Origin: Semisulcospira habei
Lineage: Eukaryota > Mollusca > Gastropoda > Semisulcospiridae
NCBI GenBank assembly: GCA_036245525.1
Contig: BTPG01000003.1
Location: forward strand, 213,808,449 to 213,872,448
Length of the DNA: 64,000 nucleotides
Direction: 5' to 3'
The position numbers were made by a program, and so were the translations under genes. Below the pieces are notes generated by a model. That model was not told the DNA's origin, ran no database searches, and worked only from the letters and a program-made list of their open reading frames with translations. The first letter of the stretch is position 1, and every line of letters begins with the position of its first letter. Positions 1 through 64,000 of the stretch are shown here, one piece after another.

Positions 1-401
1 AAAACTATTACCTCACCAGGAAGTTTTAAAACAAAACTTTTTGATTACCTGATGAGTCAGACTTAGTACGTTTCTCAGGTACTGTAATATTTCCTGTACC
101 TCATGTATTTCATACAGATGGTTTTTATATGTGTGTGTGCGTGTGTGTGTGTGCTCGTGTTTGTTTGTGCGTGTGGGTGTATGTGTGAGCGGCGCGCGTG
201 CGTGCGTGTGTGCATGTGTGTGTTATGAGTATTATTATTTTTCTGTATATAATGATGCTATTGGGTTTTGTATGTACATATATATTTTATAGTTTTTGTT
301 CTTTTTTATCCTGTAGATTCTAGCAACGGCAAGTTTGTAAAATGACGATTTGTTTTCTGTCAAAACTTTTTACCGTTGAAAAATAAAGTTTCATCATCAT
401 C

Positions 402-406
<5 letters not shown>
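1..406 (+). mobile_element. 3' end of a CR1-like LINE
   Basis: Bases 1-66 encode the last residues of an ORF2 ending in the motif FDYLMSQT and a stop. The same ending occurs at 9749, so the window opens inside a LINE of that family. A 3' UTR with imperfect GT repeats follows (about 127-220). A hairpin-forming segment lies at 324-378, then AATAAA near 382 and a CATCAT tail running into (TC)n. The 3' UTR matches 10068-10150 and, reversed, 23813-23895. Confidence 0.8.
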
Positions 407-463
<57 letters not shown>

Positions 464-486
464 TCTCCCCTCCCTCTCTCTCCCGC
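407..486. repeat. (TC)n microsatellite
   Basis: An almost pure TC repeat with a few CT/CC interruptions continues directly from the CATCAT tail of the LINE end. Serine/leucine-repeat reading frames across it are not genes. Confidence 0.95.
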
Positions 487-544
487 CTCTCTCTCTTTAT
501 CCTGTCAATAAAACGTTTCATCATCATCATCATCATCTCTCTTC
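487..544 (+). mobile_element. Second short LINE tail remnant
   Basis: About 50 bases resemble the LINE terminus again: an ATAAAACGTTTC signal followed by repeated CATC and TCTC. It is probably a severely 5'-truncated copy inserted in or beside the TC repeat. Confidence 0.45.
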
Positions 545-1520
<976 letters not shown>

Positions 1521-3722
1521 CTCTCTCTCTTGGCTTGACTTCGCGAACGAAGATTTTATAGGAGTTGCCCACGACGTCTGCAGGCTTGTTCGTGGCTGCG
1601 GAGGCCAATCCGAGACAGGCAGGTTCGACCGCAGTGGCTGCAGGGGAAGGTATGGCCAGGGTTCTGAGCTGCGGCATCTCTGTTTTTTCTCCTGAGCCGC
1701 TTGTCCTTAAGGCTAGCTCTGTGAGAGTCCTCAAAGGAGACAGCTGCCTTGTAAATGTTGGAGCGCCAGGTGTCACGGTCCGCAGCAAGCGAAGACCACT
1801 GGTGGTGGTCGATTTGGCAGGCACTAAGTGACTTCTTGAGACAGTCTTTGTATCTCTTCTTTGGTGCCCCTCTGTCACGGTGTCCAGTAGCAAGCTCGCC
1901 GAACAGGGTGATCTTTGGTAGGCGATGATCCTCCATCCTGGAGACATGTCCCGCCCAGCGGAGCTGTGTCCGCAGCAGCAAAGCCTCGATGCTCACAGTT
2001 TCAGCCTGTTCAAGGACCTCGACGTTGGTGACATAGTCACTCCAGTGAATGCCCAGGATGGTACGCAGGCAGCGCTGGTGGAAGCGTTCGAGGAGTCGTA
2101 GTTGGCTGCGGTAGAGGGCCCAAGACTCGGAACCATACAGCAGGGTGGTGAGGACCACAGCTCTGTACACGCTGATCTTGGTGCCTGTTTTCAGCTGTTG
2201 ATTGTGCCACACCCGCTTGAAAAGTCGCCCGAAAGCGCTGTTCGCTTTTGCCAGCCTGCTGTCAAGCTCCTTGTCCAGCTTGGCGTCCGACGTGATAATG
2301 CAGCCAAGGTAAGTAAACTGGTGCACTGACTTTAGTTCACACTCGCCAATGGTGATGTGAGGAGGGCGATACACTGTCTTGGGTGCCGGCTGATGGAGGA
2401 CCTCTGTCTTTTTCAGACTGACCTCGAGTCCAAAGAGCTGGGCAGCATCTGCGAAGCAAGACGTGATGCGCTGCAGGGCTCTCTCTGTGTGTGCAACGAG
2501 GGCAGCATCATCAGCAAAAAGCAGCTCACGAATCAGTTGGTTTAGGGTTTTCGTGTGGGCCTGCAGTCGTCTAAGGTTGAACAGGCTGCCATCGAGACGA
2601 TACCTGATGTACACTGCATCGTCATCATCGAGGTCCACTGTGGCCTGCTTCAACATCATGCTAAAAAAGATGGTGAAGAGGGTCGGTGCCAGCACGCAGC
2701 CCTGCTTTACGCCGTTGAGAATAGGGAATGGTTCTGAGAGATCATTGTTGAGTCTGACCTGGCCTTGCTGGTCCTCGTGTAGCTGGACAATCATGTTGAG
2801 GAACTTTGGGGGACAGCCAAGTCGCTCCAGGATCTGCCACATGCCTTGCCTGCTCACAGTGTCGAACGCTTTTGTTAGGTCGACAAATGTTACGTACAGC
2901 CCTTTGTTCTGCTCGCGGCACTTCTCCTGTAGCTGTCTCAGCACAAAGACCATATCGGTGGTGCTCCTGTTTGCTCTGAAGCCACACTGGCCCTCTGGGA
3001 GTTGGTCTTCAGCGATGGCAGGTACCAGCCGATTCAGGAGCAGCCTTGCAAGGATTTTCCCAGCAATGGACAGCAGGGTAATTCCCCGATAGTTGGAACA
3101 GTCAGACTTCTCGCCTTTGTTCTTGTACAGGGTGATAACGACTGCATCACGGAGATCTTTTGGTAGTGTTCCTTCCTCCCAGCAGCAGAGAAAGAGGTCA
3201 TGGAGCTTGTTGTGCAGTGCTGTGCCTCCATGTTTCCAGATCTCTGGCGGTATTCCATCAATGCCTGCTGCTTTGCCACTCTTGAGCTGGTGGATGGCTG
3301 TGAGGGTCTCTTCAGCGGTGGGCGGTTCGTCCAATTCAACCTTTACTGGGAGGTGTGGGATTTGTAGGACGACTGCTTCTTGAACAGTGCGCTCAGCGCT
3401 GAAGAGGCTCTGAAAGTATTCCGACCAGCGAGTCAAGATGGAAGTATTATATGTGAGGAGTGCCTGGCCATTCGCGCTTCGCAGGGGACTTTGTACCAGG
3501 TGCCTGGGGCCATACACTGCTTTCAGTGCTTCGTAGAAGCCCCTGTAGTCAACATTGTCAGCACAAAGCTGGGTCCTCTGTGCAAGTCTGGTCCACCACT
3601 CATTCTGGAGATCTCTGAGCTTGCGCTGGAGACTGCTGCAGACGAGGCGGAAGGCAGATTTCTTCACAGGGCAGGAAGGCTGGGCTAGGTGGGCCTGATG
3701 GGCGGCTCTTATTTTTGCTAGG
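1521..3722 (-). mobile_element. 5'-truncated non-LTR retrotransposon, probably RTE-like
   Basis: The insertion is bounded by a 9-bp target duplication, TCCTCTACT, at 1512-1520 and 3723-3731. On its own strand it ends in a short GAGA-type tail at 1521-1531 next to the duplication. The 5' part encoding the endonuclease is missing. The target was the CR1-like LINE fragment whose two halves lie on either side. Clade assignment is tentative and rests on the RT and C-terminal style. Confidence 0.8.
1556..3667 (-). CDS. Reverse transcriptase ORF of a truncated LINE
   Basis: A 703-residue open frame that extends without a stop upstream to about 3722, so the annotated Met is only the first available one. 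RT blocks in order: SGKAAGIDGIPPEIW, NYRGITLLS, GFRANRSTTD, FVDLTKAFDTV, GVKQGCVLAPTLF and the catalytic LLFADDAAL (the usual YADD is FADD here). A C-terminal region with WAGHVSRM follows, then a C-x2-C-x12-H-x4-C finger near the end (CSHCGRTC...H...C). It would copy the element RNA at a nicked target. There is no internal stop or frameshift, so it looks fairly young, but the endonuclease and promoter are absent. Confidence 0.85.
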   Translation of the reverse strand: MKKSAFRLVCSSLQRKLRDLQNEWWTRLAQRTQLCADNVDYRGFYEALKAVYGPRHLVQSPLRSANGQALLTYNTSILTRWSEYFQSLFSAERTVQEAVVLQIPHLPVKVELDEPPTAEETLTAIHQLKSGKAAGIDGIPPEIWKHGGTALHNKLHDLFLCCWEEGTLPKDLRDAVVITLYKNKGEKSDCSNYRGITLLSIAGKILARLLLNRLVPAIAEDQLPEGQCGFRANRSTTDMVFVLRQLQEKCREQNKGLYVTFVDLTKAFDTVSRQGMWQILERLGCPPKFLNMIVQLHEDQQGQVRLNNDLSEPFPILNGVKQGCVLAPTLFTIFFSMMLKQATVDLDDDDAVYIRYRLDGSLFNLRRLQAHTKTLNQLIRELLFADDAALVAHTERALQRITSCFADAAQLFGLEVSLKKTEVLHQPAPKTVYRPPHITIGECELKSVHQFTYLGCIITSDAKLDKELDSRLAKANSAFGRLFKRVWHNQQLKTGTKISVYRAVVLTTLLYGSESWALYRSQLRLLERFHQRCLRTILGIHWSDYVTNVEVLEQAETVSIEALLLRTQLRWAGHVSRMEDHRLPKITLFGELATGHRDRGAPKKRYKDCLKKSLSACQIDHHQWSSLAADRDTWRSNIYKAAVSFEDSHRASLKDKRLRRKNRDAAAQNPGHTFPCSHCGRTCLSRIGLRSHEQACRRRGQLL

Positions 3723-3830
3723 TCCTCTACTACGCAGATGCAAAATTATGGAACACAGTTCCTGCAGACATTAAAGCAGCACCTTCTTTACAAACGTTAA
3801 AGAACCAACTTCATTAATTTATTAAGAATA
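3723..3830 (+). pseudogene. CR1-like LINE ORF2 C-terminal fragment, right part
   Basis: Translation gives the end of the CR1-like ORF2 (ADAKLWNTVPADIKAAP, LQTLKNQLH, stop), continuing the piece interrupted at 1520. About 150 bases of 3' UTR-like AT-rich sequence follow before GT repeats. Confidence 0.7.
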
Positions 3831-3989
3831 TGTGTAAACATATTGCTCATTTTTTTCGCATACAGTCATTGACTCCAGAAACATTTCCTTATTCATATTC
3901 ATGTATCATAATGCTTTAGACTTGCTGAGGTGTTCTTTGTTATTTCTTTTGCAGCATAATATCATATTTTTTAATGTTTAATGTTCTAT

Positions 3990-4053
3990 GTTTTGCTTGG
4001 TGTCAGTGTGTGTGTATGTGTGTGTGTGTGTGTGTGTGGACGGGTAGAAATCA

Positions 4054-4105
<52 letters not shown>

Positions 4106-4142
4106 ACTGGTATATATCAGTGTGAATGGGTGTGCGTGTGCG

Positions 4143-4207
<65 letters not shown>

Positions 4208-4210
4208 GTG
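3990..4210. repeat. (GT)n microsatellite block
   Basis: Three runs of GT repeat are separated by short unique pieces. The reading frames across it are low-complexity artefacts. Confidence 0.95.
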
Positions 4211-4302
4211 GTGTAATGTGAGCATGATTATTTGAAATGGAATTATTGTTGCCTGTGCTTTTTACTATTATGTATACTTATATATATATATAACATGTGT
4301 AG

Positions 4303-6289
4303 GTGTGTTTACGTGCTGCCAATACGTCTGACATCGGCAGCACTGGCACCACCATCAGCGACAGCGTCAACAGTGCTGGTGCTGCCGATACGTCTGACAT
4401 CGGCAGCACTGGCACCACCATCAGCGACCGCGACAACAGTGCTGGTGCTGCCAATACGTCTGACGTCGGCAGCACTAGCACCACCATCAGCGACAGCGTC
4501 AACAGTGCTCGTGCTGCCAATACGTCTGACATCGGCAGCACTGGCACCACCATCAGCTACAGCGTCAACAGTGCTAGTGCTGCCAATATGTCTGACATCG
4601 GCAGCACTGGCACCACCATCAGCGACAGCGTCAACAGTGCTTGTGCTGCCAATGCCTTTGACGTGGGCAGCACTAGCACCAACGTCACCATCAGCAACAG
4701 CGTCAACAGTGCTGGTGCTGCCAATACGTTTAACACCGGCAGCACTGGTACCAGCATCGCCACCAGCGACCATGACAGCAGTGTTCCCGCTGCCAGTACA
4801 ACAGACGCCGGCGGGGCTGGCACTCATGCATCTGCTCCTGTTGCTGCAGTGTCCACTGAGTCTGCGTGCCAGACAGTCTGCCCGGTAGTACTCAACCCTG
4901 ACCCCCTGGCTGTTGAGCGCGTGAAGGCGGAGATAACGGCTCTCCGATCCGCCGTTGGGGAGATCCGCCACTCGTACAACATTGAGGTGGATTCGCTGCA
5001 CACGGAGATGAGACACCTGCGTGAGCGGATCATCCAGCTGGAGGGGGAGAAGGATGGCCTGAGAAGCGACAGGAAAAGCAGGCAAGAAGAACCCGTCACC
5101 CCCGTCCAACACTCGGCCCAAGCAAGCGCTGGAAAAGTCGGCAACCTCAACGACAACTTCTGAGCCCCCGCGTGTATCTCCGCTAACCCCCGAGCGCAAA
5201 GAGCCGGCACCAAAACGACCATCTTCAGATACCGACAAAGCCACTGACCTTTCTGCACTCCAAAACCCAAAGCACGGCACCCAGACGCTACTTCTCGGCG
5301 ATTCGATACTACGTGGCCTTCATGGAGACCTGATGTCTGTCACTGGCACAGACAAAGCGCAGGTCGTGTCAGTGTCAGGCCTCGACAGAGCCTGCATCCT
5401 CCAGCACCTTCACGATGCCGACCACACGAATGCAGTCACCACAGTCGTCATGCATGTCGGCATCAGTGACTGTAAGCGTGGGTTCGTCATCGGCAAGAAG
5501 GGCTGGAAGAATGTGATTTCTGCTGCCAGACGAGTCTTCCCCAAGGCAGAAATCTTCATCTCATCCATCCTGCCCACGATCAACGAATGTCAGCAGCCGG
5601 ATCCATGCGTCACAGACACCAACCTTTGTCTCAGGGAGGTGTGCCACTCGCTGAAGGTAAACTTTATTGACAACGACCAAGTGTTCTACACAAGGACCGG
5701 CGAGGTAAAGAGCGGGTGGTTTAGAGACGCCATCCATCCGAACAAGCGGGGCACCAGTGCTCTCGCTGTAAACATCAAGCGGGCGTACTCTGGTCGTACC
5801 TCCAACATCGTAACCCGCCCCACTGAGGCTAGACACCAAAACCCACACCGCCACGGACAGCTAAATGTACCCGGGCATGGCGGTAAAAACGGGCATCCCG
5901 GCCCCAGAGACCAAGGGCCTCAACACAGTCAGCGCGCTCAGCACGCAGCCAGTTCAAGCTTGGCGCCCCGATTCCGCGAGGAGCAGGCTGTGACGAAAGT
6001 CTTCAGAATGGCGCCCAGATTCCACCAAGAGCAGGCTTTTGCAAAAGACTCTAGTCAGCACGATCCGAACCATGCTGACCGTGCACCAGCGCCGTTTGCG
6101 TATGGCGGTGGATCAAAGGCCGGGGCTGCTCCAGAACACAAGCCACAGCAGCCCGGCTATGATCGCACATCAACACTCATGGGCGCCCCTTCCTACATGG
6201 CAGGTACCTGTGTACCCCTACCTGTACCCCAACCCCCCAACTTTCCCCTATCCCCCGCCGCCCCCACCCCCTGGACTGCCGCAGCTTAG
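4303..6289 (+). pseudogene. LINE ORF1: repeat region, coiled coil, SGNH esterase
   Basis: The first ~150 residues are a 22-residue tandem repeat (AANTSDIGSTGTTISDSVNS and variants). Next come ~60 residues of heptad-rich coiled coil (4900-5070, ending RERIIQLEGEKDGL). A frameshift near 5080-5100 ends this frame at 5163. The other frame carries the esterase: block I LLLGDSILRGL near 5299, block III VVMHVGISDC near 5450, block V RDAIHPNKRGTSAL near 5730, then a Pro/His/Gln-rich tail to 6289. SGNH hydrolase domains are known in CR1 ORF1 proteins and probably bind RNA or lipid during retrotransposition. Confidence 0.75.
4315..4780 (+). repeat. 66-bp tandem repeat inside LINE ORF1
   Basis: About seven copies of a 66-bp unit beginning GCTGCCAATACGTCTGAC, spaced at 4315, 4381 and 4447 onward. 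The unit is exactly 22 codons, so the frame is kept through every copy. Later copies are more diverged and one carries a small in-frame insertion. Confidence 0.9.
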
Positions 6290-6905
6290 TGAGAGTGACT
6301 GTGCCGCCTTGTTTTCGCTTCTTCAAATGTTCAGGCCACGCGCCGGAAATTAGGACAGGCGTCCCTAGGTGATAGCCATTTCGACATTCTTTGATAAAGT
6401 CCCACTGTGTGCGTTTTGTGGACCAATTATAGACAGTAATTTCCAATCTGCTATTATCATTTCCCGATTTAAATATACTTTTTTCATTTAGCGATTTTTA
6501 AAAATATTATAGTTGTACCATTTTCTTAGACTTTAAATTTGTTTGTTTTTCTTTCTTCTTATTTTTAAGTCGTCAAATTAGCTTTGTGCATTATGAACTT
6601 TGTCGCAGGTGAACGTGCATAGTTCCTTGACAAGTCATTTTTTTTTAAATTTTTTTTTTATAGTTGCTGACTTTGTTATTTTTGGTTGACATAACCAAGC
6701 AAGAAAACTGTAAACATTCTGCTGAACTTAGACTAAGCGCGTGATAAACGTGTTTCTTTGCCGTGTATTCTTTTATTGAGCTTATTTAAAGCATTCTATA
6801 GATATTGATATTAGTTGTTTTTGTTGTTGTTGTTGTTGTTGGATTATTTTTGTGACCATATTAATTTTGTATTATATTTTTTGTTACATTTGTGTTTTTA
6901 CCGAC

Positions 6906-9749
6906 ATGCAAAATCGTAATCTAAATACTGTTCCGAAACGAACAGACGAACTGAGAATTAGCCATCTTAACATATACCATCTAGTTAACAAGGTGCCCGA
7001 TTTATCCGTGTTCCTAAACACGCCCTTACATTTTCATATTTTTGGTGTGTCCGAATCGAGGCTTAAAAGTTCAATAAGGGATAACTCCATTTCTGTCCCA
7101 AATTTCTCAGAACTCCGCAGAGATGCCTCAAGCCCACAACACACTGGACTAGATGTATATATACATAATTCAATACTTGGTAACGTCAAACGGCGACAAG
7201 ACTTAGAGTCAGCTCAAGTGGAAAGCTTGTGGGTAGAAGTGAAGACATCTAAATCACCCCCGTCCTCATTGGCTTTATTTATAAAAATCCCGCAGCCAGC
7301 TGGGACTGGTATGATGACTGCGTAGCAATGACGGATTGCGTAAATCAAAATAAAGCTGACGTTGTTCTTTTGGGCGATTTTAATATTAATCTTTCTAAAT
7401 CTAAAGGGTCCAATGCTGCATGGGCGTCAACAACAGCACTATTCGGTTTAGAACAGTTAATTAAAACCCCCAGTAGAACCACATGTACATCTTCAACCCT
7501 GATTGATCATATTTATGTGACAATTGATGATAAAATATCAAATGTACATGTTCCCTCCTTAGCTGTCAGTGACCATAACCCAGTATGTTGCACAGTCTCC
7601 ATGAAACTAGACAAACAGAACAAAAAGAGACATAAAACAATTAAATATCGTTCTTTCAAAACATTTAATAACGGCGACTTTCTGCGGGATCTGCGCAATA
7701 CTCCTTTCAGGGACGTGTATAACCACACTTCTCCTGACAGTGCCCTGTCGTACTGGATGGATCTATTCCTTGGAGTCCTAAATAAGCATGCGCCCATACG
7801 AGAAAAACGAGTTAAGCACTCTACCCTGCCACCCTGGTTAACAGTAGATGTCAAACAGGCCATGTCATTTAGAGACAAACTTAAGAAATTAAAAACAGTT
7901 TGATGAATATAAGAAACAACGAAATCGTGTTAAATACTTAGTTAGAGCGTCAAAAAAAAACTGTACTTCCAGGAAATGATTAGGGACAAAAAAGATACAG
8001 CAACGGTGTTGAAAGCCCTGAACGTTATAACAAAGGGTAAATCAGCCCCTGAAATACCATGCCATTTGTCAGCTGATATATTAAATAAGCACTTCCTATC
8101 GACAGCTGAAACACTTGCTCAGTCAGCTGCAAGTAGTAACGCAGAGTACCAAGTTCCAAGTGTACTGGAAAAATACTGTGAGGCCAAAAATATACTGCAG
8201 ACATTCATCATTCCTGATATTACCGTCGCTGAAGTCGGCAAATTCATCTCTAGCATGCCGAACAAAAAGTCCAACGGGATGGATGGTATAGACAACAAAA
8301 TTCTGAAAATGTCACTACCATATACGGTAGAGGCACTCACTTATATCTTTAACCTCTGTATAAAACACAGCACGTTTCCAACTTTTTTCAAAGAGACCAA
8401 GGTAATTCCAATCCCTAAATCAAAAGATCTTGAAGATGTCAATAACTACCGTCCTATCTCACTTTTGTCCGCCCTGTCAAAGCCCCCTGAAAAACACATA
8501 CAAAAACACCTCCTCGATTTTCTAGAAAAGGGCAATTTCATAAATATTCATCAGTCCGGCTTTAGACCGAAACACTCATGTCAGTCAGCACTGGCACACA
8601 TTGTAGACAGCTGGCTGGAATCAATAAATAAAAACCTGATGTCTGGAGATGTTTTCTTAGACCTACAAAAAGCATTTGATCTTGTCGACCATGACATTCT
8701 CTTAAAGAAGCTAGCAGCATACCATATAAGTGAATCTGACATAGCATTTTTTAGATCATACCTAAAAGACAGAAAACAAAAGGTATATACTCATGGAAAA
8801 TACTCTAAACAAGGACAAGTTAACTACGGTGTCCCCCAGGGGTCGATCTTGGGACCTCTTCTATTTATAATATTCATTAATGATTTGCCTTTGCATATTA
8901 CTAACACTGATGTTAATTGCAACCTGTTTGCGGACGATACGAGCCTCCATGTTTCGGGTTTAAAAAAAAAAAACAGCTGACATTAACATTAGCTTACAAA
9001 GTAGTCTCAGCGAGGTTTCCGACTGGTGTAGAGAGAATCATATGGTTCTTCATCCAGGAAAAACAAAGAGTATTTTAATCACTACACGACAAAAATACCA
9101 ACGCCGACCACAGCCGTTACATTTACAACTGAACGCTAAACCGATAGAACAAGTCACAGAGCGTAAATTCTTGGGAATACACGTTGACGAACAATTACGC
9201 ATATAAATACAGTCTGTAAAACCATTGCTAAAAACACTTTCCTGTTGTCCCAGCTTAGACAAGTAACGGATACACATACTCGTAAACTGTTTTTTTCATG
9301 TCCATATTATCAAGTCTCACGTTGATTATGTCTCCACAGTGTGGGACGGTTGTAGTGATGTTCACATGAACAGGTTAAACTCTATATATAAAAGAGATGT
9401 CAAAATGATAGATACGCGGCCCATTCCTACCACAGACAAATTTAGACATCTAAACATTCTCGGCCTGCGTCAACAACTTAGTTTCAACAAATGCATCCTC
9501 ATGCACAAGATATTAAATAACATGACACCGCAGTATCTAACCACCAAATATGTGCCACAGCAAGAACGCGAACGGTCCTCAAGGAACAATACTTTACCCC
9601 TACCTCTGCCTAGAATTGACCTCTTTAAAACTAGTTTATCCTTTTCTGGACCGTTTGTATGGAACACTATTCCTGCACATTTGAAGACTATAGCCTCACT
9701 TGGAATCTTTAAAACGAAACTTTTTGATTACCTGATGAGCCAAACATAA
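6906..9749 (+). pseudogene. LINE ORF2: APE endonuclease and reverse transcriptase
   Basis: Three open segments with intervening breaks. 6906-7325 is the endonuclease N-part (RISHLNIYHLVNKVPD, VSESRLKSS). 7328-7903 is the endonuclease C-part (LLGDFNINL, LIDHIYVT, SDHNPVCC). 7976-8980 is the RT (SNGMDGIDNKILK, NNYRPISLLS, DLQKAFDLVDH, GVPQGSILGPLLF, LFADDTSLHV). An A-run frameshift near 8960 and further breaks follow. 9339-9749 is the C-terminal 'WDGCSDVHMNRLN' region ending FDYLMSQT. All catalytic blocks are recognisable but the frame is broken at least four times. Confidence 0.85.
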
Positions 9750-9833
9750 CAACACTGGGCACACTGGGCATTTAAACAAACCCTGATGGTTAATGCTTTT
9801 ATGTAATATAATTATGCATTTATCTATATTGTT

Positions 9834-9940
<107 letters not shown>

Positions 9941-10078
9941 TATAAGATGAATGTTAAGTGTTATTATTATTTTGTGTCATTTAAAAAAAAAATATTGTTG
10001 CATGAAATAACATGTGTAAATATAATACTTTATTATTATTATTATTATCTTTTAATCTATTTTATTTGTAGATGTTAG

Positions 10079-10132
10079 CAACGGCAAGTTTGTAAAATGA
10101 CGATTTATTTCTGTCAAAACTTTTTACCGTTG
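10079..10132 (+). other. 3' terminal hairpin of the CR1-like LINE
   Basis: CAACGGCAAGTTT pairs with AAACTTTTTACCGTTG around a short AT-rich loop, just before AATAAA and the tail. The same stem is at 324-378 and, on the minus strand, at 23835-23883 where the loop sequence differs. It is likely the structure recognised by the element's RT. Confidence 0.6.
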
Positions 10133-10146
10133 ATAAATAAAGTTTC

Positions 10147-10151
<5 letters not shown>

Positions 10152-10221
<70 letters not shown>
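10152..10221. repeat. (TC)n microsatellite
   Basis: A pure TC repeat between the CATC tail of the upstream LINE and the start of another truncated LINE fragment. Confidence 0.97.
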
Positions 10222-10226
<5 letters not shown>

Positions 10227-10784
10227 GATAATTAACTGTGCTGGTTGCCCCATCTAACACAACTAGGGAAAACATTATCAAAGAAGCTATTTTTACTGTC
10301 AAGATTAAAATCTATCATTGATACTAAGACACGAAAGCTATTTTTCAACTCCTACATTAAACCTCGCATTGACTACGCATCTACTATTTGGGACGGCTGT
10401 AGTAAGGCTAACATTAAGCGGATTAATTCTCTATACAATCGCGCAGTTAAACTGGTCCTCCCAATCCCCTCTCTCACTTTAGAGGAAAAGCTTCAGGCAA
10501 CAGGGCTCCTTCCTTTATATCAACACCTTACGTTTAATAAGTGCGTACTTATGCACAAAGCACAGAACGGGAAAGCCCTCCACTACCTGGCTAAGCTTTT
10601 CTCTGAGAGCGAAAGGGTATACAGCACTTTGAGGAACAGTCTCGTCATTGAATGGCCCCGAATTGACTTGTTTAAATCCAGCATTTTTTACGCGGGTGCC
10701 TATTTATGAAACTCACTTCCTCCACATATACATCTTCCATTGTTTAGGACGAAAGTTTTTAAATACATCTCTGAGCAAACTTGA
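10222..10784 (+). pseudogene. CR1-like LINE ORF2 C-terminal fragment
   Basis: Encodes SKKLFLLSRLKSI, RIDYASTIWDGCSKANIKR, NSLYNRAVKLVLP and the ending VFKYISEQT. It begins right after (TC)n. A TGA at about 10706 stands where relatives have Trp (NSLP follows). It is a 5'-truncated copy of a subfamily related to but distinct from the LINE just upstream. Confidence 0.75.
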
Positions 10785-11165
10785 AAGAAACGTAGATAAT
10801 ATGTCCAAAATAGTCATGTCAATGATTTCCTGTGGTCCTCCGTTTTGCACTTGTTAGCTTTTACATAATATATCTCTTTATCGTGGTGTTTTGCCTGCTC
10901 ACTAAATTCCTTCACATGAGTAGCTGTATCATAAGTGTGCAGTCGCTTTCTATAAACACACTTTACATCCCCCCCCCAAGACCCTGTCATTTTGCTCTTT
11001 GTGTGTGTAATCTTCAGCCACTTTGTAACTTGTATCGGAATGTAACACAAGTGACCTGTGAGTGTAGCCGCTTGTTTTGTGCTGTTAACATATTGTTTTA
11101 AGGTTGCTTTTAATGTTGTAGTTTAGCAAGGACAAACATGAAAAGAGGCCTGTGCGCCTATTGTT
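10785..11165. other. No gene seen
   Basis: AT-rich sequence, probably the 3' UTR of the preceding LINE fragment at first. Short reading frames lack any recognisable feature. Confidence 0.5.
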
Positions 11166-11167
11166 TC

Positions 11168-11604
11168 CATCATTCATTCATTCATTCATTCATTCATTCA
11201 CTCACTCACTCACTCACTCACTCACTCACTCACTCACTCACTCACTCACTCACTCACTCACTCACTCACTCACTCACTCACTCACTCACTCATTTATTCA
11301 CTCATTCATTCATTCACTCATTCACTCATTCACTCATTCATTCACTCATTCACTCATTCATTCACTCATTCATTCACTCATTCACTCACTCATTCACTCA
11401 CTCATTCACTCATTCATTCACTCATTCATTCACTCATTCATTCACGCATTCATTCACGCATTCATTCACGCATTCATTCACGCATTCATTCATTCATTCA
11501 TTCATTCATTCATTCATTCATTCATTCATTCACTCACTCACTCACTCACTCACTCACTCACTCACTCACTCACTCACTCACTCACTCACTCACTCACTCA
11601 CTCT
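11168..11604. repeat. Tetranucleotide (TTCA/CTCA)n array
   Basis: About 437 bp of ATTC and ACTC tetramers in blocks: pure ATTC, pure ACTC, a mixed centre with ACGC variants at about 11443-11480, then ATTC and ACTC again. The reading frames across it (IHSFTHS repeats) are artefacts. Confidence 0.97.
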
Positions 11605-12109
11605 CGGTATTTGTAAGCTAGGTCGGAGAGGCGTTTGAAGGGTCAGGGGCATAATGAGGAGAGGAGCGGAGTGCATTAGGAGAGGATCAGTGAACGTGTC
11701 CTGCACGTGAGCCGTGAAGGCTCTGTCAGTCTTGTTTCCAACTGGACAACATTGGCAATACATGCACTAGCCAGCCCCGTTCGCACCTGCATGTCCAAGA
11801 TGATGATTTTCCGGCAGGAAAGCTAGGAACCCTTTACATAGGCACGCTTAGTCAAGTGGGTAACTCACTCGAGACGAACGGCATCCAGATACGCAGTTGT
11901 AGCCACGTTTACAGACGCCGTTCGTCTCAAAGAAAGTTAACCCCTTACTTGCCGGACAAAAATGCGAGCACCATGCTGCTGCAAGAGAGATGGATCTTCG
12001 TGTGTGAGTGTTCCTTTGATATCTGGGGACCTTAGGCGTAGAACTAGGCATTGGAATCTGTGTTGAGTTTCTTCGAGGGTTTCATCGTGTTATTGCACTC
12101 TGATAATAT
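11605..12109. other. Non-coding stretch with a 12-bp-arm hairpin
   Basis: No convincing gene. GAGACGAACGGC at 11871-11882 is repeated in inverted orientation at 11917-11928, giving a stem with a 34-base loop. Confidence 0.5.
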
Positions 12110-12274
12110 ACGTTATTGGTCGGAGGGGTTCGCTACACGGACCTTTGTACGCTAGAGGGAGGTCAAAGTAATCATTGTACCCCGAAGGCCGAAGGCCTGA
12201 GGAGTACAATGATTCCTTTGACCTCCCAAAGGCCTACAAGTGTCCGTGCAGCGAACCCCTCCGATCAATAACGT
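12110..12274. repeat. Foldback element with ~75-bp arms
   Basis: Arms at about 12110-12184 and 12200-12274 are near-perfect reverse complements, beginning ACGTTATTGGTCGGAGGGG and ending CCCCTCCGATCAATAACGT. The ~15-base centre is CG-rich (CGAAGGCC repeated). The shape is that of a MITE or foldback element. No clear target duplication was seen. Confidence 0.8.
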
Positions 12275-12866
12275 CAGTTTTCATTCCTCCAATATTTTCT
12301 TAATAGAAATCAAGAAGACATCTTCCGACCTGGATCACGCCAGACATGACTGACGTCAAAGGAATATACATTTATACATAATAGACTGATGACGTAATTT
12401 AAAATATTTCATGACGTTGCTGTCTCCAGAACTGAGTGCTTGTTGTTTCGAACAACACTATGCAACTTTTACTTTAGAACGTTTTGGAGATCTTTTTATA
12501 GAACAAAACTCGCATCCAAGATGCGTCATAAAGAGGGCTACAAAAATTCCGCCATTTTTCGCTACAGGGGTTTTTATATCTCGGTCACCTGGTACGGTGT
12601 GCGCTAAAGTGACTGGTCGTGTGACGTAGGGAGGAAAACAAAGTTCTGTACCTCTTGCAGTTGTGTGGTGTTTACATTTTCTTGGCACTAAAAGGGTTAA
12701 ACATCACGCATGTCTTTTTGTTTGCAGTTCCTCGCGACGGCAAGGGATATTTCATCGGTTTGAGGAAAACTAGCGGGGAAAATTGGAGGTAGGTATCCAA
12801 TAGCAGTACAAATTGATGGTAGGTGTCCAAGAGACACTGCATCTACCACGGTCACGCGCTCATGGT
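12275..12866. other. No gene seen
   Basis: Mixed-composition sequence without a convincing reading frame or repeat that I can support. Confidence 0.4.
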
Positions 12867-13484
12867 CACTTCTATCTCATGATTTGTGTCGTGCCCTGCT
12901 GTAGGTCTGTCACTTGTATCTTATGATTTGTGTCGTGCCCTGCTGTATGTCTGTCACTTGTATCTCGTGATTTGTGTCGTGCCTTGCTGTAGGTCTGTCA
13001 CTTGTATCTCGTGATTTGTGTCGTGCCCTGCTGTAGGTCTGTCACTTGTATCTCATGATTTGTGTCGTGACCTGCTGTAGGTCTGTCACTGCAATCTCAT
13101 GATTTGTGTCGTGCCCTGCTGTAGGTCTGTCACTTGTATCTCATGATTTGTTTCGTGCCCTGCTGTAAGTCTGTCACTTGTATCTCATGATTTGTGTCGT
13201 GCCCTGCTGTAGGTCTGTCACTGCAATCTCATGATTTGTGTCGTGCCCTGCTGCAGGTCTGTCACTTGTATGTCATGATTTGTGTCGTGCCCTGCTGTAG
13301 GTCTGTCACTGCAATCTCATGATTTGTGTCGTGCCCTTCTGTAGGTCTGTCACTTGTATCTCATGATTTGTGTCGTGATCCTGCTGTAGGTCTGTCACTT
13401 CTATCTCATGATTTGTGTCGTGCCCTGCTGTAGGTATGTCACTTCTATCTCATGATTTGTGTCGTGCCCTGCTGTAGGTATGTC
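12867..13484. repeat. 44-bp minisatellite
   Basis: About 14 copies of a 44-bp unit containing CATGATTTGTGTCGTGCCCT and GTAGGTCTGTCACTT (for example 12901 and 12945). Variants alternate between CTTGTATCTC and CTGCAATCTC, hinting at a partial higher-order pattern. Confidence 0.9.
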
Positions 13485-13591
13485 ATATCAACAGTATCCG
13501 GCGGTTCAACCACCATATCTTGTGTCACATTTGTGATGTTGCCTGCTGATATTAGTCATTACAATCGCTGATGTCCTGAAATCTGAAGTAG

Positions 13592-14595
13592 ATGACAAAA
13601 TGAAGATTTCATGCCAAAGACTACCTTAATGCGCAAAAGGCTATCGGGCCAACGTCAGCCGCCCTTGGCCCGCGCATGGCCGCGAGCGAAACCATGGGTG
13701 TCCTTTTGCGCATTGGGACCGACTGTTTGGAGCTCAAGTGCGCTTTTCTTTTAGAAACATTTAGAATTGTTCATATTTTTCAGTTTATCCTTCTGATCCA
13801 TTTCCCTCCTCGCTAAGCGCACCTCTGATCAACACACACGCCGGCACACACAAATAAAGACGGACTCACGGCACGGCGCTTCCCGCCATCAGTAGGCTCT
13901 GTTGTAGCCACAGGAATTCTGAAGAAGAATAGCACGAGACGCAAAGTGACGTCACTATAAGCTTACCGTCAATGTATGGCTAGTCTCACACCATGTACAC
14001 AGTGACGAATTTGATGTTTCACGTCACTTATCCAGTCTCTTCCAGAGCTGACTGTTTTCTTCCGCAAGGCCTCTTCCATGGATAACTATTTGATGGGAGT
14101 ATAACATGGATCCGAAACTTACAACAAGATGAGGATTTCATCCCGAAGTCTACCGTATTGTTTAGAGCTCATATGCATTTATCTTTTAAGAACAATCAGA
14201 TTTGCTCATATTTGTAGGCTTATAATGCTGACCCATTTCCCTCCTCTTTCAGCCAACCGCTGATCAACACGCACGTCTGCGCACACAAATAAAGACGGAC
14301 ACACGGCCCGTTCCGCCTTTAGTACGCTTTGTGGGCTCGTGTAGCGACAGGAATACATCTCTTTCTGCTCTAACCCACCATCTGATCCGCTCACACTGGC
14401 ACACACAAATAAAGACGGACACACGGCGATTCCCGCCATTCATAAACTCTGTGGTCTGGCGTAGCATAACTATTCTGAAGAAGAATAATAGCACGAACAG
14501 CGAAATGACATCACGTCAAGCTTCACGTCATGGCATCATTAGCCTCACAACGCGGTGTTCATAGTGACGCGTCGATGTTATAATTCATTATCGCA
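13592..14595. repeat. Diverged ~0.5-kb tandem duplication
   Basis: 13592-14050 and 14121-14595 share a long series of matching segments (GATTTCATGCC/GATTTCATCCC, CATTTCCCTCCTC, ACAAATAAAGACGGAC, GAAGAAGAATA) in the same order, offset by about 528 bp. Copy 2 has an internal duplication of the ACAAATAAAGACGGAC part (14284 and 14405). Copy 1 holds a hairpin at 13628-13714 with 13-bp arms (AATGCGCAAAAGG). No coding capacity. Confidence 0.75.
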
Positions 14596-15137
14596 GTGCT
14601 AACATTTGGCGTATCAGAAGATCAACTTTGCAATTGTCTTGCTGATTTTCATGCCTAGAATTTAGTGGTCCCAATTTGATCTAATGCTACCCCAGGGCCG
14701 GGACAAATAGCAGGCGTATGTAAACACTGTTATGAAAAATCATGTGCGTATTAATGAGAAGATAGTTTTGTTTTCTTAAAAGAAAAATTAAAGTTATGTT
14801 AGCTGTATAACAAATGACTCCGAAAAAGTAGTGCAGAAAATTGTCTGATTTTTAGACCGAGGGCTTGCAGGTCACAATTGTCCTAATCTTACCCGACAAC
14901 CGAGACAAACTGGAGGCTTATGTAAATAACGAATACAAAAAAAAATCATGCGATTATTAATGACACGATTTTTTTTTTCGTAAATGAGATTCAATTATTT
15001 TAAGATTCACCCATATAATTCGTAAAAAATAGTCCCCAAAAACGTGAAAATATATTTTTTCAACAAATATTTAATTATCACGCAAACAGTTCTAGAGGTA
15101 CAATATTTGTTAACGAACTCATTCAATATCTCCCCTT
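14596..15137. other. AT-rich non-coding, weak internal duplication
   Basis: Two loosely similar ~170-bp stretches (about 14640-14800 and 14850-15010), each with a CTGATTTT start, an ATGTAAA motif and an ATTAATGA motif. No gene. Confidence 0.4.
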
Positions 15138-16946
15138 TGTCTAGCTATATAAATTTTTTTTTTTAATCGTAAGATTAAAATGCTGTTTATACCACACGGA
15201 GATCGCTGACGTACATGTGTTACGGCATAGTAGGAGGTTGCGTCATTAACACACGCAGACTTTCCCCCAGTCGCACGTACAGACTCTCGCACAACAGATG
15301 CATACACCGCCAAGGACTCAAACGGGCCCATTCACGCGGTAAAACTGAACACACGGGCTTTATTTCTAACAAAGACGATTATAACCAAATAATAAAAGAT
15401 TCGCTCAAAAGATCATCACAACTATGTACACCACACCTTTCCCACTACAAGCACCTCAACACCACATACACTCGCACAATGTAAATGTCAGGTTAGGTAG
15501 CTGTCTCTCACAATCCAACCTGTTTTGGTGTTCTCGCCTGGTTACGTTCTATCCCTTTCACGTCTAGGCGTGCAGGTCTATTGTCGTACGCTCCGAGTCG
15601 TCCCGTCTCTCGTACCGTGGAAGTCTCGTAACTCGCAATGTAGCGCAGTCCTTGATGAACGGGTGTCTTGGGACCAGTCGCTCACTCCCTGAGTGAAGAG
15701 ATGGAGATATGACCTCGCAATAGGTCTCTGGTGACTGACGTCTCGGCGTCCGTCGCACCAATCTCCGACAAGCACTCTGAATAAACAATAAGGTCCCAAA
15801 TCATAACACTTACTAAACACACACATATTGGATATGATATACGTTACGCAACCTGTCTGATACAAGTAACTCACACGTTTATTCACACAACCCGGGTCTG
15901 CCCTGGGGAACTTGGTTGGGGTTTAGCTACTTTTAGTTTCCAGGGTCACCCGGGTCAGCCAAACAGGGTGGGTTTTTCTCTCTATTCTGGGGCATGTGTT
16001 TCTGTCTACCCTTGGTCCATTCACCTGTATTTTCCTTTTTTAAACTCTCCCTACTGTCTGCGCTGCCTGGAGCTCTTGATATTGGATGTGTGTTGTTAAA
16101 TGTTGTTAGGTTTATTTAGCGTCATAGACCGGCTGGCGACATACATTCAATATTCTCTTTAGTTTTTTATCACAAGCAGTGCTGTCGGGACGTTAAGCAA
16201 TGTACAACCAATCTACAACCAATCATTCACACACACGTGCTTCATAACCCGACTACTTTCGTAACACCCCCATATCTCTGTCACTACCTTGAAACAGACT
16301 ATAACCTAACACTCTCGCTATACGCTCTTCCATACATTGGAAAAGACTATACTTAACCAACCACGTACTACCTTCATAACGACTTGGGTATACACTCCTC
16401 ACATTCCTTAGTTATCCATCTCGGTAAATAACTACATAGAAAACACCGGTTGCCTCAATGAATAATAAACCAACATAACTGAACCAAACCAGTCAACACT
16501 ACACAACAGAATTAACTCCTACTAATGCATACTATCTTTAACGCAGTAACCATCAATAATACATATAGAAACATACCTGAATTCTAGGTTTCAGAGTCTT
16601 GGAATACGGGCTAAGGTATCTCACACACGTCTGTCCACACTGACAGTAAAGCCCAGTACTAACGTTCCTACAGCTCTGTTCGCCTGAGCTCACTAAAACT
16701 CCCCGTGCTAAACGTTTCTTAAAGATTCCAAGTGGGCCACGTGCCTCACGGAATATCGGCACAAAACAGCCCGCTAACAAAAACTAGTACCGTATTAAAC
16801 CCACTGTGTGAACCCTATGCGTGAGCATAGAGTTTCATCACAGTCTAGCTATATGAAAATTTTTGTCGTAAGATTAAAATGCTGTTTATACCACACGGAG
16901 AACGCTGGCGTACATGTGTTACGGCATAGTAGGAGGTTGAGTCATT
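15138..16946. repeat. ~105-bp direct repeats bracketing ~1.6 kb
   Basis: 15138-15248 and 16846-16946 are near-identical (TCTAGCTATAT, GATTAAAATGCTGTTTATAC, ACACGGAGA, GTACATGTGTTACGGCATAG). The interval contains interspersed repeat B and otherwise no recognisable gene. This could be an insertion flanked by a long target duplication, an LTR-like structure or an old duplication. Confidence 0.65.
15889..16215 (+). mobile_element. Interspersed repeat, copy B
   Basis: Matches copy A from CCCGGGTCTGCCCTGGGG to GGGACGTTAAGCAATGTAC with several small deletions, including most of the poly-T segment. It ends in CAACCAATC repeats. Confidence 0.75.
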
Positions 16947-17582
16947 GGCACGGTTAGCGCCCAACTCAGTGAAACACCTGCAATACACAGTAGCCGGCCG
17001 AGCGCTGGATTGTCATGTCCTCTGTGTTTAAGCTGAGAAACAGTAAAAAAAACTCCGCCCCGCACGTGTTTTAAAAAAAAACTTTGCAGGACCCAGCGAG
17101 GGTCCTGTCTTCGTGAACGTTTGGCTAACATCGGCAAACCGGTTTGCAACTCAGTTGACTGAGTTTTCAACTGCGTTTGTCGTGCTGGCAAAACTCCCGT
17201 GAAAAAGACAGGCCACTTCCTGTATCGCAGCGAGTGGGCACCGCGATCACTGATCTAAACCAGCGATATTTTTACTGATATCAACAGTAGCAGACGACAC
17301 TCGACCACCCGACGGACAGAGCAGGCCATTTGTGTCTTGCCTGGACGCACACTGGATATGGACCAGGCCGAGCTATCCGTAAGTTACACAGCACAGCCTG
17401 AAGCTTTATTTGATATCGGAAGGGTGAGAAACGAGGGGTTATTTGTCGTTTTGTGTTTGTTGTTATATCTTGTCATCTGGAGTGGCCTACAGCAAAAAAT
17501 TTTCTCCATACGAAGGGCAGCTACTAAAAATCAGCTTGACCCATGGCGACCTTGTATCTTTTGGCATCTATGTAAACAGTCG

Positions 17583-17717
<135 letters not shown>

Positions 17718-18530
17718 CAATTTACTGTGTTGGTTGTACATCACAATGCTTCTTTATTTAATTATATTAGCCTATATTGGACTGGAGGTACGTGTTGAAA
17801 AAATTCGTTCACAACTACAAAGTGTCAAGAGTCATACTTACAGCATGTACAGCCGTACATTCTGCCATCATAGTCCCCAGCGCGTAAAATCCGTGGCTGT
17901 CGGTCAGTTTCAAAGTGTCACAGAATCGTCTGCTGTTGTCCGATCTGCTAATCGCGATGATTTCCGTGCAACAGGAAGTGGTCTGTCGTTTTCAGAGAGT
18001 TTTGCAAGCTCGGGATACGCTGTTGCCAACTCCGTCAACTGAGTTACGAACCGATTTGACCCACTTAGGGGCAGGGCCCAAGCTGGGTCCTGTAGTCTTT
18101 TTAAAGCTGAGGTGCAATGAGAAAAACCTGCCCAGCGCGTGTTTTAAAAAGACTACAGGACCCAGCTTGGGCCCTGCCCCTAAGTGGGTCAAATCGCTCC
18201 GTAACTCAGTTGACGGAGTTGGCAACTGCGTATCCCGAGCTTGCAAAATTCTCGGAAAACGACAGACCACTTCCTGTTGCACGGAAATCATCGCCATTAG
18301 CAGATCGGACAACAGCAGACGATTCTGTGACACTTTGAAACTGACCGACAGCCACGGATTTTACGCGCTGGGGACTATGATGGCAGAATGTACGGCTGTA
18401 CATGCTGTAAGTATGACTCTTGACACTTTGTAGTTGTGAACGAATTTTTTCAACACGTACCTCCAGTCCAATATAGGCTAATATAAATAAATAAAGAAGC
18501 ATTATGATGTACAACCAACACAGTAAATTG

Positions 18531-18679
<149 letters not shown>

Positions 18680-20727
18680 CGACTGTTTACATAGATGCCA
18701 AAAGATACAAGGTCGCCATCGGTCAAGCTGATTTTTAGTAGCTGCCCTTCGTATGGAGAAAAAAAAATTGTTGTAGGCAACTCCAGATGAAAAGATATAA
18801 CAACAAACACAAAACGACAAATAACCTCTCCTTTTTCACCCTTCCGATATCAAATAAAGCTTCAGGCTGTGCTGTGTAACTTACGGATAGCTCGGCCTGG
18901 TCCATATCCAGTGTGCGTCCAGGCAAGACACAAATGGCCTGCTCTGTCCGTCGGGTGGTCGAGTGTCGTCTGCTACTGTTGATATCAGTAAAAATATCGC
19001 TGGTTTAGATCAGTGATCGCGGTGCCCACTCGCTGCGATACAGGAAGTGGCCTGTCTTTTTCACGGGAGTTTTGCCAGCACGACAAACGCAGTTGAAAAC
19101 TCAGTCAACCGAGTTGCAAACTGGTTTGCCGAAGTTCGCCGAACGTTCACGATGACAGGGCCCTCGCTGGGTCCTGCAAAGGTTTTTATAAAACACGTGC
19201 GGGGTGGAGTTTTTTTTTTACTGTTTCTCAGCTTTAAAACACGCGCTGGGCAGGTTTTTCTCATTGCACCTCAGCTTTAAGAAAACTTACGCATATCTTC
19301 TAGGGCACGCTAACTAACCAAGCAAGCCGCCGGGACCATGTGCGTTGGTTTCGGGCCCTAAATGGTCCTCTCAGTTTCTTCAGTCGCGTCTAAAGCAATA
19401 CGCGAGAAGCTGCTCCTCTCTAAAACCAGTACATAGCCTTGGTCCTCTCAGAGACCAGTACATAGCCTTGGTCCGCTCACAGACCACTACATAGCCTTGG
19501 TCCGCTCACAGACCACTACATAGCCTTGGTCCGCTCACAGACCACTACATAGCCTTGGTCCGCTCACAGACCACTACATACATAGCCTTCGTCCGCTCAC
19601 AGACCACTACATAGCCTTGGTCCGCTCACAGAACACTACATAGCCTTGGTCCGATCACAGACCAGTATATAGCCTTGGTCCGCTCACAGACCATTACATA
19701 GCCTTGGTCCGCTCACAGACCACTATATAGCCTTGGTCCGCTGACAGACCAGTACATAGCCTTGGTCCACTCACAACCACTACATAGCCTTGGTCCGCTC
19801 ACAGACCAGTACACAGCCTTGGTCCGCTCACAGACCAGTACACAGCCTTGGTCCGCTCACAGACCAGTATATAGCCTTGGGCCGTTCACAGACCACTACA
19901 TAGCCTTGGTCCGCTCACAGACCGCTACATAGCCTTGGTCCGATCACAGACCAGTATATAGCCTTGGTCCGCTCACAGACCACTACATAACCTTGGTCCG
20001 ACCACAGACCAGTATATAACCTTGGTCTGCTCACAGACCACTAATAGCCTTGGTCCGATCACAGACCAGTATATAGACTTGGTCTGCTCACAGACCACTA
20101 CATAGCCATGGTCCGCTCATAGACTACTACATAGACTTGGTCCGCTCACATACCAGTATATAGCCTTTGTCCGCTCACAGACCACTACATAGCCTTGGTC
20201 CGATCAGAGACCACTACATAGCCTTGGTCCGCTCACAGACCAGTATATAACCTTGGTCCGCTCACAGACCAGTATATAGCGTTGGTCCGCTCACAGACCA
20301 CTACATAGCTTTGGTCCGCTCATAGACCACTACATAGCCTTGGTCCCCTCACAGACCACTACATAGCCTTGTTCCGCTCACAGACCACTACATAGCCTCG
20401 ATCCGCTCATAGACCACTACATAGACTTGGTCCGCTCATAGACCACTACAGAGACTTGGTCCGCTCATAGACCACTACATAGACTTTGTCCGCTCACAGA
20501 CCACTACATAGCCTTGGTCCGCTCACAGACCACTACATAGCCTTGGTCCGCTCACAGACCACTACATAGCCGTGGTCCGCTCACAGACCACTACATAGCC
20601 TTGGTCCGCTCACAGACCAGTATATAGCCTTGGTCCGCTCACAGACCACTACATAGCCTTGGTCCCAATGACCAGTACATAGCCTTGGTCCGCTCACAGA
20701 CTACTACATAGCCTTGGTCTGCTCACA

Positions 20728-21023
20728 ACCTCACCCGTGTCTGCCCTGGGGGACTTGGGTGGGGTTAGGTATTTTTTAGTTCCCAGGGTCACCCTGGTCA
20801 GCCCCACAGGGTGGGTTTATCTCTCTATTCTGGGGCATGTGTTTCTGTCTACCCTTTGTCCACTCACCCGTATTTGCCTTTTTAAAACTCTCCCTACTGT
20901 CTGCACAGCCTGTAGCTCTTGATATTGGATGTGTGTTGCTAAATGGTCTTAGCTTTATTTAGGCCCAATGTGTTAGGTTTATTTAATGTATTTGACCGGC
21001 TGGTGACACACATTCAATGTTCT

Positions 21024-21066
<43 letters not shown>

Positions 21067-21144
21067 CACAAGCAGTGCAGGCACCTCCTGAGAAAGCCTT
21101 GTTGCTGTCGGGACGTTAAGCAATGTACAATCAATCAAATCAAA
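20728..21144 (+). mobile_element. Interspersed repeat, copy C (417 bp, with TSD)
   Basis: Inserted in the satellite. A 14-bp target duplication TTGGTCTGCTCACA lies at 20714-20727 and 21145-21158. The rarer TCTGCTC variant is present on both sides, which supports a true duplication rather than chance satellite identity. Internal poly-T at about 21030-21066; 3' end CAATCAATCAAATCAAA. This copy best defines the element's ends. Confidence 0.85.
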
Positions 21145-21353
21145 TTGGTCTGCTCACAGACCACTACATAGCCTTGGTCCGCTCACAGACCACTACATAG
21201 CCTTGGTCCCAATGACCAGTACATAGCCTTGGTCCGCTCACAGACCACTACATAGCCTTGGTCCGCTCACAGACCACTACATAGCCTTGGTCCGCTCACA
21301 GACCACTACATAGCCTTGGTCCGCTCACAGACCACTACATAGCCTTGGTCCGC

Positions 21354-22355
21354 CTTTATACGGATGGGTCCAAGTCTGAGGATGGGAGGGTGGCTGCGGC
21401 TGCAGTGTCCTCTCGCCATCCTAGACGCCCATTTAAGCCCCGTCTCCCTGATCATTCCTCTGTATTTAGTGCAGAACTGCAGGCAATTCTGTTGGCACTC
21501 AAGCATGCCTATCAGTCTCGGGAAAGGGACTTCCTGATTCTGTCTGACCCTGTTTCTGCCCTGCAGGCCCTTAAGGGCGCGGGAACAGACCATCCACTGC
21601 TGGTGCAGATTAGAGAGCTCTACGCAGACTTGATGAAGGAATATTATGACATCATTTTTATTTGGGTCTCGGGCCATGTGGGCATCGAAGGCAACAGACT
21701 CGCAGATTCTGCTGCCAACAGTGACCCTGTCCCTGACACATAGACTGTTTATTGTGATTTTCAACCTGTGATTAGTGCGTACATAGCCCGCGAGTGGCAG
21801 TCCGAGTGGGACAAAGAGGAAGCGAACAAGCTTTATGAAGCTCTTCCTACTTGTCCGACAGTCTGCCTTTCCGCTGCGGCAGCCGCCGTGAGGAGACTGT
21901 CCTTACTCGGCTCCACATCGGGCACACGTATGTTACGCACTCTTACTTACTTAAACAGGATGAGCGTCCATGGTGTTTTGCCTGTGATGTGCAGTTTTCT
22001 GTTCGACACTTTTTGCTGTATTGTGCTGATCTAATTGACACGAGATATAAACACTTCACAGCGGAATCCTTGAAGGTTTTGTTCCGGGATGTTCCCCCGG
22101 ACAAAATCTTAAAATTCTTAAGAGAATGCAATCTTTTTAATCAGATTTGAGCATTCATAGCCTATGTAATTATTTTTTATTTGCCCTTTTTCAGAGAGTC
22201 TGTATACGCTTCTTTTAAAGACTTGTGCGACATGTTAGCCTGCCATTTTTAAGCTATATTTACATCTTGTCTTAAGACCTTGCTTTTAGTCTGGCTGACC
22301 AGATTTTTACCCATCCCGCCGTGAGATGGCCTTAAATAACTAATTAAATAACTAA
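21354..22355 (+). mobile_element. 5'-truncated LINE fragment: RNase H and CCHC end
   Basis: About 1 kb inserted in the satellite with a possible 9-bp duplication (TTGGTCCGC at 21345-21353 and 22356-22364; weak evidence because the satellite contains this sequence). The first frame is an RNase H domain: YTDGSKSEDG, SVFSAELQAILLALKHA, FLILSDPVSALQAL, WVSGHVGIEGNRLADSAA. A frameshift near 21740-21850 separates it from a C-terminal frame with the finger CFACDVQFSVRHFLLYC. The 3' end is a repeated TAAATAACTAAT tail. RNase H downstream of RT with a CCHC end fits the I/Jockey-group LINEs. Confidence 0.8.
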
Positions 22356-22540
22356 TTGGTCCGCTCACAACCCACTACATAGTCTTGGTCCGCTGTACCA
22401 CACAGATGAGGACGTTTTCTCGCCAATGAGCATCTTAATCAAAACATCAAAAGACAAGTCTCGAGATAATTCTTTTAGGGACAATATCCTAAAATTTCAA
22501 GTTTGTCCGTCCTCAAACGCGGGCTCTAGTCGCTGTCACA

Positions 22541-22545
22541 CACGC

Positions 22546-22630
<85 letters not shown>
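22541..22630. repeat. (AC)n microsatellite
   Basis: A pure AC repeat, about 90 bp. Confidence 0.97.
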
Positions 22631-22633
<3 letters not shown>

Positions 22634-22974
22634 GGCGTTGGCGCCAAAAAGACGTTCTCTAGCAAGGTTTGCGTAGCTAGACGTTACGTCATTTTTATAT
22701 TGTTACTTCTTTGCTATAATTTCTGCCTCGCACTCCAAAAAACGTATTATTAAATTATTTCCCTTTCATCTAGCTGAATGCAAAGTATATATTTAAAAAA
22801 AACAACAACAGAAAATACGAATTCAAATGCGAATCAATTGGTTTTTGTGAAACGACCATTTCTTTTGTACGTATAATATATTAAAAAAAAAACCTACTTC
22901 GGGAGAATTCACTTAGGGAAGATATCCTGAACTTACAAGCTTGTATGTCCACAAATGCGGGCTTTAGTTGCAGT

Positions 22975-22977
<3 letters not shown>

Positions 22978-23051
<74 letters not shown>

Positions 23052-23058
23052 ACACACG
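22978..23058. repeat. (AC)n microsatellite
   Basis: An AC repeat preceded by GCGCGC. The flank TTTGTGG...GCGGGCTTTAG resembles the flank of the AC repeat at 22541 (AAACGCGGGCTCTAG). The two repeats may therefore be 3' UTR parts of related LINE copies. Confidence 0.9.
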
Positions 23059-23305
23059 CTTACGCGGCTTATAACGTTAAGCTAGTCAGTCAAATGAGTA
23101 GCTAGATACATACAAGCTGTACGGAATAAATATGAGTCATCAGTCGAAACCAGTGATACACGCAATTAATGATCTAATGAGAAATAGTATTTTTCAATAT
23201 GTGCACAGTCACGGGGATGCTGCTGACAAAAAATAAGTACTTGGTGAGACTGACATTAAACGAGGAGAAAGTAGCTGATGTCGTGACCTTTCTAGGCAAG
23301 GCATT

Positions 23306-23594
23306 TCAAAGACTAGAGCCAGAGAACGTCAAACTCGTTTTATAAAGATCTATTCTACGTCGCGGCACAATAAGGGATTTTCTTGATCTGGAGTATGTTG
23401 ATGACTGGACGGTAAATAGCGATGTGATATATCGGGGTAGCTTATCGTTTAATGCCTTGAACATAACCATTCCCTTATTGTAAATTAGATGATCTGTCAG
23501 GGGCAGAATTTTTAAGGTTGCCAATTTTTGGTCAGTAGTTAAGCTGGGATCAGGGAGTATTAGTTTGGCAGCTCTCCGATGTAGAGAGTTCAAT

Positions 23595-23596
<2 letters not shown>
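23306..23596 (-). pseudogene. CR1-like LINE ORF2 C-terminal fragment, copy B
   Basis: Encodes NSLHRRAAKLILPDPSLT, LPLTDHLIYNKGMVMFKAL and RIDYLYKTSLTFSG-like text, nearly identical to 24270-24560. Its 5' end abuts a GA/GGGA microsatellite, as other fragments here abut TC repeats. The 3' UTR presumably continues left to the AC repeat. Confidence 0.8.
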
Positions 23597-23648
<52 letters not shown>

Positions 23649-23714
23649 ACTGAGGGAGGGAGGGAGGGAGGGAGGGAGGGAGGGAGGAGGGAGGGAGGGA
23701 GGGAGGGAGGGAGG

Positions 23715-23794
<80 letters not shown>

Positions 23795-23807
23795 GACAGA
23801 GAGAGAA
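23597..23807. repeat. (GA)n/(GGGA)n microsatellite
   Basis: GA repeats flank an inner GGGA block (about 23641-23720). On the minus strand this is a TC tract directly following a LINE tail. Confidence 0.97.
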
Positions 23808-24269
23808 TGAAAATGACAATGATGCTTTATTTTACAACGGTAAAAGTTTTGGTAGTAACAACCATTTTTCGAACTTGCCGTTGCTAATCTACTGATTACA
23901 GAGTTACTATCGCACTAATTGTTTTCTACTACTGAAAAGGGCAAAAAATTACATGACACAGCACAAGCGAAAAAAAAAAAAAAAAAAAAAAAAAAACGTA
24001 AGGGGGAAGTGACATAGGAATTACCAACTTTACTGGTCGGGCATAATGACATGTTGTGAGGTTTAATTAAAATAATATAATAAGAATACACACAATCTAA
24101 TACGCATTTAAAAAAAAAAAAACGGAAGGGGGAAGTGACATGGGAATTACCAACTTTACTGGCCGGGCATAATGACATGTGAGGTTTAATTAAAATAATA
24201 TAATAAGAATACACACAACCTAATACGCATTTCTAGGCAAGGCATTCCAAAGACTAGAGCCAGAGAACG

Positions 24270-26980
24270 TCAAACTCGTTTTATAAAGATTAATTCTAGG
24301 TCGCGCACAATAAGGGATTTTCTTGACGTGGAGTATGTTGATGACTGGACGGTAAATAGCGATGTGATATATTGGGTTAGCTTATTGTATAATGCCTTGA
24401 ACATAACCATTCCCTTATTGTAAATTAGATGATCTTTCAGGGGCAGAATTTTTAAGGCTGCCAATTTTTGGTCAGTAGTTAAGCTGGGATCAGGGAGTAT
24501 TAGTTTGGCAGCTCTCCGATGTAGAGAGTTCAATCTTTTCAAATTGGCATCGCTTGAACCATCCCACACAGTAGAAGCATAGTCTATATGCGATCTAATA
24601 TGAGCATTAAAGAACAGTTGACGTGTCTCCATAATAATTATCAGTAATGTGTTTAAGTTTTGCTAAGATTTACAGATTTCTGGAGACAATTTTACAAACA
24701 TTACTGATGTGTGGCTGCCACATAAGCTGATTGTCCACCGTGACTCCAACCAGGCGATGGTTAGTAACTTGTCTGATGGTTTTGCCTTTGAGGGACACAC
24801 TGAGTGAGAGAGAGCCAAGCTGGTGTTTTTGGCGGATGCTAATTACCATGCTCTCCGTTTTTACCGGGTTTAAAATCATAATATTATGACTGCACCATTC
24901 ATCAATATCTTGCAATGTGCTTTGCAGTCGTGAATTGATGTTTGATATATCCTTATCTGGCGTGTGTACTGCAACATCATCTGCAAACATATCACATGTA
25001 ACGCTTTCATTTTTTATCACAAGAGGAAGATCATTTATGAACAAGCAGAATAAAAGGGGACCAAGAATAGAGCCTTGTGGTACGCCATGCTTCACTAACC
25101 CTTGTTTCGAGTATGAGCCATTTAGTAATACCTTTTGTTTTCTACCTTCGAGGTAGGATTTGAGAAACGACTCCAAGTTGTTAGTATACATTGATACTTT
25201 TTTGATCAGGATTTCGTGGTTTACTAGATTAAAGGCTTTACGAAAATCTAGAAACATGACTCCTGTAAGTTTTGAGTCGTTGATGGAAGATAACCAGGTG
25301 TATATCATCCGTATCAGCGCAGTGTGACATGAGTGTTCTGACCTGAAGCCCGACTGCAATGAATAGATTAATTTTCGACTTTCCAGGTATATAGATTGAT
25401 GCTTGTGAATATGCCGTTCTAAGGGCTTGGACAGAACAGGTAGAAGTGATACAGGACTAAAATTACTAATTTCACTAAGATCCTTAGATTTAGGTAGAGG
25501 TATTACTTTCGCGTCTTTAAATGCGTGTGGAAAACAATTAAAATTAATGCAGAGGTTGTAGATATAAGTGATACTCTCTACAATGTAAGGGAGGGATATC
25601 TTGAGTATTTTCGCACTAATCTCATCCAGTCCTGATGATTTTTTTTTCCAAGGATGTAATTAATTTACCAACTTCATGAACCGCTATAGTGGGTATGACG
25701 AAAGGTTTTGTGCCGGCAGTTCTCGCCTTGCAGAAATCGACTAAGTTGTCGGGGCATACATAGTCATGCGACTCAGTTCCCAGCGGAATTAATGATTCTG
25801 CTACGGAGACGAAGTGGCTGTTGAAGCTGTTTGCTGTGAGATGCGGCGGTAAAGGAGCTGTGCTTTTATTCGTGCCTCTAGTAACTAAATTTATCGCACG
25901 CCATATTGTGGCACAGTCTTTACTTTCGTGAATAACTTTACCGAAAGTAATTTCTTTGCCTTCAGAACCATGGATTTTATTCGATTACATTCTTTCTTGT
26001 AATCGGTGAAACGATTCTCTCTTCTCAGCTCGTTCCTGTGCTACATGGCCTCGATAAGATCCGCAGTCAGCCAGGGTGGTAAAGTAGTGTATTTAACTCT
26101 TTGTTGTCTCAAGGGCGCGTGTTTATCTAGCACTCTGAGAAAGATTTGATACCACGTATCTAGTGCTTTATTTGGGTCGGTTTCATTGTACACTTCAGTA
26201 AACTCTGCAGAAGCTAGATCAGACAGAAAGGTATTTTCATTGAACTTTTAAAATGATCTGTATGTTATGCACGTATGTCCTTGCTTTTTTTTTTTTTAGT
26301 TTTGGAAGCTTGAACAGCCACGTGCAGCTCACCGGATAGTGGTCACTTACGCTAAGACTACCAACGTGAACGTTGCTAACTGCCAGCGGTTTATTTGTAT
26401 AAATGTGGTCTAAAACAGTGGCTGATGATGGCGTAACTCTAGTGGGCGATGTAACCATTTGTTGAAGACCGACTTAGGTAGTGGTACACTCCCATGATGG
26501 GTGAGGTTTAAGAGTGTCAATGTTAAAATCCCCTAGAAAGATAAGTTCGCTTTTATAAATATCTGTTTTATCAATCAAGTGTACAAAGTTGTCATACCAC
26601 TCAAACGTGGCCGCAGGATTTCTGTACAGAAACCCAACAAGTAAAGGAGGGGATTTAGATTGCCTAATCTCTATCCAAATACATTCCACATCGCTAGTTC
26701 CTAAGTCTGGGCGCCTGCGGGTTATGTGTTTAACTGAGTTGTGGATGTTAACCGCTACACCTGTCTCACCCTGGACTGACAGATCTCTCATAAGAATGGA
26801 GTAATTTGGAATGGCGATGGCCTCATCACTGATGTGGGAGGCAAGGCGTGTCTCGGTTATACCAAAGAGATGAAAGTGACTAGGTGAGTTAACATAAACG
26901 CAAACGTCCGGCACTTTGTTCGCCAGGTGATATACATTTAAATGGCCGATTCGAAAATTTTGGCCTTTTTTTTTACACAT
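24270..26980 (-). pseudogene. LINE ORF2: endonuclease and reverse transcriptase
   Basis: 26980-26474 and 26458-26237 give the endonuclease (RIGHLNVYHLANKVPD, ITETRLASH, FLGDFNIDTL, VLDHIYTNKP, SDHYPVSC). 26237-25359 is broken but holds RT block remnants. 25359-24670 gives RT (QSGFRSEHSCHTAL, FLDFRKAFNLVNHEIL, GVPQGSILGPLLF, DMFADDVAVH). 24632-24270 gives the C-terminal part (HIDYASTVWDGSSDANLKR). Multiple frameshifts make it nonfunctional. It is related to, but clearly diverged from, the plus-strand LINE at 4.3-10.1 kb. Confidence 0.85.
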
Positions 26981-27066
26981 TATCTTGTGTCTTAACGTCA
27001 GATCAGCAAAGAGGACAAACTAAAAAAAGTCAGTGTTTCAAGACAAGTCTGATTGATGACGCCTAA

Positions 27067-27068
<2 letters not shown>

Positions 27069-27158
<90 letters not shown>
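27069..27158. repeat. (AC)n microsatellite
   Basis: A pure AC repeat in the inter-ORF region of the minus-strand LINE. Confidence 0.97.
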
Positions 27159-27163
<5 letters not shown>

Positions 27164-27703
27164 CCCGCAGACAAACACGCACACACACACACACACACCC
27201 GCACTGACTCATGTGTCCGTGTATGCACGACCCCTGTCATCTTCAGTTCAGTGTGCGGACGGATAGATGACCAAGCCGACAAAGGTGCAGCACCTGGCGA
27301 GCCATGCATAGGTGCATAGCTTACAAGGCGCAACACCCATGCTGACATGGATCACCCTTCGTCTACTATTTGTATGTAGTTCACAACTTACAAGAACTGC
27401 AATAGATTCGTTCAGTGGGAACTGAATGTGACAGGGATTGTGGGACGCCGATTACGAAAATGATTGTAAGAACTGCGCGAGCAGCTTTAGTGCTTGCATT
27501 TGTGGTGGGTCCAAAAACATGGCTCCATCCGCTTGCTTCGCGCCCCAGGCGTTCGTAGGTGATTCCGCCACTAGTGGGACAATGGGTCCTGTCCCTGACG
27601 GCTGTAGCGGTGGGAAGTCGGTGGTCTGGAACCGAGGAGTCGCGTAGACACGGCCCTGCTGTACGCCGCCGGGTTGTGAACCTGAAAAGCTCTCGGGTGG
27701 TGG

Positions 27704-28436
27704 TTAGTTGGGCTGATTGGTGGGCGTGTGACGAATGGCGGGCGGCCGCTGCTGGCTTAAGGCGGCAGGCATCAAAGACGGGTTGCTGAGCCGTCTGCTA
27801 TCGCCACGTGAACCGTTTCGGCTGATGCCGGCTGGATTAGGCCCGTCCCCTTGGCCGGGCTCCCCGGCGTTTCTCAGCTGGTGGTAGGGGGCGTAAGGAG
27901 GGTCACCGTAACGGATTCTAAGGACAATCAGCTTAATGCCCTCATCACTCGGGTGGGTCATTGTGTTATCGCGTCTATACATGACCTGCTTGGGGGCGCC
28001 GTTCTTGGTCAGGAAGCTGAAAGTGTGGTCAACAGGCTGTACACGCGTTTGTTGACAGGCCTGTTTCAGGTTGGCGTTTGACATGCGCGCAGGTCGTGAC
28101 AGGGCGTGGTGATTGCTAACAGGAGGGACGATGGAAGAGACCTGTAATGTAGCGCGCGGAAAAGCGGCGGACACCAGACGGATTAGTTGTAGCCGCATTA
28201 GTCGTAACGTGTCCCTGAGTGTCCCTACAGCTGTTGATCCCGACGTGAAACACGACGTGGCGTACGTGTTGAGAAGGTGAGAGGTTGGCGAGCCATTTGC
28301 TCAAAGACTCAACACTGAGGCCAGAGACCGCCAGGTTTTGTACGACACAGTCTTTGGACGACATCTTCCGCTCGCTCACTCGATTCATAATAGAGTCACC
28401 AAGCAGAAGGACGTTTGACTGATGTCTGATGTTCAT
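27704..28436 (-). pseudogene. LINE ORF1 fragment: SGNH esterase
   Basis: 28436-28116 has block I VLLLGDSIMNRV and block III HVVFHVGINSCRD. A frameshift near 28150-28200 moves to the frame ending at 27704, with block V DNTMTHPSDEGIKLI and a Pro/Gln-rich tail. The domain is the same as in the ORF1 at 5.3-5.8 kb. The coiled-coil N-part is missing, so the copy is 5'-truncated or was cut by recombination with the neighbouring gypsy gag. Confidence 0.75.
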
Positions 28437-28523
28437 GGCACATAAATGGTCGTATGGAGTCTTTGGTGGCGGTGTATAGGGCGTTTTTAAGACTGTCTGC
28501 TCGGCGGCCTGGGACGGTGGCGG

Positions 28524-29167
28524 TCAGGTCAGGGCGGCATTCAACTGCGAATAATCTTCGGCTTCTTCTCTTGGCAAACGGGTGTAAAATTCAAGCTCTT
28601 TGCCCGTTAGAAGTGCACTCAGTTTGATAGCCCAAGTCTCTTGTCTCCAATTGTTACTACTCGCGAAGCGCTGAAATCGCTCTAGGTAAGCGTCGATCTT
28701 CTCTGAGGTTTCAACGAAAAGTGGACGTTTTGGTGTTTGTTCTCTGCTGGCTAATGCTGTTGCTTCATTAGCTCTCTGTTTCTGTGCCTCTAACTTCATC
28801 TGCTTCAGATGAATTTTGTGTTGTCGCTGCCTCTCTCCGCCTCTTCTCGCTCATCTTCTCGTTGTTTCTCTGCCTCTCCTCGCTGTTTCATTGCTTCTCT
28901 TCGCTGTTTCTCTGCTTCTTCTGCTTGAATTTCGAGTTTCCTGATTTCACGCTCTTTAGCTCTTTCTTTTCTCTCCCATTTCTTTTTTCTTGTTCTCTCT
29001 CGTTTCTTTTATTCTTTTTCCAGTCTCTCCTTTTCTCTCTCCAATCTCTTTTTTTCTCTCTCCAATCTCTCATTCTCTCTCTCCTGTACAAACTCGAGGA
29101 GTAGAGCTCATTCGAGTCCATAATCCTTTCTAATTTTCAGGAATGTCTCCATCTCTGAATTCGCCAT
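28524..29167 (-). pseudogene. gag: gag fragment of a minus-strand Gmr1-like gypsy element
   Basis: Starts at ATG 29167 (same MA.SEMETFLK opening as the plus-strand gag at 30931). A Glu/Arg/Lys-rich stretch with stops and frameshifts follows, then an open segment 28799-28524 with KIDAYLERFQRFASSNNW, TGKELEFYTRLPREEAEDY and QLNAALT. It ends abruptly where the LINE begins. Everything downstream (PR, IN, RT) is missing. Confidence 0.85.
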
Positions 29168-29250
29168 CTCTGCTTTTCACTGCTGGCTGTTTTCTCCTGC
29201 TACCCTTTCCACTGAAACAACTGAAGAAGGTCCCGTCGGAGGTGCCAAAA

Positions 29251-29998
29251 TGTTACGTGGTGGAGTTGTAGTCGTAGTATGATAAACACAAAAGACGCAC
29301 GCACGTAAGGTTCTTTAAAATAACCCTCATTCAGCTGCAGTGGCTTAAGGATGTAGACAATACTGAAGAAACGGTTCCAACAATATTTTAATTCAGCGAT
29401 GCGATCTCCACACAATGCAATTCCAAATGCACAATCACTGATACAAAGTCTCTTCTGCAATGTCCACACTCTGACACAAGGTTTCTCATACACAGCGTCT
29501 CACACAATGTACACCCTACACGGGCCACGTACCTACGCTAACTGTGTCTCTATGACTGACAAATGCAAGACAATGTACACATGAGCTGCCAAGCACGACT
29601 CTTTTATAGTAACAGGCTTTCCCGAAAGATCGCGGACATTCGTATAACACAACCAATCAGAACAAAATACGCAACTAAAACTCCTATATATCAATGAATA
29701 AACATTTCACTGGAATGTTCTTTGAGAATCTGGCTGCTATTTACCAGCCCCTATGTCGAAAAATACTGGCGTGCTACGACGTCACACAAAAGTAGGCACC
29801 TTGCCTGCTTTATTTGGAAAACACGCTATTAGTGCACTAGTAATGAACGCTAAGCTACACGCGCGCAGTGAACAAATAAATACTCGAGCTGCTTATAGAC
29901 TCTTCGTGACTCAACTCCGTGCGGCAACCGATAATCAACACCGCACTTTTTGTAAAGGAAAGTGAAATTCACTGAAAAGGTACGTGATTCGTAATCAT
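29251..29998 (-). mobile_element. LTR of the minus-strand gypsy element
   Basis: On the minus strand it ends CACGTAACA and is followed by TTTTGGCACCTCCGACGGG, a primer-binding-site-like stretch. It shares long segments with the LTR at 30006-30848 (GACATTGCAGAAGAGACTTT, CGCATCGCTGAATTA, ACTACGACTACAACTCCA). A TATAAAAG promoter motif lies near 29614. The outer end is placed at about 29998 by its TGATTACG start and is the least certain edge. Confidence 0.7.
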
Positions 29999-30005
29999 GA
30001 TAGCT

Positions 30006-30848
30006 TGTTACGATTGTGGTTGTGTTATCACGTGAGAGCGTTTATCGTAGGAAACGATCCGATATTCTTTTGAGCTGTCATGGTTATGATTCACGTATCT
30101 TTTTAAGTAACTTTTTCTTTTGGTCGCGCAGAGAGGGATTCATTTCGTTTTGTTATGTTAAGTTTAGTCCAGAACGTTCTAGAAGGGTCGCACTGTCTAG
30201 TGACCTCGTATGTGTGACGTCTAGTAGCTGGCAACAGTTCGTAACATTTCGCTACATTTTGTTTTTCAGTGCGCGTGAATTGAGCAGCCTTTATTTTGTT
30301 TTGGGAATATTCTCCTACCTTCTAAAGCTATCATAGAACGTGGTGATAGGGCTACCATACCTTTATGTGTCTTCATTATATATTAGGATTTAGAGCTGAA
30401 GTGAGCAGCCGAGTTTTTGTAGCCTATTTTAGTGATTCCAGAAGATTCGTATTTACGAGTTTCAGTTGTGTATTTCGTTCCGATTGGTTGCATTGTATGA
30501 TTTCCGTAGACGATTCTGGAATTTGGTAGTATATATAAGGAGGGCGTTAGGAAAGCGTGTTCGTACATTGTCTTGCTTTGTCAGTTGTAGAGACACGCAG
30601 TTTATTGCGAAAGACGCTGTGTATGAAAAACTTTGTGTCGCAGTGTGGACATTGCAGAAGAGACTTTGTATCAGTGTTTGTGCATTTGGAATTGCACTGT
30701 ATGGATATCGCATCGCTGAATTAAATATTGTTGGAACTGTTACTCCAGTATTGTCTACATCCTTAAAAGCCGCGTGTGACGGATTGCAGCTGAACGAGGT
30801 TTATTTGGTGTGTTTAGCATACTACGACTACAACTCCACAACGTAACA
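30006..30848 (+). mobile_element. 5' LTR of the plus-strand Gmr1-like gypsy element
   Basis: Begins TGTTACG and ends CGTAACA, a 7-bp inverted terminal match with TG...CA ends, giving about 843 bp. A TATATATAAGG promoter motif is near 30530. The sequence just after (TTTTGGCTCCTTCGACGGG) resembles the primer-binding site of the opposite element. The only LTR of this element I can find; the 3' LTR is not recognisable. Confidence 0.75.
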
Positions 30849-30930
30849 TTTTGGCTCCTTCGACGGGACCTCTTCAGTTGATTCAGTGGAAAGGGTAGCA
30901 GGAGAAAATAGCCAGCAGTGAAAAGCAGAG

Positions 30931-32124
30931 ATGGCGACATCGGAAATGGAGACATTCCTGAAAAATGGAAAGGAATGTAAACTCGAAGGAGCTCAACACC
31001 TCGAGTTTGTAAAGGAGAGAGAGGAGAAAGAAGAAAAGAAACGAGAGAAAGAAGAAAAGGAGAGACTGGTGATAGAAGAGAAAGAAGAAAAGAAACATGA
31101 GAAAGAAGAAAAGGAGAGACTGGAGAGAGAAGAGAAAGAAGAAAAGAAACGAGGGAAAGAAGAAAAGGAGAGACTGGAAAGAGAAGAAAGAGCCAAAAAA
31201 CGTAAAATCAGGAGACTCGAAATCAAAGCAGAAGAAGCAGAGAAACAGCAAAGAGAAGCAGAGAAACAGCGAAGAGAGGCAGAGAAACAACGAGAAGAGG
31301 AGCGAGAAGAGGCGGAGAGGCATCGTCAACACGAAATTCATCTAAAGCAGATGGAGATTGAGGCACAGAGCCAGAGGGTTTCTGAAGCAACAGTTTTAGC
31401 CAGCAGAGAACAAACAGCCCGTGCGCCAAATCTTTCACCTTTCATTGAAAATTCAGATAAGATGGACGCTTATCTGGAGCGATTCGAGCGCTTCGCAAAT
31501 AGCAACAATTGGAAACAAGAGACTTGGGCTATTATACTGATCGCACTTCTAACTGGCAAAGCGCTTGAATTTTACATTCGCTTACCAAGAGAGGAAGCCG
31601 AAGATTATACGCAGTTGAAAGCGGCCCTGTTGAGACAGTACGACTTCACTGAAGAAGGTTACAGGCGACGATTTCGGAACTGCAAGCCTGGAGAAGGAGA
31701 AACACCCGGCCTATTCATTGAAAGAATCAGAAGCTACCTGGAGAAATGGATAGAGCTCGCTGGCCTAAACAGAGAGTACCAAGACCTGTGCGACCTTATC
31801 ATCAAAAAACAAGTTTTCAGCGCATGTTCTAAGGACCTAGCCGCCCACCTCAGAGAGCAAAAAGACCAGTCACTAAAGGCCCTGGCCGACTTCGCTCAAA
31901 GATACCTTGACGCCCACAATATGAAGTTCGGATCCAGTAAGCCACAGCGTGTGTCTGCACCAGCAGAGGAAATCAACAATGTCAGAGACACCCCGAGATA
32001 CAAGGCGGTGGAGAACCTGACATTTTTCTCTGTGGAAAGAAAGGTCACAAGGCGATACGGTGTCCTTCTAAAGACATTCCTCGAGGCGACAACATCAGAA
32101 GATCCAACCAAGATCGTGGGATAG
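30931..32124 (+). pseudogene. gag: gag of Gmr1-like Ty3/gypsy element
   Basis: 397 codons from ATG 30931, 82 bases after the LTR. Residues 25-155 are a highly charged Glu/Lys/Arg coiled coil. Residues ~165-340 form the capsid-like domain (KMDAYLERFERFANSNNW, GKALEFYIRLPREEAEDY, FIERIRSYLEKWIELAGL, KKQVFSACSKDLAAHLREQ), related to SCAN/retrotransposon capsids. A zinc knuckle (CGKKGHKAIRC) lies near 32030-32060 in another frame, so a frameshift near 32020 has removed it from this protein. Confidence 0.85.
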
Positions 32125-32274
32125 CAGGCAGAAGCAGTACCACGTCTCAACTCTGAGCTGCCGCTGTATTAGCCAATGATGTGACGTCATCCAATGACTT
32201 TGAGTCTAGAGAAACGCGAGTGACACCAGAGCTAATTGAATCTTTCAAAAAGAATGGACGCATCCAAGTAGGAG

Positions 32275-32571
32275 ATGGGGCTACATTTTTTACCAGTCTC
32301 AAACATCGCGCTGCCAGAGAATGAAGTGCCGAACATGCCGGTGGTGTCAGGATTCGTCGGCGACACGCAAGTGAGAGTGTTGAGAGACACCGGTTGTAGT
32401 TGCGTCATGGTGAGAGAAAACCTAGTAACTGAAGACCAGATGTTACAGGAGTGGACCACCCTCATTTTGGCCGACGGAACTGTAAGAATTATCCCCCTTG
32501 CCAATGTCAGAGTGGACACTCCGTATCTGAGAGGCGAGGTGAAGGTGCTATGCGTGAAGACCCCTGTCTAA
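32275..32571 (+). pseudogene. Retroviral-type aspartic protease
   Basis: About 99 codons with the catalytic motif LRDTGCSCVMV and a flap-like region (LILADGTVRIIPLANV). In-frame TAA at 32569-32571 is followed without frame change by DLIIGNVDCV, the usual end of this protease family, so one nonsense mutation cuts it. Confidence 0.8.
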
Positions 32572-32725
32572 GATCTTATCATCGGAAACGTCGACTGTGT
32601 CAGAAACGCAGACGATCCAGGTCCAGAGTGGAGACCTGAAACATATTCTGTTACCACAAGAAGTCAAGCAAAGAAGAGTCAGCAAACCATCCCTCTAAAA
32701 GTGGCGGACAACAAGGAAAGCCGCC

Positions 32726-34283
32726 GTGGTGAATAAGGAAAGGCTGGTGGAGCTACAGAGAGCCGACACCACGCTTGACAAGTTCCGGGGTCAGACCGAG
32801 CCCGTAACGCGAAAGGGAAAGGAAATAACCTTCGAAACCAGAAAAGATATCCTGTACCGGATATTCGACAGCAATGGAGATAAACCTGTGCGTCAAGTAG
32901 TAGTTCCTGAACCTTTGAGAATGCAGGTGATGAAATTGGCACATGATTCCATATTGGGAGGACATTTGGGAATCAACAAGACCCTCGATAGAATCCGAGC
33001 TGTCTTCTACTGGCCTGATATGGGAGGCGACGTCATCCGATTCTGCAGATCGTGCGACATATGCCAGAAAACAATCTCTAAGGGAAAGGTGCCCAAGGTT
33101 CCTCTAGAGAATATGCCATTGATCGAGAGTTGCCACATTCCTTCTGCCATTGAAGATAAGTAGCGGCTAATCTCTATGTTTGTTTGTTTGTCTATTTTGA
33201 CAAAGGGTATTTACCCGAAATATTAATAAATTGTGTTGTACCCGTCTTTTCTAAGCGTGTTTCTTTCTCCGTTGGGTACTTCTTTGCATATTACACGCTT
33301 GGCAGTCACCTTTTTGGTCTGGATTCATTGATCGATATGCCTTTCAAGCGGGTAGCTGTTGACCTCGTGGGGCCAATATCTCCTTCGAGTTAAGATGGTC
33401 ATCGATACATTTTGACCCTGGTGGACTACGCTACACGTTATCCTGAAGCCATACCATTGAAAAAGATCGACACTCCAACAGTAGCAGAGGCGCTCGTCGA
33501 CATGTTCAGCCGTTTAGAAATATCTGAAGAGATCCTGAGTGACCTAGGAACTCAGTTGGTCTCAGACTGCATGGAGGAAGTCATCCGGCTACTGAGCATC
33601 CGACACCTTACTACCACCTCTTATCACCCCATGTGTAATGGGCTGGTTGAAAACTTTAATGGAACTTTGAAGGCTATGTTGAAGAACTGTGCACCGAGCA
33701 GCCAAGACTGTGGCATAGATATATCAATGCCTTGCTCTTCGCATACCGTGAAGTTCCACAGGATTCGACAGGGTTTTCCCCTTTTGAATTACTGTACGCT
33801 AGGACTGTGAGGGGACCCATGCACATCCTCAAAAAGCTGTGGACCAAGGATATCGACGCACCTGAGGTGAAAATCAGCTACCAGTACGTCTTTGACCTGA
33901 GAGAGAAGCTGGAAGATACCCTCAGGATGGCTCGAAAAGAACTAGGGAAGGCGCAGAACAAGGGGAAGCATTACTATGATCGTAAGGCAAAACCTCGACG
34001 ATTCCAGCCAGGTGACCAAGTATTGGTTCTTCTTCCTACCGACAACAACAAACTTCTGATGCAGTGGAAGGGACCATACTTTGTCGACACGGTGGGTGGC
34101 ATAAATGACTTCAGAGTCAAGGTCAGCAACAAGGTGAAGACTTACCATGCTAATTTGCTGAAGAAGTATATTGAGAGAGGTCGTCAAAACAAAACACAAA
34201 TGGCCGCATCGGTGCGTCTTGTTGATGACGAAAGACTAGACAACGAGAACCTGTTTGACCTTAATGAACTGCGACTCAAATAG
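32726..34283 (+). pseudogene. Integrase of Gmr1-like gypsy element
   Basis: Zinc-binding H2C2 (HDSILGGHLGINKTLDR, CRSCDICQKT), then the catalytic core with D (VAVDLVGPISPSS), D (SDLGTQLVSD) and E (NGLVENFNGTLK), then a C-terminal GPY/F-type module (PGDQVLVLLPTDNN, LLMQWKGPYFV). Breaks: a 199-bp insertion at 33127-33325, an in-frame TAA at 33391-33393 and a frameshift near 33690. It directly follows the protease with no RT between. Integrase before RT is known for the Gmr1 group of Ty3/gypsy elements. Confidence 0.85.
33127..33325. mobile_element. 199-bp insertion in integrase, possible Penelope-like remnant
   Basis: Flanked by a 10-bp target duplication CATTGATCGA at 33117-33126 and 33326-33335. 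Contains a TTTG repeat and the hairpin GGGTATTTACCC followed by GAAATATTAATAAA, a layout reminiscent of the ends of Penelope-like elements and of hammerhead-like cores. Family identity is an inference. Confidence 0.6.
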
Positions 34284-34765
34284 GATGTAGAAGATATCCA
34301 GTTCGGTCAGAATCTGATCCAAACTCACGAGAAGAACTGTGCGTCCTGACTCAAGGGAGTTCGAGCATCGGTTTACACCTGACCCAGGGACAACAGACAC
34401 CATCCAGCCCGAGGTTAATCTAACATCCGACAATCCAGTTCGCGACGAGTCGTGTCGTCTGTTTCGCAACACGAGTGAAAGGCCTAGAAATAATGTTCGA
34501 GAGGCGCCGGATGTGAGAGTCGACAGGAATTCCAGATTGCCAATTGTTATCGCGAAGGAACAAGAGAGATCCAATTAAAATTTGGTGTGTATGAACTGTG
34601 ACACTTTTCCTAAGCCGACAGTGTTCGACCCAGGACCAGTGACTTTGAACTGTGAACTGTAACTTATGATTTAGTGATGTTCCTGAAACAAACTTTGACA
34701 TTATTTTTAGTTAACCTAAGGATTCGCAGAACTTTGGAGCAGATTACCTAAGCAGAGCAGTTTGA
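34284..34765 (+). pseudogene. Remnant of RT-RNase H region with internal deletion
   Basis: 34290-34445 holds the linker and the very start of RT in several frames (TPDPGTTDTIQPEVNLTSDN, PVR). At 34730-34765 the text NFGADYLSRAV and a stop matches the end of the RNase H domain of this family. RT and most of RNase H, more than 1 kb in intact relatives, are gone. The 285 bases between have no recognisable domain. Confidence 0.65.
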
Positions 34766-35330
34766 ATGAACACTTCTGTGTCCAGAACATTTTGAAGAAA
34801 CATTTTGATGCTCAAGACGGTTTACAAGACTGTGAAACGATTATTTTGATTTCATTATTATGTGAAATTTTTATTATTTATTGTTTTGTGCAAGTTAATA
34901 CGACCACAACCGTATTTTGAAGTTTGAGAAGAACTTTTTGTAGAATTTCATTCTAAACGCGAGCACGCAATGTGTGTGCCATAGCGGCTGGCCGTGTACC
35001 ACTTGACTTGCCAGTGGAACTATAATTATTTTCTCCACAAGACGGCACCACTTGACTTGCCAGTGACTACCTGTGTCCGAAATGAACATCCAGAAGCACG
35101 TTACTTTCCATAGCCCATGAAGCTCCATCCGCGTCTCTACTAATCTGCCCCTGAACCCCCCACACACTTACCCCTCGTGCAACCGTACTCTTCCCTTCCC
35201 CCTCACACCCCAACTATCATGGCGTATTCATCTCCCGTCTTGTTACGCCAGCCCATCTTACAGTCCCACGCCCCTCCCCCACCCCACCCAGTCTCCTAAT
35301 TCCAGTGATCCTATTGTAAAAGACTCTCTT
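34766..35330. other. Gypsy 3' remnant, no gene seen
   Basis: AT-rich sequence with a repeated CCACTTGACTTGCCAGTG (near 34998 and 35048), then a C-rich stretch. No 3' LTR matching 30006-30848 was recognised. Confidence 0.4.
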
Positions 35331-35933
35331 GACGACAAGCAGAAAGTTTTCAATGATACAAATATTGACGTCCTAAAGCGCTGGAGGAAGGCACTGTCCA
35401 TCCGCTACGTCGATCTATTAAACTCAGCCAACTGTGGATACGAGGTAGTGTAGATAGACACAGACTTTGATAATAAAACAGTAACTCGGACTGACTTCAG
35501 CGTTCGCACCCGTGCAGCCGGAATCCCCGACACCCTTGCCAAGACCTGTGTGCAAGTGAGAAGAGAGGGCGTCAACTGCATCACGGTCAGCCTATACTAT
35601 AAACTCAACCGTAGTCTTGGCGAAACCTGTCTGATTCAGGGGGTACGTGCCGAGGAGTGGGTGCAGACTGAGTTCCGCCAGCTGTGCGCCCTGGTCAGGT
35701 CACTGCAGAATATACAGTTTGATGAGAGTGATGTACCCCAACCCATCTTCAGTCACCTACCCCTGTGTGCCGCCAGCCACCACCCTGATCTATCCCTGTC
35801 CTCCAGCTTGCGGAGTGAGGAACGTGACCATGACCAGGGGATTAACGGCCTGGTCACGCCTCGTCGCCCTAGCCTGGCGCTCCCGGCTCCAGAGAGAGAC
35901 AATAAGAGAGTACTAAGAATCAAATTTCAATAA
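35331..35933 (+). pseudogene. Unknown retroelement-associated protein fragment
   Basis: Frame with VFNDTNIDVLKRWRKAL, a stop near 35451, then open from 35460 to 35933 (SVRTRAAGIPDTLAKTC, ITVSLYYKLNRSLGETCLIQ, AEEWVQTEFRQLCALVRSL). A 'short strand, then C-L-I/V-Q-G, then W-x-x-x-E-F' pattern is something I associate with first ORFs of invertebrate retroelements. I cannot name the family. The tail is Ser/Arg/Leu-rich. Confidence 0.4.
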
Positions 35934-36780
35934 GGCCGCACCCATCATTAAATCTCGCCTTTATTGATAAGAAAATATATTACGTCACATAACCTCTCTA
36001 TTACCACATAATCACCCTTTTGTTTTTTTAAAAGGTGGCGACCATGATTAGTGCGGCCTTTTTGATTTTTGATACATTAGTACTCTCTTATTGTCTCTCT
36101 CTATAACTATTGTCTCTGACAACACTTAAACATGTACTGTTAATTTGTTTTAAAAATCGCGACCATGGCCATGTTTATGAACTTTACCCTAAAGCTCTGA
36201 ACCCATAGCTACGGAACACTGAATCAGGAAGTATAATTCGATTACAGACTAAACTCTCCAGTAGCTGCCTGCCTTGTACCGAGTATATGGAGTTTAACAT
36301 AGTCTAAGATCCTCACGAGCCTAGATTTTTATAAGTGGACACAGGTCAGTTCCTCAAGAACCTCGGACTCCAGGCATAACACGTGTTTACAAGTATTAGT
36401 CTACTTTTTTTCTGTTAGCTCTCTCGTAGCGAGTATGCTGGCGGGTCTTATTTAATATTATTTTACTGCAAGTACAATTTCTGAAAAGGTGACTGCCGTC
36501 TTATGTTTACCCTGAATATGTTTGTACAACACAGACAGTACAAGATCGACACTCCACCGTTCTATTATAAGCAGTACTGACACACACGCACGCACACGCA
36601 TACACACATACCAACACACACACACACACACACAAACACACTGACACACACACACACACATGAATAAACATACATGTACACAGACAGGTGAGTTGTGCTC
36701 ACGATCGACATCACACAGTAGAAGAGCGGCTCCGCACATTTTTTGCATTTTGCAACATAATTACTTAATTAGTGACTTTA
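35934..36780. other. No gene seen; AC-rich patches
   Basis: AT-rich intergenic sequence with imperfect AC repeats at about 36575-36660. Confidence 0.5.
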
Positions 36781-36808
36781 GAACAACGACAGGGTGATTC
36801 AGCTCATC

Positions 36809-37714
36809 ATGCCGATCAGTTCGGTAGCTTTTCGTGCCATTTGCGGTACCTTTTACTGGACTTTTCAAAACTTCATGGCACGCAAAGCACAGAGGAAGGC
36901 AGCCCTACGTTACCGCACTGTCAGTGTCAGCGGACCGGTGGCAGTCATACTCGTGTTTTTGGTCGGTTTTCTGCTCTGGTGCGGCGATGTCGAAGCGAAC
37001 CCAGGCCCACCGAAACGACAGACTCTTTTGACATGCCAGGGGAACCAAGACAACCAGTCGCCCGGGGGTGAGACAAACGCAGTGTCTGAGCCGACTATTG
37101 TGGATGTGTTTAAAATGTTGAATGTGATGGACAAAAAGATGGACAGTATGAAAGCTACAATGCAGGAGCAGATGGACAAAATTCAGAGTGACTTTACTGC
37201 GGTGATGAAAGAAAACAAAGAGTTGAAGGAGAAAGTTACGCAGCTGGAGGATAAGGATTTAGAGGGGCGGAGCAGACGCAAGAATCTGATCTTTCACGGA
37301 ATCCCCCACCCCCAGGGGCGCTCAGAGACTTGGGCGGACTGTGAGAAAGCTGTCAAGTCAATGTTGAAGGACGAGATGGGCATAGAGGAGGAGATCGAGG
37401 TGGAGCGTGCCCATCGTCTGAAGGGGGGCAAGGCGTCCCACCCCATCATCGTGTGCTTCAACAAGTACAAAGACAAGGAGCGGATCCTGTTTGAGCGCAG
37501 AACGCTGAAGGAGAACAGGTCCCGGGTCTACATCTCTGAGGACTTCACCCCTCGGGTGAGGGACGTGCGCCGCAAGCTGCTACCCTTCCTCAAGGAGGCC
37601 AAGCAGGCGGGGAAGAAGGCCTTCCTCCGCTTCGACTCCCTCGTTGTTGAGGGAAAGACCCACGCATACGACGCTGCTACCCAGAGGCCAATGGAGCGCA
37701 GGGGGCAGAAATGA
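36809..37714 (+). CDS. LINE ORF1 protein with 2A skipping motif, coiled coil, RRM
   Basis: About 301 residues from ATG 36809 (upstream GTG at 36794 is less likely). Residues ~41-58 are a hydrophobic segment (GPVAVILVFLVGFLLWC) running straight into GDVEANPGP (36983-37009), the consensus of 2A ribosome-skipping peptides (DxExNPGP). Then a coiled coil (MDKKMDSMKATMQEQMDK to KVTQLEDKD), an RRM-like domain (RRKNLIFHGIPHPQGR, VERAHRLKG, IIVCFNKYKDKERIL) and a basic C-terminal domain (RVYISEDFTPRVRDVRRK). Skipping would release a short hydrophobic peptide from an RNA-binding ORF1p. 2A motifs are established in several animal LINEs. No internal stop. Confidence 0.88.
   Translation: MPISSVAFRAICGTFYWTFQNFMARKAQRKAALRYRTVSVSGPVAVILVFLVGFLLWCGDVEANPGPPKRQTLLTCQGNQDNQSPGGETNAVSEPTIVDVFKMLNVMDKKMDSMKATMQEQMDKIQSDFTAVMKENKELKEKVTQLEDKDLEGRSRRKNLIFHGIPHPQGRSETWADCEKAVKSMLKDEMGIEEEIEVERAHRLKGGKASHPIIVCFNKYKDKERILFERRTLKENRSRVYISEDFTPRVRDVRRKLLPFLKEAKQAGKKAFLRFDSLVVEGKTHAYDAATQRPMERRGQK
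36983..37009 (+). other. 2A peptide-coding motif
   Basis: Codes for GDVEANPGP in frame with ORF1. Separation would occur between the Gly and final Pro codons (37004-37009). Confidence 0.9.
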
Positions 37715-37792
37715 GGGGCAGGCCGGCATGTTGACCCAGCAACCAGGAGAAGACAGCCCGTCCCTCATTCAGACCCCCAGGGCCCTCACCAT

Positions 37793-40700
37793 GTGTCTTC
37801 AAAGGACGACTTACCTGCACACACACACACTCAAGTGCCCACACTCAAACCCACACTAGCTCACCGTGATGATGAAAGTGGTAGTGGTGAAAGTGGTAGC
37901 TCTGTGTTTCGCATCATGGCATGGAATATCCAAGGTCTTGTAAATAAGCTGAAAAGTGTTTCTTTTAGGCAGTTCTGTGAAAAGTGTCATATTTTTGCAT
38001 TTTCAGAGATCTGGTCGTGTAAGCAAAATGTTATAGAGGATACCTTTCCAGAGTATCAGGTGTTTTTTTCACCACGTACACAAAAGTTGAAAGGGGGCGT
38101 GGCCGTGTGTGTACATAAATCTATAGCCTGTCATGTGTTGCGTTTAATGCAGGCAGCTGAGGATATTGTGTTTCTAAAGATCGGTAAGTCTGTTTTGAAC
38201 TCTGCATCTGATGTTCTGGCAGCATTTATGTATGTGGCTCCAGAGCGTTCTGTTGTATATGGTGAAGATAACGTTGATGGTTTTGAAGTGTTAGAAAACT
38301 ACATGGCTCAAGTGTTACGTGCTCATCCTGAGCTGCCTTGGCTATTATGTGGCGATTTTAACGCCCGCACCGCCGGTCTGTCTGATACTGATTATACTGA
38401 TTTTATTGATGATAATACACACGTGCAGCCTTTACAGGAATTAACAGATCTGCTAGAGGATGTACCACAAAGCCCACGGAGGTCAAAAGATATTGGCGTA
38501 AACAGTTTTGGTCGGAAACTGATAGAACTATGTCAAGAGTACTGTTTGGTTATTGTCAATGGCAGAACGAAAGGTGACAGTGAGGGAGAAAATACGTGCG
38601 TGGCCAACAGAGGCAAAAGTGTGGTGGACTACTGTATTTGCTCTCAATCCGTGTTTGACCTAGTGACCGATATGTTTGTTGCAGACAGGTGCGAATCAGA
38701 CCATTTCCCCATTGTAACCACGTTTACTTCTATTCAGTCTGTTTATTCATGTGATGATGATGATTTAAATGATGATATAATACTAGAGGAAGGGGTTAAA
38801 TTTGTTTGGAAAGAAAACTACGCTGAGTCCTTTTGGGCATACATTGAAGATAATCAGGAGACTCAATTTCAACTCTTTTCGTCAGCGCTTGACTCGAGTG
38901 TAGAAGAAGGGTCGGCCTGTTTTGTAGCATTCATTCAGAAGGCGGCTGACAAAATGAGGTCAGGTAAGAAGGTAGGTGGTGAATCCCGTGCACAGCCGCC
39001 GTGGTGGGACTCGGACTGCGAGTTAGCAAAACAAAACAAGTACATACAGTTGAAGCAGTTCAGACACACAAACACACATGACGACTTAGGGAAGTATCTT
39101 GACATGAAGAAAGAATTTAAGAAGTTGAGTAAAACAAAACAAGTAGAGTACAACGCACGGGTTTTGAATGAGCTCAACGATGCATGTAACGATGCAAATT
39201 CAAGAACATTTTGGCAAAAAATAAAGTCTCTGACTGGCGTTAAGAAGTTGTGTTCTGATGTTATTTCACCACGTGTGTGGTATGATTATTTTCGTAATTT
39301 GCTAAATGTGGATCAGAATGTTGATGATTCAGGTTTCAGCAGACAGGCCGAGGGTGTTTTGAATGACCATATATTATCTGATGATTGTGATGGTTGTCAC
39401 AATGCAAAATTTGACGGGGAAATCACGCAGGATGAAATTCGCAGTGCTATTAATAGCATGAAGAAAGGGAAAGCATCAGGCCCTGATGGCTTGCCCACTG
39501 ACCTTTTTCATCATGCAGGTGAGATCCTTGTGAAATTTCTGCATCCTTTGTTCAATCGTGTGTTTCATAGTGCGGAATACCCTGAAAGCTGGACCATGGC
39601 TGTGATATTTCCACTACACAAAAAGGGTAACCCTAGAAATGTTGACAACTACAGAGGAATTTCTCTTTTGAACGTTATCAGTAAGTTGTACAGTTTTGTC
39701 ATTAACAACAGGTTGATTCGTTTTTGTGAAGAGAATGATTGTATTCCTGAGGCTCAAGCTGGCTTCCGTAAAGGGTACAGTACTATAGACAACATTTGTT
39801 GTTTACAGGCACTAGTGCAAAAGTATCTTAGCAAGCAGGGTGGCCGTTTTTACACCATGTACGTAGACTTTTCTAAAGCTTACGACAGTGTGCACAGGAC
39901 AAAACTGTTGTATCTCTTGTTACGTAAAGGAGTTTATGGTAAGTTGCTTCAGACACTGGAGAGTATGTACAAACATGTAAAAGCTGCTGTAAGGGGTGGA
40001 ACCAAAGTTACCGACTACTTTGATTGCATGTCAGGGGTGCGACAAGGTTGTGTGTTGAGCCCACTGCTGTTTTCTATCTTTCTTTCAGAATTTGAGACAG
40101 AAATATCATCGTGCGGTGCACGTGGCATTGATATTTTTGCGGACCCACTGGGTATTTTCCTTCTTATGTATGCTGATGATATAGCCATTGTCTCTGACTC
40201 TGTAGCAGATCTCCAAAAGAAAATTAATTGTTTAGAAAAATACTGTAAAAAATGGGGTCTCACTGTGAACATGGACAAGACAAAAGTGGTAGTCTTCAAA
40301 AATGGAGGTTTTGTGAAAAATTGTGAAAAATGGTTTTATGCTGACAAGCAGATTCAAGTCGAGTCCAGTTACACTTACCTTGGTGTGATATTTTCCTCTA
40401 CTCTGAACTGGGCTAGATGTGTATAAAACTTAGCTGGAAAAGCCAGGAGAGCAGTTGCAGGCATCAAAAGACTATACTTCAAATTACAAAACTTGCCAGC
40501 TGACACTGTTTTTCACATTTTTGATGTCAAGATTAAGCCCATTGTGCTATATGGGTCAGAGGTTTGTGGTTTCCAGAGGCATGATGTAATTGAGCAGGTT
40601 CATATAAAGGTGTGTAAAATGGTCCTTGGTGTTGGAAGAGATGTAAAAAACAATATTGCGCTGGGTGAGTGTGGAAGATTTCCTATGTATATTGATGCCT

Positions 40701-41333
40701 ATGTTCGAATGGTGAAGTATTGGTGCAGACTTCTTACCATGTCAGAAAACAGATACCCAAGACAGTGTTACACGATGTTATGTATGCACGATGCCTCAGG
40801 TAGATCGAACTGGGCTACGCAAATAAAGACTCTGTTGTGTATGCACGGGTTTGGGTATGTGTGGGAAATGCAGTCAGTTGGAAACACTCCTCTGTTCATT
40901 CAGATATTCAAAGATCGGCTGATGGATTGTTTCTGACAGGACTGGCATGCATCCCTTACATCAAACACAGAATACTGCCATTACCACCCAGAAATACTTA
41001 GAGCAAGTTACATAGGGCAGCTGACTTCTTGTGAACTCAGGTGGGCAATTTGTTTACTTAGATGTAACCGTTTACCTTTAAACGGAGTATCCAGATTTGG
41101 AAAACCCATCACTAATCCACACTGTAATTCATGTGATTGGCATAAGGCTGAAGATTTGTGACATTTTCTTTTCGAGTGTCCAAAATATTCCCCTTTACGT
41201 AAAAAGTACATTCCACTGTTTTACTACAGATTCCCATCCGATCTCAAAGTTCAGCTGCTGTGTGGAAACCTACATGATAAACTGGTCTTTAAAGTTGCTA
41301 TGTATATTTCAGGGTGCCTTAAATTAAGGAATT
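37793..41333 (+). pseudogene. LINE ORF2: APE endonuclease, RT, C-terminal CCHC
   Basis: Open from a GTG at 37793 (first in-frame ATG 37916) to TAA at 40424-40426. Endonuclease: FRIMAWNIQGLVNKLKS, FSEIWSCKQN, LLCGDFNARTAG, VDYCICSQS, ESDHFPIVTTF. RT: KGKASGPDGLPTDLF, NYRGISLLNVISK, QAGFRKGYSTIDN, YVDFSKAYDSVH, GVRQGCVLSPLLF, LLMYADDIAIV (YADD). The same frame continues after the stop (SEVCGFQRHDVIEQVH), with further TGA codons at 40934-40936 and about 41159-41161, to a final TAG near 41333. The end has a CNSCDWHKAEDL...H...C finger. Three nonsense codons and no frameshift over 3.5 kb. Confidence 0.85.
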
Positions 41334-41491
41334 AGAGGGATTTGCTTTGAACTTTTGTTGTTTTTGTTTATTTATGTGCGCTGATGTAATGCTATGTGAT
41401 TGTGTTCTTTACAACCACCTTCCTGTATTTTCTGGTTGTAAATTGTATTTTGTGTTCATATGGGCCTGATGGCCTGCAAAAACTGAAATAA

Positions 41492-41496
<5 letters not shown>

Positions 41497-41540
<44 letters not shown>

Positions 41541-41574
41541 CATGTACACACACACAAACACATGAATACACACA

Positions 41575-41612
<38 letters not shown>
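41497..41612. repeat. (TTA)n tail followed by AC repeats
   Basis: The TTA repeat is the LINE tail. AC repeats follow directly from about 41545. Confidence 0.9.
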
Positions 41613-41615
<3 letters not shown>

Positions 41616-42028
41616 TCTACATAAAATAACATTTCATGTGATATATACTGTCAGAGTCGATTTCCGAGGAACACGATTTTCTATACCAGTTAGCCTAGCC
41701 TACCCTCTCACTGTGTACACAAACTCTTACAGTAGACGTTTATGCATACAATTCAGTACACTGTCCCCATTTCTTTTCATGCTACCTTGACAAGACCTCT
41801 TTAGAAATTGCCAGTGCAGTCAGTTCAATGCGTGGGCACGGCCCCAGCAGCGTTTCTATGTACGTTTACACTAACCGTAGCTACTGGCTTTATTTGTACA
41901 TGAAAAGAACAGGTCCCCCAGTGTACTGAAAAAATCAATTTACTTGCTTACATAGATCGATTTAACACAATCACAACCCTGGCATACGAAACATACACTA
42001 TAGACCCAAAAAGATGTAGTCAAACCTC

Positions 42029-42094
<66 letters not shown>

Positions 42095-43191
42095 TAACAC
42101 TCAAACAACACAGACTCGCATACACAACTTACCAGTATGACAGTGCTGACGTCATACATCTCAACCGGTAAATGGTCCAATGAATAAATTATAACAAAAC
42201 CATCCGGTCATTTTTAAAACTAACTGGCAAGAATTAGTCCGATCCGGCCATACCTGATCCTTTAAATTGATCTTGGTCTTTCCAAAATGTTATGCATATC
42301 TAAATGAGGAAACAACCTGACGAGTCTTAACGCTACCCGACCAGATGTGTCGTGCAAGTTTTGTACACACCACCCATTACCCCCCCACCCCCCCCCCCAT
42401 TGTTTGGGTGAACAGGTTTTGTGTGCCATGTAGAGTGTTATTTGCTTTCAGTTCCCAGCGAGGTGGGACTATTGACACTACCCACCGTTTCAATTCCGGT
42501 GCCATGTGTGTCAACCGTCACTTTGAAAACATGCTATTTAAGCCAATCACGTTTTGTTAGAGGTAGGTAGGTAACACACACACACACACTGACACACACA
42601 CACACACACACACACGCTAACACACACACACAACAAACACACACAAAACACCATACATAGCACCCGACGCAAAAACACAAGGTTTGTACACCGACTCACA
42701 CCAGTGCAATATTATTGTAAGATTTTACTTCCTGGTGTATACTGTCCATACAAGTCTGACGCGAGAGCCCGTGAGAGGATAATTACTCTTATTCATTCAG
42801 TCTTCTCTGCACCATCTGGTGCTTGAGGCGACAGAAGTGTACTGTTACTGTACAAGAATCACATGACTCTGACACATCTGACTTCCTCCCTTTGAGGAGG
42901 TAAAAACCAGAGATTTTTTTTACAAAAGACTTAGATTCTCAGGAGCCTCTTTCTTTGTATGTTTAGATTCTTAAGATTTTATTTTACTTAGATTCTCATG
43001 AGCACTGCTTTTTCAGGATTTCAGTCAACAGTCAAACATAAATACATAAACAACCAAAGTTTTCTTTGGGACTGCAAGTGGCCGAGGGGATAGATTGCTT
43101 GGATAGTGAGGCTTAGTCTTGATCAAACTAACTTTACTGTGCCGTGGTTCGTTTCCCGATTGTGTCCAGTTGATATTCTCTACACTACAGG
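41613..43191. other. No gene seen; AC repeats
   Basis: Non-coding, with (AC)n at 42031-42090 and 42564-42650 and a C-tract near 42380. Confidence 0.5.
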
Positions 43192-43294
43192 GCTTTCACA
43201 GGAAAAGGTGAATGCGCTACCCGCCAGGGTTAACCCCCTCCATAGGGGGTTAATAGCGCAGCTTAACCCGGGTTACATCGATTCCTGTGAAAGC
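43192..43294. repeat. Short inverted-repeat element (~100 bp)
   Basis: GCTTTCACAGGAA at 43192-43204 is inverted at 43282-43294. Inside, GGGTTAACCCCC and GGGGGTTAA form a second inverted pair near 43228-43252. It may be a small MITE or foldback, or part of the flank of the Polinton. Confidence 0.55.
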
Positions 43295-43633
43295 GGGTGG
43301 AAGGTCATGAAGCAGCCCTTTTGACAAATTTTTTTCTCGTTTTTTCTCTTTTTTTTCCTCGTTTTATTTTCTCTCATAATTTTTTTTTAAAAAGAAGATT
43401 TTTTTTTTATCTTCTTAAATTTATTATTACATCCACACACACACAGAGTCACACCGGTAAAAATGATTCTTAAAATCTGTGGGTGAGCATATAAGTCTAT
43501 GGGAGACAACTCCCTTTTAGTGGTTGACTGTGGATGACTTTTTTAGTGATTATGTCCCATGTTATTTTAGTGTTTATGTTCCATGTGGGACATGCTATTT
43601 TTCATTTATTATTTTGACGGACAAATAAAAATG

Positions 43634-46258
43634 ATGGACAATTCTCAAAGCCCTGGCCCATCAGGCTCATCAGGTTTAAGAAACGTGTTTCACCCAACAA
43701 ACTTGCCTATATCTAATACTAACAACGTCTATGAATCAATAGAAAACTCTTTTTCTGTCATACAAAAAAAATCTTATCACAGGCAGTGTGAAAATTCAGA
43801 TTGCTGCAAAAATAGAATTTACTAGAGTAGACGGTGAAGTGATTGTATCGTATATATCAACAAGACAACACACTGTTAACACACAAAGAGAATTGGAGAA
43901 CGTGTTTAGAGACAGACTATTACCTGACTTCCTCCAGGCAATTGACAGTGCAAAAATGAAGGGGTCTGGTTGGCACGAAGGTCATGTGCATGAACTACAA
44001 CTAAAGCAGTCTAGGTATCATCCTATATTAGGTAAATCATGGTTGGCACTGCCAACAGAGGTTGCAAACAAAAAGGCTGTTGTTAATATACAGAACAATG
44101 ACAATTTCTGTTTCATGTGGTGTGTGCTTGCTAAACTACACTTTATAAAGACAAAACCTGAACGTGTATCTAACTACACTAAATTTGTAAATGAACTCAA
44201 CTTCAGTGGCATTGAGTTCCCTGTTAAAATAGAGGACATAGACTTGTTTGAAAAACTAAATCCTGGTATATCTGTGAATGTGTTTGTGTGGGATAATGAG
44301 TCTGTTGACAAGTTACAACCAATTAGAGTATCATCACTTGCACCAACATATGGTCAGTCAGAAGATAAACATGTTGACATGTTGCTAATCGGCCCTACCG
44401 GTGATGACAATAACTTCCACTACACAATTATCAGAAATATGTCACATCTAATTCATGGACATACAACAAAACACAATGGCAAACAGGAAGTGTGTAAAAA
44501 ATGTTTACAAAGATTCTCTTCTATTGCAGTAGCACATAAACACGTCCTACACTGCAGGTCAGCTGATGACATACAAACTGTACTTAAGTATCCAGATCCT
44601 GGTAGTCAAGTGTATTTTAAGAACTATGGGAATCAACAAAAGCTGCCGTTTGTAGTGTATGCTGATTTTAAATCATTAGTAGTACCATATGAGGGTCCTG
44701 TTCCAGAGTCATTACCAAAGACTATAAAACTCAGTGATCAAGTGGTGTGTTCTTTTGGATACATTATTGTTAGGTCAGACGGTCTGCATTCAGAACCTGT
44801 TATCTACAGGGGTGAAAATACAGCATGTTTGTTTTTAACAGAAATGAGACATCTGTATAGTCAGGTAGTACAATATCTCACAACATGTCAGATGCCTTTG
44901 GTGATGACAGAAGAAGACAAACTGAAATTTGATACAGCTGAGACTTGTTGGATTTGTGAACAACCCCTCCAGGGTGATAAAGTTCGTGACCATGATCACA
45001 TAACTGGGCGTTACAGAGGTGCTGCACATAACAATTGTAACTTGTTATTAAAAACAGACCCTAAGACATATAAGTTACCAATCTTTTTCCACAATCTCAA
45101 AGGGTATGATTGACACATTATCATGCAGGCTGTGGATGAGTCTTACAAAAAAATTAGTTGTATTGCCCAGACAACTGAAAAATATTTGACTTTTAGATTA
45201 GATAAATTAGCATTTTATGACTCCATGCAACATTTGTCTTTAGGATTGGCTAGTCTGGCAGAAGGACTGACTGAGTATCCAATAACAAGTAAATATTTTG
45301 AGCCAGAGTTGATTAAGAAAGGAGTGTATCCATACGAGTACATTGATCACTGGGTTGTGTTTGAAGAAACAAGACTGCCACCAAAAGAGAAATTTTATTC
45401 CACACTAACTGGAAAAGGCATTTCTGACTCTGAATATCAACACGCTCTTGATGCATGGGATAAATTGGGGTGTCAGACGATTGGTGACTATCACGACCAG
45501 TACTTGAAAGCAGACGTTTGCTTACTAGCAGACGTATTTGAAAGTTACCGTGAAAAGGGTCTATTGCACTACAAACTTGACCCTGCCTGTTACATAACTA
45601 GTCCTGGCATGACATGGGATGCATTTTTGAAATCCAGTAAAATATCTATAGACCTGTTGTCTGATCGTACGATGGGTGAAATGGTAGAACGTGGATTGAG
45701 GGGAGGCATTAGTATTGCAGCAAATAATTATGCCAGAGCCAACAATAAATATATGGACGACCTTGGGTTTGACCCCTCGAGGTCAAGGTCATTCATTATG
45801 TACGTAGACGCTAATAACCTTTACGGATACGCGATGTGTGAGATATTGCCCTTGAAAAACTTTTGTCTGTATGATTTGTCACAGTATGACATAACACAGA
45901 TAACAAACTGTATTATAAATCATGACCGAAACGATGCAAAGGGTTGGATCTTTGAAGTTGACCTGGAGTACACACACCATCTACATGATTACCACAATGA
46001 TTATCCCTTAGCAGTTGAGAAAATGAGTATGACCGGGAAAAAAGAAGACACTAAACTTGTACCAAATTTGAATGACAAATTCAATTACGTGTGTCACTAT
46101 CGCCTGCTGCAGTTTTACATCAGACACGAGTTAGTACTAAAGAAAGTACATAGAGGTATTCAATTTGATCAGAGTGCTTTCATGAAAGATTACATAATGA
46201 AGAACACAACACTGCGTGCCAGGGACGGCAACACTGCATTTGACAAAGACTTCTTTAA
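43634..46258 (+). pseudogene. polB: Polinton DNA polymerase B, N-terminal part
   Basis: Start at ATG 43634 (SQSPGPSGSSGL). A frameshift in an A-run at 43763-43771 leads to the main frame. Features in order: N-terminal domain; zinc-finger-like CKKCLQRF...H...H...C near 44490-44555; exonuclease Exo I region VVYADFKSLV, with Lys where Asp-x-Glu is expected; an endonuclease VII/HNH-like CWICEQPL...DHDHITGRYRGAAHNNC (about 44947-45040); Exo II FFHNLKGYD; an in-frame TGA at 45111-45113; KADVCLLADVFESYR; palm motif A YVDANNLYGYAM near 45802. The gene is cut at 46258 by the TTAA-flanked insertion and continues at 57457. Confidence 0.9.
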
Positions 46259-46592
46259 AGGGCAGCTCTCTAGTAAAATGGTGGTTCCGGCGATGGGTCG
46301 CTTACCATTTCGGCATGGGGCTTCGTGTTGATGCAATGAATTGAACTTACAATCAATCAGCCACAAAATAAACATATCAAAGTCACTTTCAGTCCACAAA
46401 GTGTACTTACTTGTGTACAGTTCAAGCAGAAAAACATATAAGAAGTCACACATCATCTGTAATTCATGGTACCCGGTTCCGGAGACTGCCGAACAAATTT
46501 TCAGATTTGCCGCTCGGCGGAAGTGACATCACAGGCCTGATCTCGGTTTGTTTACGCCTAGCGGGACAGCGTGCTAGCTTGTGACAGAGAAA

Positions 46593-48373
46593 ATGAGCTC
46601 ATCAGCTGAAAGTTCTGATTCGGACTCTTACGTGGATTCGTCGGAAAATGAGTGTTTTGAAGCAGGTGCACCTCGAGGCCTCAAACCTTATATGTTTTAT
46701 CCCCTTGCACAGACAAATGGAAAAGAGCGTACGGAAAGACCAACCACGCCGGAAAAGCCAGTGCGCTGCGAAAACCCCACGGACTGGTAAGCATACATAG
46801 AACAATACATTCATCGTATTATATTTTCATGTGCACTTGTGTTTTATTATCGTTGTTATTAAAGTCGAAGTTAATGATGCGACATTGCAGAAGTTTACCA
46901 TATGCTCAGAGCCTGGCCTAAGAATGCCTCAAGTTTCTCACAGCATGTTCACTGCACCTAGTGACCTATGCTAATGTAAACTAAAATTGCATGGTTATCT
47001 CAATCTTTGTTTGTTTGTTTGGTTTTTTGTTGTTGTTTTGTAAATAAAGGTATCACCTCTGAATTGCCACTAAATGCACCAATTGATGATTTGATCCACA
47101 AGTTTATTTGTTCAAGAATTTGTACTTCAGAGTTCAAGTAATACACTTAAAAGGTTTGATCTGCTGTGTTTATAGGGTGCTGGAATGTGTGTACCCACAC
47201 TTATGAGATATATATCCAGGTGCACGAATGGATTGGTTCCCAAGCTGTAAACTAATACTAATAGCTGGTATCTGAATATTTAAAATGCAATTTTGACCTG
47301 AAAACTGTCTTTTTCATGTCTTCAGGTGCAAGTGTGGGTGCTGTGTGCATGGTTCTGCTCCGGTCAACAGATTCTGTTGCCTTGAGGATGACCGTTTTCA
47401 CAAACGAATTGAAGATGGCAAGGTGGAAGCCGACACTGAATTTTCCTGCATCACTAGGCACCCCTCTTTCGAAGCAGTATGCCTAAACATGGATGTGCTG
47501 TGCGTGGCTTACTATCAAATGCGACAGAACAATGAAGCAGAAAGGCAACATACTGAGGATGAGTGAGTTACTTCTGGCGTTTGTGTGTGGGGTAATATCT
47601 ACAGGAACAAACATCTGCGGCATTTTAAAGAAATTTAAGGTCTAAGTGAAGTTGATAAGGCCAAGAAAAATGAAAGGTGGGAGTGGTCTGATGAATAGTT
47701 TGGTACTTTTCCACTGGATTAATGCATGCACTAAAAATCATGATGACAGGGGGTACTTAAAAAAGTGCGGTCAAGCCTGTGTGGGGAGGTGGGGTGGAAC
47801 TGCTCTGTGAATTTTTTTTTTAATTTGTACTATTATGATAAAGTTATATAAAGTTGCAGTGGTCATCGTTTCAGTATTAGTACTAGTCCATTGCTAGTGC
47901 TACGTTAGTACATAACTTATGAGTGTTTTCACTATACTTATCACTTTACCATGCAATACTCTGTCACATGAGACAGTGTACTCACATGAGAATGTTCCCC
48001 ACCTCACCTGTGAAAATTAAGTGGGATACAGGATAAAACCATACTCTAGGTACACCATCACCTATGGTTATTTTTATTCCAGTTTTCAGTCACCACACCT
48101 GTGACATGGAGAATATGTGTGTTTGTGATAATAGCATGTAATTGGTAGTGATATTTTGCTTTTACTACATGAAACGCTTACTTTGAATCCGTCATTATGT
48201 GTTACAGGACCATGAGATACACAGCATACAGGCAAGTCATCCGCTGGTGTTACGGCTGGCTTGGAAAACACAACCGAAAGCCTTTGCCATCGTGTGCCAT
48301 GCACAAGATTCGTCAGAAATTTCCAGCAGGACAAAAAGGCTACAAGGGCTTTAAATTTGTGGACAGAAGCTGA
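46593..48373 (+). CDS. P2X7 'ballast'-like cysteine-rich protein, three exons
   Basis: Exons 46593-46786, 47326-47562 and 48208-48373 join in phase (GTAAGC and GTGAGT donors, AG acceptors) to about 198 codons with no stop. Exon 1 encodes an acidic Ser-rich N-part and a Pro-rich linker. Exons 2-3 encode the zinc-coordinating domain found at the P2X7 receptor C-terminus: WCKCGCC at the exon 1/2 junction, RFCCLEDDRF, FSCITRHPSFEAVCLNMDVL, MRYTAYRQVIRWCYGWLGKH, LPSCAMHKIRQKFP and KGYKGFKFVDRS. There are no membrane helices, so it is not a receptor. A poly-A signal (AATAAA) is near 48517. It starts 334 bp inside the left end of the transposon. Role unknown: nucleotide/zinc binding or a transposition accessory is inference. 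Confidence 0.85.
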
Positions 48374-48961
48374 CAAACTCGCTTTCCACAAGAACTTGCA
48401 TACGACGACTACCTTTATCTCATTAATCCCCATGTGCATGCAGGCACAGGTTTTGTAAATCGTACCAATGTCAGCATGCAGAAGGGGGTGAATTGTGCTG
48501 TGTGTACATGTAGATGAATAAACATTTGTAGAGCTACCTATTTTGGCTTGTTCATTACTTAGACCAGTGCTCTGTACCCATTCTGTCAGGAAGGTAACAT
48601 TGGTGACTATTTGCGAGCAAATGAAATGCAGCAAGGGGTGTGCATGTTATTATGTGTCAAAAGTATGCATGTACAAAAACTAGATTTAAAATTGTGCGTC
48701 TATTGGGTCACATTTCTTATGCTCAAGTATTCATGTGTACAAGTTTGGCAGATGGAAAGACAGAAATCAGTACATTATTACCCTTGTGTATGGAAGCTTA
48801 CATATTTACAAAATGAAACCCTATTCTGCACTAACAAGAAAAATAGGAATGTCACACCTATGTTCAAGACAAAGCAACAAAGATGCTTGGAAAGTGCAAA
48901 GTAGTTATCTTTCAGATGAATCTGTATTTCACATTTGCCAACTTCACTCATGAGTATATAT
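48374..48961. other. Intergenic part of the transposon
   Basis: 3' UTR of the ballast-domain gene, then AT-rich sequence without a gene. Confidence 0.5.
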
Positions 48962-49380
48962 TGTGACCCTCTCTCACAAAATCAGTCTTAACTCTCATTT
49001 TGGATGTTTTGACATATATAAATTTCTGAAAACTACAATGTTTGCTGATTACTGTGATATATGACTGTATGCTGTAGTGCAAAAATTGTAGAAGTTGTGT
49101 TTAAAGTTGTTAAAGCCTCTGGCGGCCATTTTGAAAAAAACAGCATGTGAAGTTTCTGTGTGCAGCATAATTGGGGCCAAGGGCAGACTTTTAAAATCAT
49201 TTTTAACCTATTTAATGGCATTTTTCATGATAAAGATTTTAACCATACGATTCTTTGGTGTATGTAGAATACATTTCTGCAAAAAAATGAAAATGACCCA
49301 GATTGACCCCCACCATATATTGCGTGTAGAGCTGATCGGCTCCCTGCGAGTTAAGACTGGTTTTGTGAGAGAGGGTCACA
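48962..49380. mobile_element. MITE with 33-bp terminal inverted repeats
   Basis: TGTGACCCTCTCTCACAAAA (start of the left repeat, 48962-48994) is matched in reverse at 49348-49380 with two mismatches. The total is 419 bp with no coding capacity. The flanks TATAT/TATG allow a TA or TAT duplication. It sits between the two genes of the Kolobok-like element. Confidence 0.85.
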
Positions 49381-49601
49381 TATGTTATCATTTTAATCAA
49401 CAGGTCACGCACTCAGATGAACAGGAAGACAAAAAAGCCACCAATCATGTTCATTGAATAAATAATATATATTTTTCATGCTTCATTATTTAAGAAACAT
49501 TGCAGTATTTACTATAGTGCATCCAAGAACAAGCATTCAATTTTCTGTTTAGAGTTTTTCCCATGCTGAGGATGAAATTATAAATTTTCCTTCGAGATAC
49601 A

Positions 49602-52390
49602 TAGTTAAACAAGTTTGATGCTTTGTGTGTTAGCAAAATCACACGAGTCCAGTGGTCTTTTCAGTATGACGGTAGTAGTATGAATCATACAGACATGTAG
49701 TACACGTTTCCATGTGGCAAAAGAATAAATATATGCATCAGGTATCTGTAAAATCAGCTATTTAAAAAAAAAAAAAAACAGTGCTGACAGTGTGCTCTTT
49801 GCACGCTGACAGTTACAATTACAAATCACTCAGACCATGAGATGGAAATTTCTTTGTGCAATTATTACAGCAAAAGACAAACCCGCTGTGCTGGCCTGCA
49901 ACCAGCAAAGCCAACTACAACAACAAAAGTCGCTCCGACAGATAACTATCATCGTCTGCTGGGCCATCAAAATCAGCGTCGGGGACATCACTGCCATCAC
50001 ACATGGTCTGTCTGGGGCGAAACCTATGTAAATGCTTGGCTACCGCCTCATCTCTTGGCGCACGGTCTGCCTTCTCGGTCAGGTAGCCAGGTCCTTCCTC
50101 TCGGATGTGGTCAATGCTTTTGCGGAGGGCCCCAGGACTTTCACTGTGCCTCTGGAGGCGGGCCCATTGCAGTTTAACAGCATATCCTAGAAAAATAACT
50201 TAATATCAGCTTTTGTTTTCACTTAACAACTAGGGCTACAATTACATGAACAACAATTCGGACATCTCAGTGCAACATTACAATAAACAAATAGCTGTAA
50301 TTTCTGTAGGTAGTAAACAGCATCCAGATTGCAAGGATGGTTGTACATTGCTTAACGTCCCGACAGCAACAAGAGTTTCTCAGGACGTGCCTGCACTGAT
50401 TGTGAACAAACTAAACTAAACAAAATATTGAATGTATGTCGCCAGCCGGTCTAATACACTAAATAAACCAAATCCATTTAGCAACACACATCCAATATCA
50501 GGAGTTACAGGCAGCGCAGACAGTAGGGAGAGTTTAAAAAAGGTGAATACAGGTGAATGGACCAAGGGTAGACAGAAACACATGCCCCAGAATATAGGAA
50601 AACCCACCGTGGGAACTAAAAAGTAGTTAACCCCACCCAAGTCCCCTAGGGCAGACCAGGGTGGGGGAAGAATGCAAGGAAAGTGATGACATTGCAACTA
50701 TAGCCTTTCAGAGGACAAGTTTCAAATTTTAGATTCCATTTTTTTATGTTGTTGCGCCCTGCTGCTGGCATGGATGGGATGCGCATTATAAGTTGACATC
50801 ACACCGCAGGCACTACATTCATAATATTTTAAATGACAGCAGTGTTTTGCAATTGTAATTCAAATAACGTATTGTAACACAACAGTTTTCTTACTGTGTG
50901 TCCTGTTGTGTCTGGCCTCATATGAGCTTCAAAGTTTTTGGCCTTGCCATAATTGACCTGGAATCTTGGTTCTCCTTCTTTGGTGGTCGTCTGGTCCCTG
51001 TTGTTGTTTTCTTTATAATGCATGGCCGCCAGTTTGTGCCTGCAACACATATGCATGCAGATATAATAGATGTCCATGGTTAAATGGCAGTAAATACTAA
51101 TAATAGACAAACAAGTTTGATGCTTTGTGTGTTAGCAAAATCACACGAGTTCAGTGGTCTCTTCAGTATGATGGTAGCAGTATGAATCATACATACGTGA
51201 AGAACACCTTTCCAGTTGGCAAAAGAATAAATATCAGGTATCTGTGAAATCAGCTATTTAAAAAAAAAGTACTGACAGTGTGCTCCTTGCATGCTGACAG
51301 TTACAATTACAAATCACTTTATTGTCCATTGAGATGGAAATTTCCTTGTGCAATTATTACAGCAAAAGACAAAAATGGTGTGCTGGCCTGCATCCAGCAC
51401 AACCTACTACTACAACAAAAGTCACTCTGATAGATAACTGTCATCATCTGCAGGGCCATCAAAATCATTCTCAGGGACATCACTGCCATCACACATGGTC
51501 TGTCTGGGGCGAAACCTATGCAGATGGTTGGCTACCGCCTCATCTCTTGGCACACGGTCTGCCTTCTCGGTCAGGTAGCCAGGCTCTTCCTCTCGGATGT
51601 GGATGCTTTTGCGGAGGGTCCCAGGCCCTTCACTGTGCCTCTGGAGGAGGGCCCCTTGCAGTTTAACAGCGTATCCTAAAAAATTAACTTAATATCAGCT
51701 TCTGTTTCACTTAACAACTGGGGTTAAAATTACATGAACAGAAATTCGGATATCTCAGTGCAACATTACAATAAACAAATAGCTGTAATTTCTGTAGGTA
51801 GTAAACAGCATCCAAATGCAAGGAGAGTGATGACATTGCAACTATAGTCTTTCAAACTATAGTCTTTCAGAGGACAAGTCTAAAATTTTAGATTCATTTT
51901 TTTCTGTTGTTGTGCCCTGCTGCTGTCATGGAGTGGATGCGCATTACAAGTTGACATCACCCCGCAGGTGCCACGTCCATAACATCTTAAATGGCAGCAG
52001 TGTTTGCCATTGTAATTCAAATAACGTATGGTAACATAACACTTTACTTACTGTACGTGTGTTCTGTTGCGACTGGCCTCACACGTGCTTCAAAGTTTTT
52101 GGCCTTGCCATAGTAGACCTGGAATCTGGGTTCTCCTTCCTTGGTGGTCGCCTGGTCCCTGTTGTTGTTTTCATTATAATGCATGGCTGCCAGTTTGTGC
52201 CTGTAACACATATTCATGCAGGTATAATAGAGGTCCATGGTTGAATGGCAGTCAATACTAATAATAGACAAACAAGTTTGATGCTTTGCGTGTAAGCAAA
52301 ATCACACAACATGAGTCCAGTGGTCTCTTCAGTATGATGGTAGCAGTATGAATCATACAGACATGCAGGACACCTTTCCAGAATAAATAC
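49602..52390. repeat. ~1.15-kb tandem duplication, 2.1 copies
   Basis: Units start at 49602, 51103 and 52260, each with ACAAGTTTGATGCTTTG and CAGTGGTCTCTTCAGTATGA. The third is a partial copy. Each full unit contains the last two exons of the transposase. The first unit is longer because an interspersed repeat (50338-50672) inserted after the duplication. In that unit the terminal exons (about 50895-51039 and 49915-50187) have lost the shared phase and look decayed. Confidence 0.88.
50338..50672 (-). mobile_element. Interspersed repeat, copy D (reverse)
   Basis: Reverse complement of copies A-C, from TGTACATTGCTTAACGTCCC to CAGACCAGGGTGGGGG. Flanked by TGCAAGGA (50330-50337 and 50673-50680), a single-copy sequence in the sister unit near 51817, which proves insertion after the duplication. 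The internal poly-T is missing. Confidence 0.85.
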
Positions 52391-55300
52391 ATGCATCAGT
52401 TAACCGTGATACCACCTATAACCACATACAATCTCTGTTTGACATTGCGGCAACCTTCTGAACTGATCTCCTTACATTAACAAGGCAGTGCATAAAATGT
52501 GACCAAATCCTCTGTTGCAATGAGCAGGCCTTGTCGCTGTTCGCTGCACAATGCCTTGCAGCAAACTAATTTTATCTAGCAGGAAGATGCCCTGCACTGC
52601 ATCCAATGCCCAAACCTGATAATACACATAAGACTGACCTTGTTCGCATTCCCAGCCAACTAAAGGCAGTGTGCTTGGGAGCGAAGTGCAGCAGTAAGCT
52701 ATGTAAGGCCTCCAGGTTCGAGGTCTGGTCGCCAGAGGAGAGTCGTGCAACGTCGTTCAACAGCCTCTTATCTGCTATGATTTTTTCAAGGGAAGTGAAG
52801 GCTTTTGTGGCTAAAACGGAGACAGACATGCACGATAGTCAGATATAAGGTTCATTAAAATGAGCTGGTCAGAAACATTAAAGTCACACCTAATGTGAAA
52901 GGATAACTCAGAATGTTGCCGTCATGATACATATACGCATACAATTAAGACAGCGTCAAAAGTGCCTTTCTATGAAGAATGCTTGAAGATGTCTATTTGG
53001 TAAACAATACAAATTTTACAATGTACAGTGCAAACTTACTGGGCTCCAACCATTGCCTGGCTTGTTCCTTCTCCAGCTCTCCATGCTCACATGCAGGGAA
53101 GTGGGGACCGGGAAGGCCAGAGTGGATGTCCTGTATATGATACAGCAGAGACAACCACTTGGCCTTCTTCGTCTCGCCACAGTCGCTGGGAGTTGCCACA
53201 GCTGCCCAATATAGGTGGTTGCGGATTGCCTTCTTCCATAGGCCAATATCCTCACATCCTTTCACCTGACTCAGCTTGTCAAGTTTCTTCCACACCCCTG
53301 GAATTAAAACAGAAGTACAAGTTTTTGACTAACACTTAACGTATGAGTCAATAAAGATTGCAGGTTGGCGGTTTAGAATCATGTAAGTCATGCAGTTTAT
53401 TATGCAGAATTGAAAGCAGCAATATAAACAGATTTAGTATGATAGACAATAACACAAAACGCTGTGTACACCCATCAAACAACAAATGTTCCAAAACATA
53501 TAATATGGTACCTTTCGCGACATGCCAAATGTCAAACAGGTGCTGCACGCCATCATGACGGTCCCTCAGATACTTCGTTATCTGTGGATGGCGATCGGTG
53601 ACCATTGTGTTCACCGTCAGTCCTCTGTCGGTCAACGCTGCCAGAGTCCGCTGTAAGCCCTCCAGTTCACACCACGTGGAATTTTTTACTTCATTGCTCT
53701 AAAACACAACATAAACAATAAATTTTCATCATAACAAAGTAACACAGTCCCAAAAGTCAGTTTTGTCCTCTGTAGACTACAGACAAGTTCACATTTAGCA
53801 GGGACACCAGTGAAAGGATGGTGCCATCTGTTTCCTGCTGTAGTGTATTCAGGTTGAAGGGGCCTACAGAGGAGAATGCGACACCATGTTGTCAGTAAAA
53901 TGTATTCATTAATTTACAAAAAGATGTGTCCATTTTTTCACAACAGAGTCTGACAGAAGTGAACCAAGTCATGTTAAAAAAGTTGTTTCAGGCTACACAG
54001 AAATTAATTACCACATATGTAAAAAAAGCAAATACATGTAGGAAAAAGGAGATTAAACCTGAATGCAACAGCTGACACACTGACCTGCACCACCTGTACA
54101 TCAATGACTTTGTTGATGCGCTGATCTATAACTGTGTAGGATCCATATTTCGCGCAGTGCCCAGGGCTGTCGGATCGCCCGTCTCCAACAAGCACCAACG
54201 GTTGACCATCATCTTTCAGTTGTCTGATGATCTCCTGTTGACAAACACATTAATCACTAAGTTATAACATAGTAAAGCATGAAATCCAATCCTAAATAAG
54301 TACAGTAAACTTTGGATACAACAAAGTGCCAGCTAGGCCAGATTAGTTTGATGTTACAAATAAACTATGCTGCATCCACCACTGTAGTATGACCACACTA
54401 TGAATAGCAATAACAATGAATACTACAATTTTTTGGAGATACCATCTGTTGCCCAGATGCATCTAAAAAGTAGAAATTGGCAGAAATAAACATTACATTC
54501 CTGTATGTGTCAGTATGTAACTGTCAACACACATCTGTATAGAAATGTAAACAAAGGTCCCATTTTCATACACCACACCCACCCTCTGCTCCTGCTCCCA
54601 CTCCAGTTCCACAATCGGAAACAGGTAGTCATGTTGGTGGCGAAAGAACGTTGACATGTTGAATACCCTAACGTTGAGAAGTTGGAGCACTCGCAGGGCC
54701 TTCGCTGGGAGGCTTCCTGAAAATAAAATGGCGGAAGACAGCAGAAGGTTCCCCAAAGGCATCTTCTGCTGGAATGGCTGACTGGCCCACACCCGTGAGA
54801 AGCCACACTTCTCATTTGTGCAGGTTTGCAGAATGCGGATGCAGGTTCCGACTGTCTCTGCAATGTGTGCTGTAGCCGGCTCTGCACATTTTGTGCAGGT
54901 GTCGAAAAGTAGTAGCAGATTACGCTGGAAGACAATATATTTGTCTTCCAGATGGGCAGCTGGTCGTGGCTCTGGGAGGTTGCTGCACACCACAAACATA
55001 ACACGAATAAAAATAACTTTCATTGAAAGGACCACTGACTCAGCACACAGATTCACTTTGCTGTCTTGAGTGAGCAAAACAAAAACAACCAAGAAAAACA
55101 GTAATAATATATACTGACTTCCATAAAACAAGAAGGGCAAAGCCCATATGGCTCATTCGTATCGACCCACCCGCACATGTCCGACAAAACGTTTCTTGTC
55201 AAAATATGGCTATTTTTTTAAAACCCATTTCCTGAGCTCTTGTGACCCTTGACCTTACCGAGAGGTCATGCAAATCAGTATACATAGATAGGTCTTACCA

Positions 55301-57106
55301 TCAGATATCTCTGTAGCAAGTTTGGGTTTGAATAGTATTTGCGAAAAAAATATGTCTGAGAGAAAATGCCAACGTTAAAGTTTACCACGGACGACACCGG
55401 ACGGAAGACCATTGGCCCAGAACATAGACTCACTTTTGGTTTACACTTTGGCCAACAATGCCAATAAATTTCAAACGTTGTTTCCTATACTAAAACATAT
55501 TAACTGTAAAGAGTCAACTTGTGTGACAGATCCGAGTACTGCCAACCAGTTAGAATCGGTCTGCATGGTGTGCAAGTTAACTCTTTACAGTTAAGATGTT
55601 TTAGTTTTAGCATGGGAAACAACATTTAAAATTTTCACGTTTTTTATGGACTATTGCTATACATACAGACGCTCTGCCTGGTCAGGCTGTGTGTTCTCCA
55701 GCTTCTTCTCATTTTCATCCTGCTGTGAAGCAGCTGATGTTGATGGGAACAGAGAAAGCGGAGGGGCACTTATCAGGCTGCACTGCACTGCCATATCAGC
55801 ACAGCTCGGCTTCATGCACGATTTCCCATGCTGGACGGAAACATCAGCCACAAGAGGTTTGGCAAGAATTCCTACAAGTTAAAAAAACAACAAACAACTA
55901 ATTTAATAATTTTGAGGTCCTCTCCAAATACTGCAGAGGCCATGACCACAATCTGGCAATGGTACTGTTTAAATACAAATTGACATGAACTGTTTCCTCA
56001 CAAACATGAATATGTGTACGAGGCATAGATGCAGAACACTTACTCTTGCTCCTGTGTCTCACTCTTGCTTGAACACCTTTGTTGTGTTTCTCAAGCTGCG
56101 AACAGCTGCCTTCGTGAAGATCCGGCATGGGGATTTCTTCGCTGACGTTGAGCTCGTAATTGTCTTCAAAGTCATCATCAGATATGCTGGCCTGATCGGG
56201 TGCTACTGATGTACACGCAGGGGGTGACTTTGCTTGTGCGTCTCCCTGCACAGACACGTGTCTGTTTTCTGTAGCCTGCAATTAAAGCAATTAAAAGAAT
56301 TTCAACTCATCCACAGATGATAAACTTCATAAAGCTTACACACATACTGTGTAAATTAATCAAAATGTAACTGCTTTATACTGAGAGTCTTATTCAATTA
56401 TTATACAAATGTGCTATTCACTCAGAAGAAAACGTGGAATACAAATGTATTGAGTATCCGCACAAAAGATTTCACAAGGATAAGCAGGCAAAAGCTGGAA
56501 GTCTTTCCTGTGTAGTATATCACCTTGGACCATTATGCATGCACGTATACAAACTGCTATTTATAGATTGAATTCCAATCGGCAGTAGTGTCAACACTAC
56601 CACTTAGTACCAGCTGGTTGATGAGAGCCAAGCCTGCCTCACAAACGCCCCCCCCCCCCCACACACACACACACACACTCTCCCAACAAACACACACACT
56701 AAACTTTTATCTTCATCTACCTAAAATATTCAGAATATGATACTGTGGCTTACCTCTCTCGCTAGCTGCAGCTTCATTGCGAGGACATTTCTGTGCTTCT
56801 TCTCCGCTGCGATGGACGGTGTTGATGAAGTGCGATCGGCCGGATGCTTGGATTGGCTCCGGGTTTTAATAACAACTTTTCCGCAAATTTCATCCTGAAT
56901 TTCATTAGGTTGGAAAAATCGTCTTCCTTGAAATGTGCGGAGCAGATTATCGTCCTTTTATTTCCCTTCTGGAAGTCTCTGCGAGTGGAACGGACGAAGC
57001 GGTCCCATGCCGGCCACAAAGTTTGATCTGTTGGATACGTGTGGAGAGATATTTCTTTGGTTGCTCTGTTGCTGCATCCACCAACAACACAAACTTGCCC
57101 CGGCAT
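51422..57106 (-). CDS. THAP-domain Kolobok-like transposase, ten exons
   Basis: Minus-strand exons: 57106-56754, 56275-56044, 55871-55667, 54982-54583, 54234-54085, 53698-53512, 53297-53040, 52810-52639, 52200-52052, 51675-51422. All have GT/AG borders and matching phases, about 786 codons. Exon 1: THAP finger (CVVGGC...CSAHF), then a frameshift near 56830 and a helix. Exon 4: CTKCAEP, PFQQKMPLGNLLLSSAILFS, FFRHQHDYLFP. Exon 5: VLVGDGRSDSPGHCAKYGSY (first acidic site). Exon 6: MVTDRHPQI, HLFDIWHVAKG. Exon 7: NHLYWAAV, HIQDIHSG. Exon 8: TSNLEALHSLLLHFAPKHTA (likely Glu). Poly-A signal near 51319. It would bind the element ends and cut at TTAA. The exon 1 frameshift is the only break. Confidence 0.88.
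55473..55627. repeat. Foldback hairpin in transposase intron 3
   Basis: AAACGTTGTTTCC...AACTGTAAAGAGTCAACTTG at the left pairs with CAAGTTAACTCTTTACAG...GGAAACAACATTT at the right. Arms are ~52 bp with a ~50-bp loop. It lies between exons 4 and 3 and is possibly a MITE remnant. Confidence 0.75.
56648..56700. repeat. C-tract and (AC)n in transposase intron 1
   Basis: A short CCCCC run followed by AC repeats. Confidence 0.9.
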
Positions 57107-57456
57107 ATTTCTAGATCACCACACAAAGAGTTCACGCAAAACTGAAAACGATACAATTATCACACTGCGTACAGTCCACGTGTTGATACTTCGACAAACG
57201 GGAGCGGATGGGACCCAGCGCGTCATGCTTGTGACGTTATGTCATGTGACTTTTCCGAAGATTGCCGAAGATTTTTTTTTCGGAGGCCAGGTTTTATTTT
57301 TGCTAATATCAAAGTATCTACGCAAAGGCAAAATAAACCGTGCACATATTTCCATTCCTCGTGCTTTTTTCAGTTGGATAAATATATTTTATATCACGAA
57401 ATGACTATTTCATGATTTGATGAAATGTAGCTGGGCACCCAAGAGCTACACTTTAA

Positions 57457-58319
57457 GCTTATGAACAATGCCTGTTTTGGCAAGACAATGGAAAATCCTC
57501 ATCACAGAAAAGATGTGAGACTGGTCACAACTGAATTGGGTGCAATTAAACTTACAGGCAAGCCACAGTACACAGGGTACAAAGAGTTTCATTCATCATT
57601 ATATGCTGTGTCACTCAAAAAAAAGATTGTCAAACTGGACAAGCCAGTATTCATTGGTATGGCAATACTTGAGTTATCAAAATTGTTGATGCTTGAATTT
57701 TATTATGATTACTTCAAACCAAAAAATCCTGAGTGTCGATTGTTATACACTGACACTGACTCTATGATCATTGATGTGTGTACTGAAGACTTTTATGAAG
57801 ACATGAAAACAGAGTTACACATGTATGACACGTCTGATTATCCTAAAGACCATCCACTGTTTAGCACACAAAACAAGAAAGTGCCTGGTAAGTTTAAAGA
57901 TGAACTGAATGGTGTGCCGATAGTTGAGTATGTTGGACTGAGATCAAAAATGTATTCTGTACTGCACCAGAAGGGAAGTCAGTCAAAAGCCAAAGGAATA
58001 AAAAAAAAAAAAAACAGCAATAAAAAATAAAGACATTCGTCATGAGCATTACAAGCAAGTATTAGATGGTGCATTGATGCCTGATTATCCAAACAAGTCA
58101 CTGAGATCGAACAAACATAATCGTGAAATGATTCAAAAACAAAAAAAGTCACTGGCAGTTGGGGACACAAAACGCGTGTTTCACACCAAGGAAAAAGCTT
58201 ATGCACCTGGTCATTACAGGCTCAAGTTATCTGAAGACATAGCTGATGAACTGGTTGATGAATTAATTGATGAGTTAGTTACTGAAATGAGTAACGGTGT
58301 CTGGGGGAATAATCTGTAA
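57457..58319 (+). pseudogene. polB: Polinton DNA polymerase B, C-terminal part
   Basis: Continues the polymerase after the insertion: palm motif B LMNNACFGKTMEN near 57458, motif C LLYTDTDSMIID near 57743 with both catalytic Asp residues, then thumb. A frameshift in a 13-14 A run at about 57999-58012 interrupts it before the last ~100 residues (HYKQVLDGALMPDYP ... TEMSNGVWGNNL). It ends 35 bases before the 3' end of the oppositely oriented integrase gene. Confidence 0.9.
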
Positions 58320-58353
58320 TTCTTCTCTGACAAATGCCCTTTGTGGCGCAGGG

Positions 58354-59253
58354 TCATACAGGTAATATATTGTTGCGTCTGGACCGGGAATTATTTTTTT
58401 TTATATTATGAACGGATGTGGACCAGATGGGGTCTGTCGCCCTGCGTCTGACGTCATTTTCTGATTCTCCTGGTTGATACAAATATCTCATCTGTTTAGT
58501 AAATAAACTTGTGTCTGGTGCTGGGGTTGATCCTGTTTTAGGTTCTGTAATTGTTTTCAATTTAATGGCATCAGCAGGCTTTGGGTGTCCTTCATTGTTC
58601 ATTGCTTTTATCACATGTGGTAATCTCTTTACCCATTCAGTGTTACGGGTGTCATGCATGAGTTCCTTAGAATACTGGTAACTGAAAAGTCTTTCTGATA
58701 ACTGTTTGTTAAAGTTCTCTACAATTGCCTGTGATCTGTGCACACCTGGAATACCTCGTCTGTCTATTACACCATGCTTCGCAAATAACTGATTAACAGC
58801 ACCTTTGAAGTCTGATCCGTCATCAACTTGCACTAGTCTGGGGTATCTTAAAGGGCCTCTTTTATAGATACTAGATAAAGCAGTCGCAACAGTGTTAGCA
58901 GTTTTGTCAGATATGGGTTCAGCGTCTTTATACCTTGAAGCTATGTCTACAACAGTTAATGCGTATTTGTATCGTTTCTTTCTTATTGTATCATGTGGAA
59001 GAAACAGGAGGTCCATTTGGTGCGTGTCATTAGGTGATGTGTTCTCAAAATGAGGTCTTGTTATTTTTCTTGGAGCAGGGAGATATATCTGCCAAATTGC
59101 TTGTCTCTGTAACCATTGCTTGACTTGATTGAGTGTTATATCTCCGCCCACAGCGGAATGTAATTTCTGAATAGCTGTTTGCCCTTTCCAATAGCCTGAT
59201 GGAGAGTAATATATTTTTGATAGTTTATTTTCGGCTGCCATTTTTTCTAGCAA
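58354..59253 (-). CDS. int: Polinton integrase (retroviral-type)
   Basis: 299 residues, uninterrupted. The N-terminal part (YYSPSGYWKGQTAIQKL, QVKQWLQRQAIWQIY) resembles the helical domain of Polinton integrases. Catalytic core: D in HQMDLLFLP, D in VQVDDGSDF and E in AIVENFNKQL, the last two about 35 residues apart, as in DD35E rve integrases. The C-terminal part is basic (DVRRRATDPIWSTSVHN, SRSRRNN). The first codons overlap the end of the next gene upstream by 29 bases. It inserts the element DNA into chromosomes. Confidence 0.92.
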   Translation of the reverse strand: MLEKMAAENKLSKIYYSPSGYWKGQTAIQKLHSAVGGDITLNQVKQWLQRQAIWQIYLPAPRKITRPHFENTSPNDTHQMDLLFLPHDTIRKKRYKYALTVVDIASRYKDAEPISDKTANTVATALSSIYKRGPLRYPRLVQVDDGSDFKGAVNQLFAKHGVIDRRGIPGVHRSQAIVENFNKQLSERLFSYQYSKELMHDTRNTEWVKRLPHVIKAMNNEGHPKPADAIKLKTITEPKTGSTPAPDTSLFTKQMRYLYQPGESENDVRRRATDPIWSTSVHNIKKNNSRSRRNNILPV

Positions 59254-59659
59254 TGAAAACTCCTGTAAAATAAACTAATGTCATTCCCACTAGAACAAAG
59301 ATTATCTCCCCGTTTCTTTGTTCTGTACTCGGTTTGTAATAGTCACTTAGTTTTGGTTTTGGGATAGACATGTCTTCACCCATGACAAGAAAATATTCCC
59401 TGATTGCTTCGTCTGTATTTGAAAACGTATGTTGTGCGTGGCCTTCAAGCCTCAATCTTTCATTGATGAAATCAAGTTTCTCAATTCTATTCTTTTCATA
59501 ATCCTGCTGCGCTTGTGCAAGTTTCTCAGATGCTTCATTGTGAAGTTTCATTTCTTCTGCACTCTCTTCTCTACCCACTTTTGAAAAGAGATAATTAGAG
59601 CCACTGAATGCTAGGGCGTTAACCATCGCACCTCCTATCATAATAGCTATCGTCGCCAT
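59225..59659 (-). CDS. Polinton-conserved small membrane protein (144 aa)
   Basis: The N-terminus is glycine/alanine-rich and hydrophobic (MATIAIMIGGAMVNALAF). Next is a charged coiled coil (EEMKLHNEASEKLAQAQQ), then a C-terminal transmembrane helix (IIFVLVGMTLVYFTGVFIA) with a basic end. The layout is familiar from Polinton/adintovirus virion-associated small proteins. Exact role unknown. Uninterrupted. Confidence 0.75.
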   Translation of the reverse strand: MATIAIMIGGAMVNALAFSGSNYLFSKVGREESAEEMKLHNEASEKLAQAQQDYEKNRIEKLDFINERLRLEGHAQHTFSNTDEAIREYFLVMGEDMSIPKPKLSDYYKPSTEQRNGEIIFVLVGMTLVYFTGVFIARKNGSRK

Positions 59660-59670
59660 ACTTATTTTAT

Positions 59671-59901
59671 TTACATAGAAACATTTTCAGGAATAATCCC
59701 TTGCTTAACAAGAAAATCTTTTGTCGCAATTGACGCTGTAACAACTGCAATTAGCTTAGCGCTGTCTTCAATGTCTAATCTACTGAGGTCTGCTGATTTC
59801 ATTTTGAGTAGACTTTTTCCCAGCATAGAATAAGCTACTGCTAATCCACTGATTACGGCAGAGTGATACACAAGGTTCATTATGTTCTTTGAGTCATTCA
59901 T
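59671..59901 (-). CDS. Polinton-conserved small protein (76 aa)
   Basis: Hydrophobic N-terminal half (LVYHSAVISGLAVAYSML), basic GKSLLKMK, and a second hydrophobic stretch (AKLIAVVTASIATKDFLVK). Probably two membrane-associated helices. It lies 11 bases upstream of the 144-aa gene in the same direction, as in a compact viral cluster. Function unknown. Confidence 0.7.
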   Translation of the reverse strand: MNDSKNIMNLVYHSAVISGLAVAYSMLGKSLLKMKSADLSRLDIEDSAKLIAVVTASIATKDFLVKQGIIPENVSM

Positions 59902-59955
59902 TTTTTAAGGCAAGAAAAATTAAAATAATATTTTTATTAGTGCATGATAAATGGG

Positions 59956-60396
59956 TCAACGGCTTTGGGTGTTACTGGTAATGTGGCGACTTCTGGTGTT
60001 GTTTTTGGAGTGTCTGATTTTTTGGTCAATGTACGAGTTTGTGGTTTGTATTTTTTTGTATAATTGATAACCTACGTAACCAAATCCGACAACAAATCCA
60101 GCAACTATATATTTTGTTGATTGAGGTTCAGGGACAGGGTCAGACTTAGTTGTTTGTCTTTCACTTTGATGTGGGTGTGATAGTCTTGTTGGTGTTGGTC
60201 CTGACGGTCCTGACAGTGGATCAGTTACATAAGCCTTTTCTGTTTGTGCTTGAAGCTGTAATTTTTTTTGTCTGTTATATTCGGCTAATCTTTTTCCAGC
60301 CTCAACCCTGCCTGGACTTTTAGCCTTAGTCACAGTTTGAACCTGTGTCAAAACAGGGACGGGGTTCAGTTGTGGAGTCGTCTGGGTTTCGTCCAT
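59956..60396 (-). CDS. Polinton-conserved protein with one TM segment (146 aa)
   Basis: Pro/Thr-rich start, basic segment KSPGRVEAGKRLAEYNRQKK, Pro-rich linker, transmembrane helix YIVAGFVVGFGYVGYQLY and a basic Arg/Asn tail. It overlaps the upstream 175-aa gene by about 70 bases in another frame. The overlap could be genuine or reflect a frameshift. Possibly a minor virion protein. Confidence 0.65.
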   Translation of the reverse strand: MDETQTTPQLNPVPVLTQVQTVTKAKSPGRVEAGKRLAEYNRQKKLQLQAQTEKAYVTDPLSGPSGPTPTRLSHPHQSERQTTKSDPVPEPQSTKYIVAGFVVGFGYVGYQLYKKIQTTNSYIDQKIRHSKNNTRSRHITSNTQSR

Positions 60397-60853
60397 TTTC
60401 TTCTGCAGTAAAATTTATTTTCGAAAAATCAATATGACTCCCTGTAACAAGTAAGGTTACCACAGGTGCAAGGTAATTTCCAAACTTGTAAAACATGACG
60501 TATGCTAATTTACCAATTGAACTTGAAACAATAGGATTGCTTTCAAGGTCGTGTGATAGACTGTCACAATCTACAGGTAGAAAGTGACTCACTGCTTTTG
60601 TGTATAGACATACAAGAGATCGACTTAAATCACGTGTCATTAGTGAGGCAATGTGGTTTTCATATTTAGCATGAAGTTTGATTAGCTCGTCAGCCGTAAG
60701 AGATTCAATATCCTCTGTCATGTATTGTTTCCCGAGATAAGTCTTTGATTTGCCTGAGACAATTACAGACGAAAGACGCTGTTTCTTAGAGTCTAAGTTT
60801 TTGTTCTCTACCGCATTGATATCATTCAATAGAAGGAGTTCATCAGGGTTCAT
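60326..60853 (-). CDS. Polinton-associated protein (175 aa)
   Basis: Acidic start (NPDELLLLNDINAVE), basic middle, helical region TADELIKLHAKYENHIASL and a hydrophobic segment (KLAYVMFYKFGNYLAPVVTL). No catalytic motif recognised. In order and strand with the virion cluster. Confidence 0.6.
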   Translation of the reverse strand: MNPDELLLLNDINAVENKNLDSKKQRLSSVIVSGKSKTYLGKQYMTEDIESLTADELIKLHAKYENHIASLMTRDLSRSLVCLYTKAVSHFLPVDCDSLSHDLESNPIVSSSIGKLAYVMFYKFGNYLAPVVTLLVTGSHIDFSKINFTAEENGRNPDDSTTEPRPCFDTGSNCD

Positions 60854-60883
60854 TTATAATGTAATTTAAAAAAATAATAAAAA

Positions 60884-61231
60884 TTAACTCTGCTGGCTCA
60901 CCTTGTGTAATACCACTTTATTAACTGTAACACTGACAATATAAACATTTAGTTTGCGTAGTTGTTTAAATATGCTATAACAAACTTCTCCTAACCAACC
61001 ATAGTTGGTATCATCAACTTTAAAAGTAGGTGTCTTTAAATCAACTGTCATGCACTCCACACCTGGATGCTCATCAACATAATCCAAAGTCACACTATAT
61101 GTAGCATATATTTCCAATGGTGCTGAAAGGCTTATGTAAGTCTGTTTGGGTGATATTAAGTCAGTAAAGTTCATAACATCTTTGAAACAGTGTGTGAGAT
61201 CAATCACTTGTATGATTTGTCCGTCTGTCAT
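60884..61231 (-). CDS. Unknown Polinton protein (115 aa)
   Basis: Beta-rich looking sequence (YISLSAPLEIYATYSVTLDY, VYIVSVTVNKVVLHK). Not recognised. Between the packaging ATPase and the 175-aa protein, with short gaps on both sides. A small capsid-associated (penton-like) protein is possible from position and size but unproven. Confidence 0.55.
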   Translation of the reverse strand: MTDGQIIQVIDLTHCFKDVMNFTDLISPKQTYISLSAPLEIYATYSVTLDYVDEHPGVECMTVDLKTPTFKVDDTNYGWLGEVCYSIFKQLRKLNVYIVSVTVNKVVLHKVSQQS

Positions 61232-61258
61232 TTTTATTAGTCAAGACAAAAGAATAAA

Positions 61259-61850
61259 TTAATTTACTAACCCATACCCTGTGGGCTGATCTGTCTTTAA
61301 AATGAGCTTTAGATGCTTAGTTGATCTCAGTTTATTTTTTACATCATCCCGTTCATGCTTATTTGGGATGACGTCGTTTTCCCTGAGACAGTCTTCAAGG
61401 CTGTCACAATCCTTACAGTAAAACAAACAGATAAACTTTAACTGTTCTCGAAAATCCTTTAATACAGCATTATATTTCTGAGTGAGAATCCATACACTGA
61501 TGTTTGCATGTCTGCCACTGAAAGCAAGTTCTGCTAATGTGTTTCTCTTCTTGACAATGTCTTTTTCTGCTGAGCAGTCATCAACAACAAACAATGTTGA
61601 CTGTCCTTCAAATTGTTTGTAAAAATATTGTAGGTAGTCATTCAGTTTTATCTCAGGGTCAACTAAGTATATGTTGCTGTCAGTCCAAATGAATAAACGG
61701 TTGTGATAAGCTTTGTTGTGTTTGATTGTAGGACAAAATATTACAATGTTTTCAAAATGGTGGATGTATTTTGTTTGTAGATTTACCACACCCTGTGGCA
61801 CCACAAAATAATCCACAGTGTGGGTCAAGGGTCATCAAGCTCCGATTCAT
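61259..61850 (-). pseudogene. DNA-packaging ATPase (FtsK/HerA, A32-like), frameshifted
   Basis: ATG at 61850 starts a frame with the Walker A motif GATGCGKST. The rest (IHHFENIVIFCPT, Walker B STLFVVDDCSAEKDI, sensor SGRHANISVWILTQKYN) is in another frame open from 61828 to 61259. A small indel near 61770-61800, between Walker A and the next strand, therefore disrupts it. The enzyme would pump element DNA into capsids. Confidence 0.85.
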
Positions 61851-61886
61851 TTTAATACACAATATAATTTTAATATATGTGTCCAC

Positions 61887-63155
61887 TTAGTCTGCACTCT
61901 GTATATTGAGTTGTGCGTCATATATCAGGTACAAATATATATTTATGGCTTCGGCTTTTTCAACCTTTTTTTGTATCTGGATTGTAATTCCATCACTGCC
62001 GTTTTCAACAGTACGACCTGACCCATGAAGGTAATCATCATCTGTACTACGAAGGTCTAGCCAAAGTGCATATTTGTTTGTCAGGTATTGACCAATCCTA
62101 ACGTCATACAGATGTAAATCTTTGCACACAATGTTTGCTGGTTTATCTCTAATCCTTCCACCCGCAAAATACTTTGTGATCTCATCGTAGTGTTGATAAG
62201 GTAACATTCCAGATGCGTACACTTGATTAGGGCGGCCTTCGATTGTACAAGACAAATGTGTAATCTTTGGATTGTAGGATTTTTCTGAATCCCGTTTGTA
62301 TGGAGCTGCTGGTTCAACAAACAACATAAGGATACCTTTCAGTGACCTGGCAGGTGTGTTCAAGTTTATGTTCCACATTGGGTCACTCTTGTCTTTGGGT
62401 ATTAAACTATGTCTAATCACCCTGTCATAATAAATTGGAAGTCTTGACTGGTACTGATTTTGTATGAGTCTGGCTAGATCAGTGTGTGTGACAATTTCAT
62501 ATTCCAAGGAAATGTTAGAGATCTTATATGTTGCACTAAGATCAGATGATTTAATAACTTTGGAGTAGTCATTGAAAGTTAGTTCAAAACTCAGACGGTC
62601 ATTCAGTGCTCCTTGATAATAAGGCAGATGAGCTGTTAGGATTTCAAACTCAAGTGGAATGTAAAATCTAGTTCCATATGTTTCTGCTATAATAATTTCC
62701 TTGGGTACCCCAGTAGTTACCTTATCTCCGGCATTGATTCGAAGTTCACCAACATTATCTGGCTGTATGCCTTGATAAATACGGTCTTCTCGTTCTTCTC
62801 TTGTGAGCCAAAGGTCTTTGTAACAGTAGAACACATCGGAGTCGTCAAGACTAAACACTTCCTGTCCTTCAAGTTTTACTTTAATAGTTCTAACAATTGC
62901 TCTGCCAAGATTGTCAACCAGTGTTCTGTTCACATCTGCATCTGATGAAAGTTCAATATTAAATGCTAGGCGTGCAGTGCCAGGAACAATAACGTCACTG
63001 GGGCCTAGGTTTGGAAACTTGACTGTAAGTGTTTGGTTCTGGTCTATGGTACTTGGATTGTTTGTGATGACGATTGATTGTCTTATGCCCTTAACACCCA
63101 GAGGCTCACGTAATTTTCTGTATGGGTCTAACTTTGATCCGTAAGACTGTGTCAT
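61887..63155 (-). CDS. Major capsid protein (double jelly roll)
   Basis: About 422 residues from Met MTQSYGSKLDPYRK (an upstream in-frame Met at 63170 is less likely). N-terminal jelly roll: NPSTIDQNQTLTVKFPNLGP, VIVPGTARLAFNIEL. Middle: YIPLEFEILTAHLPYYQG, DRLSFELTFNDYSKV. C-terminal: RPNQVYASGMLPYQHYDEI, TNKYALWLDLRSTDDDYLHG. This is the hexon-like protein conserved in Polintons and adintoviruses. Uninterrupted. Confidence 0.88.
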   Translation of the reverse strand: MTQSYGSKLDPYRKLREPLGVKGIRQSIVITNNPSTIDQNQTLTVKFPNLGPSDVIVPGTARLAFNIELSSDADVNRTLVDNLGRAIVRTIKVKLEGQEVFSLDDSDVFYCYKDLWLTREEREDRIYQGIQPDNVGELRINAGDKVTTGVPKEIIIAETYGTRFYIPLEFEILTAHLPYYQGALNDRLSFELTFNDYSKVIKSSDLSATYKISNISLEYEIVTHTDLARLIQNQYQSRLPIYYDRVIRHSLIPKDKSDPMWNINLNTPARSLKGILMLFVEPAAPYKRDSEKSYNPKITHLSCTIEGRPNQVYASGMLPYQHYDEITKYFAGGRIRDKPANIVCKDLHLYDVRIGQYLTNKYALWLDLRSTDDDYLHGSGRTVENGSDGITIQIQKKVEKAEAINIYLYLIYDAQLNIQSAD

Positions 63156-63231
63156 TTTTATTATGCACAATAAAAAATAATAAATTAATAAAACAATGGC
63201 AGCAGGATGATTTAATCATGAAGATTTTGAA

Positions 63232-63954
63232 ATGGATGACATGCATGATTTTGGTAATACAACAGATATGACAGATATGACAGATATGACAGGTACAAGA
63301 AATATTTACAGTTTACATCACGAACTTTTAGAAACCAAAGTGAACTCGTTTTATGATCATGTTGGTAATCGCCCAGACAACATAGATCCTAATCAGTTTG
63401 AACTTGATGGCAAGGGTCATTTATATTTAAATACTGTTGACAAAGGAAAAGTACTATTGACTAACAAAAAAGACCCTGGTAGGTTTAGGGCTTTAAGTAC
63501 AATCAAAAATGAAGGTGGTGTTGATACCTTGCGTCAACTTGGTATTGGTGGGTCTCCTGTCACGCCAAGACTTGTTAGTGCGCTTTACGACATGCAAACA
63601 AAGTTACCAACAGGGCAACAAATTGAAATGGTACCAGTAACAAGCCTACCAGAAATAGCAAACACAGTGATACAAGAAACTTCATTTACTGAAGGTCAAT
63701 TAAATGATGCTATGAAAACAATAGATGATCCGCCTTTGTCAATGAGAGAGATAATTGGCTTGGATAAATCATTGCAGACAATAAGAGGTGAGATGGTAAA
63801 TAATGTTGCCAAACTAGGTGAGCTTGATAAACACATAGAACGAGAAAAAGAGAAACTGGCTACAGCAGACAATGGGAATCTTGACACAGAAATGAAAGAA
63901 AGAATCCAACACAGATTAAATGATTTGCAGATAGAAAGATCAGGAAGGTTATAA
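63232..63954 (+). CDS. Unknown Polinton protein (240 aa), divergent from capsid gene
   Basis: Starts with Asp/Met-rich text and a short TDM repeat (in-frame ACAGATATG triplets at 63262-63290). Then comes a globular part (NSFYDHVGNRPDNIDPNQFE, GGVDTLRQLGIGGSPVTPRL) and a C-terminal coiled coil (LDKHIEREKEKLATADN). Transcribed away from the capsid gene, with 76 bases shared as a bidirectional upstream region. No family recognised. Complete and unbroken. Confidence 0.65.
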   Translation: MDDMHDFGNTTDMTDMTDMTGTRNIYSLHHELLETKVNSFYDHVGNRPDNIDPNQFELDGKGHLYLNTVDKGKVLLTNKKDPGRFRALSTIKNEGGVDTLRQLGIGGSPVTPRLVSALYDMQTKLPTGQQIEMVPVTSLPEIANTVIQETSFTEGQLNDAMKTIDDPPLSMREIIGLDKSLQTIRGEMVNNVAKLGELDKHIEREKEKLATADNGNLDTEMKERIQHRLNDLQIERSGRL

Positions 63955-64000
63955 GTGATTAGTATTGGGAGGGAAAAACTGAAAACACAAGTTAACAGGA

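Follow-up and report, generated by a model that had tools for sequence, protein, structure and literature searches.

The window (the whole 64,000-nt stretch of DNA analysed) contains two convergent genes enclosed by a pair of TTAA sites. The first lies on the plus strand (46593-48373) and codes for a protein with the cysteine-rich ballast domain that P2X7 receptors have at their C-terminal end; the second lies on the minus strand (57,106-51,422) and codes for a THAP/DDE transposase in ten exons. We refer to the first as KolX, the name given to the second protein of the Kol0 Kolobok families, which encode a transposase and KolX (Kojima and Bao, 2022; PMC9587614). The gene model and its Pfam and PDB matches bear out an earlier note on this DNA, which described a complete, three-exon ballast-domain gene inside Kolobok-like ends and convergent with a transposase. 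The distances that it gave between the gene starts and the termini, 334 bp for KolX (46593-46259) and 346 bp for the transposase (57452-57106), are exact. The features of the locus are collected in the table.

Table. Features of the Kolobok element and its right flank, with positions in the window
Feature	Position	Strand	Remarks
Left target-site duplication, TTAA	46255..46258	.	sole TTAA within 46150-46400
Left terminal inverted repeat	46259..46270	+	starts AG (RR); 9/12 identical to right end
KolX exon 1	46593..46786	+	N-terminal part; holds none of the conserved cysteines
KolX exon 2	47326..47562	+	carries 6 of the 7 conserved cysteines
KolX exon 3	48208..48373	+	seventh conserved cysteine, C-terminal ballast part, stop
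AATAAA, possible KolX polyadenylation signal	48517..48522	+	
Diverged tandem second copy of the transposase exon 9-10 region	49601..51257	.	85% and 88% identity, in pieces, with parts of 51103-52419
Transposase exon 10, includes stop	51422..51675	-	
Transposase exon 9	52052..52200	-	
Transposase exon 8	52639..52810	-	presumed last catalytic E (QTSNLEA)
Transposase exon 7	53040..53297	-	
Transposase exon 6	53512..53698	-	presumed second catalytic D (TDRH), DxxH signature (DIWH)
Transposase exon 5	54085..54234	-	presumed first catalytic D (GDGRSDSPG)
Transposase exon 4	54583..54982	-	
Transposase exon 3	55667..55871	-	
Transposase exon 2	56044..56275	-	
Modelled transposase exon 1 with THAP domain	56754..57106	-	353 nt; frame lost ahead of splice site
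Right terminal inverted repeat	57441..57452	-	element terminates in CT (YY)
Right target-site duplication, TTAA	57453..57456	.	sole TTAA within 57300-57520
rve integrase	58354-59274	-	Pfam E 2e-9
A32-type ATPase	61259-61831	-	E 2.8e-7
Putative capsid	61887-63215	-	no family match

The three KolX exons are joined through GT...AG introns into 597 nt that read as one 198-aa frame. The protein matches the Pfam family P2RX7_C (PF20478; E 5.1e-17; score 62.8 bits, cut-off 23.5) and no other, the P2X channel domain (PF00864) being absent from its Pfam matches. Among PDB sequences, all four matches at E <= 0.001 are to P2X7 (best 6.4e-8). Protein searches recovered 2 relatives from the single sequence and 41 from a three-sequence profile. 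No KolX relative was confirmed in viral contigs. The closest relative (P0001) is 67% identical to KolX. Its AlphaFold2 model has a mean pLDDT of 64.3 and an unreliable N-terminal part. All 14 of the chains that the model matches at E <= 0.001 are P2X7, and the TM-scores, taken over the length of the query, are 0.33-0.44.

We aligned KolX with 13 of the 41 relatives and a stretch of rat P2X7 (15 rows in total). The rows were sorted by sequence into free-standing (11) and P2X7 (4) groups, the latter comprising the rat row, which is a cut stretch, and three others, two of which have no channel domain in their database listing. Cysteines matching rat C477, C479, C482, C498, C499, C506, and C572 are conserved in every row. 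C573 is a cysteine in all four P2X7 rows and in 2 of the 11 free-standing ones, and an alanine in the KolX of the window. Of the rat P2X7 residues that contact guanosine, as taken from Rump et al. (2020; PMC7016195), R546 is kept throughout (15/15) and R578 in 9 of 11 free-standing and all P2X7 rows (4/4). H547, R574, and K583 are present in all four P2X7 rows and in none of the 11 free-standing rows. KolX thus resembles the P2X7 ballast domain (PF20478; PDB 6u9v) in its seven cysteines, R546, and R578, but differs from it in having no channel domain, in the alanine at C573, and in the replacement of H547, R574, and K583. The residue comparison largely repeats a known result, because Rump et al. 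already state that invertebrate proteins retain R546 and R578 alone among the GDP contacts (PMC7016195). The invertebrate free-standing ZCD proteins of that study are without most of the P2X7 guanosine residues, as is KolX here. With three of the five guanosine contacts missing, the alignment suggests that guanosine binding of the P2X7 kind was not the original role of KolX. It leaves room for KolX contact with another nucleotide or with nucleic acid, and GDP binding is perhaps still possible in a sponge protein (Rump et al., 2020; PMC7016195).

Exons 2-10 of the convergent gene form a single 668-aa frame through eight GT-AG introns, and exon 1 carries a THAP domain (Pfam E 2.6e-13). The Pfam Mutator family (PF20700) fell just under its cut-off (24.0 versus 26.5 bits). 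We rejected piggyBac, another user of TTAA sites, because no piggyBac family was among the Pfam matches and THAP was found instead. At least 177 database proteins are related to the transposase at E <= 1e-3 (best 4.6e-148), a count obtained by scoring the 7,999 candidates that shared most words; no relative was confirmed in viral contigs. In an alignment of the window product with 13 proteins chosen from the best 120 of the 177 relatives, which are those listed, D297, D364, D385, and H388 (668-aa numbering) are invariant in all 14 rows and E511 is conserved in at least 90%. With the catalytic residues assigned by motif, the protein is a DDE transposase with the C/DxxH signature of Kolobok between the second D and the last E. 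Also invariant in the 14 rows are C461 and H463, which lie between the DxxH and the last E, where Kolobok transposases have a zinc finger, and are the only two residues that we assigned as candidate zinc-finger ligands. An acorn-worm (Ptychodera) protein (P0003) aligns in order, on the minus strand, to exons 1 and 4-9 (7 of the 10 exons) and has no match to exons 2, 3, and 10. P0003 also matches the second copy of exon 9, more weakly.

The transposase gene shows signs of decay. Four GT sites in exon 1 would be phase-compatible donors, but every one of them lies inside the THAP part, and none after the THAP domain rescues the frame. Since exon 1 is out of frame and has no alternative donor, the copy is probably dead. 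The tandem duplication that involves the 3' exons spans 49601-52419, and the second copy of exon 10 likewise has an open frame. The intron between exons 3 and 4 holds an imperfect palindrome (55466-55634). A MITE-like palindrome (48962-49380), whose 36-nt arms are 94% complementary and start TGTGACCCTCTCTCACAAAA, is nested in the Kolobok element.

The element itself spans 46,259-57,452 (11,194 bp) with TTAA on either side, as expected of the target-site duplication of a Kolobok transposon; these borders are proposed from one insertion and one copy of the element. Its ends, AG...CT, follow the 5'-RR ... YY-3' rule stated for Kolobok termini (Kojima and Bao, 2022; PMC9587614). Read inward, AGGGCAGCTCTC (left) and AGTGTAGCTCTT (right) are identical at 9 of 12 positions. 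The window has 24,691 pairs of TTAA sites with a spacing of 1-20 kb, and 47 of these pairs (0.19%) reach an agreement of 9/12 or better. A pattern built from both ends with 2 mismatches permitted finds just those two sites, and shuffled sequences average 1.58. Because other TTAA pairs and the shuffles do likewise, the inverted repeat is weak evidence alone and serves as supporting rather than decisive. The 340-bp sub-terminal ends share only matches of 7-17 bp in a blastn self-comparison (E 0.084 or worse). The length of 11.2 kb includes the duplications and the MITE-like palindrome, and we counted it against a Kolobok interpretation.

The borders gain further support from long plus-strand frames on both sides, one open to 46331 on the left and another open from 57431 on the right. 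By motifs of Polinton polymerases, we take them to be the putative halves of a single polymerase gene split at the TTAA sites, an identity that would fix the borders independently. The left and right pieces, compared separately and unjoined, have no polymerase match in Pfam, PHROGs, or NCBIfam and no PDB or phage-record match; the left piece has no relative in viral contigs, and its frame has an Endonuclease_7 match of 23.5 bits, below the cut-off of 23.6. Beyond the right border are the integrase and ATPase genes and the putative capsid gene, for which we found no Pfam, PHROG, or PDB match. We assign 43743-46254 and 57457-64000 to a Polinton-like element, the probable host of the insertion. 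This reading of the flanks draws on the integrase and ATPase matches and otherwise on the gene order and motifs of Polintons. The Kolobok element is most likely nested in a Polinton-like element.

Taken together, we consider it very likely that the locus is an old, probably inactive, KolX-bearing Kolobok transposon of the Kol0 kind, inserted at TTAA and most likely inside a Polinton-like element. The element encodes a KolX with the ballast domain, which characterizes Kol0, and the assignment to Kol0 is suggested by this gene content rather than by a tree. It shares with the Kol0 lineage (represented by Kolobok-1_XT) a DxxH DDE transposase, a ballast-domain second gene, TTAA, and RR...YY ends (PMC9587614), but the copy in the window is 11.2 kb long, the first exon of its transposase is out of frame, and its 3' exons are duplicated. 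Kojima and Bao describe KolX as clearly similar to P2X7 residues 476-595 and remark that the membership of ballast-like proteins in Kolobok families had previously not been pointed out (PMC9587614). The earlier note had proposed a Kolobok-type vehicle for the ballast gene. The sharing of one element by gene and transposase supports this, and Kojima and Bao agree, but the idea was already in print (PMC9587614). Its other suggestion, a hint at how the receptor acquired the domain, accords with their derivation of P2X7 from KolX (PMC9587614).

The word "cargo" in the earlier note, in contrast, is probably wrong. In the account of Kojima and Bao, Kol0 elements have KolX as their second protein (PMC9587614); on that evidence, we read the ballast gene as the element's own second gene and rejected a cargo picked up by the transposon. 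A host or stray KolX-like gene captured once by the element, with no lasting association, would agree with the free-standing ballast genes of many animals, for which an ancestral linkage to two markers was proposed (Rump et al., 2020; PMC7016195), and with the fact that the pairing is seen here in a single copy. We nevertheless regard a single capture as very improbable, given that KolX is reported to be shared, as a second protein, by an entire lineage of Kolobok elements (PMC9587614) and that both genes begin at similar distances from the termini. The published two-protein description of Kol0 speaks for a real pairing of KolX and transposase (PMC9587614). Both proteins occur in Ptychodera flava and Biomphalaria glabrata among the matches listed with names, a co-occurrence in species and not a linkage. 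Also very improbable is that the ballast gene lies beside the transposase by chance, the real element being smaller and the TTAA borders coincidental: the modest terminal repeat, equalled by other TTAA pairs, and a split-polymerase reading of the flanks with no database match behind it would permit this, but the long plus-strand frames stop and start beside the same two TTAA sites, each the sole TTAA locally, the end bases suit Kolobok, and the distance to the nearer end is much alike for both genes.

We also compared the KolX-bearing transposon to two related systems. KolobokP belongs to the same superfamily and pairs a DDE transposase with an oppositely oriented second gene, but that gene codes for a His-Me finger nuclease and the ends are long direct repeats (PMC9587614). 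KolobokP was ruled out because the element in the window is without long terminal direct repeats (~450 or 660 bp); a blastn self-comparison found no direct repeat pair >60 bp at its two ends. Nanor and the free-standing ZCD proteins are, like KolX, short and end in the same cysteine domain (PMC7016195). They differ in being presented as genes of an ancestral synteny, in a main text without any word that begins with "transpos" (PMC7016195). Nanor is likely a domesticated KolX according to Kojima and Bao (PMC9587614).

In the mechanism that we propose for the KolX-bearing element, the THAP-DDE transposase would cut and join DNA at the TTAA ends. KolX would be a small ballast-fold protein, possibly stabilized by zinc, and could have an accessory role, serving as a folded scaffold for contacts with the transposase, the ends, or a host factor. 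The service of KolX to the transposon is the question that the locus raises, and it may be the original function of the ballast domain. The ballast domain of P2X7 would share descent with KolX, consistent with the conclusion of Kojima and Bao that P2X7 arose from the fusion of a P2X4-like receptor gene with KolX (PMC9587614). The locus fits this 2022 proposal, in which an inflammation receptor owes a portion of its tail to a mobile element. It is an example of a transposon, here with exact borders proposed, that owns a gene for the P2X7 ballast domain. The ancestral synteny of Rump et al., from sponges to molluscs, could be partly linkage within Kolobok elements, with the transposase as the conserved neighbor; we hold this to be doubtful. 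If it is true, many free-standing ballast genes of animals would belong to transposons or descend from such genes by domestication.

The link between KolX and Kolobok, and what it implies for P2X7, has been in print since 2022 (PMC9587614), and no new principle is added here. What is new is solely this copy, its decay, and its likely nesting in a Polinton-like element. A transposon review mentions Kolobok and P2X7 once each (PMC9319628). Apart from these two papers, the literature search on KolX or Kolobok and P2X7, which left most subscription journals outside its reach, returned unrelated subjects as judged by title.

Elsewhere in the window, two other TTAA-flanked pairs have perfect 12-nt inward repeats (18101-19277 and 29345-30763) and are possibly inverted-repeat elements of the TTAA type. 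Open frames at 30922-34283 resemble, by eye, the gag and integrase-bearing pol of an LTR retrotransposon.
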